Source: Candidatus Thioglobus autotrophicus (GTDB lineage: Bacteria > Pseudomonadota > Gammaproteobacteria > PS1 > Pseudothioglobaceae). Taken from it: a stretch of DNA of 64,000 nt. Positions 1-64,000 of this stretch are shown one piece after another. The stretch is taken from contig JAKUUR010000007.1 of NCBI GenBank assembly GCA_022448455.1, positions 1-64,000 on the forward strand, read 5' to 3'. Position 1 is the first letter of the stretch. Every line of letters begins with the position of its first letter. A model generated the notes under the pieces. That model did no database searches. It was given only the letters and a program-made list of their open reading frames with translations, and was not told where the DNA came from. The position numbers were made by a program, and so were the translations under genes.

Positions 1-347
1 ACTTATCATATTTTTCTCCATTTAGATTGAAAATTCGTAGCAAAAAATTAGACCACGAAATTAAGAATATACTCTTAACATTGTTTAAATACTAATGCAA
101 TCCCGCACAATGATAATACTTTATTGTACTTATTCTACACTTTTTCTATATTAATAGTATGTTTTAATATTAATTTTAGAATATTTTCGTAAAATAATAC
201 CTATAATTATTATTTTATTAATATTTATAGAAAATAATACTTAATAGTATTACTTATCTCAATTTGATAGATAATTTTGTAGATAAATGACAGCAGAGTA
301 GCAAGGACGCTCTACGCCCTTAATGGGCTAGATAAGTACTAAAAAGT
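1..347. other. AT-rich stretch without a recognisable gene
   Basis: No open reading frame of convincing length or composition was found on either strand. The stretch is very rich in A and T, with several similar short runs built on 'aataata' (for example near 195-250). Near 315-329 there is a small GCCC/GGGC stem without a T-tract. It may be decayed mobile-element DNA, given the phage-like ORF and the dispersed repeat that follow, but nothing proves that. Confidence 0.6.
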
Positions 348-385
348 CCAAATTCCGTTTGATGTGTGAGGGAGGTTATATTAAT
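348..385 (+). repeat. dispersed 38-nt repeat, copy 1
   Basis: This segment, with the core CGTTTGATGTGTGAGGGAGG, matches 38783-38820 with three mismatches over 38 positions; the following G of ATTAATG also matches. Both copies lie just after the stop codon of a minus-strand gene (27 nt after the small ORF here, 7 nt after folD there). Flanking sequences differ, so this is a discrete unit. Its function is unknown. Confidence 0.75.
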
Positions 386-411
386 GGTTACCAAGGTTAG
401 TCTGAGAAAGT

Positions 412-708
412 CTAAGTGTTTCTACCTGTTCCAGCTACTAACTTAATCACTGTTGGAGCAAGGTTTTCAAGGGTACTAACCCATAACTCTTGTAACTTGA
501 GTCGAGGGTAGGTGTATTTGGCTATCTCTTTATAACAGTTAATCCTTTGGTCAAGGGTTGCCTCATCAGATTCAGCTATTTCAATTAGCTTCTGGATTGG
601 GTTAACATCCAACTCAAGAAGTAAGTCATCTGCTTTGATAAGGGTAACTTTGTTAGGTGTACCCTTCTTTCTTCCGCCTATTTTTGAGTGTCCTTGCTCG
701 AAAGCCAT
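412..708 (-). CDS. small phage-like protein, terminase small-subunit/DUF5681-like N-terminus
   Basis: This ORF encodes 98 residues. The segment GGRKKGTPNKVT near residues 11-22 is the kind of basic glycine-lysine-asparagine motif seen at the start of phage terminase small subunits and DUF5681 proteins. The rest is acidic and probably helical, with no other recognisable domain. On the minus strand a TATAAT-like box (741-746) and two direct repeats (765-783) lie upstream, so it may be expressed and regulated. The neighbours are a tRNA-Lys gene and a dispersed repeat, which would fit the remnant of an integrated element. No integrase or other phage gene is visible. The assignment rests on a short motif; a chance ORF is less likely but possible. 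Confidence 0.5.
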   Translation of the reverse strand: MAFEQGHSKIGGRKKGTPNKVTLIKADDLLLELDVNPIQKLIEIAESDEATLDQRINCYKEIAKYTYPRLKLQELWVSTLENLAPTVIKLVAGTGRNT

Positions 709-740
709 AAATAGTTGATATTTAGTATGTGTTTAGTTAG

Positions 741-783
741 ATTATACTAAAAATTCATCCAATATTGTACCATACTTGTACCA
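741..783 (-). promoter_or_regulatory. putative promoter with tandem operator for the phage-like ORF
   Basis: On the minus strand TATAAT (746-741) precedes the ORF start at 708. Two identical 8-mers, TGGTACAA, lie at 783-776 and 772-765, 11 nt apart and thus on one face of the helix, and they cover the expected -35 position. The -35 itself is poor. This looks like a repressor- or activator-controlled promoter; the protein is unknown. Confidence 0.4.
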
Positions 784-806
784 GAGTAGATTTTACAGAT
801 ATAAAA

Positions 807-832
807 AAGGGACTCAATTTATTGAATCCCTT
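807..832 (-). terminator. intrinsic terminator after tRNA-Lys
   Basis: A hairpin with arms AAGGGACTCAAT and ATTGAATCCCTT (one A/C mismatch) is followed on the minus strand by a run of T. It lies 9 nt beyond the CCA end of the minus-strand tRNA-Lys gene. Confidence 0.8.
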
Positions 833-840
833 ATGGTATA

Positions 841-916
841 TGGTGGGTCGTGAGCGATTTGAACGCTCGACCATCGGATTAAAAGTCCGGTGCTCTACCA
901 ACTGAGCTAACGACCC
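841..916 (-). tRNA. tRNA-Lys (anticodon TTT)
   Basis: A 76-nt gene including an encoded CCA. The acceptor stem pairs GGGTCGT (916-910) with ACGACCC. The D-arm contains AGCTCAGTTGGTAGAGC, the anticodon loop reads CTTTTAA, and the T-arm has GGTTC-like TCAAATC sequence. A terminator follows directly. The lysyl-tRNA synthetase gene lies about 3 kb upstream on the same strand. tRNA genes are common integration sites, and the phage-like ORF lies on the 3' side of this one. Confidence 0.97.
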
Positions 917-969
917 CATAATAAAAACGAGAAATTATACTAAACAAGTATCTAATAATCAATCGCAAA

Positions 970-1248
970 TTAGCCTTTATTGGCAGCCTCTTTGAGGAAC
1001 TTTCCAGGCTTGAAAAATGGGACAAACTTTTCAGCTATTTCGGTCTTTTCACCGGTTTTAGGATTAATACCCACTCTTCTTTTTCGATGCCTTTTATAGA
1101 AACCGCCAAAACCACGTACTTCAACCCCTTCTCCTGAAGTAATTGATAAACTTATTTCTTTCAGTATCACTTCAACACAACGCTTCGACTCTGAATGAGA
1201 AATCATAGATTGTTTTGAAATTGCTTCAATAAGGTCTGTTTTTTTCAT
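970..1248 (-). CDS. ihfB: integration host factor subunit beta
   Basis: The protein is a 92-residue DNA-bending protein of the HU/IHF family, which acts as an IhfA-IhfB heterodimer in nucleoid architecture, recombination and promoter looping. The family signature is clear: RGFGGF near residue 45, then INPKTGEK at the beta-arm and FVPFFKPGKFLKE at the end. The last segment resembles IhfB more than HU or IhfA. The position directly downstream of rpsA on the same strand is the classical ihfB location. The beta-arm has INPKTG where RNPKTG is usual. ATG start; the length is typical. Confidence 0.93.
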   Translation of the reverse strand: MKKTDLIEAISKQSMISHSESKRCVEVILKEISLSITSGEGVEVRGFGGFYKRHRKRRVGINPKTGEKTEIAEKFVPFFKPGKFLKEAANKG

Positions 1249-1291
1249 ATATATTAAGCCACTGAAACAGAGCGCAGTGGCGATATTTAAG

Positions 1292-2965
1292 TTATTTATT
1301 TTTCACTTCTTTTAATAGATCACCTAGAGTTGAACCATTAGATTCTGGAGATTGCTTTTTGTAATTTTCCATTGCTGTTTTATCTTCTACAGATTCTTTC
1401 GCTTTCATACTAAGAGAAACCTTTCTAGTTCTTCTATCAATCTTAGTGATTACCACTTCAACCTCAACACCCTGCTTTAGAACAGTCGAAGCATCTTCAA
1501 TTCGATCTTGTGATATTTCAGACACTTTTAAGTATCCTGTGATACCTTCTGCCAGTTCTATAACAGCACCTTTTGCGTCAACTTCTGTAACAGAACCTTT
1601 TACAATTGAGCCTTTAGTGTTTGCGGAAACATACTGAGAGAAATTGTCTGATGTAAGTTGCTTAATTCCCAAAGAAATACGTTCTTTTTCGGCATCAATG
1701 TTAAGGATAACAACGTCAAGTTCTTGACCTTTAGAGTAGTTAGAAACAATTTGGTCTGCTGATTGCTTTTCCCATGAAATGTCAGCCAAATGAATTAGTC
1801 CATCTATGCCACCTGGGAGTCCAACAAATAAACCAAAATCAGTAATTGATTTAACTGTTACATTTATATTGTCACCCTTATTATGACTGCCTTCGAAAGC
1901 TTCCCATGGGTTTTCTTTTGCTTGCTTCATGCTAAGTGAGATTCTATGCTTAGACTCTTGTACATCAAGCACAACAACATCAACCTCTTGTCCTAGTTTG
2001 ACAAACTTAGAAGGCCTAGCATTGGCATTTGTCCAATCCATTTCACTGACATGGACTAGTCCTTCAACACCCTCTTCAACACGAACAAAGGCACCATAAT
2101 CGGTTAAATTAGAGACCACCCCTGATATTTTCTTACCCATAGGTAAGCGCTCTGAAATATTATCCCATGGACTTGGTGTTAATTGCTTTAAACCCAACGA
2201 AACTCTCATTTTTTCTTTGTCGTAGCTAAGAATTTTGACTTTGATTTTGTCACCAATTGAAAGTCTATCTGATGGATGATTTACTCGTCGCCAAGAAATA
2301 TCCGTGATATGAAGCAACCCATCAACGCCACCTAAATCAACAAAGGCGCCATAATCAGCAAGGTTCTTCACAATGCCTTCGACTTCCTTACCTGTATCAA
2401 GCGTTTCAATTAATGCCTCTCTGTCTGCTGAGTTAGCCTCTTGCATGACGGCTTTTCTAGAAATAACGATATTATTTCTAACCTCATCCATCTTAATGAC
2501 GATGGCTTCGATTTCTTGCCCTTGTAAAAAATCAAAATCTTTAACAGGTCTTACGTCTACCAGGGAACCTGGTAAAAATGCTTTAATAACGCCTATATCA
2601 ACAGTCAGACCGCCCTTAACGGAACCTGTAACAAAGCCTCTCACCACTTCCTTAGAGTGCATCGCTGCCTCAAGCTCTCGCCACATCTTAATACGTTTTG
2701 CTTTTTCGCGAGAAAGTAGCGTGTGACCAAGGCCATCGTCAATAGATTCAAGCGCCACTTCGACGACATCACCCTCAGTGATTTCAAGCTCTCCTCTGAC
2801 ATCTTTAAATTCGTTTAATGAGATATAACCCTCAGATTTAAGTCCAACGTTAATAATCGCCTTTTCGCGGTTCATACTGACCACTGTTCCCATTAATAGA
2901 ACTCCAGGCTTTACGTTTTGTTGAGTTTCGCTATTTTCAAATAGCTCGGAAAATGATTCTGACAT
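1292..2965 (-). CDS. rpsA: 30S ribosomal protein S1
   Basis: The 557-residue protein has six S1 (OB-fold RNA-binding) repeats, the same length as the E. coli protein. S1 binds mRNA on the small ribosomal subunit and helps initiation on structured or weakly Shine-Dalgarno messages. Repeats can be recognised by recurring segments such as GAFVDLGGVDGLLHITDISW, GAFVRVEEGVEGLVHVSEMDW-like and GLFVGLPGGIDGLIHLADISW-like stretches, each followed by RISLG/RVSLG. The last repeat ends in a lysine-rich tail. It lies between cmk and ihfB, as in other gammaproteobacteria. Many genes in this window lack strong Shine-Dalgarno sequences, so S1 may matter here, which is inference. Confidence 0.98.
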   Translation of the reverse strand: MSESFSELFENSETQQNVKPGVLLMGTVVSMNREKAIINVGLKSEGYISLNEFKDVRGELEITEGDVVEVALESIDDGLGHTLLSREKAKRIKMWRELEAAMHSKEVVRGFVTGSVKGGLTVDIGVIKAFLPGSLVDVRPVKDFDFLQGQEIEAIVIKMDEVRNNIVISRKAVMQEANSADREALIETLDTGKEVEGIVKNLADYGAFVDLGGVDGLLHITDISWRRVNHPSDRLSIGDKIKVKILSYDKEKMRVSLGLKQLTPSPWDNISERLPMGKKISGVVSNLTDYGAFVRVEEGVEGLVHVSEMDWTNANARPSKFVKLGQEVDVVVLDVQESKHRISLSMKQAKENPWEAFEGSHNKGDNINVTVKSITDFGLFVGLPGGIDGLIHLADISWEKQSADQIVSNYSKGQELDVVILNIDAEKERISLGIKQLTSDNFSQYVSANTKGSIVKGSVTEVDAKGAVIELAEGITGYLKVSEISQDRIEDASTVLKQGVEVEVVITKIDRRTRKVSLSMKAKESVEDKTAMENYKKQSPESNGSTLGDLLKEVKNK

Positions 2966-3042
2966 ATTGTTTCGATGTTGACCGGTAGTTGTTAAGCTAT
3001 TAAGGTTAAAGCCTAATTCATATCGGGTTAGTTAAAAAAATA

Positions 3043-3064
3043 AAAGCTTGACCGTTCAAGCTTT
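3043..3064 (-). terminator. intrinsic terminator overlapping the end of cmk
   Basis: A perfect 9-bp stem (AAAGCTTGA / TCAAGCTTT, loop of 4) includes the last codons and the TGA stop of cmk. On the minus strand it is followed by TTTTATTTTTTT. It should separate cmk from rpsA transcriptionally, at least in part. Confidence 0.85.
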
Positions 3065-3721
3065 AACTAGCGCCATTACTTTTATAATGACTTCATTAAT
3101 CGAAAGATTTGTTGTGTCTATGACTAATGCATCTTTGGCTGGCCTCAATGGAGAATGTTGACGGCTCGCGTCTCTTTCGTCTCTTTTTTGAACCTCTGCC
3201 AAAGTGTGCGAAATGTTACCAGCAATGCCCGTCTCTTGCAACTGTTTTAATCGCCTTTTTGCCCTTTCTTCGACTCCAGCAGTCAAGAAAACCTTAAAAG
3301 GAGCATCTGAGAATACCACTGTACCCATATCTCTACCATCGGCGACTAGCCCAGGTGGACGCTTAAATTTTTGCTGTTTTATTAGTAATGATTTTCTCAG
3401 ACGTCCTATCATTGCAAGCCTTGAGGCTAACTCAGCAGTTTTTTCAGTGCGCAGTTCAGTTGACACCTCAACATTGTCAAGGTAAACCTTAAGTGACTGC
3501 TGATTGGGGGCTAATTCAAATCTTAAGTCAAGTTCGCCAGCCAACCTTAATAAGCCATCAATGTCATTAATTTTAATATTTCGATTACGAACAGCGATTG
3601 CGAAAGCACGGTAGATAGCTCCAGAATCAAGCAAATGCCAATCTAGCGTCTGAGCAATAATACTAGCTACAGTGCCCTTTCCAACACCACTAGGACCATC
3701 TAATGTTAAAACAGGAATCAT
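3056..3721 (-). CDS. cmk: cytidylate kinase
   Basis: The enzyme transfers phosphate from ATP to CMP or dCMP. I chose the ATG at 3721 because the protein then begins MIPVLTLDGPSGVGKGT, matching the family N-terminus; a longer ORF start at 3772 would add 17 atypical residues. That gives 221 residues, the usual size. The Walker A loop GPSGVGKGT lies at the start and the segment VADGRDMGTVVF, which helps bind CMP, near the middle. The gene is followed by rpsA, the usual order in gammaproteobacteria, but a strong hairpin overlaps its stop codon. Confidence 0.95.
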   Translation of the reverse strand: MIPVLTLDGPSGVGKGTVASIIAQTLDWHLLDSGAIYRAFAIAVRNRNIKINDIDGLLRLAGELDLRFELAPNQQSLKVYLDNVEVSTELRTEKTAELASRLAMIGRLRKSLLIKQQKFKRPPGLVADGRDMGTVVFSDAPFKVFLTAGVEERAKRRLKQLQETGIAGNISHTLAEVQKRDERDASRQHSPLRPAKDALVIDTTNLSINEVIIKVMALVKA

Positions 3722-3791
3722 ATAGGTAACATTTGAGTTATTAATACTAAATTTGATAACACTAGAAAACAATAGCTGTCATTTAACATGT

Positions 3792-5276
3792 CTACTCAGG
3801 TCTCATATGCGGAAACAATAATACATCTCTAATTGAAGGGGAATTAGTAAAAAACATAACCAATCGATCAACTCCTATCCCCTCACCTGCAGTAGGCGGC
3901 ATACCGTACTCTAGAGCACGAATATAATCAGCATCATAATGCATTGCTTCATCATTACCAGCATCTTTTTCCTTTGCTTGGTCTTGAAATCTTTGAGCTT
4001 GATCTTCTGCATCGTTGAGCTCAGAAAAACCATTAGCAATCTCCCTACCACCAATAAAAAGCTCAAATCGGTCAGTTATAAACGGATCCTCATCGTTGCG
4101 CCTAGCTAAGGGAGAAACTTCAGTTGGGTATTGGGTAATAAAGGTTGGTTGAATTAATTTTTCTTCAACCGTTGCTTCAAAGATTTCAATTTGAATCCTG
4201 CCTAAGCCCCAACCATCTTTAAGATGTATACCTAACTTTTTAGCAGTTTTTTTGGCGCTTTCTGCAGACAAATCATTAGCCTTTAATTGAGGATTGTATT
4301 TCAAAATCGAATCAAATACGCTCAAACGATCAAAAGATTTTGAAAAATCAAAATCATCACCTTGGTAGTAAATTTTGCTTGACTCACATACATCAATCGC
4401 TATACCTTTCAGTAAGTTCTCAGTAAGATCCATAAAGTCATGATAAGTTGCATAAGCCTGATAAAACTCAATCATTGTAAATTCAGGATTATGGCGAGTT
4501 GACAAACCTTCATTTCTAAAATTACGATTTATCTCAAACACCCTCTCTAGACCACCAACAATCAAACGTTTAAGATATAGTTCAGGTGCAATTCGCAAAA
4601 ATAATTCCATATCCAACGCTTTATGATAAGTAACAAAAGGTTTGGCCCTTGCCCCTCCTGGGATAACTTGCATCATCGGTGTTTCTACCTCTAAATAACC
4701 ATTATCAATAAAGAATTGTCTAATATAGGCAATTATTTGAGAGCGGCGTTGAAAAACCTTACGAGAATTTTCGTTCACAATCAAATCAACATAACGCTGA
4801 CGATAAATTGTCTCTTGATCAGACAAACCATGAAATTTTTCAGGCAGAGGTCTTAATGATTTTGTCAACAACCTTATGTCATTAACACGAACTGTTAACT
4901 CACCTGTCTTAGTTTTAAATATAAAACCTGTAACACCAACAATATCACCAATGTCCCATTTTTTGAATTGATCATTATAAAAACCGTCGCCCAACTCATC
5001 CCGAGTAACGAAGAGTTGTATTTGCCCGGACGAATCTTGTAACTGTACAAAACTTGCCTTGCCCATTACTCTTTTAAGCATTATTCGTCCTGCTAAAGAA
5101 ACTTCATTATGACTCTGCTCGAGAACCCCGTTTGTTGCATCATCGAACTCCTCATGAAGATTCTGAGCTAGATCTTTTGGCTTAAAGTCATTAACGAAAG
5201 GATTGCCCTCCTTTCTTAGGGAAGCTAATTTAGATTTTCTTTCTGCTATCAGTTTGTTTTCGTCTTGTTCGTTCAC
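3792..5276 (-). CDS. lysS: lysyl-tRNA synthetase, class II
   Basis: The 494-residue enzyme charges tRNA-Lys with lysine in the cytoplasm. The N-terminal OB-fold anticodon-binding domain (about residues 55-150, with [20 protein letters not shown]) is followed by the class II catalytic domain. Motif 2 is visible as [20 protein letters not shown] and motif 3 as [20 protein letters not shown], ending LLFPHMRPE. Length and order are standard. The matching tRNA-Lys(UUU) gene is nearby at 841-916. The gene lies 70 nt upstream of cmk on the same strand. Confidence 0.97.
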
Positions 5277-5356
5277 TTTATTCTCATTGTTTTGTTGTTT
5301 ATTCTATTATTCCCATAAAACAATATTAATGTAACCTCTAGTTTTTCAAAATTAAT

Positions 5357-5800
5357 TTACTTTAATAATCTTTTTGCTTTCTCAATGTCAACAGATGAAT
5401 CAGTTACTATCGTATCTTTTGTTTTCGTTGCTCGAATTAAATAGATGAAGCAAAAAACTAAAAAAACTATTGGTGTAAACCAAAGTAAATAGGTTTTCCA
5501 GTTTATTGGTGGTTTGAATACTACGAAATCGCCGTAACGTTCAACCATAAACTGATAGATTTCTTCGTTTGATTTGTTACTAAGTATCATTTGACGAACC
5601 TGTTCACGCAAATCCTTTGCCAAATTCGAATTCGAACCACTTATACTTTGACCTTGACAAACCGGACAGCGAATATTTTCTATTAAAGCGTGGTAGCGCC
5701 TTTCTTGATCAAGTGATTCAAAGTCTTTTGCTTCAATACTTTCAGCAAAGGAGGTTTGAAAAAGCAAAAGTAAGAGTGCAAATTGAATAAAATAACGCAT
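5357..5800 (-). CDS. ccmH: cytochrome c maturation protein CcmH (short form)
   Basis: The 147-residue protein starts with a signal peptide (about residues 1-19), has the redox motif RCPVCQ with cysteines 45 and 48, and carries one C-terminal membrane helix (about 100-120). CcmH reduces apocytochrome c and takes part in heme ligation in the periplasm (System I). It corresponds to the CcmL/CycL-type short subunit; the CcmI part is absent. No other ccm genes adjoin it, so it is split from the usual ccmABCDEFGH operon, or the rest lies elsewhere. It is divergent from uup with only 36 nt between the two starts. Confidence 0.9.
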   Translation of the reverse strand: MRYFIQFALLLLLFQTSFAESIEAKDFESLDQERRYHALIENIRCPVCQGQSISGSNSNLAKDLREQVRQMILSNKSNEEIYQFMVERYGDFVVFKPPINWKTYLLWFTPIVFLVFCFIYLIRATKTKDTIVTDSSVDIEKAKRLLK

Positions 5801-5836
5801 TCAAACAGTTGATATTTAAAGTTCAAATTTTAACGT

Positions 5837-7693
5837 ATGCCACTTATCACCTTAAACAATATTTCTTTACGATTTTCTGAAAAAATTATTTTAGATGAGA
5901 TCAATGCTACCATTATAAAAGGAGACAAGATAGCTCTTATTGGTCGTAATGGTGAAGGAAAATCTAGCTTCATGAGGTTGTTGTCTGGCATGATTTATGC
6001 TGATGATGGAAACTTAAAAATTAAAAACAATACTACCATAAGTTATCTGGAGCAATACCCTTCCCAGGATATTGAGCACTCCTTATTTAATATTGTCGCC
6101 CAAGGCCTTGGCGATGTTGGAAAACTCCTTGCAAAATATCATCAGTCTCTTCATGATGGAAAGATTGAAGAAAGCTCAACTCTTCAAGGATTAATTGAGC
6201 AGAGAGATGCTTGGCATTATTTACACAAAATTGAAGCAATCTTAAACCGATTCAAACTCGACCCAATTGCAAAACTTACAACACTTTCAGGAGGTTTGAG
6301 AAGACGCGTTATGCTTGCCCAAGCGATTGTTCAAGAGCCCGACCTACTTTTGCTTGATGAACCAACAAACCATATGGACATTACAGCAATTCTGGATTTA
6401 GAAAAGATGCTTAAAGACTTTCATGGCACTTTAATTCTAATAAGCCATGACCGCTCCTTTGTAAAAGGTATAGCTAACAAGATATTCGACCTTGATCGTG
6501 GAAAGTTATCAATATTTGCATGTGGATATTTAGACTACTTAAAACGTAAAGAGAGCTTACTTAATGCTGAAGAACTTGAGAATGCCAGATTCAATAAAAA
6601 GCTTGTGCAAGAGGAGATATGGATACGCCAAGGAATAAAGGCAAGACGAACTCGTAATGAGGGTCGCGTTAGAGCCCTAAAAGAATTGCGCCAACAATAT
6701 ATCAATCGTCGGAAACAGCAAGGCCATATAAAAATTCACACACTTGAAGATGAGAAGCGAGTCTCAAAAATAGTTTTTGAAGTCAAAAAAATTAGTTATC
6801 AAATTGGAGAATTAGAACTAGTTAGGGCGTTTTCGCTGCTAGTTTTGAAGGGTGATAAAATTGGCATTATTGGAGGCAATGGTTCTGGAAAGTCCACCCT
6901 AATTAGACTTCTATTGGGCGAACTTCAACCATACAAAGGTAGTATTCGTAGATCCAAAAAAATCGAATTAGCTTATTTTGACCAAATGCGTGAATCACTT
7001 GACCCTAATATGAAGGCAATGGATTTTGTTTCTGGTGGTAGAGATTACATTAATGTTAATGGCAAAAGTAAGCATGTGATTGGTTATTTGCGCCAGTTTT
7101 TGTTTACAGGAAAGCAAGCAATGGCTCCCATTAAAATGTTTTCTGGTGGCGAAAAAAATCGGTTAATGTTAGCTAAAATCTTATCTCAACCCGCCAACCT
7201 TCTCGTGCTCGATGAACCAACCAATGATTTAGATGTTGAAACACTTGAACTTCTAGAAGAGATGTTGGTGGATTATTCTGGCACAGTTATACTAATATCA
7301 CACGATAGAACGTTTTTGAACAACATCGTAAGTTCAACTATCGTCATGGAAGGTAATGCAATTATTGAACAATATGTTGGTGGTTATGACGACTACATGG
7401 ATCAAAAAAATAATAAATTAAATGCCAAGAATAACAAAAAAACTCAACCATCTAATTCGAAAACACACAAAACACCTCAAAAGCTCTCTTATAATCAACA
7501 GCAACAATTAAATTCCTTACCCGAAAAGATTGAAAACTTAGAAAATGAAATCTTAATGGCTCAAAAACTTCTCTCAGATCCTACTTTTTATCAAAATCCG
7601 GATGCTCAAAACTTAACTATTAAATTAAGAGAAATGGAACGTCAGTTAGAAATGCTATATGATCAATGGAGTAAATTAGATAATGGAAACTAA
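5837..7693 (+). CDS. uup: ABC-F family ATPase Uup
   Basis: The 618-residue soluble protein has two ABC ATPase domains and no membrane domain. Walker A motifs are GRNGEGKSS and GGNGSGKST. The signature motifs are LSGGLRRRVMLAQ and FSGGEKNRLMLAK, each followed by LLLDEPTNHMD or LVLDEPTNDLD. A lysine- and asparagine-rich linker leads to a C-terminal coiled coil (last about 70 residues), which is the mark of Uup among ABC-F proteins. Uup acts on ribosomes and branched DNA. The first Walker A has E instead of the common S/A, a minor variation. The start of the next gene overlaps its stop codon region by 11 nt, suggesting coupling. Confidence 0.92.
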   Translation: MPLITLNNISLRFSEKIILDEINATIIKGDKIALIGRNGEGKSSFMRLLSGMIYADDGNLKIKNNTTISYLEQYPSQDIEHSLFNIVAQGLGDVGKLLAKYHQSLHDGKIEESSTLQGLIEQRDAWHYLHKIEAILNRFKLDPIAKLTTLSGGLRRRVMLAQAIVQEPDLLLLDEPTNHMDITAILDLEKMLKDFHGTLILISHDRSFVKGIANKIFDLDRGKLSIFACGYLDYLKRKESLLNAEELENARFNKKLVQEEIWIRQGIKARRTRNEGRVRALKELRQQYINRRKQQGHIKIHTLEDEKRVSKIVFEVKKISYQIGELELVRAFSLLVLKGDKIGIIGGNGSGKSTLIRLLLGELQPYKGSIRRSKKIELAYFDQMRESLDPNMKAMDFVSGGRDYINVNGKSKHVIGYLRQFLFTGKQAMAPIKMFSGGEKNRLMLAKILSQPANLLVLDEPTNDLDVETLELLEEMLVDYSGTVILISHDRTFLNNIVSSTIVMEGNAIIEQYVGGYDDYMDQKNNKLNAKNNKKTQPSNSKTHKTPQKLSYNQQQQLNSLPEKIENLENEILMAQKLLSDPTFYQNPDAQNLTIKLREMERQLEMLYDQWSKLDNGN

Positions 7694-8270
7694 TACTACT
7701 CCGTTAGTTGTTGATCTTGACCACACACTTATTGAAACAGATCTATTGTTTTTATCTTCTCTAGGGGTTTTAGTGAGAAAACCTTGGTTGGTTTTTCATT
7801 ACTTTTTTTGGCTATGGAAAGGTAAAGGCTATCTAAAAGATCAACTAGTAAGGAGGTGCGAAATAAACATCCCTGAGTTACCATACAATCAAAGTGTCAT
7901 AAGCTACATTCTACAAAGAAAAAAACAAGGCTGTAAAATTGTTCTTGCAACCGCATCCCACAAAAATTATGCTTTTGCTGTGGCCAAACATCTTAAGCTT
8001 TTTGATGATGTTATAGCAAGTAATAAGGACTTTAACTTATCAAGTCATAATAAGGCAGAAACCCTAGTTCAACGTTTTGGTGAGAGAAATTTTGATTACA
8101 TGGGTGACCATATGAGAGATTTGCCAATATGGGAGGTATCTCAATTATCTATTATTGTTAACGCAACCAATCGAATCATCGCAAACACAAAGCACCTCAA
8201 CACATTAATCCTTTCAAGTAAGAATCAGAAGCCCTCAACAAGAGCAGAGATACCAACAAGAAAAACATAA
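7683..8270 (+). CDS. HAD-superfamily hydrolase, similar to the HAD part of HAD-UbiA fusion proteins
   Basis: The 195-residue protein begins PLVVDLDHTLIETD, a HAD motif I with the nucleophile and acid aspartates. LATAS is motif II, and YMGDHMRDLPIWE corresponds to motif IV (GD..xD). The pattern, with LPYN and the LATA...HLKLFD segment, resembles the N-terminal HAD domain of bacterial proteins that are fused to a UbiA-type prenyltransferase. Here the protein stops where UbiA would begin, and no UbiA sequence follows. It may be a free-standing version or a truncated fusion; phosphatase activity is likely, the substrate unknown. It overlaps uup by 11 nt, and its 3' end overlaps a small minus-strand gene. 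Confidence 0.75.
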   Translation: METNTTPLVVDLDHTLIETDLLFLSSLGVLVRKPWLVFHYFFWLWKGKGYLKDQLVRRCEINIPELPYNQSVISYILQRKKQGCKIVLATASHKNYAFAVAKHLKLFDDVIASNKDFNLSSHNKAETLVQRFGERNFDYMGDHMRDLPIWEVSQLSIIVNATNRIIANTKHLNTLILSSKNQKPSTRAEIPTRKT

Positions 8271-8404
8271 ATCGCGACTGTTGCTACTAAAACCCATGAA
8301 GTCACCTTATATAAAGATAAACTCTTACCCAAAATTCGAGTATTAAAAAACCAAATAACATAACTCACAATCAACGCAACTGCAAGTAATCTCAATAAAA
8401 ACAT
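8225..8404 (-). CDS. small two-helix membrane protein downstream of uvrC
   Basis: I translated this ORF directly: 59 residues beginning MFLLRLLAVALIVSYVIWFF and ending VGISALVEGF. Two hydrophobic helices (about residues 2-20 and 35-53) are separated by a short loop containing NTRILGKSLSLYK. The ATG lies 8 nt after the uvrC stop on the same strand, so it is probably translated by coupling; there is no clear Shine-Dalgarno sequence. Its last 46 nt overlap the 3' end of the HAD gene tail-to-tail. I do not recognise the family. The positive charges in the loop, the good hydrophobic pattern and the operon-like position argue against a chance ORF. Confidence 0.6.
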   Translation of the reverse strand: MFLLRLLAVALIVSYVIWFFNTRILGKSLSLYKVTSWVLVATVAIYVFLVGISALVEGF

Positions 8405-8412
8405 AGTTTTAA

Positions 8413-10215
8413 TTATTTTTTTAGTGTTTCTTGTATTTTAGTCGCCAATTTGTGGTTAATGCCAACTACTTTTTGTAACTCATCAATGCTGGTATTTTTG
8501 ATTTCTTGTAGCCCACCAAAATAATTCAACAGAGCTCTGCGTTTATTTACGCCAATACCTTTAACATTTTCGAGGGGTGAGGTGTTACGCTTTAAAGCTC
8601 TTTTACGTCGATGGTTTTTAATTGCAAATCGGTGAGATTCGTCCCGAATATGATTAATCAGTAACAATGCAGGGTCATGTGGAGCTAAATTAATTCGATT
8701 AACCTTATTATTTTCAATTGTGATTAGGGTTTCAAGACCTGCTTTTCTACCATCACCCTTAGAAACTCCTACAAGCTGCATTGACTCTATACCAATAGAA
8801 TTCATTACCATTACTGCTTGGTTAAGTTGACCCAAACCACCATCAATAAAAACAATGTCAGGCATAGCTTTATTAGACTTAAGTAGACCTGAATAGCGAC
8901 GATAAACCGCCTGATTGATAGCTGCATAGTCATCCCCTGGTTTAATATCTTTGATATTGAATTGTCGATACTTACTGATTTTTGGTAATCCTTTTTCAAA
9001 AACAACGCATGAAGCCGTAGTCGCCTCTCCCATTGTATGACTAATATCAAAACATTCCATAACCTCTGGAAGATTAGGAAGTGCCAAGGTCTTCTGAATA
9101 CACTCAAGTTGTTTCTTCTTGGTGAAACTTGACAACAAATGCTGCTTTAAATTTTCCTTGGCATTGAGTGTTGCAATTTCTAAAAAAAGCTTCTTATCAA
9201 TACCTGGAGACTGAATTAATTTAGTTGACAAGGCAGATGCTATTAATGCCTTGTCTTCCAATTTGTGACTAAGAATGATTTGCTTAGGCGTACTTTTCCC
9301 TAAATAATATAAAGGCAAAAAAGCGCTCAAAACTTTTTCACATGTCTCACCCTTTGCATTTTTTGGAAAAAAACTTTCGTTACCTATTTGTTTTCCTGAG
9401 CGAACAAAAATTACTTCAATACAGTGAATATTTGACTCTTGTATGATACTGATAACATCCATATCTGAACTAAATTGGGAGCCATGTCTTTCCTGAATTG
9501 TACGCAGACCAATCAACTGATCACGATAATTTGCAGCAGCTTCAAAATCAAGATCAATCGACGCCTGTTTCATTTTTTGTGAGACTTGATTAAGTAGCTT
9601 ACCACTCTTACCATTCAAAAAAAGGTTTACCATTTCAACATCTTGTGTATACTTCACATCAGAAACTTTTCCAACACAAGGCGCACTACAAAGGCCTATC
9701 TGATATTCTAAACAAGGCCTTGAACGAGACCGATAAAAACTATTGGTGCATTGCCTGACTTTGAATATTTTCTTTAATAATGCCAAAGCATCTCGAGCAA
9801 CATGAGCTGATGGATAAGGACCAAAGTATTCGTAACTTTTATTTTTTTTACCTCGATATAGGCCTAATCGGGGATGTTTGTCATTACTAATATAAATATA
9901 TGGATAACTCTTAGCGTCTTTAAGTAATATATTATATTTAGGCTTATATTGCTTAATCAGATCGTTTTCTAATAAAAGTGCTTGCGTTTCAGTTTTTGTA
10001 ACAATGACTGAAAAATCGTAAATATTTTTTAGGAGCGCTCGTATTTTGCTGTTTTGGCTTGACTGAATGAAATATTGAGAAACTCGATTTTTTAAATTCT
10101 TAGCCTTACCAATATAGATAACATTGCCACTTTGATCCAGCATCTTATAGACGCCAGAATTCTTACTCATATTCTTAAGTTTAAGTGCAATATTTTGCTT
10201 TTTCATTTCAATCAA
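8413..10215 (-). CDS. uvrC: excinuclease ABC subunit C
   Basis: The 600-residue protein makes the two incisions around damaged bases in nucleotide excision repair together with UvrA and UvrB. It has an N-terminal GIY-YIG nuclease domain (SGVYKM then VIYIGKAKNLKNR), a UVR motif that binds UvrB (DFEAAANYRDQL near residue 220), the RNase H-like C-terminal nuclease region (ECFDISHTMGE and VFIDGGLGQLNQA) and C-terminal helix-hairpin-helix motifs (VKGIGVNKRRALLNYFGG). Length is standard. An alternative ATG three codons in is possible. A small membrane protein gene follows 8 nt later. Confidence 0.97.
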   Translation of the reverse strand: MIEMKKQNIALKLKNMSKNSGVYKMLDQSGNVIYIGKAKNLKNRVSQYFIQSSQNSKIRALLKNIYDFSVIVTKTETQALLLENDLIKQYKPKYNILLKDAKSYPYIYISNDKHPRLGLYRGKKNKSYEYFGPYPSAHVARDALALLKKIFKVRQCTNSFYRSRSRPCLEYQIGLCSAPCVGKVSDVKYTQDVEMVNLFLNGKSGKLLNQVSQKMKQASIDLDFEAAANYRDQLIGLRTIQERHGSQFSSDMDVISIIQESNIHCIEVIFVRSGKQIGNESFFPKNAKGETCEKVLSAFLPLYYLGKSTPKQIILSHKLEDKALIASALSTKLIQSPGIDKKLFLEIATLNAKENLKQHLLSSFTKKKQLECIQKTLALPNLPEVMECFDISHTMGEATTASCVVFEKGLPKISKYRQFNIKDIKPGDDYAAINQAVYRRYSGLLKSNKAMPDIVFIDGGLGQLNQAVMVMNSIGIESMQLVGVSKGDGRKAGLETLITIENNKVNRINLAPHDPALLLINHIRDESHRFAIKNHRRKRALKRNTSPLENVKGIGVNKRRALLNYFGGLQEIKNTSIDELQKVVGINHKLATKIQETLKK

Positions 10216-10244
10216 TTAACGCTTAAATATAGTACAATAACCAC

Positions 10245-10886
10245 ATGAAAATAGTCCTTAATATTTTAAAGGCATTCCTGATCAATATCTTATTTATCGG
10301 AATCATCTTTGCTTCTAATTCATGCCCGTCAATTTCTCCCAAGGATGCTAAAGACTTACCTGTAGAACAAGCCGAGGCCATTCTAGGCGATATACTCTGC
10401 TCATTTATAGAACTCCATACTGAAGGCAATAACACTTTTTTTAGTGCACTCAGTCTTACTAAAAAGAAAATTATTCCATATATTGACATTGAATACAGTA
10501 CTGAGCTTGCCTTGGGTAGTTACTGGGAACAACTCCAACCCATGGATAAAAAGATATTTGAAAGGGATATAAAGACAACTTTGATTGATGAGTACATCAA
10601 TAGTCTAGTTAATATAGAGGACTGGAATCAAGTCAATATCACTGTAGATAAAAATTTCTCTCAACTTAATAATTTAGCTGAAGTCAAAGTATTGATTTCT
10701 TCGGGGTATCAAAACGTAACTACCACTGTAACCCTAAAAATGACTCGAAAAGATCGATGGCGAATCTATGATTTAATTTTTCAATCATTTAGTATTGTCG
10801 ACTATTTCGAATATAGCTACGATGAAAAAATAAAACGAGCAGGGGGCTTGCAAAATATACTTCAAAACATGCTTCAAAGGACTTAA
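10245..10886 (+). CDS. mlaC: phospholipid transport periplasmic protein MlaC
   Basis: The 213-residue protein starts with a signal sequence (about residues 1-24) and continues with the MlaC/Ttg2 fold: TFFSALSLTKKKIIPYIDIEYS, LGSYWEQLQPMDKKIFERD and the C-terminal RWRIYDLIFQSFSIVDYF. MlaC shuttles phospholipid between the outer-membrane MlaA complex and the inner-membrane MlaFEDB transporter. It lies 6 nt before murA, as in other gammaproteobacteria where the mla genes adjoin murA. Here mlaFED and mlaB are not present upstream; uvrC is divergent. Confidence 0.85.
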   Translation: MKIVLNILKAFLINILFIGIIFASNSCPSISPKDAKDLPVEQAEAILGDILCSFIELHTEGNNTFFSALSLTKKKIIPYIDIEYSTELALGSYWEQLQPMDKKIFERDIKTTLIDEYINSLVNIEDWNQVNITVDKNFSQLNNLAEVKVLISSGYQNVTTTVTLKMTRKDRWRIYDLIFQSFSIVDYFEYSYDEKIKRAGGLQNILQNMLQRT

Positions 10887-10892
10887 AAAATA

Positions 10893-12152
10893 ATGTATAA
10901 ACTAGTTATTCAAGGAGGAATTCCACTTAGTGGTAATATTAAAACCTCTGGCTCAAAGAATTCTACCTTGCCAATATTTTTTTCGTCAATTCTGGCTGAT
11001 AGTCCTCTTAAACTAGCAAATACACCACAACTAAGTGACGTTTCAACAACCTTGCGTCTTTTGATGGATATGGGCTCTAACTTTGTTCTTGAAGAGGATG
11101 GCTCTATTTTTATTGATTCTTCAAACCTCACTAATCTGAGAGCCGACTACTCTCTGGTTAAAACAATGCGTGCCTCTATATTAACTCTCGGACCAATGTT
11201 AGCAAAATACAAAAAAGCTAAAATATCACTACCTGGCGGTTGTGCTATTGGCACTCGTCCCGTTAACTTACATCTAGATGCACTAGAGAAAATGGGTGCA
11301 AAAATTGAAGTAAGAAACGGTTATATTTATGCTACTGCAAAAGAACTAATTGGTACTCAAATCAACTTCGACCTAGTTTCAGTAACTGCAACAGAAAACA
11401 CACTTATGGCCGCAACCCTTGCTAAAGGCTTTACCACAATCAATAACGCAGCTCAAGAGCCAGAAGTCACGGACTTAATTTATTGCTTGAGAAAGATGGG
11501 TGCAAAGATAACAGGTGAAAACACTTCAACACTCATCATTGAAGGTGTTGATCGACTCAGTGGCACTGAATACAGTATCTGTCCAGATCGTATCGAAGCT
11601 GGTACTTATTTGGTGGCAGCGGCAATTACGGGTGGTAGTATAACGGTAAACAATATTGAGCCAGACTCTATGCGATCAGTGATAGGAAAACTTATCGAGA
11701 CAGGTGCCGACATTCAAACAAACAAAAACTCAATTAAACTCGACATGAAAAGTAGACGCCCCCAGGCAGTCAATATACGTACCAGCGCCTACCCAAATTT
11801 TCCGACCGACATGCAAGCACAATTTATGGCACTTAATTCAATTGCCGAAGGAAATAGCACAATCACCGAAACTATCTTTGAAAATCGCTTTATGCATGTA
11901 CCTGAACTGAGCCGTATGGGGGCAAATCTTAAACTTGAAGGCAACACCGTTGTTTGTAAAGGGGTAACATCCCTCACCGGTGCAAATTTAATGGCTACAG
12001 ACCTTAGAGCCTCTGCAAGTCTTGTTTTGGCAGGATTGGCTGCAAAAGGTTTAACCACCATTGAACGTGTATACCATCTTGATCGTGGCTATGAAATGAT
12101 CGAAGAAAAATTTAAAATGTTGGGCGCTGATATAAAACGCGTTCAACACTAA
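10893..12152 (+). CDS. murA: UDP-N-acetylglucosamine 1-carboxyvinyltransferase
   Basis: The 419-residue enzyme catalyses the first committed step of peptidoglycan synthesis, adding enolpyruvate to UDP-GlcNAc. The active-site cysteine is visible in LPGGCAIGTRPV (Cys117), so a fosfomycin-sensitive form is expected. SGSKNS with Lys22 lies near the start and DLRASASLVLAGLAA near the end. The length matches the family. It is cotranscribed with mlaC (6 nt gap), and hisG follows 21 nt later on the same strand, an order common in proteobacteria. Confidence 0.97.
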   Translation: MYKLVIQGGIPLSGNIKTSGSKNSTLPIFFSSILADSPLKLANTPQLSDVSTTLRLLMDMGSNFVLEEDGSIFIDSSNLTNLRADYSLVKTMRASILTLGPMLAKYKKAKISLPGGCAIGTRPVNLHLDALEKMGAKIEVRNGYIYATAKELIGTQINFDLVSVTATENTLMAATLAKGFTTINNAAQEPEVTDLIYCLRKMGAKITGENTSTLIIEGVDRLSGTEYSICPDRIEAGTYLVAAAITGGSITVNNIEPDSMRSVIGKLIETGADIQTNKNSIKLDMKSRRPQAVNIRTSAYPNFPTDMQAQFMALNSIAEGNSTITETIFENRFMHVPELSRMGANLKLEGNTVVCKGVTSLTGANLMATDLRASASLVLAGLAAKGLTTIERVYHLDRGYEMIEEKFKMLGADIKRVQH

Positions 12153-12173
12153 GTTAACAATACAAATAACAAT

Positions 12174-12791
12174 ATGCTCACGATCGCTCTTTCAAAAGGA
12201 CGAATATTAGAACAAACGCTCCCTCTTTTGGAGAAAGCTGGACTTTCTATTTCTGCTAAAGAGCTTAAAAGCAGAAAGTTGATTCTGGATACTAATCTTG
12301 GCGAAATCAAAGTCATTATACTTCGTGCTAGTGATGTACCTGTTTTTGTTCAGCATGGTGCTGCAGATATTGGTATAGCTGGCAAAGATGTCCTCTTAGA
12401 ACACGGTGCTGTTGGCCTTTTTGAATTACTTGATCTCGGTATTTCCAAGTGCCGACTTATGGTGGCAGCTCAAGCAAACCAAGACCTGGCAAAAGGCACT
12501 CTTAGGATAGCAACTAAATACGTCAATTCCACCAAACGCTATTTTCAATCGCAAGGCAGACAAGTTGAAGTAATTAAACTTTCTGGTGCTATGGAGCTTG
12601 CACCTATTGTTGGCCTTGCTCACTGTATTGTTGATCTAGTAGATACCGGCAATACTTTAAAAGCAAATAACTTAGTCCCCTTAGAACTAATTGAAAATAT
12701 AAGCTCTCGACTGATTGTTAACTCTGCTTCATTTAACACCAAACATAGTGAAATCAGTGATTGGGTTGATAGAGTTAAAGATAACTTATGA
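12174..12791 (+). CDS. hisG: ATP phosphoribosyltransferase, short form
   Basis: The 205-residue protein begins [19 protein letters not shown] and contains [12 protein letters not shown] and the PRPP-binding segment [16 protein letters not shown]. It catalyses the first step of histidine synthesis. It lacks the C-terminal regulatory domain of the long (about 300-residue) form. Short HisG proteins work together with HisZ, which is not in this window. Its last codons overlap the ATG of hisD (ATGA type, 4 nt), so translation is coupled. Confidence 0.95.
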
Positions 12792-14086
12792 TTACTAAAT
12801 TATCTTCACAGCAAAAAGACTTTAATACAAAACTTTCTTCTTTACTTTCTTGGGAAAGTGTTTCTAACAAAGATGTTGCAAACACTGTCGAAGAAATCAT
12901 TAATACAATTAGATCCAAAGGCGATAAAGCACTCATCGATTACTCAATTAAGTTTGATGGTGTCAAAGCAAAGTCAATGGCTGAGCTTATAATTCCTCAA
13001 GAAGAACTTGAAAAGTCATTTGATGGTTTAAGTGATAAACAAAAAGACGCAATCAAAATTGCGGCAGAAAGAATTAAAGCATACCACTTAAAACAAAACC
13101 AACAAACCTGGTCTTATACAGAAAAAGATGGTACTTTCTTAGGTCAAAAAATTACCCCACTAGATCGTGTTGGCTTGTATGTTCCCGGAGGAAAGGCAGC
13201 TTACCCTTCTTCTGTATTGATGAATGCTATACCAGCAAAGGTTGCTGGTGTTGAGGAGCTAATCATGGTGGTACCAACACTGAACGGGACAACCAATCAG
13301 CTTGTCTTAGCTGCTGCTTATATTTCAGGAGTTGACATGGTGATTACTGTGGGTGGTGCACAAGCCATTGCAGCACTAGCTTATGGCACTGAAAGTATAC
13401 CAAAAGTTGATAAAATTGTTGGACCTGGAAATATTTATGTGGCCACAGCAAAACGCGCTGTATTTGGTCAAGTTGGTATCGACATGATCGCTGGACCTTC
13501 CGAAATCCTTATTATTTGTGATGGCAATACTGACCCTGACTGGATAGCAGTGGATTTATTTTCTCAAGCTGAACACGATGAAGATGCGCAATCTATTCTC
13601 CTCTGTCCTGATAAAGCATTTATAGATAAGGTTGAGAAAAGTATTGAAAAATTATTACCTTCAATGGACAGGAAAAATATCATTGAAACTGCTTTAAAAA
13701 ATAGAGGTGCACTTATCCACACCGAAGATATGGATGAAGCTATAGCTATCTCTAATAGAATTGCGCCCGAACACCTAGAACTTTCGGTTGAAAACCCTGA
13801 AACCCTTCTAGATAGCATTAAACATGCAGGTGCAATCTTTATGGGCAAATATACCTGTGAGGCTTTAGGTGACTATTGTGCAGGGCCAAACCATGTGTTA
13901 CCAACATCAGGCACTGCGAGATTCTCTTCACCACTCGGTGTTTATGATTTCCAGAAAAAATCAAGTCTGATTATGGCTTCACGTGAAAGCGCCAATACCT
14001 TAGGCAAAATTGCTGCAACATTGGCTGATGGCGAAGGCCTTCAAGCGCACGCTAAATCTGCAAGGTATCGAGTTAATACGCCGTAA
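12788..14086 (+). CDS. hisD: histidinol dehydrogenase
   Basis: The 432-residue zinc enzyme performs the last two oxidations of histidine synthesis. Recognisable segments are [41 protein letters not shown], the metal and catalytic region AEHDEDAQS and APEHLEL. The N-terminus is typical. The start overlaps hisG by 4 nt. The stop codon abuts the stop of the convergent ABC ATPase gene, with no room for a terminator between them. Confidence 0.97.
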
Positions 14087-14899
14087 TCATCCCGGCAAAG
14101 CCTGATAGAAGCCATTCTCTTCAATAATTTTGATAGGCCTATCAAATAATTTACTTAGAATTTTGCCTGTTAAAATCTTTGTTTTATCTCCATCATCTAC
14201 TACTTTTGCCTCTTTCAATAAAATCGCTCTAGTAATTTCAGGGGGAATCTCATGGACATGGTGGGTAACTAAAATGACATTTTTACCTGTACTCATAAGG
14301 CCTTGGATAATTTCAAGATATTGAAAGCATGCCCGCAAGTCAAGACCACTTGTTGGTTCGTCAAGCACGAGAACTTCAGGATCATGTACCAAAGCACGGG
14401 CCAAAAGAAACTTTCGCTGCTCACCCGTAGACATCGTTGAGAATTGACGAGACTTTAAGTCCTCTATTCCCAATAAGTGCATAGTCTGATGGGCAAGCTC
14501 TATGTGTTCAGTGTCAAAATTCTGATGTTGCCAAATTCCGTCACTTGCATAAAAACCTGATAGCACTACGTAAAGACCTAATGCATTATTAGAATAATTA
14601 CTTTGTAAGTGATGTGAAACTACCCCTAAATGAGCACGCAATTGTTGTACGTTCCATCGATCTTTTCCAAATAGCTTTATACTACTATTTTCATTTTCTA
14701 CAATGTAAAGCTCACGATTCAACAATTTGAGTAAAGTTGTTTTGCCTGCACCATTAGGACCTAAAATAACCGTATTCTGGCCTCTTTCTAGAGATAAAGA
14801 GAAGTTATCAAAGACTTTGTTTCTTTGCTGAAATACCGTAATATTTTGAAGTTCAATTATATTTTTCAAAACCTTATTTCTATTAATCACCCATATCAA
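14087..14899 (-). CDS. ABC transporter ATP-binding protein
   Basis: The 270-residue ATPase has Walker A GPNGAGKTT, Q-loop region HLGVVSHHLQS, signature STGEQRKFLLARAL, Walker B EVLVLDEPTSGLD and the switch VTHHVHEIPPEI. The two histidines after VT and the HEIPPEI sequence resemble the ModF/YlmA-like group of cytoplasmic ABC ATPases rather than a metabolite importer. No permease or binding-protein gene adjoins it. The first about 10 residues look unconserved; a TTG at codon 11 would give a more family-like start (KNIIELQNITV). It ends base-to-base against hisD. The substrate or partner is unknown. Confidence 0.75.
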   Translation of the reverse strand: MIWVINRNKVLKNIIELQNITVFQQRNKVFDNFSLSLERGQNTVILGPNGAGKTTLLKLLNRELYIVENENSSIKLFGKDRWNVQQLRAHLGVVSHHLQSNYSNNALGLYVVLSGFYASDGIWQHQNFDTEHIELAHQTMHLLGIEDLKSRQFSTMSTGEQRKFLLARALVHDPEVLVLDEPTSGLDLRACFQYLEIIQGLMSTGKNVILVTHHVHEIPPEITRAILLKEAKVVDDGDKTKILTGKILSKLFDRPIKIIEENGFYQALPG

Positions 14900-14945
14900 C
14901 TACATTTCATCATACCACGACAAATAATAACCCTTACCTGGTTTG

Positions 14946-15848
14946 CTAGCCATGTTTTAGGGATGAACCTAATTTGGGAAATAACTGAGACAAAAACATA
15001 CCTGTAAGCATTAAAGCACATCCCAAAAGACCTCTTGCCGGTAAGTGTTCATCTAATAATAACCATCCTCCTAGTACGGCAAAGGCGCCCTCTAAGCTCA
15101 AGATTATCGCTGCATGGGAAGAGTGTGCGTGTTGTTGGGCTACTACTTGCAATGTATAAGCGATACCGGTTGACATAACACCAGCGTAAAGTAGTGGGAT
15201 AGCTGTTGCTACAATCATATCCCAACTAATCATTTCTATGGCGATTGCAATGAATAAACTAATGAAGCCACATACCAAATATTGAACTAGCGAAAGTTTC
15301 AAGGTATCCATGCGTTTTGCCAAGTAACCTATCACTAAAACATGTGCTGCAAAGAATACAGCACAGATGAGTTGCAGTAGGTCACCCTCAGCTATACTAA
15401 AGTCTTCCTTAATACTCAGTAAATATAAACCAAATAGAGCTATTGTTGCTCCCAGCCAGGTACCTGAACCTGTTTTTTGTCCCAAAAATAATCCAATCAA
15501 AGGTACAAAAAAGATATACAAACCAGTAATAAAGCCAGCTTTCCCTGCAGTCGTGTACTGTAAACCTACCTGCTGAAAACTAATACCTCCAAACAAAAGC
15601 AAACCAGCGACTGTACCCGCAAATATAAGTTTCTTTGCAGACACTTCGGCCTTGTGGGTTTGTTGTGGTTTTTTTGATAGAAACCAAACCACTGGGGATA
15701 AGGCTACTACACCTATCAAAAATCTAACCCCACTAAACAAAAATGGACCCATCGTTTCCATTCCTTCACGCTGTGCTACAAAAGCAAACCCCCAAATAGC
15801 GGCTGCAATGAGCATCAACAAGTCTGTTTTAAGGGCTTGCGTTTTCAT
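14946..15848 (-). CDS. EamA-family (DMT superfamily) transporter
   Basis: The 300-residue integral membrane protein has about ten helices in two EamA repeats. AAAIWGFAFVAQREGMETMG and the following FSGVRFLIG mark repeat 1. The second repeat ends HAAIILSLEGAFAVLGGWLL, typical of the family. EamA proteins export amino acids or other metabolites. It lies 10 nt after the GcvT-family gene, so they are probably cotranscribed, hinting at a substrate related to that enzyme. It is not closely similar to the two tandem EamA proteins upstream in the operon. Confidence 0.85.
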   Translation of the reverse strand: MKTQALKTDLLMLIAAAIWGFAFVAQREGMETMGPFLFSGVRFLIGVVALSPVVWFLSKKPQQTHKAEVSAKKLIFAGTVAGLLLFGGISFQQVGLQYTTAGKAGFITGLYIFFVPLIGLFLGQKTGSGTWLGATIALFGLYLLSIKEDFSIAEGDLLQLICAVFFAAHVLVIGYLAKRMDTLKLSLVQYLVCGFISLFIAIAIEMISWDMIVATAIPLLYAGVMSTGIAYTLQVVAQQHAHSSHAAIILSLEGAFAVLGGWLLLDEHLPARGLLGCALMLTGMFLSQLFPKLGSSLKHG

Positions 15849-15858
15849 TATGTAATGA

Positions 15859-16962
15859 TTAGGCGTGCGGTCTTGTTTTCTGTGGATCGTAGATTGGCAA
15901 TTCCGTAATCACAGCTGTCGTGTCAACGTTATTACTCGAAATTCTAACCTTTGTGCCTTTCCCTGAATACCTAGGTTCAATATGACCAAGTGCCAGAGAC
16001 ATGTTCATCCTATGAGACCATACTGGACAATTAACCACGCCAACATTTTCTCCGTTGATGTTAATAAGTTCACCACCCTCAAGAGCTTCATTGTGGTCAA
16101 CGTTAAGACTAATAAAATTTATTTTTTCTTTTCCTTCAGATGCAAAGACCTTCTCCTTACCCCTGAAATCGCCCTTCTTACGACTAACTGCCCAGCCAAG
16201 TCCAACTTCCCAAGGGGTATTTTCTGTGGTCATATCGTAGCCATAGAAAAGCAAGGCAGCTTCAACGCGCACCTTATCTAAAGCTGTAAATGAACACGGA
16301 ACAATACCTTTGTCTTCACCAAGATCAAGAATACTATCCCAGACATCAGCAACACCATCTGCACCGACAAATATTTCATATCCTCTTTCACCTGAATAAC
16401 CTGTTCGTGAAATCATACATTTATGTCCAAAAATTTCCGTTTCTTGCTGATGAAAATATTGAAGTGAATGAAGATTCATTGGAGTATGTGTATTTAGAAA
16501 GTCTACTGATTTTGGACCCTGAAGTGACAAATCATGCATATCATCATCGAACTCAATATCGACATTCTTTCCTACAATAGATTCTTCTAGTCTTTCATAG
16601 CTTTCACCAGTACCATAAACCATAAACCATTCGTCGCCATTATTAGCGATAATGGCATCATCACAAATCATGCCATCATCATTAAGAACTGGTCCATAAG
16701 CTGATTTTCCGGTATATATTTCACGCATATTGCGTGTCATAATATGGTCAACTACGTCCTCCGCATCTTTGCCACGAATATGCACTTTTTTCAACGCAGA
16801 AACATCAAAGAGGCCTGCCGCTTCTCGAATCGCATCATGTTCATCTTCTGGATTACTGTCATATGACCAAGCAACGCCCATGCCATTCCAATCTTCAAGA
16901 CCAGAGCCCAATGTTCTATGGCGACTTGCTAACCTGGATTCTCTTGATAATTCTTCACTCAT
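15859..16962 (-). CDS. GcvT/DmdA-family tetrahydrofolate-dependent methyltransferase
   Basis: The 367-residue protein has the aminomethyltransferase fold: AAGLFDVSALKKVHIRGKDA, LSLQGPKSVDFL, MISRTGYSGERGYEIF, ALDKVRVEAALLFYGYD and WEVGLGWAVSRKKGDFRGKE. These proteins pass a methyl or methylene group to tetrahydrofolate; the family includes GcvT, DMSP demethylase (DmdA) and dimethylglycine-type demethylases. No gcvH or gcvP adjoins it, so it is unlikely to be the glycine-cleavage T protein. The flanking EamA transporters suggest a dedicated small substrate. A good Shine-Dalgarno (AGGAG) precedes the ATG. A DmdA role is possible, but I do not see sequence identity strong enough to name it. Confidence 0.82.
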   Translation of the reverse strand: MSEELSRESRLASRHRTLGSGLEDWNGMGVAWSYDSNPEDEHDAIREAAGLFDVSALKKVHIRGKDAEDVVDHIMTRNMREIYTGKSAYGPVLNDDGMICDDAIIANNGDEWFMVYGTGESYERLEESIVGKNVDIEFDDDMHDLSLQGPKSVDFLNTHTPMNLHSLQYFHQQETEIFGHKCMISRTGYSGERGYEIFVGADGVADVWDSILDLGEDKGIVPCSFTALDKVRVEAALLFYGYDMTTENTPWEVGLGWAVSRKKGDFRGKEKVFASEGKEKINFISLNVDHNEALEGGELININGENVGVVNCPVWSHRMNMSLALGHIEPRYSGKGTKVRISSNNVDTTAVITELPIYDPQKTRPHA

Positions 16963-17064
16963 ATTATTCTCCTAATTGACTGAATTCTGCTTGAAGTCTA
17001 AGAAAATAACGACCAAACAAATAAGATCTATATTGTATCCAAAAATGAGACTTCATGCCTTACG

Positions 17065-17934
17065 TTATTTCAAATTTTGTGCAAGTTTATTGCTATACCA
17101 AGCATGGCAAAATAAAGTTAAGATAACTATCGAACCACCAATCAAAGCGTTACTGGAAGGTTGTTCTTTAATAACAATCCAGGCAATTAATGTTCCTAGC
17201 ACTGTTCCCAAAGGAAAAAACATTGCTACCTCGGGAGCTGGAATGTATTGCGGGGCGATTGTTATCAAACTAAACGAAACAGCAAGAACAATTCCACTCG
17301 CAAGAATATAAAGCATAGACTGAGATGACAGGACTAACGAATCTGCAAAAATAAAGCCGATTAAAGCTATCGCAATACCGTTCACAGCCATTGCGGGAAC
17401 CATATTTACATTTTTATATTTTCTTAAAAGAGTGAAAGAAAAACCCCCCACAATTACCGAGGTTAAAGCAAAAAGGTTGCCCATTAAATTCATTCCACTT
17501 TTATCTCCAGCCATCACAATATATATTCCAATAAATACAATAATCATCGAGAGCCATGTGTATAGAGCAGGCTTTTCCTTGAGCATCATCAAAGAAACAA
17601 TCGCAACCATGATAGGCGAGATACTAATAATGACCAGTGTTTTGGCTATAGATGTGTAATGAATTGCCAAAATAAATGAAGTGCCACCCAAAGCCGTTAA
17701 TAAGCCAATAAGTACTCCTCCTTTGCCAATATTAATCAACTCATTAACTGCTTTAGAGCGATAGGTTATGAGCAAAATAACAATAATGCCAGAAGCAAAA
17801 AATATTCCACGCCAGAACAGAACCGTCCAGCTATCAGAATCAGCAAGTCTTACCAATACAGCATCCGGAGTCAATATCACGATTCCAAAAAACGCAATTA
17901 ATAATCCTTTCAGGTGACTATTCACACTAAACAC
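17065..17934 (-). CDS. EamA-family (DMT superfamily) transporter, paralogue 1
   Basis: This 289-residue ten-helix protein contains LADSDSWTVLFWRGIFF, TLVIISISPIMVAI and SLITIAPQYIPAPEVAMF. It is clearly homologous along its full length to the product of the next gene upstream (17974-18837), sharing SWTVLFWRG, VFIGIYIVM, FSLITIAP and the C-terminal AWYS. A tandem duplication followed by divergence is the simple reading. Two related copies might form a heterodimer, or transport different substrates; the sequence does not decide this. It probably belongs to a minus-strand operon running from the DUF4430 gene to the ABC ATPase. Confidence 0.87.
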   Translation of the reverse strand: MFSVNSHLKGLLIAFFGIVILTPDAVLVRLADSDSWTVLFWRGIFFASGIIVILLITYRSKAVNELINIGKGGVLIGLLTALGGTSFILAIHYTSIAKTLVIISISPIMVAIVSLMMLKEKPALYTWLSMIIVFIGIYIVMAGDKSGMNLMGNLFALTSVIVGGFSFTLLRKYKNVNMVPAMAVNGIAIALIGFIFADSLVLSSQSMLYILASGIVLAVSFSLITIAPQYIPAPEVAMFFPLGTVLGTLIAWIVIKEQPSSNALIGGSIVILTLFCHAWYSNKLAQNLK

Positions 17935-17973
17935 CTGTCAGAAATTAACTTATTTAACATCAGAGTTTGATTT

Positions 17974-18837
17974 TTATTTGTGCTCTTTACTTGCTAGATT
18001 CGCACTATACCAGGCATAACAAAACAATGTAACTACAACAATTATGCCTCCAATAATGGCATTACTAGAAGGCGCTTCGTGTATGACTTTCCAGGCAATT
18101 AAAGTTCCCAAGACAGTTTCCAAAGGCATAATCATTCCTACCTCAGCTGCTGGCATATATCTAGGCGCAATAGTGATCAGGCTAAATGATATTGAGAGGA
18201 TTACGCCCATTGCAATTACATAAATGATCGCTTCAGGCTTTAAGGCCAAGGTAGGGGCAAAAATACATGCAATTAATGCCGCAACGATTCCACCAATTGA
18301 CATCGTTGGAACCATATTAATGGTCTTATATTTACGGATAAGTGTAAAAGCAAATCCCATCAAAATAGCAGTAATCAATGCAAAAAGGTCGCCCACTAGA
18401 TTCTGCCCACCAAAATTATCACTCATAACAATATAAATCCCGATAAATACAACTATCATTGCCAGCCAAGTAATTAGACTCGCTTTTTCACGTATAGTCA
18501 GCCAGGAAATAATCGCAATCCAAATAGGGGCCGTACTAATAATAACAAGGGTATTAGCAATTGAGGTAAGCATAATTGCAAAAACAAAAGTTCCAGTCAT
18601 AACCCCATGCAGCCAACCTATCCACAACCCGCCTCTGCCGATCTTCTTAAACTCATCAATAGTCTTTGAGCGATAGGTGAAAAGCAATAATATTGTAACG
18701 CCAATCGACATTAATAAACCTCTCCAAAAAAGTACCGTCCAACTGTCAGCATCAGCCAGTCTTATGAGGGCAGAGTCTGGACTCAAAATAATAACTCCAA
18801 TAAATGTCATCAAAATACCCTTTAAATGGTTTGTCAT
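17974..18837 (-). CDS. EamA-family (DMT superfamily) transporter, paralogue 2
   Basis: This 287-residue inner-membrane protein begins MTNHLKGILMTFIGVIILSP and carries LADADSWTVLFWRGLLM, TLVIISTAPIWIAI and SLITIAPRYMPAAEVGM. It is the tandem partner of the gene 39 nt downstream. The most divergent stretch is near residues 70-90, between the shared helices. The methyltransferase gene lies 14 nt upstream on the same strand, so the pair is likely expressed with it. Confidence 0.87.
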   Translation of the reverse strand: MTNHLKGILMTFIGVIILSPDSALIRLADADSWTVLFWRGLLMSIGVTILLLFTYRSKTIDEFKKIGRGGLWIGWLHGVMTGTFVFAIMLTSIANTLVIISTAPIWIAIISWLTIREKASLITWLAMIVVFIGIYIVMSDNFGGQNLVGDLFALITAILMGFAFTLIRKYKTINMVPTMSIGGIVAALIACIFAPTLALKPEAIIYVIAMGVILSISFSLITIAPRYMPAAEVGMIMPLETVLGTLIAWKVIHEAPSSNAIIGGIIVVVTLFCYAWYSANLASKEHK

Positions 18838-18851
18838 AGTTATTCTTTGTA

Positions 18852-19640
18852 TTAAGTGTTTTTTGCTATCAAACTAAAACACATCGGTGGACGATTTTCT
18901 TGTTCAGATAAAAAAGCTGCTCTATTAGAAATGTCATGCGCATATTCATCAAAATGAGTGATATTAAAATCATGTGTTATAAGACTTCTAAATATATCTG
19001 CTAAGCGGTGATGAAACCAATAGCTCGGCGATTTTATTACAGCTTCTGGATTAAAATAGTCACTGACTTTCTCTTCAAAATAAGGTTTCTTGTTGAAGTA
19101 ATCATTTCTAATAGTGCCACCAGAATCTTCTTCAAATAATTCCAGAACAGGATGGCTTTCATATATTAATATTTGACCATCAGGTTTTAGTAGACGTACT
19201 AATATAGCAAAGAAAGTTTCAAGGTCTTGTAACCACCCTAGAACACCAATCGTGATATATAGCAAGTCAAATTGATTATCATAAGCATCACCTAACTCAT
19301 AAATATCAGTACAAACAAGTTCAATTTCTACTTCAGCGGCCTGTTTTAGTTTCTCTCCTTGTTTAATAAACTCATCACTGATATCAAAACCTACACAGCG
19401 TCCAGCACCAGCTTTCTTAACTGATATTAGTTCTCTTGCATTATTACAGCATATTTGAGCTACTGCTTTTCCTGATAGACTTATTTTCTTAAATAATTTT
19501 TGCTCTATAGGATCGAATGTTGTAAAGTCAGGGTCACTAATCCTCTGCAATAGTTCGTTTACATAATTATCTTGATGGACAGAAGCAACTTCATTCCAAT
19601 AGATTCGATTAGTAATAGAATATTCTGCACGACTTTTCAT
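18852..19640 (-). CDS. class I SAM-dependent methyltransferase
   Basis: The 262-residue protein has a Rossmann methyltransferase core: AVAQICCNNARELISVKKAG is motif I in an unusual form with CCNN instead of a glycine-rich loop, then GRCVGFDIS (motif II acidic residue), LVCTDIYEL, LLYITIGVLGWL and RLLKPDGQILIYE. The N-terminal segment YWNEVASVHQDNYV is typical of small-molecule methyltransferases. The substrate is unknown. It sits between the DUF6580 gene and the tandem EamA genes with short gaps, suggesting a shared pathway. Confidence 0.75.
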   Translation of the reverse strand: MKSRAEYSITNRIYWNEVASVHQDNYVNELLQRISDPDFTTFDPIEQKLFKKISLSGKAVAQICCNNARELISVKKAGAGRCVGFDISDEFIKQGEKLKQAAEVEIELVCTDIYELGDAYDNQFDLLYITIGVLGWLQDLETFFAILVRLLKPDGQILIYESHPVLELFEEDSGGTIRNDYFNKKPYFEEKVSDYFNPEAVIKSPSYWFHHRLADIFRSLITHDFNITHFDEYAHDISNRAAFLSEQENRPPMCFSLIAKNT

Positions 19641-19654
19641 CGGCCTCTCTATTA

Positions 19655-20248
19655 CTAGTTTGAGCTATAAATAAGAGAATTTTTTTGTTTCAAAACACGC
19701 AAGTTTGAATAGCTGCTTAATAAATAATAACTGCCAAATATAGCGCCAGACCAGATTAAATCTCCGGCAATTGTATTCTGAAAAAATGGAATTGCCATAG
19801 TATAACAAAGCACTAGTCCTACCCATGTTTTCTCATACATTGGTGAAAAAGCCCATACAGCAAAGTTTGTCGCTATAAAGAATACTGTGGAGCTTGCTAA
19901 AGCAGCACCTGCAACTCTTAACAATCCTAACTTTTTCTGTAAAAAGTTTTTAAAAACAATCGGAAATAATAAGGCAAGATAAACTACCCACATTGATTTA
20001 GAGGCAAACCATTCTGCAGAGAGAAAGCCGAACGCAAAGTAGTCAGTTAGGAGCATCGTTACAACGACTGCTATTACAGCCATATATCTTTTTAAAAATA
20101 TAAATCCAGCAAAAAGTGCAATGGCTGCCATCGGGGTAAAGTTAGGTGGATGTGGCAACAGTCTACCTGCCACTCCTAATGCAATCAAGATTGCCAAAAT
20201 AACCAAATAATTAAAACTCATATTTAGTTTATGTTCCTGAATATCCAT
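19655..20248 (-). CDS. DUF6580-type membrane protein, possible vitamin-uptake S component
   Basis: The 197-residue protein has about five or six hydrophobic helices and the segment GRLLPHPPNFTPMAAIALFAG, typical of the DUF6580 family of putative transport proteins, which resemble ECF-type S components. A Shine-Dalgarno AGGAG lies before the ATG at 20248. The gene for a secreted DUF4430 protein lies 36 nt upstream. DUF4430 is related to the cobalamin-binding beta domain of transcobalamin, so the pair may take up a corrinoid or a similar ligand; this is inference, and no ECF ATPase or T component is in the window. Confidence 0.7.
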   Translation of the reverse strand: MDIQEHKLNMSFNYLVILAILIALGVAGRLLPHPPNFTPMAAIALFAGFIFLKRYMAVIAVVVTMLLTDYFAFGFLSAEWFASKSMWVVYLALLFPIVFKNFLQKKLGLLRVAGAALASSTVFFIATNFAVWAFSPMYEKTWVGLVLCYTMAIPFFQNTIAGDLIWSGAIFGSYYLLSSYSNLRVLKQKNSLIYSSN

Positions 20249-20284
20249 AACAATTCTCCTATGTTTTATGAATTGAAAACTATC

Positions 20285-20659
20285 TTAAAAAGTTTCCAGA
20301 TTCAAGCGTATATATGTGTCGGCTAAGAGTATAACATCCTTTGCACCAACTATCGACATTGAGCCATTAACATAAAGCGCCCAGTAAGTATTTCCAATCG
20401 CTTCAACCCCTCCTAAGGACATAATTTGGGGACCCCAATCAGTCTCTTTTGCTTTCATAGCAACTAATTGAGCGATCGCTTTAAAAGAATTAATGCCCTT
20501 CTCAACTTGCTTAACAGCAGTAAGATTTATTTCATCAGCAGAGGTAATTACAAGGGTAAGTTGAACAGTCTCAAGCGAATCATCGCTCAAAGAAATTGTC
20601 GGCTGAATTGAAAACAAACCAATTAATAAAATTGCCAATATGCGAACTTTAAATTTCAT
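20285..20659 (-). CDS. secreted DUF4430-domain protein
   Basis: The 124-residue protein has an N-terminal signal peptide (MKFKVRILAILLIGLFSIQP, cleavage near the following serines) and a single small domain. The segment YWALYVNGSMSIVGAKDVIL, followed by IRLNLETF, is the mark of DUF4430, a fold shared with the beta domain of transcobalamin and intrinsic factor. It is likely periplasmic and ligand-binding, acting with the membrane protein encoded next. It starts the minus-strand operon, 171 nt after the end of ffh; a weak terminator hairpin lies between. I saw no cobalamin riboswitch in that gap. Confidence 0.65.
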   Translation of the reverse strand: MKFKVRILAILLIGLFSIQPTISLSDDSLETVQLTLVITSADEINLTAVKQVEKGINSFKAIAQLVAMKAKETDWGPQIMSLGGVEAIGNTYWALYVNGSMSIVGAKDVILLADTYIRLNLETF

Positions 20660-20725
20660 TACTTATCCTGTTAAAAAAAATAAATTAAATCGATAAAGGT
20701 TCTATGATTAAGCGAATTTTAAATT

Positions 20726-20761
20726 AAAAAAAAATAAAACGCAATCACCAAAAGGATGATT
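20726..20761 (-). terminator. probable intrinsic terminator after ffh
   Basis: On the minus strand AATCATCC TTTT GGTGATT (20761-20743, one bulged base) is followed by GCGTTTTATTTTTTTTT. It lies about 70 nt past the ffh stop and before the DUF4430 gene. The stem is short, so termination may be partial. Confidence 0.55.
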
Positions 20762-20830
20762 TTTTACAAAAATAAAATAGCGAATAAATTGTTAACAAAT
20801 AGGATAACTCTTTGTTATTTCATTATTTGA

Positions 20831-22246
20831 TTAAAAGGGAAATTTTTTCCCTCCCATGCCTGGTAACCCACCTGGCATTTTAGAAAGGTCTGGCATGCCT
20901 CCTTCTCCCTGCATTTGACCCATCTGCTGCATCATTTTTTTCATTTTTCCACCCTTCATTTTTTTCATGGTTTTTTGCATTTTTTCAAACTGTCTTAACA
21001 GTTTGTTGACATGCTGCACATCTGTACCAGAGCCATTGGCTATTCTTTTCTTACGAGAGCCTTTGATAAGGTTGATATGACTTCTTTCTTTTGGAGTCAT
21101 TGAATTAATAATCGCAACCATTCGATTACTTTCAGTATCTCCAATCACTTGATTTTTAACATTCTGAGGTAATTGACCCATACCAGGCATCTTATCCATT
21201 AAAGCGCCCATACCGCCCATTTGCTGCATTTGCATCAACTGTTCACGCATATCATCAAGATCAAAGCGGCCTTTTGCCATTTTTTGAACAATTTTTTTCG
21301 CTTTTTTGTGATCAACTTTTTTGGATATTTCTTCAACCAAGGAAAGCACATCGCCCATCCCAAGAAGACGTGAAACAATCCTGTCAGGATGAAAAGGCTC
21401 CAAGGCGTCGGTCTTTTCTCCTACACCTAAGAATTTAATCGGCTTTCCAGTAATGTGTCTTACAGAAAGAGCTGCGCCACCACGGGCATCACCATCCGTT
21501 TTGGTTAATATGACTCCTGTTAGAGGTAATGTGTCAGCAAACACTTTTGCAGTATGTGCTGCGTCTTGACCTGTCATCGAGTCAACAACAAACAAGGTCT
21601 CGATTGGGTTGACTTTTTTCTGTAGTATTTGAATCTCAGACATCATCTGATCATCAACATGCAGGCGACCTGCAGTGTCAACTAACAATACATCATGGAA
21701 TTGTCTCTGAGCTTGTTTTTTTGCTTCAGCAACAATTATTTCAGGCTTGTCTTCAGCAGTTGAAGGAAAAAAATCAACTTCTATTTGTTCAGCAAGAATT
21801 TTTAATTGCTCAATGGCAGCGGGTCTATAGACATCGGCACTAACTAAGAGCACTTTTTTCTTTTGCTGCTCCTTCAAATAGCGCGCTAGTTTTGCAATCG
21901 AAGTTGTCTTACCAGAACCTTGCAAACCAGCAACCATAATCACCGCCGGCGGTTGGGTAGCAAGGTTGAGTGTTTCATTCTCTCCACCAATTATTTCGGT
22001 TAATTCTCTTTCAACAAGTTTTATAAATGCCTGAGATGGAGTAAGTCCTTCGCTTACTTTCAGACCAATGGCTTTTGCTTGCACTTGATCAATAAAAATC
22101 TTGATTACTTCAAGAGCAACATCAGCTTCTAAAAGGGATCGCCTTACCTCACGAATTGCATCCTTAATGTTACTTTCCGAAAGCTTGCTTTTTCCTTGCA
22201 AAGCCTTGAAGCTATTGGACAGACGGTCGGTTAAATTATCAAACAT
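20831..22246 (-). CDS. ffh: signal recognition particle protein
   Basis: The 471-residue GTPase binds signal sequences and 4.5S RNA and delivers nascent membrane proteins to FtsY. The N domain is followed by the G domain with GLQGSGKTTS, DTAGRLHVDD and TKTDGDARGG. The methionine-rich M domain (from about residue 325) contains MQQMGGMGALMDKMPGMG and SRKKRIANGSGTDVQHVN, which contacts SRP RNA. The C-terminus is glycine- and methionine-rich. Length is slightly above the E. coli protein. It is divergent from ypjD, a common pairing. Confidence 0.98.
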   Translation of the reverse strand: MFDNLTDRLSNSFKALQGKSKLSESNIKDAIREVRRSLLEADVALEVIKIFIDQVQAKAIGLKVSEGLTPSQAFIKLVERELTEIIGGENETLNLATQPPAVIMVAGLQGSGKTTSIAKLARYLKEQQKKKVLLVSADVYRPAAIEQLKILAEQIEVDFFPSTAEDKPEIIVAEAKKQAQRQFHDVLLVDTAGRLHVDDQMMSEIQILQKKVNPIETLFVVDSMTGQDAAHTAKVFADTLPLTGVILTKTDGDARGGAALSVRHITGKPIKFLGVGEKTDALEPFHPDRIVSRLLGMGDVLSLVEEISKKVDHKKAKKIVQKMAKGRFDLDDMREQLMQMQQMGGMGALMDKMPGMGQLPQNVKNQVIGDTESNRMVAIINSMTPKERSHINLIKGSRKKRIANGSGTDVQHVNKLLRQFEKMQKTMKKMKGGKMKKMMQQMGQMQGEGGMPDLSKMPGGLPGMGGKKFPF

Positions 22247-22305
22247 TGCTTACGACTTGGGTGAAATATCGTATTATATAATCTTTTACCTTAACAAAGA
22301 AACTG

Positions 22306-23094
22306 ATGCCGTTACTATACATCCTTCCCTTTGCTGCCTATTTATTAGCTGCGCTCCTATTAACTAGGTACTTTACACTCGAAACAGTCACCAATCAGCA
22401 CCGGACAAGTGTTAATCTATTACTCCTAATTGGCTGTGTTTCACATGGCTATATTTTGTTGGATCAATGGCAAGATAATGGCGTTTTTTTTGGCTTAGCA
22501 ATTAGCGCTTCTTTTGTTGCATGGGTTGTTGCGACAATGCTATTTGTTACTTCTTTTAGTAAGCCCATTCATGCGCTTGGAATCCTTGTCTATCCACTAA
22601 GTGCAATTGCAGTGATTTTTTCACTAATTTTCCCTGATCCCCAAAATGAGGTAATTCCTGTATCCATTGCAGCTCATGTTTTTCTATCTATTGGTGCATA
22701 CGCTCTGCTTGCTATTGCCGCTTGTCAATCGGTTTTATTAAACATACAAGAAAAGCGCTTGCATGAACACAATATCAATACTTTTGTAAAGAAACTGCCA
22801 GCTTTACAAACAATGGAGGATTTTCTCTATCAAACATTAAAAATGGGTTTCTTACTGCTAACTTTGTCATTAATTTCAGGCTACTATTATAGCGATGATC
22901 TCTTTACTCAAGAACTCATATCTAAAACCATACTTTCTGTCATTGCTTGGATAGGTTTTGCAGGTATTGTCATTGGCCATAAGTTGTTTGGTTGGAGAGG
23001 AAAGCTTGTAACTTTAACAACACAAATTGCTTTTGCAGTACTTGTTTTATCGTACTTTGGGACTAAGTTTGTTTTAGAAAGACTGCTTGCCTAA
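22306..23094 (+). CDS. ypjD: CcsA/YpjD-family inner-membrane protein
   Basis: This 262-residue integral membrane protein has about eight helices. The arrangement next to ffh in divergent orientation is the conserved position of ypjD in gammaproteobacteria. It resembles the cytochrome c assembly protein family (CcsA/HemX-like), with a histidine in AAHVFLSIGAYALLAIAACQ and another in FAGIVIGHKLFGWRGK. The heme-handling WWD motif of true CcsA/CcmC proteins is not evident, so a direct role in cytochrome assembly is uncertain; YpjD proteins have been linked to cation homeostasis. Confidence 0.85.
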   Translation: MPLLYILPFAAYLLAALLLTRYFTLETVTNQHRTSVNLLLLIGCVSHGYILLDQWQDNGVFFGLAISASFVAWVVATMLFVTSFSKPIHALGILVYPLSAIAVIFSLIFPDPQNEVIPVSIAAHVFLSIGAYALLAIAACQSVLLNIQEKRLHEHNINTFVKKLPALQTMEDFLYQTLKMGFLLLTLSLISGYYYSDDLFTQELISKTILSVIAWIGFAGIVIGHKLFGWRGKLVTLTTQIAFAVLVLSYFGTKFVLERLLA

Positions 23095-23148
23095 TCTTGC
23101 CCTAAAAAACATTAACTTTTAAATCAAAAGGAATAACATAAAAACATT

Positions 23149-23550
23149 ATGAAGAACACAAAAACATTAACAGGTGAATGCCTTTGTGGCAAAGTTTCAT
23201 GGGAAATGAGCGGACCGTTCGAGTTCTTTGGTATGTGTCAATGCTCACGCTGCCGTAAGGTAACAGGTGCTGCCTTTGCGACTAACCTTTTTGTTAAGCC
23301 TGAGCAATTTATCTGGCACTCCGGTGAGGATAATAGAGGTGAATATCTTATGGCATCACCCAACACTTTTGGTAATGCTTTTTGCAAAACTTGTGGCTCA
23401 AGAGTTCCTAGAAATACTGCTCGTGGCTGGGTTTTAACTCCACTTGGTAGCTCGATGGAATTACCAGGCATTGAGCCTACTCTGGTTTGCTCAGAGGACC
23501 ATACAGACTGGTTTACTGGCTTAGAATCGTTAGTAAAGAGTCAAAAGTAA
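23149..23550 (+). CDS. GFA-family (CENP-V/GFA) zinc protein
   Basis: The 133-residue protein has the zinc-binding pattern of the glutathione-dependent formaldehyde-activating enzyme family: C11 and C13 in GECLCGKV, C30, C32 and C35 in MCQCSRCRKVTGA, and C79 and C82 in FCKTCGSR. Most members have no proven activity, and a formaldehyde role is disputed even for the founding enzyme. In a genome that produces formaldehyde-level carbon from methylamines, a detoxification role is conceivable but unproven. It ends 5 nt from the convergent lepA stop. Confidence 0.85.
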   Translation: MKNTKTLTGECLCGKVSWEMSGPFEFFGMCQCSRCRKVTGAAFATNLFVKPEQFIWHSGEDNRGEYLMASPNTFGNAFCKTCGSRVPRNTARGWVLTPLGSSMELPGIEPTLVCSEDHTDWFTGLESLVKSQK

Positions 23551-23555
23551 TTTAT

Positions 23556-25343
23556 TTAGTCTATATGCAATACAGCAAGAAATGCTTCTTGTGGAATATC
23601 CACTCTACCGATAGAACGCATCCTTTTCTTACCCTTCTTTTGCTTTTCAAGAAGCTTTCTTTTGCGTGACACATCACCACCATAACACTTCGCGGTTACA
23701 TTTTTTCTGAGTGCTTTAACATTTGTTCTAGAAATAATTTTAGAGCCAATACTGGCCTGAATAGCGACATCAAACATCTGCCTTGGAATTAATTCTTTCA
23801 TTTTAGTTGCAATTTCGCGACCCTTCTGTTGGGAGTTGTCTCGGTGAATAATAAGAGCCAAAGCGTCAACAGGTTCACTATTTATCAAAATATCCAGACG
23901 AATCAGATCAGCTACTTGATAGCGCTCAAAGTGATAGTCCATTGATGCATATCCACGTGAGACTGATTTTAATTTATCAAAAAAATCAAGAACAACCTCA
24001 TTCAATGGTAGCTCGTAGATAATAGAAACCTGACGTCCCATGTAACGAATTCCTTTCTGTACGCCTCTCTTTGCAATACAAAGATTTATTACCGATCCAA
24101 CGTATTCATTGGTAACCAAAATATTGGCAGTAATAATTGGTTCTCTGAACTCTGATATTTCTTGAGTCGATGGCAACTTAGAAGGACTATCAATTCTATG
24201 TATATTGCCCTTGGTATCTAATATTTCATAAACTACAGTTGGAGCAGTGGTTATGAGGTCCAAATCATATTCACGTTCTAGGCGTTCCTGAACAATCTCC
24301 ATATGAAGTAGCCCTAGAAAGCCTATCCTAAAACCAAATCCAAGTGCATCTGAGTTTTCAGGTTCATACTGAAGAGCAGCATCATTTAGGCGTAGCTTTG
24401 CAAGTGCATCTCTGAATTTTTCATATTCTTCCCCTGAGGTCGGAAATAGCCCCGCAAAAACCCTTGGCTGTACCGGTTTAAAGCCTTCAAGGGGGCTATC
24501 TACCGGATTTTTACTACCCGTGATGGTATCTCCAACCGGAGCACCATCGATATTTTTAATGCTAGCAATCAGGTAACCTACTTCGCCTGCCTTTAAACTC
24601 TCAGTTTTGGTTCTTTTTGGGGTGAAGATACCTACCTCATCTACTGAATATTCTTTGCCATTTGAGAATATTTTTATTTTTGTCTTGACTTTTATTTCAC
24701 CGTCAATGACTCTAATGAGTGAAACTACTCCTAAATAATTATCAAACCAAGAATCAATAATTAGGGCTTTAATTGAAGCGTTTGAATCACCTTTAGGGGC
24801 AGGAATTTTTCCCACAATCTGTTCAAGTATTTCTTCAATCCCAATACCAGATTTAGCACTTGCAAGAACAGCATCATGCGCTTCAACACCTATAACATCT
24901 TCTATCTCGTCTACAACTCTTTCGGGTTCAGCTGAAGGTAAATCAATTTTATTTAAAACAGCAAGCACTTCAAGACCTTGATCCATCGCCGTATTGCAGT
25001 TAGCCACAGTTTGTGCTTCGACGCCTTGAGAAGCGTCGACTATCAAAAGTGCTCCTTCGCAAGCTGACAGGGAACGTGAAACTTCATAGGAAAAATCTAC
25101 ATGACCCGGTGTGTCGATAAAGTTTAGTAGGTAGGTTTGGCCATTCCTTGCATTGTATTCTAAGGAAACACTTTGTGACTTAATTGTAATGCCACGTTCT
25201 TTTTCTATATCCATCGTGTCAAGAACTTGTGAAGACATTTCACGATCACTAAGGCCACCACAGTGTTCAATAAAACGGTCGGCAATAGTTGACTTGCCAT
25301 GATCTATGTGTGCAATGATAGAAAAATTTCGGATGTTTTGCAT
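23556..25343 (-). CDS. lepA: elongation factor 4 (LepA)
   Basis: This is a ribosome-associated GTPase of 595 residues if translation starts at the ATG at 25343, giving [19 protein letters not shown], the standard N-terminus; the longer ORF adds nine residues. GTPase motifs [17 protein letters not shown] and NKIDLPSA are present. The C-terminal LepA-specific domain ends with [20 protein letters not shown] and the conserved [12 protein letters not shown]. LepA affects ribosome biogenesis and translation under stress. The signal peptidase gene that often follows lepA is absent here; a GFA gene is convergent instead. Confidence 0.97.
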
Positions 25344-25396
25344 ATCAATGATAAAATGAATGCTTTTCAAATTTAAACGAAGAGATTATATCGTAT

Positions 25397-25846
25397 ATGA
25401 ATAATGTGAACCCTATTACCTGTGTCGCTACAAGTAATCAAAAAGTTGAAATTCCTGACAATCATGGTAGGAACATTGTTCTCTACTTTTACCCTAAAGA
25501 TGACACTCCAGGATGTACCATCGAAGGTAACGATTTTGCAGCACTAAATGACTCGTTTGCCGACCAAAATACAGTAATTTACGGTGTTTCTAGAGACAGT
25601 ATCTCTTCTCATGAAAAATTTAGGAAAAAGTTTAGCTTTTCGTTTGAGTTGATTTCTGATGAAGATGAAGCGCTCTGCAATCAATTTAAAGTTATTAAAC
25701 TAAAAAAGCTTTACGGTAAAGAATACTTGGGTATTGTTAGATCAACTTTTGTCATTAGTCCTAATGGCGAAATCCTTAAGCATTGGGATAACGTTAAAGT
25801 AGATGGTCATGCTGATGAGGTGCTTGAATTCGTCAGTGACCTATGA
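25397..25846 (+). CDS. bcp: peroxiredoxin of the Bcp/PrxQ family
   Basis: The 149-residue thiol peroxidase has the fingerprint YFYPKDDTPGCTIEG with the peroxidatic Cys40, and VRSTFVISPNGEI with the conserved Arg. In E. coli Bcp the resolving cysteine lies five residues after the first; here that position is Asn45, and the alternative helix-3 position is also not cysteine. Cys94 remains but lies elsewhere. It may therefore be a one-cysteine type that uses an external thiol. The last 4 nt overlap the ATG of ubiG (ATGA), so the two are translationally coupled. Confidence 0.9.
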   Translation: MNNVNPITCVATSNQKVEIPDNHGRNIVLYFYPKDDTPGCTIEGNDFAALNDSFADQNTVIYGVSRDSISSHEKFRKKFSFSFELISDEDEALCNQFKVIKLKKLYGKEYLGIVRSTFVISPNGEILKHWDNVKVDGHADEVLEFVSDL

Positions 25847-26547
25847 ATACTAACATCGACCATGAAGAAGTCGAGAAATTTTCTTCTTTAGCTGCCCGTT
25901 GGTGGGATAAAAGCTCAGAATTCAAGCCACTTCACGACATAAACCCCCTCCGTTTAAACTACATAAAAGAGCAATGCGGAGCCTCACTAAAAGGTAAACG
26001 CATTCTTGATATAGGATGTGGTGGTGGCATCTTGAGTGAATCATTGGCAGCTGAAGGTGCTATTGTAGTCGGTATCGATCTTGCCAAAGCAGGCCTTGAG
26101 GTTGCTAAACTTCATTTATTGGAGTCTGGATTTGACATTGATTATCAACTTATTCCTGCAGAAGAGTTGGCTGACTCTGAACCTGAATCTTTTGATATTA
26201 TTACTTGTTTAGAGTTGTTAGAACATGTCCCTGATCCTTCATCAATTATCAGAGCTTGTGCAAAACTAGTCAAAACCAAAGGTCGAGTATTTTTCTCTAC
26301 TATTAACCGAAATCCGAAGTCCTACTTCTTTGCAATTGTTGGGGCTGAGTATGTCCTTAATCTGTTGCCTAAGGGGACTCATCATTACGAAAAATTTATT
26401 CGCCCAAGTGAGATAGATGGTTGGGCAAGAAGGTGCGGCTTGTCAGTTGCTTCAATGATTGGTATGACTTACAATCCTCTAACTAAGAAATACAAACTTG
26501 AAGATGATGTCAGCGTTAACTTTATAGCACATTATCTGAAGTCTTAA
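25843..26547 (+). CDS. ubiG: ubiquinone biosynthesis O-methyltransferase
   Basis: The 234-residue SAM-dependent enzyme carries out the two O-methylations of ubiquinone synthesis. The UbiG-specific N-terminus EEVEKFSSLAARWWDKSSEF and HDINPLRLNYI are present, followed by the SAM motif RILDIGCGGGILSE, LLEHVPDPS and FFSTINRNPKSY. The KGTHHYEKFIRPSEI segment is also characteristic. It overlaps bcp by 4 nt, and a hairpin follows its stop. Confidence 0.96.
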   Translation: MNTNIDHEEVEKFSSLAARWWDKSSEFKPLHDINPLRLNYIKEQCGASLKGKRILDIGCGGGILSESLAAEGAIVVGIDLAKAGLEVAKLHLLESGFDIDYQLIPAEELADSEPESFDIITCLELLEHVPDPSSIIRACAKLVKTKGRVFFSTINRNPKSYFFAIVGAEYVLNLLPKGTHHYEKFIRPSEIDGWARRCGLSVASMIGMTYNPLTKKYKLEDDVSVNFIAHYLKS

Positions 26548-26548
26548 T

Positions 26549-26576
26549 CCTCTGAGTTGTTTATTCAACCCAGAGG
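26549..26576. terminator. terminator between convergent ubiG and soxG-type genes
   Basis: Stem CCTCTGAGTTG / CAACCCAGAGG (11 pairs, one A/C mismatch) with a 6-nt loop lies 2 nt after the ubiG stop and 13 nt after the end of the minus-strand gene. T/A-rich flanks on both sides make bidirectional termination plausible, though neither tail is a long T-run. Confidence 0.7.
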
Positions 26577-26588
26577 TTTAATATCAAA

Positions 26589-27158
26589 CTAAAGAACGTT
26601 CTTTACAGAAACTTCAATCGCATGAAGCATTGAGCGTGAAAACGAACGCATTGTTAAAAGTACGTATGAGTCATCGCCATCTCTGAAAATAATTGTACCA
26701 ATATGCTCCATAACTGTTCTTGAAACGCTACCCAATGTAAAAACACTGGGATCCAAATCAATTGGACAAATACGTTCTAACACGTCACGACTTCTTTCAC
26801 CACTGACACGGATCATCCCCCAAGTGTCTGACTGATCTGTGTAGTATGCCGGTGCGTCAAATCTCTCTGCAAGATTTACTTCAGCATCATCACCGTCGTA
26901 AGAAAAATAAGCCAATACTTGATTCTTTTGTAGGCGCCAAAGTGTCACTGAAGCATCCGAAGACTTGGTTGACTGGCCCATCGCTGGTATAGACAAACCA
27001 CAAGACTCTCCCATTGCAGATTCGATATCTACAGCTCTATCTCTTGGAAGAGCGACCATCACTAAAGACTGATCTATTACCTCAGCAACAGTTACCCCAT
27101 CAAACTCATGTTCTGCACCACCCAAAGGTGACTCTTTTATTAATTCATAATCAGACAC
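26589..27158 (-). CDS. soxG: SoxG-type gamma subunit of sarcosine oxidase or N-methylglutamate dehydrogenase
   Basis: I chose the GTG at 27158, which overlaps the SoxA-type gene by 8 nt and gives 189 residues starting MSDYELIKESPLGG, the usual SoxG opening; the longer ORF start adds residues inside the upstream gene. The protein has a GcvT-like fold (DTWGMIRVSGERSRDVLERI, ICPIDLDPSVFTLGSVSRT) and binds folate or completes the folate-binding part of the alpha2-beta2-type complex. It is the last gene of the BDAG operon. It could equally be MgdD of N-methylglutamate dehydrogenase; the families are homologous. Confidence 0.82.
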   Translation of the reverse strand: MSDYELIKESPLGGAEHEFDGVTVAEVIDQSLVMVALPRDRAVDIESAMGESCGLSIPAMGQSTKSSDASVTLWRLQKNQVLAYFSYDGDDAEVNLAERFDAPAYYTDQSDTWGMIRVSGERSRDVLERICPIDLDPSVFTLGSVSRTVMEHIGTIIFRDGDDSYVLLTMRSFSRSMLHAIEVSVKNVL

Positions 27159-30099
27159 GTAGACGCTCCCCTTCTGGATCGACAAAGTGTGGGCTACAAA
27201 TTTCAACCTCGACATCGTTGCCTCTAACTAAATCAACTGCACGGACATTCTCACCTTTACGGTTGTGTCCACCCTTAATAAAACCTATACCAAGATAATG
27301 GCCTAATATCGGAGAATAAATGCAAGACGATATCCAGCCTTGATCGTTTTCAGTGGTCGCCTTGTCGCGCAATCCAAGCAGATGAGAACCTGCTAGAAGT
27401 AAATCGCTTGTATTAACTGGCTTAAAGCCAACCATTTGCATACGGTCATCACGCTGTAACTCTTCACGTAAGCCAAGTGTATAACCTATAAAGTCTTTCT
27501 TACCAGAAATCATGCCACCCATGCCTAAGTCATAGGCGCTTGTCTGGCCATTAAGTTCAGGACCAGCTGCATGACCTTTTTCGATACGCATTACACCCAG
27601 TGCCTCTGTACCATAAGGTATTACATTAAACTCTTCACCCGCTTCCATCAGAACTCTCATTAATGAATCACCGTAGCGCGTAGGGACGGCTATTTCATAA
27701 GCCAACTCACCTGAGAATGAGATTCTAAATAGTCTCGCAGCTGTACCTCCACAAACTGTAATTTCACCCGCAGCCATGTATGGGAAAGCTTCGTTTGAAA
27801 TGTCGCACTCAGGGTCAACAATCTTCTCGAGTAATTTGCGTGAATTAGGTCCTGCGACCGCATACTGAGCATACTGTTCAGTTACAGAAATCATATGTAC
27901 ATCTAGGTCCGGCCATAGACATTGGTGACAGAATTGCAAATGACGATATACGCTAACCGCATTGGCAGTCGTTGTTGTCATTACAAAATGGTTCTCAGAC
28001 ATTCTCGCTGCTGTACCATCATCCATGGCAATACCATCTTCACGTAGCATCAGGCCATATCGTGTTTTACCCACTGGAACTTTCGCAAAAGCATTTGCAT
28101 AAACTTTGTTTAAGAATTCAGAAACATCTTCACCTTTAATGTCAATCTTACCAAGCGTTGTAACATCACAGATTCCTACGGATGAACGGGTTTGCCTAAC
28201 TTCACGGTCGACGGTTTGACGCCAATGTGTTTCACCTGGTAATGGGAACCATTGAGAACGGTACCACATACCCACTTCAACAAAAATTGCATTCTGCTCA
28301 GTAGACCAGTTGTGACTGGGCGTATAGCGTGTTGGATAGAATTCCATCCCACGCCTTCTTCCAGCGAAAGCACCAATTGCAACTGGCACATATGGTGGAC
28401 GGAAAATTGTCGTGCCTGTATCTTCCATTGTCTGTCCCATGTTCTCAGCCATAATGCCTATCGCAAGAACGTTAGCCGTTTTACCTTGATCTGTTGCCAT
28501 ACCTAGGGTTGTATAACGTTTCACGTGCTCAACAGACTTAAATCCTTCTTGGTTGGCAAGTTTAATATCTTTCGCTGTTACGTCGTTCTGAAAATCAACC
28601 CAGGCGCGATTTTTACCGCTTGGAACACCCCAATTTGCTGAAATATTATAAGAAACAACTGGCGTTGAGGCGGGTTTAGATTCTGAAGTTTTGTACCCAA
28701 GATCTGCTGCAACACAGGAACCTTGATTATGGCCCTCAATGATTGCATCGGCAAGAACCATTGTGCCTTTAGCACGACCAGCAACTGACATACCTACTGG
28801 TGGCGAAGAATCTGGTACAAAAGAGGCAATCTCTTCATTCCACTTTGGTACGCCACGATGGTGACAAGTGAAATGCAAGTTTGGATTCCAGCCACCAGAA
28901 ACAGCAAGCGTATCTGTGTCAATTGATTTTCCGTTGGAGAGTTGGATTGACTTAAGTGCCCTTCGACCTTTGGTATCGACAACATCTGTAGCCATATAGA
29001 TTTCAGCGCCAGGAACACGCATGACAGGACTAATTGAGCGTGAATCAATTACGGCGGCTACTCTGAAGCCTTTAGCATTCAAATCTTTGGCAGTTTTCCA
29101 ACCATCGTCATTGTTTGTATAAACAGAAATTCTTTGGCCTGTGGCAACCGCAAACCTGTTGAGGTAAGTTCTAACCGCACTAGCAAACATAATTCCTGGA
29201 CGATCATTATTACCAAAAGCAATTAATCTTTCAGTAGCGCCGGCACAAAGAATTGCACGCTTTGTGTAAATGCGCCAATTAACTTGACGAGGTTTATCAT
29301 TATCCTCTCTAGCTTCAGAAGCCCTATTTTCGATCGCACCATAAATGCCGTGGTCATAGGCACCAAAAACTGTCGTATCAGACATCAGTGTAACGTTCTC
29401 CATTGCACCTAATTTAGCTACTGTCTTCTTAGCCCACTCACTACCAGCCATACCGTCAATTTCATTGGTTTCGCTATTTAAACGACCGCCCATCAGAAAG
29501 TCTTCGTCAGCAAGAATAATTTTTGCGCCTGAGTTTGCAGCTGTTAATGCGGCAGACAAACCAGTAGCGCCAGCACCAATAATGAGTATATCGCAATGGC
29601 GAAAACCTTTATCGTATGTGTCTGGGTCAGCTTCAGTAGAAAGTGTACCTAAGCCAGCTGACTTACGAATTGCTGGCTCATAAAATTTTTCCCAAAAGCC
29701 TTTAGGCCACATAAAGGTCTTATAATAAAAACCTGCACCAAGCAAGGGAGAGAGAAAATCAGTAATAGCCATAAAGTCAAAGCTTAGAGGGCCTTTATGG
29801 TTTTGACTGTTGGCCTCTAAACCGTTATACAGTTGGGTTACAGTTGCACGGGTGTTTGGTTCTTTATATGCACCGTTTCCTATCTCCATGATAGCATTTG
29901 GTTCTTCTGAACCCGCTGTGACGATACCACGAGGTCGATGATATTTAAAAGAACGTCCAATTAAATGCTTATTGTTAGCTAGTAGCGCAGAAGCAAGCGT
30001 ATCACCTTCATAACCTTTTAAAATTTGGCCGTTAAAGGTAAAATTTAAAACTTTTTCTTGGTCGATTAGACCGCCATCTATTCTATTGATTTGACTCAT
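27151..30099 (-). CDS. soxA: SoxA-type alpha subunit of sarcosine oxidase or N-methylglutamate dehydrogenase
   Basis: The 982-residue subunit has three parts: an N-terminal ferredoxin-like segment that helps form the flavin site (LKGYEGDTLASALLANNKHL, SFKYHRPRGIV), an NAD-binding Rossmann domain (DILIIGAGATGLSAALTAAN), and a C-terminal GcvT/folate domain (VDREVRQTRSSVGICDVTTL, ISFSGELAYEIAVP). It oxidises the N-methyl carbon bound in the complex and yields 5,10-methylene-THF. The ATG overlaps the SoxD stop (ATGA). In the methylamine pathway the homologue is MgdC. The location in a cluster with gmaS and mgs leaves both options open. Confidence 0.9.
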   Translation of the reverse strand: MSQINRIDGGLIDQEKVLNFTFNGQILKGYEGDTLASALLANNKHLIGRSFKYHRPRGIVTAGSEEPNAIMEIGNGAYKEPNTRATVTQLYNGLEANSQNHKGPLSFDFMAITDFLSPLLGAGFYYKTFMWPKGFWEKFYEPAIRKSAGLGTLSTEADPDTYDKGFRHCDILIIGAGATGLSAALTAANSGAKIILADEDFLMGGRLNSETNEIDGMAGSEWAKKTVAKLGAMENVTLMSDTTVFGAYDHGIYGAIENRASEAREDNDKPRQVNWRIYTKRAILCAGATERLIAFGNNDRPGIMFASAVRTYLNRFAVATGQRISVYTNNDDGWKTAKDLNAKGFRVAAVIDSRSISPVMRVPGAEIYMATDVVDTKGRRALKSIQLSNGKSIDTDTLAVSGGWNPNLHFTCHHRGVPKWNEEIASFVPDSSPPVGMSVAGRAKGTMVLADAIIEGHNQGSCVAADLGYKTSESKPASTPVVSYNISANWGVPSGKNRAWVDFQNDVTAKDIKLANQEGFKSVEHVKRYTTLGMATDQGKTANVLAIGIMAENMGQTMEDTGTTIFRPPYVPVAIGAFAGRRRGMEFYPTRYTPSHNWSTEQNAIFVEVGMWYRSQWFPLPGETHWRQTVDREVRQTRSSVGICDVTTLGKIDIKGEDVSEFLNKVYANAFAKVPVGKTRYGLMLREDGIAMDDGTAARMSENHFVMTTTTANAVSVYRHLQFCHQCLWPDLDVHMISVTEQYAQYAVAGPNSRKLLEKIVDPECDISNEAFPYMAAGEITVCGGTAARLFRISFSGELAYEIAVPTRYGDSLMRVLMEAGEEFNVIPYGTEALGVMRIEKGHAAGPELNGQTSAYDLGMGGMISGKKDFIGYTLGLREELQRDDRMQMVGFKPVNTSDLLLAGSHLLGLRDKATTENDQGWISSCIYSPILGHYLGIGFIKGGHNRKGENVRAVDLVRGNDVEVEICSPHFVDPEGERLRV

Positions 30100-30386
30100 T
30101 TTCCACGACCCTTTACTCTTGAGAAATCTTGAGCCAGCTCAACATTTGAAATCTCATGAGTTAAAGTGCTGCGAGTAACAACTAACCATGATTGGTCACC
30201 TTGTTCGTGATACCAAAGCTCTTGGATGTCACCGGCAATATTTTCTCTAATATATTGATACTGATGGAAGTCTTCGGCGGCAGCACTTTTTTCCCAATTT
30301 GTAGGTCTATCGATAAGATCTGTCGATCCTAGGTATACAAACTCCTCAGAATCACGAGGGCCTAATAACGGATGGTTTATTATCAT
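30096..30386 (-). CDS. soxD: SoxD-type delta subunit, zinc ligands replaced
   Basis: This 96-residue small subunit begins MIINHPLLGPRDSEEFVYLG. In characterised sarcosine oxidase the delta subunit binds zinc through CPxCG near the start and a His and Cys near residue 60. Here the first motif reads HPLLG, with both cysteines gone; near residue 60 the histidine is kept in LWYHEQGDQSW but the cysteine is not. The rest of the family pattern (LWYH, WLVVTR, THEI) is intact. The loss may mark a distinct branch, perhaps N-methylglutamate dehydrogenase (MgdB). It is preceded by GAGGATAAG and overlaps the next gene by 4 nt. Confidence 0.85.
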   Translation of the reverse strand: MIINHPLLGPRDSEEFVYLGSTDLIDRPTNWEKSAAAEDFHQYQYIRENIAGDIQELWYHEQGDQSWLVVTRSTLTHEISNVELAQDFSRVKGRGK

Positions 30387-30398
30387 TATCTTATCCTC

Positions 30399-31661
30399 TT
30401 AATGTAGATTTGGTTGAGGTCCAACACCCTTCTCATCTATCATTGCACCGCGTCTAAAACGATCTAGACGGTATGCAGTTGCAACTTCATGAGGTACGTC
30501 AGTTGCCAATAAGTGAGCATAACAATAACCACTTGCAGGTGTCGCTTTAAACCCTCCATAACACCAACCGCCATTAAAAAATAACTCTTTAACCTCAGTG
30601 CTATCGATAAACGGTGATCCGTCCATAGACATATCCACAACACCGCCCCACATTCGCAACATTCTTGCACGTCCTATCATTGGCATAATTGCCATACCGC
30701 CAGAACATACATCCTCAACAGCAGGTAAGTTGCCACGTTGGGCATAACTATTATAAGAATCAAGATCACCACCAAAGACGAGTCCGCCTTTGTCCGATTG
30801 AGAACAATAAAAGTGACCTGCACCAAAAGTAATAACATTATCCAAAACAGGTTTAAGACCTTCAGTTACAAAAGCCTGAAGAACATGACTCTCGATTGGA
30901 AGTTTAATGCCAGCCTTCGCCATAACTCGACCAGAAGAACCAGCCACACAGACACCTACACGATTCGCCTTAATATCACCCTTAGTAGTTTGAACGCCAA
31001 GGCATTTGCCGTTTTCGATATTAAAACCAGTGACTTCACAGTTCTGGATAATATCAACGCCAAGGTCACTAGCACCACGAGCATAACCCCAAGCGACAGC
31101 ATCATGGCGTACAGTTCCACCACGTGGCTGAGCTAGCGCAGCTTTAATGGGGAAACGAGCGTTATTCATATCAAGGAAAGGATATCTTTCTTTAACCTCT
31201 TTAGCTTCGAGATATTCACAGCCTGCACCAGCGAATAACATCGAATTACCACGACGAATAAAGGCATCACGCTGAGCATCTGAATGGATCAAGTTCATAA
31301 TGCCACGCTGTGAAACCATTACGTTGTAATTCAAATCTTGTTCAAGGTTTTCCCAGAGTTGTAATGACAATTCATAAAAAGGTTCGTTGCCTGGCAAAAG
31401 GTAGTTTGAGCGAATAATTGTCGTATTTCTACCAACGTTACCAGAACCAATCCAGCCACGCTCAAGCACAGCAACATTTGTAATACCGTGATTTTTCGCC
31501 AAATAGTAAGCAGTCGCAAGACCATGGCCACCACCACCAACAATAATGACATCATAGCCATCAGCCTTTGGTTCAGCATCACGCCAAGTTGGTTCCCAAC
31601 CTTTGTGCCCTGTTAAGGCCTCTTTTAATACCTTGAAGGCGGAATAACGGGTTTTACTCAC
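30399..31661 (-). CDS. soxB: SoxB-type beta subunit of sarcosine oxidase or N-methylglutamate dehydrogenase
   Basis: The 420-residue FAD-binding subunit has DVIIVGGGGHGLATAYYLAK (dinucleotide-binding glycines) and the SoxB landmarks ALTGHKGWEP near the start, GNVGRNTTIIRSNYL and FNGGWCYGGFKATPASG. It oxidises the secondary amine and carries the covalent flavin in characterised enzymes. Start is GTG at 31661, with the Shine-Dalgarno GGAG overlapping the stop region of the upstream FAD oxidoreductase gene (4-nt gap). It heads the B-D-A-G order, the classical arrangement. Homologous to MgdA. Confidence 0.9.
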   Translation of the reverse strand: MSKTRYSAFKVLKEALTGHKGWEPTWRDAEPKADGYDVIIVGGGGHGLATAYYLAKNHGITNVAVLERGWIGSGNVGRNTTIIRSNYLLPGNEPFYELSLQLWENLEQDLNYNVMVSQRGIMNLIHSDAQRDAFIRRGNSMLFAGAGCEYLEAKEVKERYPFLDMNNARFPIKAALAQPRGGTVRHDAVAWGYARGASDLGVDIIQNCEVTGFNIENGKCLGVQTTKGDIKANRVGVCVAGSSGRVMAKAGIKLPIESHVLQAFVTEGLKPVLDNVITFGAGHFYCSQSDKGGLVFGGDLDSYNSYAQRGNLPAVEDVCSGGMAIMPMIGRARMLRMWGGVVDMSMDGSPFIDSTEVKELFFNGGWCYGGFKATPASGYCYAHLLATDVPHEVATAYRLDRFRRGAMIDEKGVGPQPNLH

Positions 31662-31665
31662 AATT

Positions 31666-33030
31666 TTAACTCCAAGGATAAGGACTGTTAGATACTGGGT
31701 GCAGTTTACCTTCTTTGAAACGAGAGAACCTGAATGGCTCTAGAAGTTCTTGTTTTTCGCCCAGTAACTCTTCTGCCACTAAGCAACCCACACCTAACAT
31801 CTTATAACCATGATTACTGTCAGCAATGATTGTTACATTATCACTGTATGTATCAATCACTGGGAAGCTGTCAGCAGTCATACAACCAATACCACCTGAA
31901 GGCTCTTTATGGTAGCTATCCATCTTACCTTCGAATCTTTTATGGCAATGTGCCAAGGCTGATACCCACATTTCTGGAAAATCTTTGCTTGCTGTAAATT
32001 CTTTACTTTCAGGACCATATGGATCGATTGCGACTTCATCAACTGGTGTATCAACCTTATAAGGTGCAGCACCTCCCTGAATACCTCCAAAGACCCAATC
32101 AGGCTTGTAGTAAATACCCCATAGTTGGTCAGTAATTAGAGAACCGTCAATCGTTGAGTACAAAGGAGCGTCTGTGTCTACATGAAGTACAGGTGGAATT
32201 TTTCCATCGTTGGTAAGTAGAGTTTCTGGTGGTATCTCTAAAACCCCTTCTTCAAGCTGCCAAAAACGCCACATATCAACACCCTGGTGAACTTCACCCT
32301 GTAAATCTTTTACTTCGATTTGAGAGGGTAGTCCAAGCATTTTCCAAAAATCACGAACCCATGGTCCGGCCCCAATAACCAATTTATCACACTCAATAGT
32401 TCCTTGACTTGTTTCAACAGCAGTAACTCTTTGACCCTCGCCTGAACTTGCTTGAGTTTCAAGAAATCTAAAACCTGTTACTTCGGTGTTAAGGACAACA
32501 TTAACACCCAAATCAAATACTTTCTTGGATAGACCCTCCATGGCCTTTACATTATTAGCATAGCCACCCGGTTTTTCATGAAGAACTGAAGTAATTCCTT
32601 GCGCTTGCCAGTCATCAAAAAGATTTAGCATGTATTCACGTGACTCTTCTTCACCCTCAATGAAAACACTTTCGTAACCAATTGCCTTCTGTTCAGCATG
32701 AATTTGCTTAACATCTTCTCGCATTTTTTCGCAAGAAATTTGCATATAGCCATTTGCATGATAACTGAATGCCTCGGGATCGCTCTCCCAAATGCTAACT
32801 GAATGCGCCATTAATTTACGCATCGCTGGCTGAAAATAGTTGTTACGAACAACTCCACAAGCAATACCTGTAGCTCCCGCCGCAATTCTATCAGCCTTAT
32901 CAACGATCACGATACGCCCTTCGACACTTTCACCTGCTGCAGTTAAACGCTCAGCTAAACGCCAGGCTGTTGATAAACCATGAATACCAGCGCCAACAAT
33001 TACATATTCGGCCTGACTTGGTAACGACAT
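31666..33030 (-). CDS. FAD-dependent amine oxidoreductase (DAO family)
   Basis: This 454-residue protein has YVIVGAGIHGLSTAW at the N-terminus, a second shared segment KLVIGAGPWVRDFW, and the C-terminal DSNHGYKMLGVGCLVAEELL seen in glycine/sarcosine/dimethylglycine-type flavoenzymes. It lacks the GcvT domain of full-length dimethylglycine dehydrogenase. It is the first gene of the operon with soxBDAG, 4 nt before soxB, so it probably feeds that enzyme, for example by making sarcosine from dimethylglycine. That role is inferred from context. A 406-nt region to the divergent lysR gene precedes it and holds an inverted repeat. Confidence 0.78.
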   Translation of the reverse strand: MSLPSQAEYVIVGAGIHGLSTAWRLAERLTAAGESVEGRIVIVDKADRIAAGATGIACGVVRNNYFQPAMRKLMAHSVSIWESDPEAFSYHANGYMQISCEKMREDVKQIHAEQKAIGYESVFIEGEEESREYMLNLFDDWQAQGITSVLHEKPGGYANNVKAMEGLSKKVFDLGVNVVLNTEVTGFRFLETQASSGEGQRVTAVETSQGTIECDKLVIGAGPWVRDFWKMLGLPSQIEVKDLQGEVHQGVDMWRFWQLEEGVLEIPPETLLTNDGKIPPVLHVDTDAPLYSTIDGSLITDQLWGIYYKPDWVFGGIQGGAAPYKVDTPVDEVAIDPYGPESKEFTASKDFPEMWVSALAHCHKRFEGKMDSYHKEPSGGIGCMTADSFPVIDTYSDNVTIIADSNHGYKMLGVGCLVAEELLGEKQELLEPFRFSRFKEGKLHPVSNSPYPWS

Positions 33031-33436
33031 ACTAATCTCCTTATTATATTAGGATTTACAAAAACTAAAACGATGACTCAACAAAAACAGCTGGGTCGAT
33101 CTAAATTATTTCTATGTTATTTGTTAGCATTATTATCTTCAAATTTAAAGCTATGAATGGTTAATAAATTCAAATTGAAGTGAAATTAATTAAAAAATTA
33201 ATAAATTATATTTGCAGAAATGATATACACACTATATCACTAGAATTTTTTATCTCATTATTAACAGAAGTGTTTTACAAAAAACCTTATATAGTAAGCA
33301 CTTTAAAAGATATAAATTATAAAAAATGAATAAATAATTATCAATATTTAGGTGATATTATAGTAATAAATATAGAGATGTATAACAAATAAAATAAAAA
33401 GTTAAGTATAATTATATTCAACATTTAGGAAATATT
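33031..33436. promoter_or_regulatory. divergent promoter region with inverted repeat between lysR and the amine oxidase operon
   Basis: No gene is visible. The region is very AT-rich. AAGTGTTTTAC (33268-33278) and GTAAGCACTT (33294-33303) form an imperfect inverted repeat spaced by 15 nt. In this position it is a candidate binding site for the neighbouring LysR protein, controlling both directions. No convincing -35/-10 pair could be assigned. Confidence 0.4.
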
Positions 33437-34327
33437 ATGTCACGTAGATACTATAAATTGCCACCACTTACTTCGTTGGCAACATTTGAAACTGCTGCAC
33501 GTCATCGTAGCTTCAAAGGTGCTGCAGAAGAGTTAGGTGTTACTCCTGGTGCGGTTAGTCATCAGATCAAATTTTTGGAAACTGAACTTGGATTGTCTTT
33601 GTTTGATCGCAAGCATCACGGAAATAATTTAACCGACCATGGTGAGTCCTTGTTTGCCGTGCTTCAAAGTAGCTTTACAGCGGTTTCTTCAACACTGGCC
33701 AATCTTAGACGCTCAGCCAATGACAAGGAAGTTACCATCAGTGCAACTACTGCAGTTTCTGGTCTGTGGTTAACACCTCGTTTGTCACAGTTTTGGAGAA
33801 AACATCCTGAAATTCCAGTCAATCAACATGTCACCGACAATCCAGACTCTCAAGGTGTCGCAGTTGATTTAAGAATCTGCTATGGTTTTGTTGAAAACGA
33901 ATCAACACAAAAACATACACTTTTTAAAGATGAATTGGTTCCTGTTTGTAGCTCACATTTTGCAAAAGAACATCCAAACCCATCTATAGACGAATTGGCA
34001 CAATTACAGCTCATTCATCTTAGAGCTAAAGATAAAAACTGGTCTAATTGGTTTTCTTGGTTCAGTGCCCTTGGCTACAAAGGAAAAATTTCTCAAGGGA
34101 CACACGTCAATAATTATATGATCGCACTTCAAGCAGCCGCTGATGGCACAGGAATCGTCCTTGGATGGAGGCACCTTTGCAAGCCAAAGATTGATAACGG
34201 TGAGTTAGTAGTTCTGGGTGACACCTCAATACCTGCACCTTCTGCGATCTATATTATGAGCGAAAAAGAAGAGCTATTGCCTAACAATGTCAAAGCCCTC
34301 AGAAACTTCCTAATTTCAAAAACTTAA
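33437..34327 (+). CDS. LysR-family transcriptional regulator, GcvA-like
   Basis: The 296-residue protein starts LPPLTSLATFETAARHRSFKGAAEELGVTPGAVSHQIKFLE in segments typical of the N-terminal winged HTH of GcvA-like LysR proteins (residues about 8-66). The substrate-binding domain follows, with the family end HLCKPKIDNGELVVLGD. GcvA-type regulators often sense glycine or related metabolites. It is divergent from the FAD oxidase-soxBDAG operon and 115 nt upstream of the Rieske oxygenase gene, so either could be its target. Confidence 0.88.
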   Translation: MSRRYYKLPPLTSLATFETAARHRSFKGAAEELGVTPGAVSHQIKFLETELGLSLFDRKHHGNNLTDHGESLFAVLQSSFTAVSSTLANLRRSANDKEVTISATTAVSGLWLTPRLSQFWRKHPEIPVNQHVTDNPDSQGVAVDLRICYGFVENESTQKHTLFKDELVPVCSSHFAKEHPNPSIDELAQLQLIHLRAKDKNWSNWFSWFSALGYKGKISQGTHVNNYMIALQAAADGTGIVLGWRHLCKPKIDNGELVVLGDTSIPAPSAIYIMSEKEELLPNNVKALRNFLISKT

Positions 34328-34442
34328 TTGATTAATTTGAAATATTAGTTAGTGAAATTTATTCAATTTTTTGACAGAATTTAATTAAGATTATTAACGT
34401 CAAATTGATTGTATCATAACGTTTTTTCTTTAAGTACTTGCC

Positions 34443-35600
34443 GTGTCTGAAATCCCACTAACTAACCTAGACTCTGTGCTAACTTCAATTCATCAAGCCA
34501 AAGGTCTGCCCAACGATCACTATATTAGTGATGCTGTTTTCGAGGAAGAAAAAATAGCGGTTCTATTTGACAACTGGTCTGCTATCGGCTTCGGGAAAGA
34601 TATACCTAAAGAAGGCGACGCCAAACCAATCAACTTTGTCGACATGCCACTGTTAATAGTTCGTGACTCAAACGGTGAAATTAATGTTTTTCAAAACACT
34701 TGTCGTCATCGTGGAATGATTCTAGTTGAGGAACCAACAAATATTGTTGGAATGATACGATGCCCTTACCATAGCTGGTGCTATTCGCTCAACGGAGATC
34801 TTTGTGCCACTCCGATGGTTGGTGGAACAGGTATACACACTCACGAAGCGATTAATCATGATGAATTGGGATTGTTTAAAATTCGGTCAGCTGTTTGGCA
34901 AGATATCGTCTTCGTTAACATATCTAACAATGCTCAAGAATTTAGAGACTATGCTGCTAAGACGATAGAGAGATGGACAGAATTTGAAAAACCGCTCCAT
35001 CACGGTGGTGACAGCTCTTCTTTCACACTAAACCTTAACACCAACTGGAAGCTAGCAGTAGAGAACTACTGTGAAAGCTACCATCTCCCCTGGATTCATC
35101 CAGAGCTTAACACCACCTCGAGTATAAAAGACCATTACCATATTGAAGAGCCAGGTCATTATTCTGGTCAAGGATCTCATGTCTATAATCAAATGAAATC
35201 TGACAGCGGTGATGTTTTCCCTGACTTCGAAGGTCTTTCCAAAAAGTGGGATACAACTAGTGAATATATTGCGTTATACCCAAATGTAATGTTAGGTGTC
35301 CATCGAGATCACTTCTTTTCCATTATTATTCAACCTACTAGCTCAGAAAAGTCGATTGAGCATGTATCAATATACTATGCTAAAGAACCAGAAAAAATGC
35401 CCCAATTAAAAAACTTGATCGACACAAATGCACATTTTTGGAAGGAGGTTTTCTTGGAAGATGTCGGTGTTGTTGAGGGGATGCAGCGAGGCAGAAAAGG
35501 GTTAATGTTTGATGGTGGAAAGTTCTCCCCAGCAATGGACAGAGCCACCCATTGTTTTCATCAATGGGTTGCCCAGTTAGTTAAGAACTACCGATCTTAG
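34443..35600 (+). CDS. Rieske-type oxygenase alpha subunit, quaternary-amine demethylase type
   Basis: The 385-residue protein (GTG start) has the Rieske [2Fe-2S] ligands in NTCRHRGM and RCPYHSW (C87, H89, C107, H110). The mononuclear iron site is in ENYCESYHLPWIHPEL (H214, H219; the acid ligand follows later). The residue that links the two centres in ring hydroxylases is Asp; here it is Glu211, as in carnitine monooxygenase CntA. That points to GbcA/CntA/Stc2-type oxidation of a quaternary amine, for example glycine betaine to dimethylglycine plus formaldehyde. No ferredoxin-reductase partner gene lies beside it. Substrate is not proven. Confidence 0.8.
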   Translation: MSEIPLTNLDSVLTSIHQAKGLPNDHYISDAVFEEEKIAVLFDNWSAIGFGKDIPKEGDAKPINFVDMPLLIVRDSNGEINVFQNTCRHRGMILVEEPTNIVGMIRCPYHSWCYSLNGDLCATPMVGGTGIHTHEAINHDELGLFKIRSAVWQDIVFVNISNNAQEFRDYAAKTIERWTEFEKPLHHGGDSSSFTLNLNTNWKLAVENYCESYHLPWIHPELNTTSSIKDHYHIEEPGHYSGQGSHVYNQMKSDSGDVFPDFEGLSKKWDTTSEYIALYPNVMLGVHRDHFFSIIIQPTSSEKSIEHVSIYYAKEPEKMPQLKNLIDTNAHFWKEVFLEDVGVVEGMQRGRKGLMFDGGKFSPAMDRATHCFHQWVAQLVKNYRS

Positions 35601-35640
35601 CAAAAAATTTAAGGCTTAATTGAGCCCAGTAAAGATTCTA

Positions 35641-37074
35641 TCAGTCGATCATTGGCAAGAGTTTGTCGAGAGATTCTTTCGCATTCCCATAGAACATTCT
35701 TGTATTCTCCTTAAAGAATAATGGATTTTCAATGCCAGAATAGCCTGTTCCCTGACCCCGTTTGGATACAAGCACATGTTTGGCCTTCCAGCATTCCAAG
35801 ACAGGCATTCCAGCAATTGGACTGTTTGGATCATCTTGAGCAGCAGGATTCACAATATCATTTGATCCAATCACAATAGCCACATCGGTATCTGGGAAAT
35901 CGTCATTGATCTCATCCATCTCCATAACGATGTCGTATGGCACCCGCGCCTCCGCCAGAAGAACATTCATATGACCAGGCAAGCGTCCAGCCACGGGATG
36001 GATGGCAAAGCGCACATTTTTACCCTGAGCTCGCAACTTACGAACTAATTCAGACACCGATTGTTGAGCTTGAGCCACAGCCATGCCATAGCCTGGGATT
36101 ATTATAATGCTGTCAGCATCATTCAACACCGAAGCCACGCCTTCAGCTTCAATAGCTACTTGCTCACCCTCAATCTCCATTTGTGGGCCAGATATGCCCC
36201 CAAATCCACCGAGAATAACTCTTACAAAAGACCGGTTCATGGCTTTGCACATGATATAGGATAAGATAGCACCTGATGATCCTACTAATGCTCCAACAAC
36301 GATCAAAAGGTCATTGCCGAGGCTGAATCCAATCGCTGCAGCTGCCCAGCCAGAATAGGAGTTCAGCATCGATACAACAACTGGCATGTCTGCTCCACCA
36401 ATACCCATGATGAGGTGATACCCGATGAATAAAGCCATGGTCGTCAAAATGATCATCGGCAATAGCTCACCAGCATTTAAATACCAAAACACTGATAATA
36501 ATGACAAAATGGCCGCAGTTATATTGAGAAAGTGCCCTCCTGGCAACTTAGTTGCTATCGATGTTACTTTGCCTGCCAATTTGCTATAAGCTATCACTGA
36601 GCCCGTAAATGTAACAGCACCGATCCAGATACCCAAAGTTGTCTCAACGCGAAGTATATTAATCTCAACATTTGATTTTTTAGCGAGTAATGCTGAAAAT
36701 CCTTCAAGCATTTTCTTGGCCGTATCATCCATTGATGCAATATTGACTAGTTCAAAATGCGTATTGAAACCAACAAACACTGCGACAAGACCAACCAATG
36801 CATGCATACCAGCAACTAACTCTGGCATTTGAGTCATTCCGACTTTCGAAGCTAACTGGTAACCTATCAAGCCACCAGCTGCAATTAGAATAAGCGAGAG
36901 CCACCATAGTCCAAACCCAGGTCCTAATAGGGTGACAGAAACAGCCAAAGCCATCCCAACAATGCCATACCAAACGGCGCGTTTTGCACTTTCCTGCCCA
37001 GAAAGCCCACCAAGAGATAGTATAAATAACACAATCGCAACAACATAAACAGTTGTAGTAAAGCCCATTTCCAT
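35641..37074 (-). CDS. pntB: NAD(P) transhydrogenase subunit beta
   Basis: The 477-residue protein has an N-terminal membrane domain of about nine helices and a C-terminal NADP(H)-binding domain with [17 protein letters not shown] and [14 protein letters not shown]. With PntA it couples hydride transfer between NADH and NADP+ to proton movement across the inner membrane. It lies 13 nt after pntA. Its position between the amine-oxidation genes and folD suggests balancing of NADPH made in one-carbon oxidation. Confidence 0.97.
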
Positions 37075-37087
37075 TATATCGATCTCC

Positions 37088-38659
37088 TTAAGATTTTTGG
37101 AACATGGTAAGCATGCGCTTTGTTACGAGGAAACCGCCAAATATATTGATACCAGCTAATAACAAAGAAATTGCAGCAAGTAGAATTACTATAAAGCTAG
37201 TTGAACCTATCTGTAGTAATGCTCCCAATATAATAATCGACGAAATTGCATTGGTCACTGCCATTAACGGAGTATGTAGGGAGTGACTGACATTCCAAAT
37301 CACTTGAAATCCAACAAAAACAGACAAGACAAACACAATAAAGTGCTGCATAAAACTAGGCGGCGCATAGCTTCCAACTAAGAGTATTAATGCAGCCCCA
37401 AATGCCAGTAACATAATTTGGTTTTTAGTTTGTTTTTTAAATGCTGCAATTTCATCAGCACGTATTTCTTCTGGTGTTTTATCCGGGGCCTTCTCTTTTG
37501 GCTTAGCTGCAATGGCTTGAATCTTTGGAGGAGGGGGTGGGAAAGTGATTTCACCTGCATTTACAACCGTTGCTCCACGGATAACATCATCTTCCATGTC
37601 ATGAACGATCACTCCATCTTTTTCTGGGGTCAAATCCGCAATCATGTGACGAATATTGCTGGCATACATTGTGCTAGCCTGCGCAGCCATTCGGCTTGGA
37701 AAATCCGTATAACCAATTATTACAACTCCGTTGTCTGTCACAATGCGTTCATCCATAACAGTGAGCTTACAATTTCCACCTTTTTCAGCTGCCAAATCAA
37801 CTATTACTGAGCCTGGCTTCATACTGGCAACCATATCCGAGGTCCAAAGCTCAGGCGCTTCACGGTTGGGGATCAAGGCAGTAGTGATCACAATATCCAT
37901 CTCTGGTGCAATCTCACGAAACTTGGCCAGTTGAGCGGCAGTAAATTCAGGCGAAGATACTGCAGCATATCCGCCAGTTGATGCACCATCAGCCTGTTCA
38001 TCCGCAAAATCAAGGAAGACAAATTCGGCGCCCATAGACTCGACCTGTTCTGCCACCTCTGGGCGCACGTCGAACGCATAGGTTATCGCACCAAGAGAGG
38101 TAGAGGTACCAATCGCAGCAAGTCCAGCAACACCGGCGCCAATGACCAAGACCTTTGCCGGCGGCACTTTGCCGGCGGCGGTCATTTGGCCAGTAAAAAA
38201 GCGGCCAAAGTTATTACCAGCCTCAATCACGGCTCGATAACCTGCAATATTGGCCATAGAGGATAGGGCGTCCATTTTTTGAGCGCGACTAATCCGTGGC
38301 ACCATATCCATTGCGATCACACTAGCCTCTTTAGACTTGGCCAGTTCCATAAGTGCTTCATTGGCGTCAGGATGAAAAAAGGAGATCAGCGTCATAGACG
38401 AGGAAAGTCTATTGACTTCAGCTGCGCTTGGTGGACGGACCTTAACAATCACATCACTTGCCTTAGTAAGCGCTTCGGCGGTAGTTGAAATTTCTACGCC
38501 TACAGCTATATATTGCGCATCACTAAAGCCAGCCGCCAGACCTGCATCTTTCTCGACCAGGCATTCATGACCAAGCTTTTGTAAATGAGTGGCGCTATCT
38601 GGTGTTAGAGCGACGCGCTTTTCACCAGAAGTAATCTCTTTGAGTGCTCCAATTTTCAT
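37088..38659 (-). CDS. pntA: NAD(P) transhydrogenase subunit alpha
   Basis: This 523-residue protein starts [20 protein letters not shown], with the NAD-binding core [17 protein letters not shown] and a C-terminal membrane part of four helices after a proline-lysine linker (FPPPPPKIQ and following). It is the fused E. coli-like form, not the split PntAA/PntAB form. It starts the operon with pntB. The gap to folD holds a dispersed repeat (38783-38820), so folD and pntAB may be separate transcription units. Confidence 0.97.
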
Positions 38660-38782
38660 AATAGTTCGTTAGGCTCAACCCAACCCATGTAACTCGCAAA
38701 CATTAAGAATACAAATATAAGAAAAGAGTATTTGAGTATCACCTTCAACATACTATGATTGTATATCACCTTGAGCCAAAAC

Positions 38783-38820
38783 CCAAATTTCGTTTGATGT
38801 GTGAGGGAGGGTTTATTAAT
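38783..38820 (+). repeat. dispersed 38-nt repeat, copy 2
   Basis: This is nearly identical to 348-385 (three mismatches). It lies 7 nt beyond the folD stop codon on the minus strand, between folD and pntA. There is no T-tract or strong hairpin, so it is not a typical terminator. Confidence 0.75.
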
Positions 38821-38826
38821 GTATAG

Positions 38827-39660
38827 CTAAAGTTTGGCTTTGTAGGCTGCTAATGTATTTTCTAGCAACATGGCAACTGTCATTGGACCAACACCTCCAG
38901 GAACTGGTGAGATAGCTGAGGCTTTATCTTTAACCTCGTCAAAATCAACGTCACCTGTCAGAGTACCGTCCTCAAGACGATTGATGCCAACATCAATCAC
39001 TATAGCGCCCTCTTTTACCCAGTCTGCCTTAACAAGATTAGCGACACCTGCTGCTGCAATAATAACATCAGCCATTCTTGCTTTTTCAGAGATTTCTTTC
39101 GTGTCTTTGTGGCATACATGAACAGTTGCACCTACATTCAATAACTCCATCACCATCGGCCTACCAACAATTTTAGATGCACCAATAATAACGCAATCCT
39201 TACCCCTTAATTCATAATTCAATGCCGCCAACATTGCCATAATACCTTTTGGAGTGCATGGACTTAAAAAGGGCTTATTTTGCATCAATTTGCCGATATT
39301 TTCGCTACTGAAGCCGTCGACATCTTTTTCAGGGACGATTGCCTCAATAATGACGTTAGCATCAATATGAGGTGGTAAGGGTAATTGAACCAAGATACCG
39401 TCAATGGTTTTATTATCATTCAGTCTTTGAACCTCAGAAAGCAACTCTTCCTGGGTAATGTTTGCTGATTTGTGAATCTGGTCAGAATAAAAACCAACCT
39501 CTACACAAGCTTTAGTTTTGTTTCTAACGTAGACTTGTGAGGATGGATCATCTCCTACCAAAATGACAGCTAGTCCTGGTGGACGAGAAAACTGTCTCAC
39601 TTCATTGGCTATTTTATGTCTTAGATTTTCTGCAAGCAGTTTGCCATCAATTATTGTCAT
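38827..39660 (-). CDS. folD: bifunctional methylene-THF dehydrogenase / methenyl-THF cyclohydrolase
   Basis: The 277-residue enzyme interconverts 5,10-methylene-THF and 10-formyl-THF with NADP. Landmarks are QVYVRNKTKACVEVGF with the active-site lysine, ILVQLPLPPHI, PCTPKGIMAML and the signature PGGVGPMTVAMLLENTL. It would oxidise the methylene-THF produced by the Tdm, GcvT-type and Sox-type enzymes in this window, giving NADPH and formyl-THF. Location amid those genes supports a catabolic as well as a biosynthetic role. An inverted repeat CAACAT...ATGTTG lies upstream near 39680-39700. Confidence 0.97.
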   Translation of the reverse strand: MTIIDGKLLAENLRHKIANEVRQFSRPPGLAVILVGDDPSSQVYVRNKTKACVEVGFYSDQIHKSANITQEELLSEVQRLNDNKTIDGILVQLPLPPHIDANVIIEAIVPEKDVDGFSSENIGKLMQNKPFLSPCTPKGIMAMLAALNYELRGKDCVIIGASKIVGRPMVMELLNVGATVHVCHKDTKEISEKARMADVIIAAAGVANLVKADWVKEGAIVIDVGINRLEDGTLTGDVDFDEVKDKASAISPVPGGVGPMTVAMLLENTLAAYKAKL

Positions 39661-39857
39661 TTCTCGTTCTCCTGTTCTCTCAACATCACTGTAATGTTGG
39701 TATTATCGTAGCAAACAAAATTTAAATTATTAATTAATTTCACTTAAGTTTGAATTTTTGAGAATTGTTAATTTATATATTTTTTGGTGTCATCCAATTA
39801 CGCTTATAAGTGACAAGTATGATGTTACTTCAATCGAATGCTAAGCTGATATTATTA

Positions 39858-42269
39858 CTAATCCATCCCTAATAACTGTTTTCTTTTTATTGCCCAGGTC
39901 TGAATTATATGGTCAACTGTCAAGCCGATACATGCGACACAAAGCCCGAGCAATAGTCCATTACCTATTCCTTGTTTATCTGATAACGCTTTTATAATGT
40001 ACTGCCCTAAATCTTCGGTACCAATGAAAGCTCCAATAATAACCATAAATAGAGCAAAAATAACGGTCTGGTTTACTCCCAGCATAATATGAGGAAAAGC
40101 TAGAGGTAATTCAATTTTAACCCATCTCTGTATCCGACTTACACCCGACATTGAGCCTGCATCTTGCAAGTCTTCTGGCACGCTATTAAGCCCTTCCACT
40201 GTATAACGGGTAGCAGGAATGGTGGCATAGATAATAACAGAAATTAAAACGGTTGTATCAGTTACTCCAAAAAGTATCATAACCGGAATCAGATAAACAA
40301 ACGATGGAAAGGTCTGAAAGGTATCGCACACCAATAAAACAACCTTTGAAGCTGTTTTATTTTGAGCGCATAAAGAACCAACGGTTATACCAATAATTAC
40401 CGACACAATAACTCCAAAACTTGCCATATAGGCTGTAATTAGAGCTCTATCCCACCACTCTAACAGAGCAATAAATAGCAAACACCAGGCAACAATTAAG
40501 GCAGATCTAATGCCACCAACAATGTAGCCAATACCCATCACTAAAAAAAATGTTGCACTAACTGGCATAGACAAATATGACTCTCTCATTGGTAGAAGTA
40601 CATCTATAATTAACCATTTATTAAACCCCTGCAAACTAAAGAAAAAGTAGTCTAGAAACCAATCAATTCCACCCTGCAACATAGGTTCTAAAGTAATGCC
40701 TTTAGTGTGAGGTATTAAATATAAATAATTGATACCGCCTTTAAATAAGAAAGTGCCAATGTAAGACAAAGCAATACCTATCAATAAAATAACAACAAAA
40801 AGTAGTGACCATTTATGGCGCTCTATAAAAGGAAGGTCAGCAAAATAGTCAGTCTGCTTATTCGCCCAAGCCAAAGACAATTTATCTAAAACCACTGCAA
40901 TTATTACAATACACAGTCCTAATTCTAGAGCTTGTCCAACTTTCAGCTGATTAAGTGCAAGCAACAAATTAAAGCCCAAACCCTTGGCACCAATAAATGA
41001 GGCAATCACTGCCATTGCTAGGCACTGCATGATCACTTGGTTTACGCCAATTAAAATGTCACGCCTTGCAGTAGGAATCAAAACCTTAAACATCAATTGA
41101 TAATTGTGGCATCCGCTCATCATGCCCGCATCCACAACTTCTGGCGAAACTCTTTTAAGCCCCAAAAGGGTTAGACGTATCATCGGTGGCGTCGCAAAAA
41201 TTATTGTTGCAATGGCGCCAGCCTGATCACCAATTCCAAAAAACACCATGACAGGCACTAGATAAGCAAAATGAGGCATTGACTGAGCTATGTTAAGCAA
41301 CGGCGCTAATGCCACTTCTGCTGATTTACTTTTGTATGACCAAACCCCAAAAAACAATCCCAAAATAACAGAAACTGGTGCTGCAACCAATACAAATGAG
41401 AGCGTTTCCATAGAAGGCTGCCATTGCCCAAAAATGGAAATATACAAAGTTCCAAAACCTGCTAACATCGCAAGCCCTCTACCCTTAAGAGCATAACCCA
41501 GCATAGTTGCAGTTGCACAAACCACAGTCCAAGGTAAGGCAGGCCAATGAGCCCACTTATTTTCACTGAGCCAATCCCAACTCGTAAAAGTAACAATGGT
41601 TTTAACTCCACCCAAAAGAATTTCACGAATAAGTGCTATAGCAAAAAGTAAAGCAGCAGAAATACCTCTGGTGATTTGAAAAATTAAAGCCTTGTCTTCA
41701 AATTCCTCAATGTCTGGGTCATAAATTTCAATTGGAAACCACTCATACATCAAAAAGTTCGCATAGTCAGTCACTATTATTGGCAGGTCCCAAAAACTGC
41801 TCGTCTCTGGTTCACCAAAAAACCAAGTAAATAAAGTTGGCGCTACAAACAAACCACCGAAAATGGAGATAATGGCATAGAGGAATAACTTAGTCCAGTA
41901 TTTTTTAAACCAATCGATTAGAGAAATCTTTGATGACTGGATTTTTGCATAGTAATTATTAAATATCAATCCAGCCATAATTAACAAGGTTGTCAGTATA
42001 TATACTATGGAGGTACTGACTACTGGATTGAGAAAATTTAACTCGGGTATACGTACGAATTGCGGCGGCAACTGGCCCCTTAAAATCATACTGACTGACT
42101 CAGAAAATCCTACAACAGGAACTATTTGACCTTTTTCAACTGCTTTAGTAAAGCCATCTCTAACATCAATAATTTCACTATACTGGCCGGTCATCAAAAT
42201 GAGGACTACAAAACCAATTAGAACAAAACCTAATTGTACTAATTTAGGGTTCTTTTTTAAGTAGTCCAT
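39858..42269 (-). CDS. tmoW: fused double permease of a TMAO/betaine-type ABC transporter
   Basis: The 803-residue inner-membrane protein contains two homologous ProW-type permease halves. Each half has the EAA-loop pattern (DAGMMSGCHNYQLMFKVLIP and DAGSMSGVSRIQRWVKIELP) followed by GVNQ and a FIG segment. The halves are joined by a further hydrophobic region, giving well over ten helices. Such fused permeases occur in TmoXVW-type TMAO transporters and some betaine systems. The TMAO assignment comes from the neighbouring tdm gene; glycine betaine or choline remain alternatives. It follows tmoV by 12 nt. Confidence 0.78.
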   Translation of the reverse strand: MDYLKKNPKLVQLGFVLIGFVVLILMTGQYSEIIDVRDGFTKAVEKGQIVPVVGFSESVSMILRGQLPPQFVRIPELNFLNPVVSTSIVYILTTLLIMAGLIFNNYYAKIQSSKISLIDWFKKYWTKLFLYAIISIFGGLFVAPTLFTWFFGEPETSSFWDLPIIVTDYANFLMYEWFPIEIYDPDIEEFEDKALIFQITRGISAALLFAIALIREILLGGVKTIVTFTSWDWLSENKWAHWPALPWTVVCATATMLGYALKGRGLAMLAGFGTLYISIFGQWQPSMETLSFVLVAAPVSVILGLFFGVWSYKSKSAEVALAPLLNIAQSMPHFAYLVPVMVFFGIGDQAGAIATIIFATPPMIRLTLLGLKRVSPEVVDAGMMSGCHNYQLMFKVLIPTARRDILIGVNQVIMQCLAMAVIASFIGAKGLGFNLLLALNQLKVGQALELGLCIVIIAVVLDKLSLAWANKQTDYFADLPFIERHKWSLLFVVILLIGIALSYIGTFLFKGGINYLYLIPHTKGITLEPMLQGGIDWFLDYFFFSLQGFNKWLIIDVLLPMRESYLSMPVSATFFLVMGIGYIVGGIRSALIVAWCLLFIALLEWWDRALITAYMASFGVIVSVIIGITVGSLCAQNKTASKVVLLVCDTFQTFPSFVYLIPVMILFGVTDTTVLISVIIYATIPATRYTVEGLNSVPEDLQDAGSMSGVSRIQRWVKIELPLAFPHIMLGVNQTVIFALFMVIIGAFIGTEDLGQYIIKALSDKQGIGNGLLLGLCVACIGLTVDHIIQTWAIKRKQLLGMD

Positions 42270-42281
42270 ACTTTTCTTAAT

Positions 42282-43349
42282 CTAGGCGTTTGTTTCTTCT
42301 TTATTGTCGCCAAACAACACATGGATAACTTTGGAATTATGTAAGGCGCCAACAGTTTTATTGTTAGCATCTACAACAGCAACAGGCTTCTTTTCATTAA
42401 GTACCGCTTCAACAACTGTCTCAATAATGGCATCTTTCGAGACCTTTAGATCACTTAGTTCCTCGGAACTATCTAATGGGTCCATTACCGCTTCAATCTT
42501 AAGCACCTTCTCTCTCGGCACTTCTTGGGTAAATTTTCGAACATATTCGGTTGCTGGATTAAGAACAATATTGGCTGGCGTATCTAATTGCTCGATAATT
42601 CCATCTTTCATAATGGCAATACGATCAGCGAGTCTAAGTGCTTCATCAAAATCGTGTGTTACAAATAAAATCGTTTTTTTCAAAACACCCTGAAGTCTAA
42701 GGAATTCATCTTGCATCTCTTTACGTATTAGTGGATCTAAAGCCGAGAAAGGCTCATCCAAAAACCAAATGTCGGGCTCAACAGCCAATGATCTAGCAAT
42801 ACCTACACGTTGCTGCTGACCACCAGATAATTCTCTTGGAAAATAATTTTCACGCCCAGCAAGACCAACAAGCTCAACCATTTCCATGGCTCTTGTCATG
42901 CTATCCTTTGTGCTATTACCTTTAACTTGAAGAGGAAAGGCGATGTTCTCTACTACAGTTTTGTGCGGTAATAAGGCAAAACTTTGAAACACCATACCCA
43001 TTTTATTGCGTCTAAGTTCAATAAGTTCTTTGCCACTCAAGGCTAACAAATCTTCACCATCGATAAATATCTGACCCGCAGTTGTGTCAGTTAATCTTGA
43101 TATGCATCGAAGTAGTGTTGATTTACCTGAGCCAGACAAACCCATAATCACCAACATTTCACCATGATAAACTTCGAATGACGCATTATTAACACCTACT
43201 ACACAGCCTGCATCCTGAAACTCCTTGGCGTCAACTTTGCCATTAGAACTTTGAAGCATTTTTTTGGCATTCTCACCAAAAATTTTGTAAACAGATTCAC
43301 ACTTAACGACTGGCTGTTCTTTTTGGGATGGGGTATCTTGAGAAGACAT
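42282..43349 (-). CDS. tmoV: TMAO/betaine-type ABC transporter ATP-binding protein
   Basis: The 355-residue ProV-like ATPase has Walker A GLSGSGKST, signature ELSGGQQQRVGIARSLAV, Walker B WFLDEPFSALDPL and the H-loop VTHDF. The N-terminal extension (KIFGENAKKMLQ) is typical of ProV/OpuA ATPases. The C-terminal part (about 280-350, DSSEELSDLKVSKDAIIETV) resembles a degenerate CBS-type regulatory region. It lies between the attenuator hairpin after tmoX and tmoW, in the same operon. Confidence 0.85.
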   Translation of the reverse strand: MSSQDTPSQKEQPVVKCESVYKIFGENAKKMLQSSNGKVDAKEFQDAGCVVGVNNASFEVYHGEMLVIMGLSGSGKSTLLRCISRLTDTTAGQIFIDGEDLLALSGKELIELRRNKMGMVFQSFALLPHKTVVENIAFPLQVKGNSTKDSMTRAMEMVELVGLAGRENYFPRELSGGQQQRVGIARSLAVEPDIWFLDEPFSALDPLIRKEMQDEFLRLQGVLKKTILFVTHDFDEALRLADRIAIMKDGIIEQLDTPANIVLNPATEYVRKFTQEVPREKVLKIEAVMDPLDSSEELSDLKVSKDAIIETVVEAVLNEKKPVAVVDANNKTVGALHNSKVIHVLFGDNKEETNA

Positions 43350-43505
43350 AATTTATTTCCAAATGAGCTGGATAATATATTTTATATTATTACATACAAC
43401 AGACAAAATGATACCCCCAATCCTACCTAAGTTAGGTTACATTAATCTCAAAAAATTAAAGAGTTCGGTTGAACCTTCAGTTAAATAGTTTTGGAGGTAC
43501 TTATT

Positions 43506-43536
43506 AAAAACCCCCCTGAGTTCAGGGGGGTTTTTT
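43506..43536 (-). terminator. strong terminator or attenuator between tmoX and tmoV
   Basis: A stem of at least 8 perfect G/C-rich pairs (CCCCCCTG / CAGGGGGG, AGTT loop) is flanked by AAAAA and TTTTTT, so it can work in both directions. It is 25 nt after the tmoX stop. In such operons a hairpin here limits read-through and makes the binding protein the most abundant component. Confidence 0.9.
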
Positions 43537-43560
43537 ACACAATACTTACTAGTGTATTTG

Positions 43561-44511
43561 TTACATACCTACTCCAGTCATGGCTCTCCAAGCATCTTCA
43601 TTGTCAGCTAGCCATTGTGTAGCAGCATCCTTGTGACTCAATCCACTTAAGTCAACAAGTGCCGCCATAGAACCAATTTGGCCTGCATCGAACGACATTC
43701 TAGAGAACGCTGTGTAAGCCGCTGGATGAGTTTTAGGGAACTTATAGTTCGCCGCTTTCTTCAACCAACCTTTTGGCGATCCACACTTACTGTCACCACC
43801 ATCTTGTTTTCTGCAACCTAGATAATACTCAGGCCACTCAATGAAAACAAAACCGGCACCATCAGTGAAGTTAGGAGTCCAGTTGAAGGTCAAAGTAGCA
43901 CGTCCTTCTTTTTCAGCAGCTACATGGTCAGCCCAAAGAGCATCTGCACTACCTGCAAACTTGACAACCCAATTGTCGCCTAAAAGTGCTTCTACACGAT
44001 CTACATATTCAACACCATGCCAGCTTTGAGGTCCTTCTAAGATACGACCTTTTCCACCAGAATCTACTGTTGCAAACACTTCATAACAATCAATCAATGC
44101 TTTATAGTCTGGAAGTCCAGGGCACATATTTTGATCTACTACCCATTGTGGAACTCCAACCTCTTCCAGAGTCAATGCAGCATGCGTTCCAGCGTCAATT
44201 AGTCCGCCTTTCGCCATTGCAGCATAAAATGACTTACCGAAAGTAGACTGCCAAACCTCGTGAGAGATAGTTACGTCACCATTACGAATGGATTCATAAA
44301 CACCTTGAGTGTCAGCAGAAACATATTCAACGTTATTACCCATGCTTTCGAAAATACCACCGATAACATAGGCCATTACTACTTGGCTTGACCAGTTGTG
44401 TGTTGGAATGACAATTGGCTTAGTCGAGTCAGCCGCTAGGGCTTGACCAGAGACAGAAGCTAAAGTCATGGCTAAAGCAGCTGCAGCTACCTTACTTGTA
44501 AACTTTTTCAT
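43561..44511 (-). CDS. tmoX: TMAO/betaine-type periplasmic binding protein
   Basis: The 316-residue protein has a signal peptide (MKKFTSKVAAAALAMTLASV, cleaved near ALA-ADS). The mature part has the OpuAC/ProX fold with IPTHNWSSQVVMAYVIGGIF and many tryptophans (for example SHEVWQSTF, GSADALWADHV, FNWTPNF), suited to an aromatic cage for a quaternary or tertiary amine oxide. It is followed by an attenuator and tmoVW, and preceded by tdm on the same strand. That context favours TMAO; the family also includes betaine- and choline-binding proteins. Confidence 0.82.
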   Translation of the reverse strand: MKKFTSKVAAAALAMTLASVSGQALAADSTKPIVIPTHNWSSQVVMAYVIGGIFESMGNNVEYVSADTQGVYESIRNGDVTISHEVWQSTFGKSFYAAMAKGGLIDAGTHAALTLEEVGVPQWVVDQNMCPGLPDYKALIDCYEVFATVDSGGKGRILEGPQSWHGVEYVDRVEALLGDNWVVKFAGSADALWADHVAAEKEGRATLTFNWTPNFTDGAGFVFIEWPEYYLGCRKQDGGDSKCGSPKGWLKKAANYKFPKTHPAAYTAFSRMSFDAGQIGSMAALVDLSGLSHKDAATQWLADNEDAWRAMTGVGM

Positions 44512-44686
44512 TTATTTCTCCTTTATAGTTACATTGAATACTTTGTTGGCGCTTCGAATAAAAGAAACGATCAAAATATACAACTGTCAAAATGACTTTT
44601 TTTTAAAAAAAATATTTAAAAAAAATCAAACTTACATTCTTAGAACTAGTTACTCTCTAAGAGTGTTTGGTAGTCTGAGATCTCAC

Positions 44687-46987
44687 TTACATTCTAACTC
44701 GAGCTTTCTCAGGATCATAAAACGGAAAGCGAACTACAGTCGCTGCTAGGCGCTTTTGATGTCCATCTAACTTTCCGACCTCAACCTCATTGCCCATTTC
44801 TGACTCTGAGACTGAAATCCTACACAAGGCAATGTTCTTTCTTAAAATCGGTGAACGTGTTGCACTTGTAATGATTCCTACCTGTTGCTTACCAATATAC
44901 ACGCCATCACCGTGCAGTGCAACTTCATTGTTGTGTAATTCTAACCCAACGAGGACTCTTTGGGGAGAATTCTTGCGAAGAATTAAAGATTCTTTTCCAG
45001 AAAAATCATCCTCTTTTGTCTTTAATGGAACGGTAAATGCGATACCAGCTTCGAATGGATCCGTCTGGTCACAGAATTCGTAACCTCCGAAAATTAAACC
45101 CGCTTCAATTCTCAACATATCAAGTGCATTAAGGCCTAGCGGACATATGTTAAATTCTTTACCGGCCTCTGCAATGGCATCCCAAACCGCTTCACAGTCA
45201 TCGGGATGAGCAAAAACCTCATAACCAAGTTCACCTGAGTATCCTGTACGAGAAACCATCACCGGTATACCTAACTCACCTCCGATACGTCCAATTGAGA
45301 ATCGGAACCATTTAAGATCTTCAACGTCAGGTTGGAGTCTTGGTGTCCAAATAATTTTGGCCAATGTCTCGCGACTCTTTGGACCCTGGACAGCAACATT
45401 ATGTAATTGGTTTGTGGAAGATTTAATCCACACATCTAAATTCTTTTCCTTAGCAATTTTACGGAGTAATTTGCCTCCATCCTCTGAACCCCCGACCCAG
45501 CGGAAATTATTTTCACCAAGACGGAACAAGGTGCCATCATCTACCATACAGCCATTGTCGAAGCACATAGCAGAATAGACAACTTGACCCACGGCCAGTT
45601 TACGAACATCTCTGGTTATTGCATACTGCATCAATATTTCTGCATCTTGACCATAGACTTCAAACTTTCTGAGTGGCGCTAGGTCAATCATAACAACCCC
45701 TTCACGGCATTGCCAGTATTCCTTTATGGCACCTAAATTAGTGTAATCAAGTGGCAACCAATAACCATTATAGTTATCAAAGTTTTTGGTTAATTTTGAT
45801 GTATTTTTATGAAAACCAGTTTCTTGAGTCATAGTGGGAATTGATTGTGGGTCAGGCCTAAAGGCCGTCGCAGTTGAAAAATTGTTATTATTGTCGTATA
45901 TCCTAACATGGATATCGGTTGGATTCCAATTGTTAGCAGAGGACGTGTCGTCTGGACATGCTGATGACACACACACCAAATCATCCAAAGCTTTAAATAA
46001 AACATAATCACCTGGCCTCGACCAAGAAACATCAGCAGTCAGTGCGTGACACTCTTCAATTGCTGTATTAAAAAATAGATTCACAGCCACCCAATTCTTG
46101 CGCGGAGCGATTCCATACTCAGCAAGAGATTTATTAAAGTTCTCACTACAATTGACATGCCCTGGAAAACCTCTATCTTCATAATATTTTGCATTGCAAG
46201 CCAAACCAAATGTGTCATGCCTACAAACCGTGTCTCGAACAATTTCAACTAGCGGAACTGAATTCTGATTATAAAACTTGTCATGGCATCCCGGTTCAGG
46301 ATAACTTTTAAGCATGTGTGATCTTGTCACAGTTGGGTCGAGGTTTAATTCTCTATTGTTTTTTAAATCTTCGACTAAAAAAGCTTGAAAATCTGAGCAT
46401 TGTTGCCCTTCAACATCAATAACCTGTATATATTCACCTGCCTTGACTTTATAAGCCACTGCCGTACTGTTATTTATCCTTATTTCCTTAGCGTTTTTTG
46501 CTAGAGGCTCTGGCAGACGATCTGATGGATTTGTTGGATTTGCGCGAGAAACATTTATCAAAATCTCTGTTGGTGCATCATGTTCGTCGACAATCATAGG
46601 GCCACCTTTAGCATCAAATATACATAAGGTGTCCTTGTCAATACAAAAAGATTGACGCGAGTCAGCGGGACTCGCAGCTGAAAAAAGGTCAGCGCCTTTC
46701 AAATTATTAGTTTCGATTTTGTTATGTCCTAAGATCGTCTTAAGCATATCAGAACATTCATCAACAGACACTTTTGAAGAATTGTTACTTGGCTGACTAC
46801 TCCAGTCAAGTGCATCCATCACTGAAGAGCCTTTTGAGTCAAACGCTAAAACGCTACATTGCTGATCACCTTCTACGTCAATAACTTCAACAGAGTCTCC
46901 GCTTTGCAAATCAATTGAAACCGCTTCACCACCTAGTATTTGGTAGGTCTCACAGTCATCAGAATATTTAATGTTAGATAGTCTCAT
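44687..46987 (-). CDS. tdm: trimethylamine N-oxide demethylase-like, DUF1989 + GcvT fusion
   Basis: I chose the ATG at 46987 (MRLSNIKYSDDCETYQ), 766 residues, because a promoter ends just upstream; the TTG at 47005 is too close to the -10 box. The central part (about 160-380) is a DUF1989 domain with VCRHDTFGLACNAKYYEDRG, and VCVSSACPDD (Cys255, Cys339 and Cys344 as candidate metal ligands). The C-terminal half (about 390-766) is a GcvT folate domain (SRTGYSGELGYEVF). This architecture is that of Tdm, which splits TMAO to dimethylamine and formaldehyde and hands the carbon to THF. An extra DUF1989-like half precedes (36-49 resembles 190-203). The adjoining tmo transporter supports the call. 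Confidence 0.8.
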   Translation of the reverse strand: MRLSNIKYSDDCETYQILGGEAVSIDLQSGDSVEVIDVEGDQQCSVLAFDSKGSSVMDALDWSSQPSNNSSKVSVDECSDMLKTILGHNKIETNNLKGADLFSAASPADSRQSFCIDKDTLCIFDAKGGPMIVDEHDAPTEILINVSRANPTNPSDRLPEPLAKNAKEIRINNSTAVAYKVKAGEYIQVIDVEGQQCSDFQAFLVEDLKNNRELNLDPTVTRSHMLKSYPEPGCHDKFYNQNSVPLVEIVRDTVCRHDTFGLACNAKYYEDRGFPGHVNCSENFNKSLAEYGIAPRKNWVAVNLFFNTAIEECHALTADVSWSRPGDYVLFKALDDLVCVSSACPDDTSSANNWNPTDIHVRIYDNNNNFSTATAFRPDPQSIPTMTQETGFHKNTSKLTKNFDNYNGYWLPLDYTNLGAIKEYWQCREGVVMIDLAPLRKFEVYGQDAEILMQYAITRDVRKLAVGQVVYSAMCFDNGCMVDDGTLFRLGENNFRWVGGSEDGGKLLRKIAKEKNLDVWIKSSTNQLHNVAVQGPKSRETLAKIIWTPRLQPDVEDLKWFRFSIGRIGGELGIPVMVSRTGYSGELGYEVFAHPDDCEAVWDAIAEAGKEFNICPLGLNALDMLRIEAGLIFGGYEFCDQTDPFEAGIAFTVPLKTKEDDFSGKESLILRKNSPQRVLVGLELHNNEVALHGDGVYIGKQQVGIITSATRSPILRKNIALCRISVSESEMGNEVEVGKLDGHQKRLAATVVRFPFYDPEKARVRM

Positions 46988-47013
46988 TTGTATATATATT
47001 GACAAATAGGCAA

Positions 47014-47043
47014 ATTATACTGAACAAGTATATATGGAGTCAA
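47014..47043 (-). promoter_or_regulatory. sigma-70-type promoter of tdm
   Basis: On the minus strand TTGACT (47043-47038) and TATAAT (47019-47014) are spaced by 18 nt. Transcription would start near 47007, leaving about a 20-nt leader to the ATG at 46987. No Shine-Dalgarno sequence is seen. Confidence 0.75.
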
Positions 47044-47122
47044 TTTGAAAAAATTCACTTTATTGTGAAAAAAATAGCAATAAATCAAACTCTACTTTTG
47101 GATCTAATAGTGAAAATAAAAT

Positions 47123-47213
47123 TTAGTTTTAACAGCACCTCAGGGGGAGAGATGCCGTAAAACTAAGGAAGCTAACTTGAAAGCTGATTTTGAATAGCAA
47201 TCAGTTCGCTCCC
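47123..47213. promoter_or_regulatory. structured element upstream of tdm, partly terminator-like
   Basis: Two structures lie between the 128-residue gene and the tdm promoter. First, TTAGTTTT (47123-47130) pairs perfectly with AAAACTAA (47159-47166) and encloses an inner stem GCACCTC/GAGATGC (47135-47141/47149-47155, one mismatch) with loop AGGGGGA. Second, 47167-47213 forms a hairpin with CTGATT/AATCAG and an outer imperfect GGAAGC/GCTCCC stem. Read on the minus strand, the second hairpin is followed by TTAGTTTT and could end the mgs transcript. The first is more elaborate than a terminator needs. Confidence 0.5.
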
Positions 47214-47233
47214 TAAAAAATCACTTATATTAA

Positions 47234-47620
47234 TTAAAACTTACGGTAAGCGTTGTTCAGATCAACCATTGGATGGTTTTCTGACATTTGAAACTTAATC
47301 AACAGTTCACGAGCAATCATGTCACGCTCTTGTTGGTTGTCTGGAAGTGAAATCGTATCAGGTATGGTTACCCAACCGTTAATGTTTCTATCAAAAACGG
47401 CTGCTTGGTCTCCCTCATAACCCATATGGACATCTTCTAACCAGTTAAGGTCCTTCCAACCCATCTTGTCAATGTATGATTGCAGAAATGGTGTGATAAG
47501 CTTAAGGTCAGGAACTAAGTTCACATCATATCTATAGCCAATGTGTTGTCCAATTTCTTGTTCACGATCCGTATCTAAACCATCAGCTCCAACTACAAAT
47601 GTTTCTTCATTAGTACTCAT
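47234..47620 (-). CDS. conserved-looking protein of unknown function in the mgs operon
   Basis: This 128-residue, cysteine-free, acidic protein is encoded 14 nt after mgsC on the same strand, with ATG start and TAAGGAG upstream. I do not recognise a family. Segments such as GQHIGYRYDVNLVPDLKLIT, KMGWKDLNWLEDVHMGY and INGWVTIPDTISLP look like a compact soluble domain; there is no signal peptide or membrane helix. Tight linkage to gmaS-mgsABC suggests a subunit, assembly factor or regulator of N-methylglutamate synthase or a separate step of methylamine use. Confidence 0.8.
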   Translation of the reverse strand: MSTNEETFVVGADGLDTDREQEIGQHIGYRYDVNLVPDLKLITPFLQSYIDKMGWKDLNWLEDVHMGYEGDQAAVFDRNINGWVTIPDTISLPDNQQERDMIARELLIKFQMSENHPMVDLNNAYRKF

Positions 47621-47634
47621 AATAACTCCTTATC

Positions 47635-48972
47635 TTAAAATCGTGTCATGTCAGGGCGACCAACAGTGTACTGTGATCCCGCAATAGGAACCTGTGCACA
47701 GGCTGAAGCCTCCATTGTCAAAGCAGCTAAGTCTTCTGGTTCTAATGAATGTATATTCGTCTTACCACAAGCACGAGCCATCATTTGACACTCAATTGTC
47801 AATGTGTGTAGGAAGTTATATACACGCTCCGAAGCTGCATCTGGGTCAAGACGCTTTCTAAGCTCAGGGTCTTGAGTCGCAACACCAACCGGACAACGAC
47901 CAGTATGACAGTGATAGCATTCACCAGCTTTAACACCCATTTCGCTTTCATAATCTGCTTCTGGAATGTCTCTATTACAGTTAAGTGCCATTAAAGCAGA
48001 ATGACCAATAGCAACCGCATCAGCACCTAGTGCTACCGCTTTAGCTACATCACCACCGTTACGGATACCGCCAGCATAAACCAAAGTAATTTCACCAGTC
48101 ATACCAACATCATCGAGTGCTCTACGAGCTTGACGAATTGCGGCAATTCCTGGGATACCTGTTTCTTCTGTTGCCAGGTGAGGTCCAGCACCAGTGCCTC
48201 CTTCCATACCGTCGATGTAGATACTGTCACAACCAGTTTTAGCAGCCATACGAACGTCATCGTATACACGTGCAGCACCTAGCTTCAATTGAATAGGAAT
48301 CTGCCCATCTGTCGCTTCACGAATTTCTCCAATTTTAAGCGCTAAGTCATCCGGACCTAACCAGTCAGGGTGTCTTGCAGGTGAGCGTTGGTCAATACCG
48401 GCCGGTAGTGACCGCATTTCTGCAACCTGGTCTGTTACTTTTTGGCCCATCAAGTGGCCACCTAGACCAACCTTACAGCCTTGGCCGATGAAGAATTCAA
48501 CAGCATCAGCTAAACGCAAGTGGTTAGGATTAAAACCGTAACGAGACTGGATACACTGGTAGAACCATTTGCTAGAATAGCGTCTTTCGTCTGGAATCAT
48601 ACCACCCTCTCCAGAACAAGTCGCTGTACCAGCCATGGTTGCACCACGGGCTAAAGCTGTTTTAGCTTCGTAACTTAGAGCACCAAAACTCATACCTGTA
48701 ATGTAGATAGGAATATCTAGCTCTAGTGGTCGCTTAGCGTTTGGTCCAATAATCGTTTTTGTTAAGCATTTTTCCCTGTAACCCTCAATAACGAAACGGG
48801 TAAGAGTACCTGGCATGAAAGTCAAATCATCCCAAGTTGGAATTTTTTTGAATAGAGAGAAGCCTCTCATTCTGTAACGACCCAAGTCAGATTTGATATG
48901 AATATCGTTAATCACTTCCTTAGGGAAGATAAAACTTTTACCTAAACGGTATTGATCGTCTGTATCACTCAT
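47635..48972 (-). CDS. mgsC: N-methylglutamate synthase, FMN/Fe-S glutamate-synthase-like subunit
   Basis: The 445-residue protein is the central FMN-binding domain of glutamate synthase as a separate subunit. SFGALSYEAKTALARGA, IQLKLGAARVYDDV, GMEGGTGAGPHLA and VYAGGIRNGGDVAKA form the barrel. Iron-sulfur cysteines 352, 355 and 360 are in GECYHCHTGRCPVG. It combines methylamine from gamma-glutamylmethylamide or free methylamine with glutamate to give N-methylglutamate. It is homologous to GlxD/GltB. Context with gmaS, mgsA and mgsB supports the Mgs role over an ordinary glutamate synthase. Confidence 0.86.
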   Translation of the reverse strand: MSDTDDQYRLGKSFIFPKEVINDIHIKSDLGRYRMRGFSLFKKIPTWDDLTFMPGTLTRFVIEGYREKCLTKTIIGPNAKRPLELDIPIYITGMSFGALSYEAKTALARGATMAGTATCSGEGGMIPDERRYSSKWFYQCIQSRYGFNPNHLRLADAVEFFIGQGCKVGLGGHLMGQKVTDQVAEMRSLPAGIDQRSPARHPDWLGPDDLALKIGEIREATDGQIPIQLKLGAARVYDDVRMAAKTGCDSIYIDGMEGGTGAGPHLATEETGIPGIAAIRQARRALDDVGMTGEITLVYAGGIRNGGDVAKAVALGADAVAIGHSALMALNCNRDIPEADYESEMGVKAGECYHCHTGRCPVGVATQDPELRKRLDPDAASERVYNFLHTLTIECQMMARACGKTNIHSLEPEDLAALTMEASACAQVPIAGSQYTVGRPDMTRF

Positions 48973-49008
48973 AATATTTCCTTTTATTTGATTTATTTAG
49001 AAGCATGA

Positions 49009-49851
49009 TTAAAGAACCAGTTTCTTCTCACTTGGCTCTAAATTATCGTAGTTCCATAGTTGCTTACCAGAGACATACTTTTGCATTTTTTCAACACCTT
49101 TAGGTGCCTTCATGTCATAAAGATCTAATTTAGATGTAATATATCGAACATCAAGTTCCGTCATTTCACCTGGTACACAGTCAACACCGAGGTCTTCGAC
49201 CTCACCGCCGACATAAATAGTACCGTCATACATTGAATCACCTAGGCTCATTCCAGCATCACCACAAATAATCATACGACCACGCTGCATCATGAAACCA
49301 GAGAAAGCACCTGTCTTTCCACCAACAATGATAGTGCCTCCTTTTTGGTCGATACCAGTACGTGCACCTACACTACCTTTACAGACAAGATCTCCACCAC
49401 GAATAGCAGCACCAAATGTAGAACCCGCATTTTTGTCAATTACAACCGTACCGGCCATCATGTTTTCCGCACATGACCAACCAACACGTCCTTTAATGTG
49501 CACGTTAGGTCCGTCAATTAGACCACAACCAAAGTAACCTAAACTGTCAGAAAAAGTCAAATTAAGTCGGTTTAAGATACCAACACCAACGCCATGTCTT
49601 GACATAGGATTATCAACCCTAATGTCTCCTATACCTTTTTCCATTAACGCTCTAATTTCACCATTGATTTCTCTTGGTGTCATTTCTAGAGCGTCAATTG
49701 TTCCGCTCTTGCTAGTGTCCACGTCAAATGAGTGAAAATATGTTAGATTTTCGCTTTCATCAACTGAGAAAAAACGTTGCTGAGTACGTCCCTTTAATTG
49801 CTCGTCGTGAAGCCCCATTTCATGAGACTTATCCTTTTTTAATGTTGCCAT
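49009..49851 (-). CDS. mgsB: N-methylglutamate synthase, GXGXG-domain subunit
   Basis: The 280-residue protein is the beta-helix (GltB C-terminal, GXGXG) module: repeated turns such as GTVVIDKNAGSTFGAAIRGG, GGTIIVGGKTGAFSGF and GRMIICGDAGMSLGDS. In glutamate synthase this domain is structural. Its start overlaps the end of mgsA by 13 nt (ATGGCAACATTAA), so translation is coupled. The split into A, B and C subunits matches the Mgs arrangement. Confidence 0.86.
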   Translation of the reverse strand: MATLKKDKSHEMGLHDEQLKGRTQQRFFSVDESENLTYFHSFDVDTSKSGTIDALEMTPREINGEIRALMEKGIGDIRVDNPMSRHGVGVGILNRLNLTFSDSLGYFGCGLIDGPNVHIKGRVGWSCAENMMAGTVVIDKNAGSTFGAAIRGGDLVCKGSVGARTGIDQKGGTIIVGGKTGAFSGFMMQRGRMIICGDAGMSLGDSMYDGTIYVGGEVEDLGVDCVPGEMTELDVRYITSKLDLYDMKAPKGVEKMQKYVSGKQLWNYDNLEPSEKKLVL

Positions 49852-50777
49852 ACTCTTACCTCTCCGTGATATGGGTCAAATGTGTCAATCTGATGGTCAA
49901 ACAATTTTCTGATCGCTACTTCTTCTGAAGCTAGTGCAATCATGTCATCGCCCTCATATACAACCATTGGTTTAGCAGCCATAACGTCCTTGGCCATACC
50001 AAGTTCATCCTTTGTTGCTACTAGATAAGTGAAAACGCCATCTAGATATTCAATTGAACCTTTCATCGCTGTCTCTAAATCATCACCTTGATTCATTCTA
50101 TCTGCTATATAAACTGCGATGAGTTCTGAATCACAGTCAGATGAGAAGCGATGCCCTTTACGCTCAAGTGCACGTCTGTTTGTAAAATAGTTAGTTAACT
50201 GACCATTGTGAACCACAGCAACGTCACTAAACGGGTACGCCCAATAAGGGTGAGCAGAACGAATATCTACGTCTGACTCTGTTGCCATACGTGTATGTCC
50301 AATACCGTGAGTACCATTAAAGCTATTAAGACCATATTGTTTAGAAACAACCGCCGCGTCACCAAGGTCTTTAACCAACTCCAGCGAGTTACCAATTGAC
50401 AAGATTTCAACGCTTTCAATATCTTCAATAAAGTCAGCCATTTTTTTTATGTCTCCCGAGAATTCGATCTCGTAACGGTGGGCGTACTCAGTTGGGCTTT
50501 CTTTCTTAACTACCTTAACGCCAAGTTCAGCAAGGCGTGAGTCAATCAATGCAAGACGACCCTCAATTGCAGCATGTATATCGTAACTGCCTTCTAGCTC
50601 AGCCGCTTCAGCTACCTTAAAACGCATAATTTGATTACCAGTATCTTCTCCATACATCGCATAACCAGTAGAATCTGGACCTCTATGCTTCAAAGCCTGC
50701 AACATTGATGTCATTTGCTCACCAATATTTGCGCCTTTTCCAGCTTGTTTATGAATAATTCCTACTATTCCGCACAT
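49839..50777 (-). CDS. mgsA: N-methylglutamate synthase, class II glutamine amidotransferase subunit
   Basis: The 312-residue protein begins MCGIVGIIHKQAG, with the N-terminal nucleophile Cys2 of class II amidotransferases, and has GIGHTRMATESDVDIRSAHP and VVHNGQLTNY. Residues about 90-140 (VKVVKKESPTEYAHRYEIEF) form an insert not usual in GltB. In the Mgs enzyme this part would release methylamine from gamma-glutamylmethylamide, which GmaS makes. It lies downstream of gmaS, after a hairpin in the 75-nt gap. Confidence 0.87.
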   Translation of the reverse strand: MCGIVGIIHKQAGKGANIGEQMTSMLQALKHRGPDSTGYAMYGEDTGNQIMRFKVAEAAELEGSYDIHAAIEGRLALIDSRLAELGVKVVKKESPTEYAHRYEIEFSGDIKKMADFIEDIESVEILSIGNSLELVKDLGDAAVVSKQYGLNSFNGTHGIGHTRMATESDVDIRSAHPYWAYPFSDVAVVHNGQLTNYFTNRRALERKGHRFSSDCDSELIAVYIADRMNQGDDLETAMKGSIEYLDGVFTYLVATKDELGMAKDVMAAKPMVVYEGDDMIALASEEVAIRKLFDHQIDTFDPYHGEVRVWQH

Positions 50778-50801
50778 AAATAAATCTCCTATCCTAATAT
50801 T

Positions 50802-50823
50802 TGCCCACCTAGGAGGGTGGGCA
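50802..50823 (-). promoter_or_regulatory. intercistronic hairpin between gmaS and mgsA
   Basis: Perfect 8-bp inverted repeat TGCCCACC / GGTGGGCA with a 6-nt loop. On the minus strand the following bases are AAATATTAGG, not a T-tract, so it is more likely an mRNA-stabilising or differential-expression element than a terminator. Confidence 0.65.
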
Positions 50824-50852
50824 CTCTAAATAAAAACCTAAATCTAGCTAGC

Positions 50853-52331
50853 CTATGGCAAGCAATCCAAGTAAGTCTCAATATCCCAATCTGTAACTGT
50901 ATGGTTAAATCTTTCCCACTCGTCATTCTTGTAGTGGTGAAAGACTTTATACATTTCATCCGGCATTGCAGATTTGATTACTTCATCGTTTGCAAGTTCA
51001 TTCAGCGCTTCACCTAATGTCATAGGCAGCTTCTTAACATCTTTACCTGCTTCCAAAGCTTCATAGATATTGCGCTCTTCAGGTTCACCCGCATCGATGT
51101 TATTATCAATACCGTCCCCCATTGCCTTTAACAAGGCTGAGCCCATTAAGTAAGGATTCACCATTGAATCGACTGAACGGTATTCGAAACGACCTGGGGC
51201 AGAAACACGAAGCGCACAAGTACGGTTTTGGTAACCCCAGTCAGCAAAAATTGGCGCCCAGAAACCTGTATCCCAAAGGCGGCGATATGAGTTTACTGTA
51301 GAAGAGCCAATTGAAGTTAGGGCTGGTAAGTGTTTGATAACACCACCGATTGAGTTAAGTCCGATAGGACCAGGCATTCTCTCGTCAATTTTAGGATCTG
51401 GCATGAATGTGTTTTCACCACCCTCTTTGTAAGTGTAGCATCCTGGCATACCTGGAAGTTCTCCATCACCCGAAGCAATCTCTGGATGGAATACGTCCTT
51501 ACCACCTCTCCATAATGACATGTTATGGTGACAACCTGAAGCCGAAACACCCATAAATGGCTTACTCATAAAGCAGGCAATCAAACCAAACTCACGTGCA
51601 ACTTGCGCGCAGATTTGACGATAAGTCGTTAAACGGTCTGAATTACGTAAGACATCATCAAATTGAGTATTAAGTTCAAGTTGTCCTGGAGCGTCTTCGT
51701 GGTCACCCTGAATAATGTCAAGACCCATTTGTTCTGAATATTCAATTACCCTCATGAATACAGGACGTAACTCTTCAAATTGGTCAATGTGGTAACAGTT
51801 TGGCTTGGTAACACCACCGTTCGGTGCACCATCTTCACCTCTCTTAAGCCACATCATTTCTGGTTCAGTGCCGCAACGCATGTCTAAGCCATATTGATCT
51901 TGGAACTCTTTATGTTGTCTATAGAGGTTTCCACGACAATCAGAAGTTAAAGCTGCACCCGGGTTTTCACGCTCCTCACGGTTTCTATAAAGTCTACAGA
52001 AAACGCGAGCGACGCGCTTATCCCATGGAAGTTGACAAAAGGTTTCAGGATCTGCTATACCGACAAGCTCAGAAGCTTCAGGTCCATAACCGATATAATG
52101 ACCATGACGGTCAATAAATAAATTAGCTGTTGAACCGTATACTAATTGAAATCCTTTTTCAGCCAAACGTTCCCAGTGACGAGCAGGAATACCTTTACCG
52201 ACGACACGACCAGTAACTGAAACAAATTGATAATATACATATCTAATACCCAAAGCATCGATCATAGCTTTAACTTCCTGTACTAGCTTATCGCGTCCAG
52301 GTGCGTTAACGTGTTGTTCTAAATCTGTCAT
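50853..52331 (-). CDS. gmaS: gamma-glutamylmethylamide synthetase (glutamine-synthetase family)
   Basis: The 492-residue protein is a glutamine-synthetase homologue (GlnA type III/GmaS). The segments RCGTEPEMMW, GDHEDAPGQLELN, ASGCHHNMSLW and RRLWDTGFWAP carry the metal and glutamate sites. GmaS joins methylamine to glutamate using ATP. It starts the operon gmaS-mgsA-mgsB-mgsC-128 aa, whose order supports GmaS over ordinary glutamine synthetase. A good promoter and a long structured leader lie upstream, and an XRE-cupin gene further up, so control is likely. Confidence 0.83.
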   Translation of the reverse strand: MTDLEQHVNAPGRDKLVQEVKAMIDALGIRYVYYQFVSVTGRVVGKGIPARHWERLAEKGFQLVYGSTANLFIDRHGHYIGYGPEASELVGIADPETFCQLPWDKRVARVFCRLYRNREERENPGAALTSDCRGNLYRQHKEFQDQYGLDMRCGTEPEMMWLKRGEDGAPNGGVTKPNCYHIDQFEELRPVFMRVIEYSEQMGLDIIQGDHEDAPGQLELNTQFDDVLRNSDRLTTYRQICAQVAREFGLIACFMSKPFMGVSASGCHHNMSLWRGGKDVFHPEIASGDGELPGMPGCYTYKEGGENTFMPDPKIDERMPGPIGLNSIGGVIKHLPALTSIGSSTVNSYRRLWDTGFWAPIFADWGYQNRTCALRVSAPGRFEYRSVDSMVNPYLMGSALLKAMGDGIDNNIDAGEPEERNIYEALEAGKDVKKLPMTLGEALNELANDEVIKSAMPDEMYKVFHHYKNDEWERFNHTVTDWDIETYLDCLP

Positions 52332-52730
52332 TTAATCTCTCCGAAAATAAAAAAAATCTTATATAAGATTAGTCCCCCTTTTGCTTTTATTTTGTTTTGT
52401 CATTATTTAATAAAACAAAACTAGTGCATCAGAAAAATTTGTCGATTAATTTAGATAAATCAAATGTTTAAGAGGATATAAAAAAAGACCAACTTAAATC
52501 AAAAATATCCTTTTCTCTCCACAAATTGAAAATGAAGTATACGCCTGTTGATATTCCATTGTCAAGAAATTTTTTTGATTTTAGAGAAATTATGAAAAGC
52601 ATTATATTTCTTCTTTGAACAGCTCAAAAAAGTTAATAATTATTGTGAATTCTTGAAACCTTATAGACAAGCTATATTATGAATATTGAGGCAAAATTTG
52701 ACCAGCAACTGAGTTGTGAATAACTTAGTA
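52332..52730 (-). promoter_or_regulatory. gmaS promoter and structured leader
   Basis: No gene is seen. On the minus strand TTGACA (52565-52560) and TATACT (52541-52536) are 18 nt apart, giving a leader of about 200 nt. It holds AGGATAT/ATATCCT (52505-52511 with 52473-52479), TTTTGTTTT/AAAACAAAA (52412-52420 with 52390-52398) and a perfect 16-nt palindrome AATCTTATATAAGATT (52355-52370) followed by a run of T, 24 nt before the ATG. The palindrome may be an operator or a weak attenuator. GGAGAG lies close to the ATG as Shine-Dalgarno. Confidence 0.6.
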
Positions 52731-53381
52731 TTAATCGGGGTTATTTGAGCAAATAACAGTTAAAAATTGACATTCGTCAGAGATGATTTTTTTTGGACCA
52801 TGCGGCTTATCCGAATCAAAATATATTGAATCTCCTTTCTTAAAGTGATACACCTGGGTACCGTAGTAATAATCCATTTGGCCTTTAAGCATATAAATAA
52901 ATTCAACACCTTTATGTTGAAATTCAGGGAAGTTATAATCTCTCGAAGTAACAGTAATTAGACAAGGCTCAACTTTAAGAGAACCTCCAACAGTATGCCC
53001 TAGGAGCTGATAGTGGCGACCTTCATCTGAACCTGCCCTTTCAATCGTTAGGCCTTCACCTGACTTAATAAAGGTTGGTTCAACGTCTTTATCATGCTGC
53101 TTAAATAGCCAAGTGATCGATATATTGAGTGCATGGCATATCGACTGAATAGTTTTTAGTGAGGCACTAATCTGACCATTCTCTATCTTTGAAAGCATGC
53201 TTGCGGATAATAAAGATTGTTTTGACAACTGTTGAAGAGTAACGCCAGCATTTTTTCGAGCAATCCTAACCTGCTTGCCTATTGAAGCCTCTAATTGTTT
53301 ATCACTACCAAAACTGGGTAGCGCTTTATTAATAATCGATACACCCTTTTTAGGGGATATCTCTTCTGGATTTGAAGCCAT
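52731..53381 (-). CDS. XRE-family regulator with C-terminal cupin domain
   Basis: The 216-residue protein has an N-terminal tail, a helix-turn-helix (about 31-87: VRIARKNAGVTLQQLSKQS, MLSKIENGQISASLKTIQSI) and a C-terminal cupin (about 140-210: PEFQHKGVEFIYMLKGQMDY, FKKGDSIYFDSDKPHGPK). Such regulators sense small metabolites through the cupin. It is upstream of gmaS on the same strand; the perfect palindrome in the gmaS leader is a candidate target. It lies 115 nt downstream of the homocysteine methyltransferase gene. Confidence 0.88.
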   Translation of the reverse strand: MASNPEEISPKKGVSIINKALPSFGSDKQLEASIGKQVRIARKNAGVTLQQLSKQSLLSASMLSKIENGQISASLKTIQSICHALNISITWLFKQHDKDVEPTFIKSGEGLTIERAGSDEGRHYQLLGHTVGGSLKVEPCLITVTSRDYNFPEFQHKGVEFIYMLKGQMDYYYGTQVYHFKKGDSIYFDSDKPHGPKKIISDECQFLTVICSNNPD

Positions 53382-53495
53382 TATCGAGTATTACTTAGAA
53401 TAAAAAAAAATAATTTTTAGGAACAATTATAATAGAGTTGAATCTTAACATAATTTTTTCAAAAGAATGAAAAAATTATGTTTAATGACCTTATT

Positions 53496-54503
53496 TTAAC
53501 GTCGACTTCTTCGTTTTTTGACTGGAGAAGAATGATCACCTATAAAAATAGCTCTAGACCCCTTTGACATTTTTCCTATCTTTTCTTCAATATCTGGCAT
53601 GCTTGGTGATCCGTTCATTTGATGTTCATCCATTGCTTGTCTCATGGCTTTGACATGTCCAAAAGTTGTTCCACAGCAACCACCAATAATCTTCGCTCCA
53701 GAATTCATTGCAAGATGAACATAATCAGCCATCAATTTCTCGGTTCCTGTATAAACGATACTACCCTCTTTAAATTCAGGGATACCACAATTCGCCTTAG
53801 CAATTACGGTTGTATCTGGATCTACATTACGACTTATATCAGTAATTGTTGCCAGTAGGTCAGATGCACCTATTCCACAGTTAGCTCCAAAGCCTAAGAG
53901 GCCAAGATCTTTTGCCTTGACAGCAAGATTTGCTGGGGTGACACCCATCATCGTTTTTCCTGCAGTATCAAAACTCATCGTAGCACAAACTGGAAGTCCA
54001 AACTCTTTTACTGCCTCAAGAGCGGCTTCTAGCTCTTCCATGGCATACATGGTCTCCAACCACAAAACATCAACACCACCCTCAACGAGTCCTTCGGCTT
54101 GCGCTTTAAAGGCTTCTGTCGCTTCTTTAGAGCTCATTACTCCGTGTGGTTCAATGATCTCACCTGTTGGCCCCATTGACCCAGCCACTACAACAAGACG
54201 GTCTGCTTTATCGGCAACCTCTCTTGCAATAATAGCTGCAGCCTTATTCAATTCGAAAACTCGATTCTCAAGCTGGTGAAGCTTGAGTCTAAAAGCTGTA
54301 CCACCAAAGCTATTTGTTAAGAAAAGGTCAGAACCAGCGTCAACAAAGCCTTGATATAAGGCACTAATTCGTTCAGCATGATTCACATTCCATGGCTCCG
54401 GCGGGTCGCCTGTTTCAAGACCCATAGCGAACAAGTTAGTGCCCGTAGCACCATCAGCCAGTATATGTTTTTTTTCACTTATAATTTTTAAAAAGTTATT
54501 CAC
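53496..54503 (-). CDS. bhmT: betaine-homocysteine methyltransferase-like protein
   Basis: The 335-residue zinc methyltransferase has LADGATGTNLFAMGLE, FLTNSFGGTAFRL and the zinc cysteines in GFGANCGIG (Cys209) and IGGCCGTTFGHV (Cys276, Cys277). It moves a methyl group to homocysteine, giving methionine. In marine bacteria this size class is commonly the betaine-using enzyme (glycine betaine to dimethylglycine). The methylamine context fits; S-methylmethionine use is an alternative. The C-terminus ends in a basic tail (PVKKRRSRR). Confidence 0.82.
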   Translation of the reverse strand: MNNFLKIISEKKHILADGATGTNLFAMGLETGDPPEPWNVNHAERISALYQGFVDAGSDLFLTNSFGGTAFRLKLHQLENRVFELNKAAAIIAREVADKADRLVVVAGSMGPTGEIIEPHGVMSSKEATEAFKAQAEGLVEGGVDVLWLETMYAMEELEAALEAVKEFGLPVCATMSFDTAGKTMMGVTPANLAVKAKDLGLLGFGANCGIGASDLLATITDISRNVDPDTTVIAKANCGIPEFKEGSIVYTGTEKLMADYVHLAMNSGAKIIGGCCGTTFGHVKAMRQAMDEHQMNGSPSMPDIEEKIGKMSKGSRAIFIGDHSSPVKKRRSRR

Positions 54504-54849
54504 AGTTATGAAGAATTAAGACCTCTAAAAAAGATAAAAGAATGGGCGCTTTGATATATCAGAAAAGCTTAAAAGTATGATACAGTCGTTAGGTTTTTAT
54601 ATCAATTATTGTCATCCACAAAACTCAAATTATTGTCATAAATAATTTCACATTATTTTTTATAATTAACCACTGTTAGAAACCAATGCCTATATAATCT
54701 GAGGTAAAAATCTAACTCACACATTGTGAATATTTTGATGACAGAGCAAGAGAGTAATTGCAGACTATTTTTTAGCCAACATACTCAACTCGGACATTCT
54801 CAAAAAAACCCTAAACTTCCTTGTTTTCTTCCTTTAAATCCTTGCAATA
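54504..54849. other. region upstream of sucA
   Basis: AT-rich intergenic stretch between divergent genes. A TATAAT box (54693-54698) could serve sucA, but no good -35 is spaced from it. The only coding candidate is a 40-residue ORF from 54738 that overlaps the start of sucA (listed separately). Confidence 0.5.
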
Positions 54850-54860
54850 ATGAAAACTAA
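54738..54860 (+). CDS. possible 40-residue cysteine-containing upstream ORF of sucA
   Basis: The ORF starts MTEQESNCRLFFSQHTQLGH and ends LPCFLPLNPCNNEN, with three cysteines. It overlaps the sucA ATG by 11 nt in another frame, so it could be a leader peptide that couples translation to sucA. No clear Shine-Dalgarno sequence precedes it. It may be chance; conservation in relatives would decide. Confidence 0.3.
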   Translation: MTEQESNCRLFFSQHTQLGHSQKNPKLPCFLPLNPCNNEN

Positions 54861-57534
54861 CTCTATCTCACATAAAGATGTGATTGACCGCTTTGTTAGT
54901 TACGGTGAGAATAATTTTGAAACTACCTCAGTTAATAATCATTCAGATAACAAAAGTAAAGAGCAGCTTGGGGTGCTTCGCCTGATATATGCTTTCCGAT
55001 TTTCTGGACACCTTAGGGCAAAATTAGACCCCCTAAATCGACCAAGACATCATGCAACACCACCATTTGAGATTTCTGAGTTTGGACTAAGTGAGGCTGA
55101 CCTTGACAAGACTTTTGGTATGGGTTCTTACCAGGCTCCTAATTGCAAAACTTTACGCGAGCTTCTAGCTTCCCTAGAAAAAACGTATTGCGGCAGCCTG
55201 GGTGCTGAATATATGCAAATACCGAATGTTGAGGAAAGGAAGTGGATTCAGCATCGAATTGAAACCATGTCCTTGGAGCCACAAAATTCACCAGAATATA
55301 AAAAGTGGTTACTTCAGCGTTTAACGGCAGCTGAAGTTTTTGAAAAATTTTTACACAATAAATATGTTGGCCAAAAGCGCTTCTCCTTAGAAGGTAGTGA
55401 CACATTAATACCTCTACTTAATGTCCTTATTGAACATTCAGGTAATCACTTAATGAAAAGGATTTGCTTAGGGATGGCTCACCGCGGTCGATTGAATGTA
55501 TTAATTAATATCATGGGCAAGCTTGCAGAAAAATTATTTCGGGAATTCGACGGTGATCTTGATCTTTCTAAAAACCAAACAGGGGATGTGAAATACCATC
55601 AGGGCTTTTCTTCAGACATTAAAACCTCTCGAAATGACATCCATCTTGCTTTAATGTTTAACCCTTCTCATCTAGAATTAGTGAATCCAGTGATTGAAGG
55701 TTATACTCGCTATCATCAAGAAAAAATTGGTGACGAAGAGGGTCAAAAGATATTGCCAGTTCTTATTCATGGAGATGCTGCATTTTCGGGACAAGGTATT
55801 GTTATGGAGACATTAAACATGTCCCAGTCGCGAGGCTACACCACTAAAGGCACTATACATATCATTATCAATAATCAGATTGGTTTTACTACAAGTAAGC
55901 AATACGATGCGAGGTCGACTGATTACTGCACGGATGTTGTGAAGATGGTAAATGCACCTGTTTTTCATGTCAACGCGGAAGACCCAGAAATGATGAGCTT
56001 TATAACGCGCTTGGCGCTAGATTACCGTATGCGATATAAAAAAGATGTGGTAATTGATATGCTCTGCTATAGGCGCCATGGCCACAACGAAGCTGACGAG
56101 CCAGCTGTCACCCAACCAATGATGTATGAAGCTATACGAAAAATGCCTACAACAAGAGCAAACTATGCCGCCTCCCTGTTGAGCCAAGGCATTATCAGTC
56201 AGTCAGAAATCGATGCAATGATTAACGACTATCGTCAACAATTAAAAGATGGAAAGAGGGTTGCCTACAACATCATAAAACCTGAAGACAGAAGAGCATG
56301 GGAAGTTCTTTGGGAGGATTACATTAACTCTTCATGGTTGGCGCCCTATGAGTCAGCCATTACCCATAAGCACATCAAAAAACTCAATAAGAAGCTTCAA
56401 GCCGTTCCTAATGGCTTTGAACTCCATCCTCGAGTTAAAAAAATGTTGTCATTGAGACAAAAAATGGCAGATGGTAAAATTAATGCCGACTGGGGCTTTG
56501 CTGAAACCTTGGCTTATGCAAGCCTCGCAGAACAAGGAACATCAATAAGACTCTCTGGACAAGACACTGGCAGAGGCACTTTTTTTCACCGCCATGCTGT
56601 CGTTCACAATCAGTTATGCATTGAAGACTATATTCCTCTTCAGCACATCAGCAAAGATCAAGGCAGAGTTCAAATTATTGATTCAATCCTTTCAGAAGAA
56701 GCCACCCTTGGATTTGAGTATGGCTATGCAACTGCGAATCCAGAATCGCTGGTTATATGGGAAGCTCAATTTGGAGACTTTGTTAACGGTGCCCAGGCAA
56801 TCATTGACCAATTTGTTGCCTCCGCAGAAGCTAAATGGGGCCGTCTCTCTAACTTAGTTATGCTGCTACCTCATGGCCTAGAAGGTCAAGGACCTGAACA
56901 CTCCTCAGGTCGACTAGAAAGATTCCTTCAGTTATGCGCCAGAGGGAATATGCAAGTCTGTGTGCCTTCTACCGCTTCCCAAATATTTCACTTAATGAGG
57001 CGTCAAATTATAAGAAAGTTTCGAGCACCATTGATTATCATGTCACCAAAAAGCTTGCTCAGGAACCCGCTCGCTGCTTCACCTTTATATAAATTTACAG
57101 AGGGAAAATTTAGAGACGTTTATGAGGAACAGTATGACAATATCAAGGCTAAAAAAGTTGACCGTGTCATTATGTGTAGTGGTAAGGTTTTCTATGAATT
57201 GTTAACTCGACGACAAGATGACCAAATTAACAATGTGGCTATTCTTAGGCTTGAACAACTCTATCCTTTTCCACTTGAATTGCTCAAATCAGAAATCGCA
57301 AAGTATCCAAACACTAAGGATCTCATTTGGTGCCAAGAGGAACCAATCAATCAAGGAGCATGGTACACTTCAAGACATAACTTTATGCAATGTACAGAAG
57401 AAAATCACACCTTAGATGTTGTTGCTCGTGAACTTTACTCTGCACCTGCAGAAGGCAGCCTTAGGCAACACAACATTAACCAAAATTACGTAATTGAACA
57501 GGCTCTAGGTATTCAGCCCGTCAAACAGCGCTAG
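54850..57534 (+). CDS. sucA: 2-oxoglutarate dehydrogenase E1 component
   Basis: The 894-residue thiamine-diphosphate enzyme decarboxylates 2-oxoglutarate in the TCA cycle. It is somewhat shorter than the E. coli protein (933). LRLIYAFRFSGHLRAKLDPL, LCMAHRGRLNVLINIMGK-like, GDAAFSGQGIVMETLNMSQ, IIINNQIGFTTS and the C-terminal PLIIMSPKSLLRNPLAAS are typical. The N-terminal segment that binds the E2 core in E. coli is not clearly present. It is followed by sucB 10 nt later; no lpd gene follows. Confidence 0.96.
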   Translation: MKTNSISHKDVIDRFVSYGENNFETTSVNNHSDNKSKEQLGVLRLIYAFRFSGHLRAKLDPLNRPRHHATPPFEISEFGLSEADLDKTFGMGSYQAPNCKTLRELLASLEKTYCGSLGAEYMQIPNVEERKWIQHRIETMSLEPQNSPEYKKWLLQRLTAAEVFEKFLHNKYVGQKRFSLEGSDTLIPLLNVLIEHSGNHLMKRICLGMAHRGRLNVLINIMGKLAEKLFREFDGDLDLSKNQTGDVKYHQGFSSDIKTSRNDIHLALMFNPSHLELVNPVIEGYTRYHQEKIGDEEGQKILPVLIHGDAAFSGQGIVMETLNMSQSRGYTTKGTIHIIINNQIGFTTSKQYDARSTDYCTDVVKMVNAPVFHVNAEDPEMMSFITRLALDYRMRYKKDVVIDMLCYRRHGHNEADEPAVTQPMMYEAIRKMPTTRANYAASLLSQGIISQSEIDAMINDYRQQLKDGKRVAYNIIKPEDRRAWEVLWEDYINSSWLAPYESAITHKHIKKLNKKLQAVPNGFELHPRVKKMLSLRQKMADGKINADWGFAETLAYASLAEQGTSIRLSGQDTGRGTFFHRHAVVHNQLCIEDYIPLQHISKDQGRVQIIDSILSEEATLGFEYGYATANPESLVIWEAQFGDFVNGAQAIIDQFVASAEAKWGRLSNLVMLLPHGLEGQGPEHSSGRLERFLQLCARGNMQVCVPSTASQIFHLMRRQIIRKFRAPLIIMSPKSLLRNPLAASPLYKFTEGKFRDVYEEQYDNIKAKKVDRVIMCSGKVFYELLTRRQDDQINNVAILRLEQLYPFPLELLKSEIAKYPNTKDLIWCQEEPINQGAWYTSRHNFMQCTEENHTLDVVARELYSAPAEGSLRQHNINQNYVIEQALGIQPVKQR

Positions 57535-57544
57535 GAGTAATTAG

Positions 57545-58654
57545 ATGATAGAAGTGAAAGTCCCTGTCCTGCCAGAATCAATTAGCGAAGCAACAGTGGC
57601 TGTTTGGCATAAAAAGCTTGGAGACTTTGTCGAACTTGACGACGTCATTGTCGAAATTGAAACTGACAAAGTTGTACTTGAGATTCCCGCACAAGATTCA
57701 GGCGTACTAACTGAAATTAGAGCAAAAGAAGGGCAAACAGTTGGCGAACAACAGGTACTAGGAATATTGGAGAAAAAACCGCAAGATGATTCCAAAAAAA
57801 CTCCAACCGCTGAGAGTGATTCAACTAAAAAAGAAGAACCTATTCAAGAAGCTCCTGAAGAAATAACACAAGAGGCGCCAGAGGAAGCGACTCAAGAAGA
57901 TCAACAAAATAGCTCTGAACTCTCAGATAAAGGAGATGTTTCACCAAAAGGAAATCGCTTAGAGGAAAGAGTGCCAATGAACCGGATACGCAAAACAATA
58001 GCGAATAGGTTACATTCCGCGACACAAAATACTGCCATGCTAACGACTTTTAATGAAGTTGATATGAGCGCCATACTTTCTATGAGATCAATCTATAAAG
58101 AAGCTTTTGAGCAAAAGTACTCGGTCAAACTAGGCCTTATGTCATTTTTTGTAAAGGCTGCTGTCGAGTCACTTAAGAAATTTCCTACAGTAAACGCTTA
58201 TCTGGATGGTGATGATATTGTTTATCACGCTTATTGTGATGTTTCAGTTGCTGTTTCTTCAGACCGTGGACTTGTCGTCCCAGTACTAAGGGATGCCCAT
58301 AAGATGGCAATGCATGATATTGAAAAAGCAATCATTGACTTCTCAGTAAGGGCTCAAGATGGGACACTTGGTGTTGACGAAATGAGTGGTGGCACCTTTA
58401 CCATTTCCAATGGCGGTGTATTTGGCTCGCTACTCTCGACACCGATCCTAAACAGTCCACAAAGCGCAATACTGGGAATGCACAAAACACAAGAACGACC
58501 TATAGTAGTTGACGGTGAAATTTTGATTCGACCAATGATGTACCTTGCACTTTCTTATGATCACCAAATCGTTGACGGCAAAGAAGCTGTGCAATTCTTG
58601 ATTTCTATTAAAGACGCCCTGGAAGATCCAACTCGATTATTGCTAAAAGTCTAA
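57545..58654 (+). CDS. sucB: 2-oxoglutarate dehydrogenase E2 (dihydrolipoyl succinyltransferase), no clear E3-binding domain
   Basis: The 369-residue protein has an N-terminal lipoyl domain ([14 protein letters not shown], lipoyl Lys42) and a catalytic domain (about 140-369, ending [12 protein letters not shown] with His340 and Asp344). Between them, residues 78-138 are a low-complexity Glu/Gln/Pro linker with [16 protein letters not shown] repeats. The usual peripheral subunit-binding domain (SPAVRK...GTGxxGR) that anchors E3 is not visible. The protein is shorter than the normal about 405 residues. Start ATG follows sucA closely with GGAG. Confidence 0.93.
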
Positions 58655-58697
58655 AATAAATATAGAATATCCACAAATTAATATCGTTGAGGATAAT

Positions 58698-59492
58698 TTG
58701 CAATCACTTAAATCACAATTTGAAGAAGATGGTTATTTTTCACCATTACGTTTGTTTGATAAGTCAACAGCATTATCTTATCGTGAAATTCTTGAAACTG
58801 TTGAACAAAAAACAGGCTCTCTTAATTATCGATATAAAATCCATACCGTCTTAGATATAGCTTACAAAATAGCAACCAACAAAGAACTACTAGACAGTGT
58901 TGAAGCCTTGCTGGGACCTAACATACTTCTCTACAATACTTCATTCGTTATTAAAGAGCCAAATTCAAAAGCCCATATCAGCTGGCATCAGGATCTCACC
59001 TACTGGGGATTTAATGACGATAAACAAGTTGCCGCCTGGATTGCACTATCGGATGCTACAGAAGAAAATGGCTGTATGCATATGATTCCTGGGAGCCATA
59101 AGGGTGGTCAACTACCTCATAGGACCACAAAAGATAGTAACAATCTGCTTCATCATGGCCAAACCATTGAAGGAGTCAGTGAAGAGCAATCTCGCTGCAT
59201 ACCTCTAAAGGCAGGTGAGACCTCCTTGCATCATGGCTGGACAATGCATACCTCATATCCTAATAAAAGTGATGATCGGCGAATTGGCCTGACTATAAAC
59301 TATATCAGTACGGACATGTTTCAAACTCAAACCGAGCATGACTCTGCCATGCTTGTACGTGGTGTCGATCATTACAATCACTTTAAAATCGACACGCCGT
59401 CAAGCACTATCTTCGATGAAAATGCCTGGAACAAGCAGAAAGATTATGAAGATCTTCTTTATCAAACCTACGATAAAATGAATCGAGCCTAA
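58698..59492 (+). CDS. phytanoyl-CoA dioxygenase (PhyH) family protein
   Basis: This 264-residue Fe(II)/2-oxoglutarate oxygenase starts at TTG (58698) six bases after TTGAGG. Iron ligands are HxD in ISWHQDLTYW (His97, Asp99) and a distal histidine in GWTMHTSYPN (His184), with Arg195 for 2-oxoglutarate. The substrate is unknown; bacterial members hydroxylate ectoine, phosphonates or fatty acyl derivatives. It follows sucB, which makes succinyl-CoA, by 43 nt, but no functional link is implied. A terminator follows. Confidence 0.85.
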   Translation: MQSLKSQFEEDGYFSPLRLFDKSTALSYREILETVEQKTGSLNYRYKIHTVLDIAYKIATNKELLDSVEALLGPNILLYNTSFVIKEPNSKAHISWHQDLTYWGFNDDKQVAAWIALSDATEENGCMHMIPGSHKGGQLPHRTTKDSNNLLHHGQTIEGVSEEQSRCIPLKAGETSLHHGWTMHTSYPNKSDDRRIGLTINYISTDMFQTQTEHDSAMLVRGVDHYNHFKIDTPSSTIFDENAWNKQKDYEDLLYQTYDKMNRA

Positions 59493-59510
59493 TATAAATT
59501 AGACAATAAA

Positions 59511-59539
59511 AAAAGGACGGTATTTGATACCGCCCTTTT
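59511..59539. terminator. bidirectional terminator after the PhyH gene
   Basis: Stem AAAAGGACGGTAT / ATACCGCCCTTTT (one A/C mismatch) with a 3-nt loop and A/T tracts. It can serve the PhyH gene on the plus strand and the small gene after amt on the minus strand. Confidence 0.85.
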
Positions 59540-59557
59540 AATAACACTTACAACATA

Positions 59558-59725
59558 TTATTGATGCTTGTTATATTTTTCTTGCTCGCTAATGTTCCCA
59601 ACAACCAAAATAACAATCGTCATGACTACAGCAATCACGGTCCACCAACCGGCGCCACCGTCTGCTCCAATGAACATGCCAATATCTGCAAATGATTCAT
59701 CCCAACTTGATAATGGAAATCCCAT
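59558..59725 (-). CDS. small single-helix membrane protein downstream of amt
   Basis: I translated this ORF directly: 55 residues beginning MGFPLSSWDESFADIGMFIG and ending NISEQEKYNKHQ. A single hydrophobic helix (WWTVIAVVMTIVILVVGNI, about residues 27-45) follows an acidic, glycine-rich N-terminus; the C-terminus is charged. A strong Shine-Dalgarno (AAGGAGAATATATT before ATG) and the 21-nt distance to the amt stop indicate real translation in the amt operon. I do not recognise the family. A role as an accessory subunit or regulator of the ammonium transporter is inference. Confidence 0.7.
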   Translation of the reverse strand: MGFPLSSWDESFADIGMFIGADGGAGWWTVIAVVMTIVILVVGNISEQEKYNKHQ

Positions 59726-59746
59726 AATATATTCTCCTTATATTAA

Positions 59747-61120
59747 TTAAGCGTCAGATTCTGGACTATTCATTCCTTCTGGGAATGCCTGAGCAGGAAC
59801 CTTAACAACGTCAAGTCCTAAAACTTGAGACGCATCTGGAACACGTAACATTCCAACTGATTTCAACAGTAGCGCTACAAGGTATCCTGGAATAAAGCCA
59901 ACAAGGACCATGACACCAGCACTAACTACTTGTCCAATGAACGAGATAGTTGCTGCATCTTCTGGAGCAAAGGCACCCAAAGCAGGGTAGCCAGAAGCTA
60001 CAGCTCCCAGAATAACCATGCCAAACACACCGATAGTTCCATGAATCGTAACTGCACCAACGGCATCATCAATACCAAGGCCTTCTAACCAATCAGCACA
60101 CGGTTTTATAATAATACCGGCAACGCAAGAAATTATAAACACAGTTGATGGGAAGTAAATATCCAAACCTGAGGCAACAGAAATAATACCAGCAAGGGCA
60201 CCAGACATCATCCAGAAAGGATCTTTTGTAAAAACCCAAGCTCCGATAATACCACCTGCAACCGCCATCACAATGTTAAAGCCAAGCGCCGACAGTGTCA
60301 TTGGAGTACCATAAATGGTAGTTCCCGCATCACCGTACCAGCTCCATGCTTCACCAGGCAGAATAATACAAGCCATTAAGAAGCCGAAGAAGCCAACAAT
60401 GATCAGCATTAAGCCTATCACAGTAGCCATCATATTGTGACCTGCGATATGGTTCGCCGAGCCGTCTTCATTGAATTTACCCACACGTGGTCCTAAGTTC
60501 ATTAAGACACCGAGCGCGAAAAATCCAGCAACAGCATGTACACAACCAGCGGCACCGAAATCATGAAAGCCCCATTGGGTAACAAGCCATCCATCAGCAT
60601 GCCATCCCCAAGCGGCGGCTATAATCCAAGCGAACGAACCTAAGACAATCGCTAAGATAACAAAACCAACGGTTTGTATTCTTTCAATCAGAGCACCTGA
60701 CGCGATTGATGCGGTAGTCGCAGCAAACAGCGCAAAAGCACCCCAGAACACACCGGAAGCATGATCTCCCATGTTCGGACCCATGTATTGGGCTGACTCG
60801 CCCCATGGTAAAGCAATAGCGTTGGCATAGGCAATACCAGATATGGCCATATAGCCTTCCGATCCCGTGAATCCTGTCGGTAAGGCCCAGTAGAACCACC
60901 AACCGAAGAAATAAAACGTCACGATCGTAAACGAGAAAGCTAACAGATTTTTGATACCTGAAGACAATACATTCTTCACACGGGTTGCGCCCATTTCATA
61001 GGACAGGAAACCAACATGAATAAGCAACATCAGCGGTATCGTTAAGAAGTAATATGCCTCAGCAAAAAAGGTGTTTGTCACCTGTTGAGAAGCAATTACA
61101 GCTGCAATTTGTTCTTCCAA
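59747..61120 (-). CDS. amt: ammonium transporter (Amt family)
   Basis: The 457-residue protein has about eleven membrane helices and the Amt signature FHDFGAAGCVHAVAGFFALG with the essential Asp and pore His, plus the second pore His in GAVTIHGTIGVFGMV. The N-terminal extension (MEEQIAAVIASQQVTNTFFA) precedes the first helix. It imports ammonium; release of ammonia from methylamines nearby would be a source, or N-limitation could drive expression. No glnK gene follows; a 55-residue membrane protein is encoded instead. No sigma-54 site was recognised upstream. Confidence 0.93.
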   Translation of the reverse strand: MEEQIAAVIASQQVTNTFFAEAYYFLTIPLMLLIHVGFLSYEMGATRVKNVLSSGIKNLLAFSFTIVTFYFFGWWFYWALPTGFTGSEGYMAISGIAYANAIALPWGESAQYMGPNMGDHASGVFWGAFALFAATTASIASGALIERIQTVGFVILAIVLGSFAWIIAAAWGWHADGWLVTQWGFHDFGAAGCVHAVAGFFALGVLMNLGPRVGKFNEDGSANHIAGHNMMATVIGLMLIIVGFFGFLMACIILPGEAWSWYGDAGTTIYGTPMTLSALGFNIVMAVAGGIIGAWVFTKDPFWMMSGALAGIISVASGLDIYFPSTVFIISCVAGIIIKPCADWLEGLGIDDAVGAVTIHGTIGVFGMVILGAVASGYPALGAFAPEDAATISFIGQVVSAGVMVLVGFIPGYLVALLLKSVGMLRVPDASQVLGLDVVKVPAQAFPEGMNSPESDA

Positions 61121-61376
61121 AACAATTCTCCTTTTGTTAAAAAATAAAAAAAATCTCCTTTTTCTTGACAGGAAAAAAACAACCCAATCAAGGTAAAAGT
61201 ATATAGTAACCTGAAATTTAATTCTAGTTTATTTATCTTTAATTTGAACTTTTGAAAGATAAAAGATAGGTAATATAACTCTATAAAAGTTATTTCTTTA
61301 TTTAACTAATTTCAATAAAATTTGATTTAAAAGTTTAATTCCACTATATGAAATATTAAGAAATTTTTTTATCTAT

Positions 61377-62153
61377 TTAAGACTGTTTTAGGAGAAATTC
61401 GCGAACCCTTTCTCCGACCTCATGAGGCGCCTCGATCAACAGTGAGTGCTTGTAATTTTTCAAAATACAGAGCTCAGAGTTTGACAAACTGTCTGCAATT
61501 AAGCGGTTGAGTCTGGGACTGCATCCGCCATCATTTTCACCCGTAAGTACAAGACATGGGTGCTTAATTTTATTCAACCAGGGTGACATTTCTGTTTCAA
61601 TATAGATCCGAAATACATCTAAAAAAACCTCGGGATCTGTTTCCAGAACTTGCTGTAAACGGAACTCTACGTCTGTAAATCTCTCCTTGGTAAATTTATC
61701 GGTAAACCATCTCTCAGTAAGAGTAGCCAGGATAGGAGCAATTCCCTTCTCTCGCATACTTGCAAGCACTGCTTGAACTTTATTTTTGTCTTCCGTTGTT
61801 CGAAATGCAGCGGTACTAAGCAAGGAAACAGATATGACATTTTCAGGAAAAGATAAGGCGTAGGCTGGACCAATCATGCCACCCAATGAATGGCCAACAA
61901 TATGAATTTTTTGGATATTTAGTTTTTGTCTAAGTGTTTCTAAATCATTAGCCAAGTCTTCCAAACTATAGGGCAGAAGCCCTTTGGATGAATCACCGTG
62001 TCCCCTTAAATCATAACTGATGCAAGTAAAATCCTTCTCCAAGTATTTGCAAACTTCATTCCAAGAAGTTTTACGTGCACCAATACCGTGTACAAAAAAA
62101 ACAGCAGGTCCGGACCCTTTAATAGAATAACTACAATCAACACTGGCCATCAT
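61377..62153 (-). CDS. alpha/beta-hydrolase fold protein
   Basis: The 258-residue protein has the oxyanion HGIGARKTSW near the start, the nucleophile elbow GHSLGG (Ser89), an acid in TGENDGG and a histidine in YKHSLLIEAP. It resembles small esterases or carbon-carbon hydrolases of aromatic or enol-ester breakdown. The gene starts MMASVDCSYSIKGSG. It lies 62 nt downstream of the luciferase-like gene on the same strand, which might supply its substrate. Function is not identifiable. Confidence 0.85.
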   Translation of the reverse strand: MMASVDCSYSIKGSGPAVFFVHGIGARKTSWNEVCKYLEKDFTCISYDLRGHGDSSKGLLPYSLEDLANDLETLRQKLNIQKIHIVGHSLGGMIGPAYALSFPENVISVSLLSTAAFRTTEDKNKVQAVLASMREKGIAPILATLTERWFTDKFTKERFTDVEFRLQQVLETDPEVFLDVFRIYIETEMSPWLNKIKHPCLVLTGENDGGCSPRLNRLIADSLSNSELCILKNYKHSLLIEAPHEVGERVREFLLKQS

Positions 62154-62215
62154 TATTCACCCGGGCATTTGTTGATAACAAAATTCAAAATGAAAAACTA
62201 ACATAGGTTTTTTCC

Positions 62216-63232
62216 TTATGAAAATTGAGGTGTCACTTTCTCTGCAAAGTGCTGAATTGAAGCCATGGTGTCTTTGTGACTGGCGCCAAAATTCATGTTG
62301 AGGATAAGGCGATCAATGCCTGCTTCTTTGTATGGTGAAAGTTTGTCAATCATTTCATCAGCTGTACAAATTAGCAAACTTTCTGCCAATTCCTCGACAC
62401 TTTGTTTTCTTGGTAAAACTTTAATCATGCCATTATTCACTATGCCTGGGCCAGTAAAAACATTATCAAATCTAGAGTAGTATTCATATGCCATCTCAAT
62501 TTTTTCTTTTCTGTCTGATTCATTTTTGGCTATAAAGGCAACTCTAGAAATGGATAAAGTTAAATCCTTACCTTTATCTCCCAACTCGGCTTTGCCACGC
62601 TTAAATCCATCTACTTGGTTCAGCATGAGTTGGTGGTCACCAGAAAGAGGGGTTGTCATAATATGAAAGCCTCTTTTTGTACAAGCATAAATTCCCTCTG
62701 GATTGAGAACGGCCATCATAATAGCAGGTCCATTCTTCGTCATCGGACGAGGCATTACCGTCAATGATTCAAAATTATAGTACTGACCCTTCCATGAAAC
62801 TTCCTCTTCTGAAAGTAGTGCTCTTAATACCTCAAGTGATTCATTAAACTTGTCTCGACTATCTTCAAGAGGCGAGCCTAAGAGCGCCATTTCACAAGCA
62901 AATGCACCTCTTCCAACGCCTAAAATTAATCGGTCATCGGTAAACATTTGAGAAGCAATCACCTCGCCTGCAAAAATTCTCATATCATGAATCGGTAGGA
63001 CGGCTACCGCAGTGATTATTTTAATATTTTTTGTAGCTTCCGCAATTTTCACGGCAAACTGAAGCGGCGCTGGCATCATTAAGATATTGATTAAATGATG
63101 CTCTGTTAAGCCTACACTGTCATAACCACCCTGATCACACAGAATTGCTTGCTCGAACATGTCCTGATATAGCCTATGACCGGTGTAGTCTTTGACCTTT
63201 AAATAGGCTGATAGTTGTTGGCAAAACTTCAT
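62216..63232 (-). CDS. luciferase-like flavin-dependent monooxygenase (LLM class)
   Basis: The 338-residue protein has the TIM-barrel pattern of bacterial luciferase-like monooxygenases: LTEHHLINILMMPAPLQFA, AVAVLPIHDMRIFAGEVI, RLILGVGRGAFACEM and GIDRLILNMNFG. These enzymes use reduced flavin from a partner reductase to oxidise varied substrates. No reductase is encoded beside it. The downstream alpha/beta hydrolase suggests a short catabolic unit. Confidence 0.85.
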   Translation of the reverse strand: MKFCQQLSAYLKVKDYTGHRLYQDMFEQAILCDQGGYDSVGLTEHHLINILMMPAPLQFAVKIAEATKNIKIITAVAVLPIHDMRIFAGEVIASQMFTDDRLILGVGRGAFACEMALLGSPLEDSRDKFNESLEVLRALLSEEEVSWKGQYYNFESLTVMPRPMTKNGPAIMMAVLNPEGIYACTKRGFHIMTTPLSGDHQLMLNQVDGFKRGKAELGDKGKDLTLSISRVAFIAKNESDRKEKIEMAYEYYSRFDNVFTGPGIVNNGMIKVLPRKQSVEELAESLLICTADEMIDKLSPYKEAGIDRLILNMNFGASHKDTMASIQHFAEKVTPQFS

Positions 63233-63303
63233 AAAACCTGCTTTTAAAAAAACATTAAAACACTTTTGATAAATTCAAGTAATAAATTTATTTAGGTGTT
63301 ATT

Positions 63304-63774
63304 CTATATATCTAGTTCAAGCAAATAAGGCGCAACAAAGCCTTTATATTGTTGCTTTTTATCTATTGGAAGATCCTTCCAACCTCCAATCTTGCCTCGA
63401 CAATCGATGGCTCCACACAAACATTCGCTTGGAAAGTGTCCAACTTCATAATTCTGCATGGCATAGTCAAATGTAATCTCTTCGCCAGGCATGATGTCTT
63501 GCATTGCAACGTAATCATGTGCACCAGTTTCATTCAGCTTGATGCCGCAATTAGGCCTACATGAATGGTTAACTAGTGCCATAAAACCAATCGGAGTGAC
63601 GTACTCATTTTCCCCAACCTGAGAAGCATGCTCATGATTGACATTAATAATCTTGTCTATAACGCCCCTCATCACAACTTCTCCTTTACTAAAAGAACAC
63701 TTGGTAATAACCCCAGCGCCTCGGTCTTCAGAGTTTTTTAACTCAAAATTAATGTTCTGGCTACTAGCTCCCAT
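63304..63774 (-). CDS. SET-domain protein (protein-lysine methyltransferase-like)
   Basis: The protein (156 residues from the ATG at 63774, 160 from 63786) is a compact SET domain: GAGVITKCSFSKGEV, ALVNHSCRPNCGIKL (the NHSxxPN motif) and GEEITFDYAM, followed by a post-SET zinc segment CLCGAIDCRG. Bacterial SET proteins methylate lysines in ribosomal or DNA-binding proteins, but the target is unknown. The start overlaps the end of the peptide deformylase gene by 11 or 23 nt, so coupling is likely. Confidence 0.88.
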   Translation of the reverse strand: MGASSQNINFELKNSEDRGAGVITKCSFSKGEVVMRGVIDKIINVNHEHASQVGENEYVTPIGFMALVNHSCRPNCGIKLNETGAHDYVAMQDIMPGEEITFDYAMQNYEVGHFPSECLCGAIDCRGKIGGWKDLPIDKKQQYKGFVAPYLLELDI

Positions 63775-64000
63775 ACTGCTCAACAATAGTCATAACTTTT
63801 TCTTTAAAGGCTGCCTCATGGTGAACTTCAAACTCTTCCAATGTAGACAAAGAACTTGCATCTTTCAAGTGGTCGGTAAAAATTAAACCGTCAAGGTGAT
63901 CGAGCTCATGCTGAAATGTACCTGCACTAATACCTTTAGAAACAAAGTTGACACTCGACCCACTTCTATCTAACCCTTCTACCCTAATTTCAGGGCAACG
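63764..64000 (-). CDS. def: peptide deformylase, C-terminal part (cut by window edge)
   Basis: The last 78 or so codons read into the window edge. The segment GTFQHELDHLDGLIFTDHL is motif 3 (HExxH type QHELDH) of peptide deformylase, the metal-binding helix, followed by a tail ending VMTIVEQYGS. The N-terminal motifs lie outside. Peptide deformylase removes the formyl group from new proteins. The usual partner fmt is not visible; a SET-domain gene overlaps its stop. Confidence 0.85.
   Translation of the reverse strand, partial: RCPEIRVEGLDRSGSSVNFVSKGISAGTFQHELDHLDGLIFTDHLKDASSLSTLEEFEVHHEAAFKEKVMTIVEQYGS

Follow-up and report, generated by a model that had tools for sequence, protein, structure and literature searches.

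Which role falls to a small gene of unnamed family at the end of an operon for a GmaS-type ligase and the three-gene synthase MgsABC? The window, that is, the whole 64,000-nucleotide stretch of Candidatus Thioglobus autotrophicus DNA analysed here, carries such a gene directly after mgsC, and we refer to it as X128. An earlier note, made from the sequence alone, had raised the idea of a fourth component of N-methylglutamate synthase (NMGS). X128 is obligately tied to a distinct GmaS/MgsABC clade, the genomic associations of which point to dimethylamine rather than methylamine as the substrate. We assign a probability of about one half to the reading that X128 is an accessory subunit of this second type of synthase, which would move dimethylamine to N,N-dimethylglutamate and replace DmmABC downstream of the TMAO demethylase Tdm.

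The X128 gene and its surroundings

The features that bear on the argument all lie on the minus strand of the window:

47234..47620, minus strand: X128, a short conserved product outside any named family and candidate accessory subunit of type-2 MgsABC (ORF, conserved family, strict co-occurrence with type-2 MgsC)
47626..47631, minus strand: Shine-Dalgarno AAGGAG of X128, read from the sequence
47635..48972, minus strand: MgsC2, FMN-binding glutamate-synthase domain subunit, in the monophyletic type-2 clade (Pfam PF01645, E 2e-91)
49009..49851, minus strand: MgsB2, GXGXG-domain subunit (Pfam PF01493)
49839..50777, minus strand: MgsA2, class-II glutamine amidotransferase subunit (Pfam PF13522/PF13537)
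50853..52331, minus strand: GmaS2, putative amine-glutamate ligase of the type-2 clade with the GmaS amine-site residues kept (Pfam PF00120; residue mapping to RhGmaS; tree)
44687..47005, minus strand: Tdm, TMAO demethylase, dimethylamine source (NCBIfam NF053776, 1116 bits against a cut-off of 1100)
31666..33030, minus strand: FAD454, DAO-family flavin dehydrogenase, proposed N,N-dimethylglutamate demethylase (Pfam PF01266; linked to type-2 loci only)
26589..31661, minus strand: soxB-soxD-soxA-soxG genes, putatively mgdABCD for an N-methylglutamate dehydrogenase (of the NCBIfam models, TIGR01373 and TIGR01372 exceed their cut-offs and TIGR01374 and TIGR01375 do not)
39858..44511, minus strand: ABC transporter adjoining tdm and kept with the type-2 operon in relatives, which we take, from homology to TmoXWV, to be a TmoX/W/V-like TMAO transporter
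52731..53381, minus strand: XRE-cupin regulator upstream of gmaS2 (Pfam HTH_3 and Cupin_2)

X128 is a real, conserved and unnamed gene. The stop codon of mgsC ends at 47635, and the gap of 14 nt that follows (47621-47634) contains AAGGAG 5 nt ahead of the ATG, just as the earlier note had described the gene start. Its description of the 128-aa product as acidic and cysteine-free is likewise borne out (computed pI 4.4, no cysteine, GRAVY -0.55), and so is its view that the protein belongs to no known family: searches of Pfam, NCBIfam, PHROGs and PDB sequences gave no family match and no clear match to an unrelated family, the lone weak library match (E 0.005) being to an unrelated Toxoplasma protein. 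A scan of genome contigs yielded 304 confirmed relatives, and an alignment of 50 diverse members has 49 invariant columns; X128 is therefore more than a chance ORF. The best 80 of the 304 relatives are spread over Gamma-, Alpha- and Betaproteobacteria, with others in MAGs that carry the labels SAR324, Latescibacterota and Acidobacteria. Against congeners dN/dS is 0.03-0.06, with dS near saturation, and X128 is under strong purifying selection. We found no homologues on plasmids or phages and no natural MgsC-X128 fusion among 119 adjacent pairs.

In the window tdm lies directly downstream of X128, an arrangement general among Thioglobus relatives. No terminator-like site was seen between the two genes; ahead of tdm there is a promoter-like 11/12 match (47043-47014) of a kind no commoner than chance. 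It is plausible that X128 is the last gene of the operon. The intergenic regions of the window contain no known RNA families apart from one tRNA. Beyond gmaS2, a homocysteine S-methyltransferase-like gene (53496-54503) is kept beside the XRE-cupin regulator and the type-2 operon in Thioglobus relatives. Of the 25 classical loci read, 12 have a regulator similar to the XRE-cupin one close by.

The products of the three mgs genes match, in Pfam, the class-II amidotransferase, GXGXG and FMN glutamate-synthase domains expected of MgsABC. Glutamate synthase (GltBD) has a counterpart of each of the three, but joined in a single large polypeptide that uses glutamine. We know of no X128 counterpart in GltBD.

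Two types of GmaS-MgsABC system

We define type 2 as the GmaS-MgsABC clade with X128 and type 1 as the classical systems without it (M. extorquens and Roseobacter type). The two form separate clades with SH-aLRT support of 100 for both MgsC and GmaS, and the MgsC of the window falls outside the classical clade, in a separate clade with 100% support. MgsC identity to the window's protein is at least 78% within type 2 and 50-54% in the next group, with nothing between. Wherever the contig extends far enough, type-2 genes stand in the order gmaS-mgsA-mgsB-mgsC-X128.

The earlier note had suggested looking for consistent linkage to mgsC, and this is what we see: in the best 80 of 304 loci X128 stands beside mgsC wherever the contig reaches. 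In the order to which the window belongs, X128 occurs in 29 of 29 genomes with type-2 MgsC and in none of 54 others; the corresponding figures are 16/16 versus 0/1 in another order and, in a third sample, 2/2 versus 0/52 genomes with only type-1-like MgsC. Type-1 loci lack X128 throughout (Paracoccus, Methylobacterium and Ruegeria plasmids plus 20 genomic loci), those on the plasmids reading mgsA-B-C-glnT. The proposed fourth NMGS component thus survives in part: X128 is tied to type-2 MgsABC and likely has a subunit role, but since type-1 genomes and loci do without it, a fourth subunit common to all NMGS it is not, and we dropped that candidate. The mgsABC genes of M. extorquens alone yield N-methylglutamate in P. 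putida (PMC6237917).

The classical MgsABC and GmaS of Methyloversatilis, Methylobacterium and Roseobacter share with type 2 the three synthase domain types and a GmaS-type ligase with conserved catalytic residues. They differ in an MgsC about 52% identical to that of type 2, in a mostly mgsABC-gmaS order in the loci read, in shorter GmaS and MgsB, in the absence of X128, and in being linked to dmm instead of FAD454. Many genomes hold both types, side by side in some (L161/L162, L213), so the two are unlikely to be redundant. One locus, L178 (G659, 3659-9045), has a type-1-like glnT ahead of type-2 mgsABC-X128; it is the sole such case seen and may reflect either a join made in assembly or a genuine hybrid.

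In GmaS2 the methylamine-site residues of RhGmaS, whose roles have been described (PMC7948447), are kept (K30, Y147, Q175, D177, E179, E186 and N188), as are W300 and R312; Asp177, Glu186, Arg312, Trp300 and Lys30 are conserved in 79 of 79 type-2 sequences. Beside the amine site the same 79 sequences carry three fixed changes, Y174I, N176G and A48V. The retained site together with the fixed adjacent changes suggests that GmaS2 is a ligase for alkylamines in which the surroundings of the site have been remodelled. Classical GmaS uses dimethylamine poorly, with a Km of 16 mM (PMC7948447). Against TIGR03105, the NCBIfam model that names classical glnT, GmaS2 scores 306 bits, well under the cut-off of 470, versus 652 for the classical Ruegeria protein, and annotation and gmaS-based surveys may therefore merge the two types or miss one. 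X128 offers a one-gene marker separating two enzyme clades that are at present annotated alike.

A candidate route for dimethylamine

Tdm yields dimethylamine from TMAO, and DmmABC is the known next enzyme. DmmABC is a monooxygenase of the haem/ferredoxin-reductase type (PF11927, PF22290) that needs O2 and gives methylamine; its proteins and chemistry are unrelated to type 2, the place of which it occupies downstream of Tdm in other Tdm genomes. Our marker for Dmm was PF11927, the family of its haem-dependent oxidative demethylase subunit, an assignment that the Ruegeria protein confirmed. It was not found in the genome of the window and is present in one of 83 genomes of its order. Tdm is encoded by 37 of 387 alphaproteobacterial genomes, of which 27 have X128 only, eight a strong PF11927 match only, none both and two neither (Fisher p 1e-6; by family 12 versus 7 without overlap, p 1e-4), and it occurs in 27 of the 38 alphaproteobacterial genomes with X128 (co-occurrence p 1e-24), although these p-values overstate independence, since families share descent and operons can move together. 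Two X128 genomes gave weak PF11927 matches (E ~1e-14 to 1e-16). The other 11 of the 38 have no Tdm match, one of them (G779) carrying a fragment at a contig end; Tdm is thus not obligatory. The two Tdm genomes that lack both X128 and a strong Dmm marker are those of L175 (G680), in which the tdm contig ends at the tdm gene, and L176 (G739).

Locus context tells the same two types apart. The gene for FAD454, a DAO flavoprotein of 454 aa, immediately precedes gmaS2 across many lineages (loci L027-L081) and keeps to the X128-type operon; its place in Thioglobus is beside soxBDAG (26589-33030). Among loci readable to 7 kb on either side, FAD454 accompanies 31 of 49 type-2 loci and none of 25 type-1 loci, while Dmm genes are found near none of the former and DmmA/B near seven of the latter. 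Taken with the Tdm pattern, this context suggests that type 2 stands in the place of Dmm with a dehydrogenase of its own. FAD454 belongs to the same DAO family as the sarcosine oxidase beta subunit and dimethylglycine dehydrogenase (PDB sequence matches at E 3e-13 to SoxB and 2e-5 to DMGDH); it scores above the cut-off of no family model, lies far under that of the soxB family (69 versus 529 bits) and lacks a folate domain. In the sox set soxA and soxB exceed their family cut-offs and soxD and soxG fall below, and a role as MgdABCD is putative.

From these associations the following route can be proposed. GmaS2 would join dimethylamine to glutamate, giving gamma-glutamyl-dimethylamide, from which MgsA2 would free the amine within the complex. 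MgsB2 and MgsC2-X128 would then condense the amine with 2-oxoglutarate to an iminium and reduce it to N,N-dimethylglutamate. FAD454 would take off one methyl group and soxBDAG the second, returning glutamate. We infer every substrate of this pathway, as well as the physical role of X128, from gene content and residue conservation as they stand in the sequence; a dimethylamine function of type 2 is the best-supported but unproven interpretation. The open-access literature yielded no biochemistry of any type-2 protein and no mention of dimethylglutamate in such a role. The fuller claim, which we hold slightly short of even odds, makes X128 an essential subunit of an N,N-dimethylglutamate synthase specific for dimethylamine, working in a pathway that needs no oxygenase, has glutamate as the carrier and is used by SAR11, SUP05/Thioglobus, SAR324 and other marine bacteria.

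The strongest competitor, to which we give perhaps half the credence of the favoured reading, is that type 2 is simply another, divergent N-methylglutamate synthase that acts on methylamine, with X128 as an additional subunit needed by that version. The full set of methylamine-site residues in GmaS2 fits it, as do the N-methylglutamate dehydrogenase-like soxBDAG genes that adjoin type 2 in many loci and the genome of the window, in which no classical copy was found. However, many genomes hold both types, sometimes in one cluster, and this explanation accounts neither for the exclusion of Dmm nor for the restriction of FAD454 to type 2.

If X128 is a subunit of a dimethylamine synthase, how would it act? 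An alpha-beta-beta-beta-alpha-alpha arrangement is predicted with high confidence for the C-terminal two thirds. Residues ~24-34 are almost invariant yet predicted with low confidence, as might be expected of a stretch that takes up its fold on binding a partner. X128 would bind MgsC2/MgsABC2, probably through the highly conserved, unstructured N-terminal segment (~residues 18-43), and the activity of the MgsABC2 complex would depend on it. When the folds of two AlphaFold models (mean pLDDT 78) were compared with known ones, Foldseek found nothing below E 0.7, and VIA Z never exceeded 2.5. Resemblances to release factors, AcrIIC2 and dsRNA-binding domains were weak and domain-sized and were set aside; a role as electron carrier was dropped, as the protein has neither cysteine nor a cofactor motif.

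A small, acidic protein with no recognised catalytic motif and no fold match, encoded last in its unit, could instead have a regulatory role, perhaps inhibiting GmaS2 or sensing feedback on it, or controlling the operon. We consider this improbable. X128 is as conserved as the enzymes (72% identity to the Latescibacterota copy, versus 71% for GmaS and 64-65% for MgsA/B), which is unusual for regulators, and classical systems manage without it. In L178, moreover, X128 still follows mgsC2 despite the type-1-like ligase, weak evidence that its partner may be the synthase and not the ligase. Least probable is that type 2 acts on another secondary or primary amine with an indirect link to Tdm: the 11 X128 genomes without detected Tdm and the ammonium transporter genes that are frequent neighbours would agree with this, but the strong co-occurrence of Tdm with X128 and the mutual exclusion of X128 and Dmm among Tdm genomes speak against it.

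Marine dimethylamine and the SAR11 comparison

SAR11 and abundant marine Gamma- and Deltaproteobacteria lack dmmABC, a gap that has been interpreted as a metabolic bottleneck, with dimethylamine escaping to the atmosphere (PMC5520151). Should the type-2 operon with X128 handle dimethylamine, this bottleneck may not exist, and surveys of the genes for marine dimethylamine use should include X128 and FAD454 in their counts. X128 probably belongs to a dimethylamine pathway of abundant ocean bacteria that has hitherto gone unrecognised, and this pathway would supply the missing step in the use of TMAO nitrogen without DmmABC by SAR11, SUP05/Thioglobus, SAR324 and other marine bacteria. Candidatus Pelagibacter ubique HTCC1062 lacks dmm and yet can grow with TMAO as its only source of nitrogen, for which an unknown Dmm isoenzyme has been postulated (PMC8918994); if type 2 handles dimethylamine, such an isoenzyme would be unnecessary.

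A 1.2-Mb alphaproteobacterial genome (G643, locus L172) carries, in order, tmoX, tdm, a 116-aa ORF, FAD454, gmaS2, mgsA2, mgsB2, mgsC2, X128 and amt. In HTCC1062, SAR11_1302 is annotated as a glycine-betaine-type binding protein, 1303 as an aminomethyltransferase and 1304 as a monomeric sarcosine oxidase (PMC3160333), 1305 as glnT (PMC5069961), 1309 as a hypothetical protein and 1310 as amt (PMC2704228). Going by these published gene names alone, the order SAR11_1302-1310 matches that of L172 position by position, bar the 116-aa ORF, and 1309 would be X128. The classical glxBCD-glnT genes of HTCC1062 (1313-1316) form a separate operon, proposed to serve methylamine (PMC3160333). The additional ORF of L172, a locus of a streamlined alphaproteobacterium, lies at 14210-14560, in the interval between tdm and FAD454.
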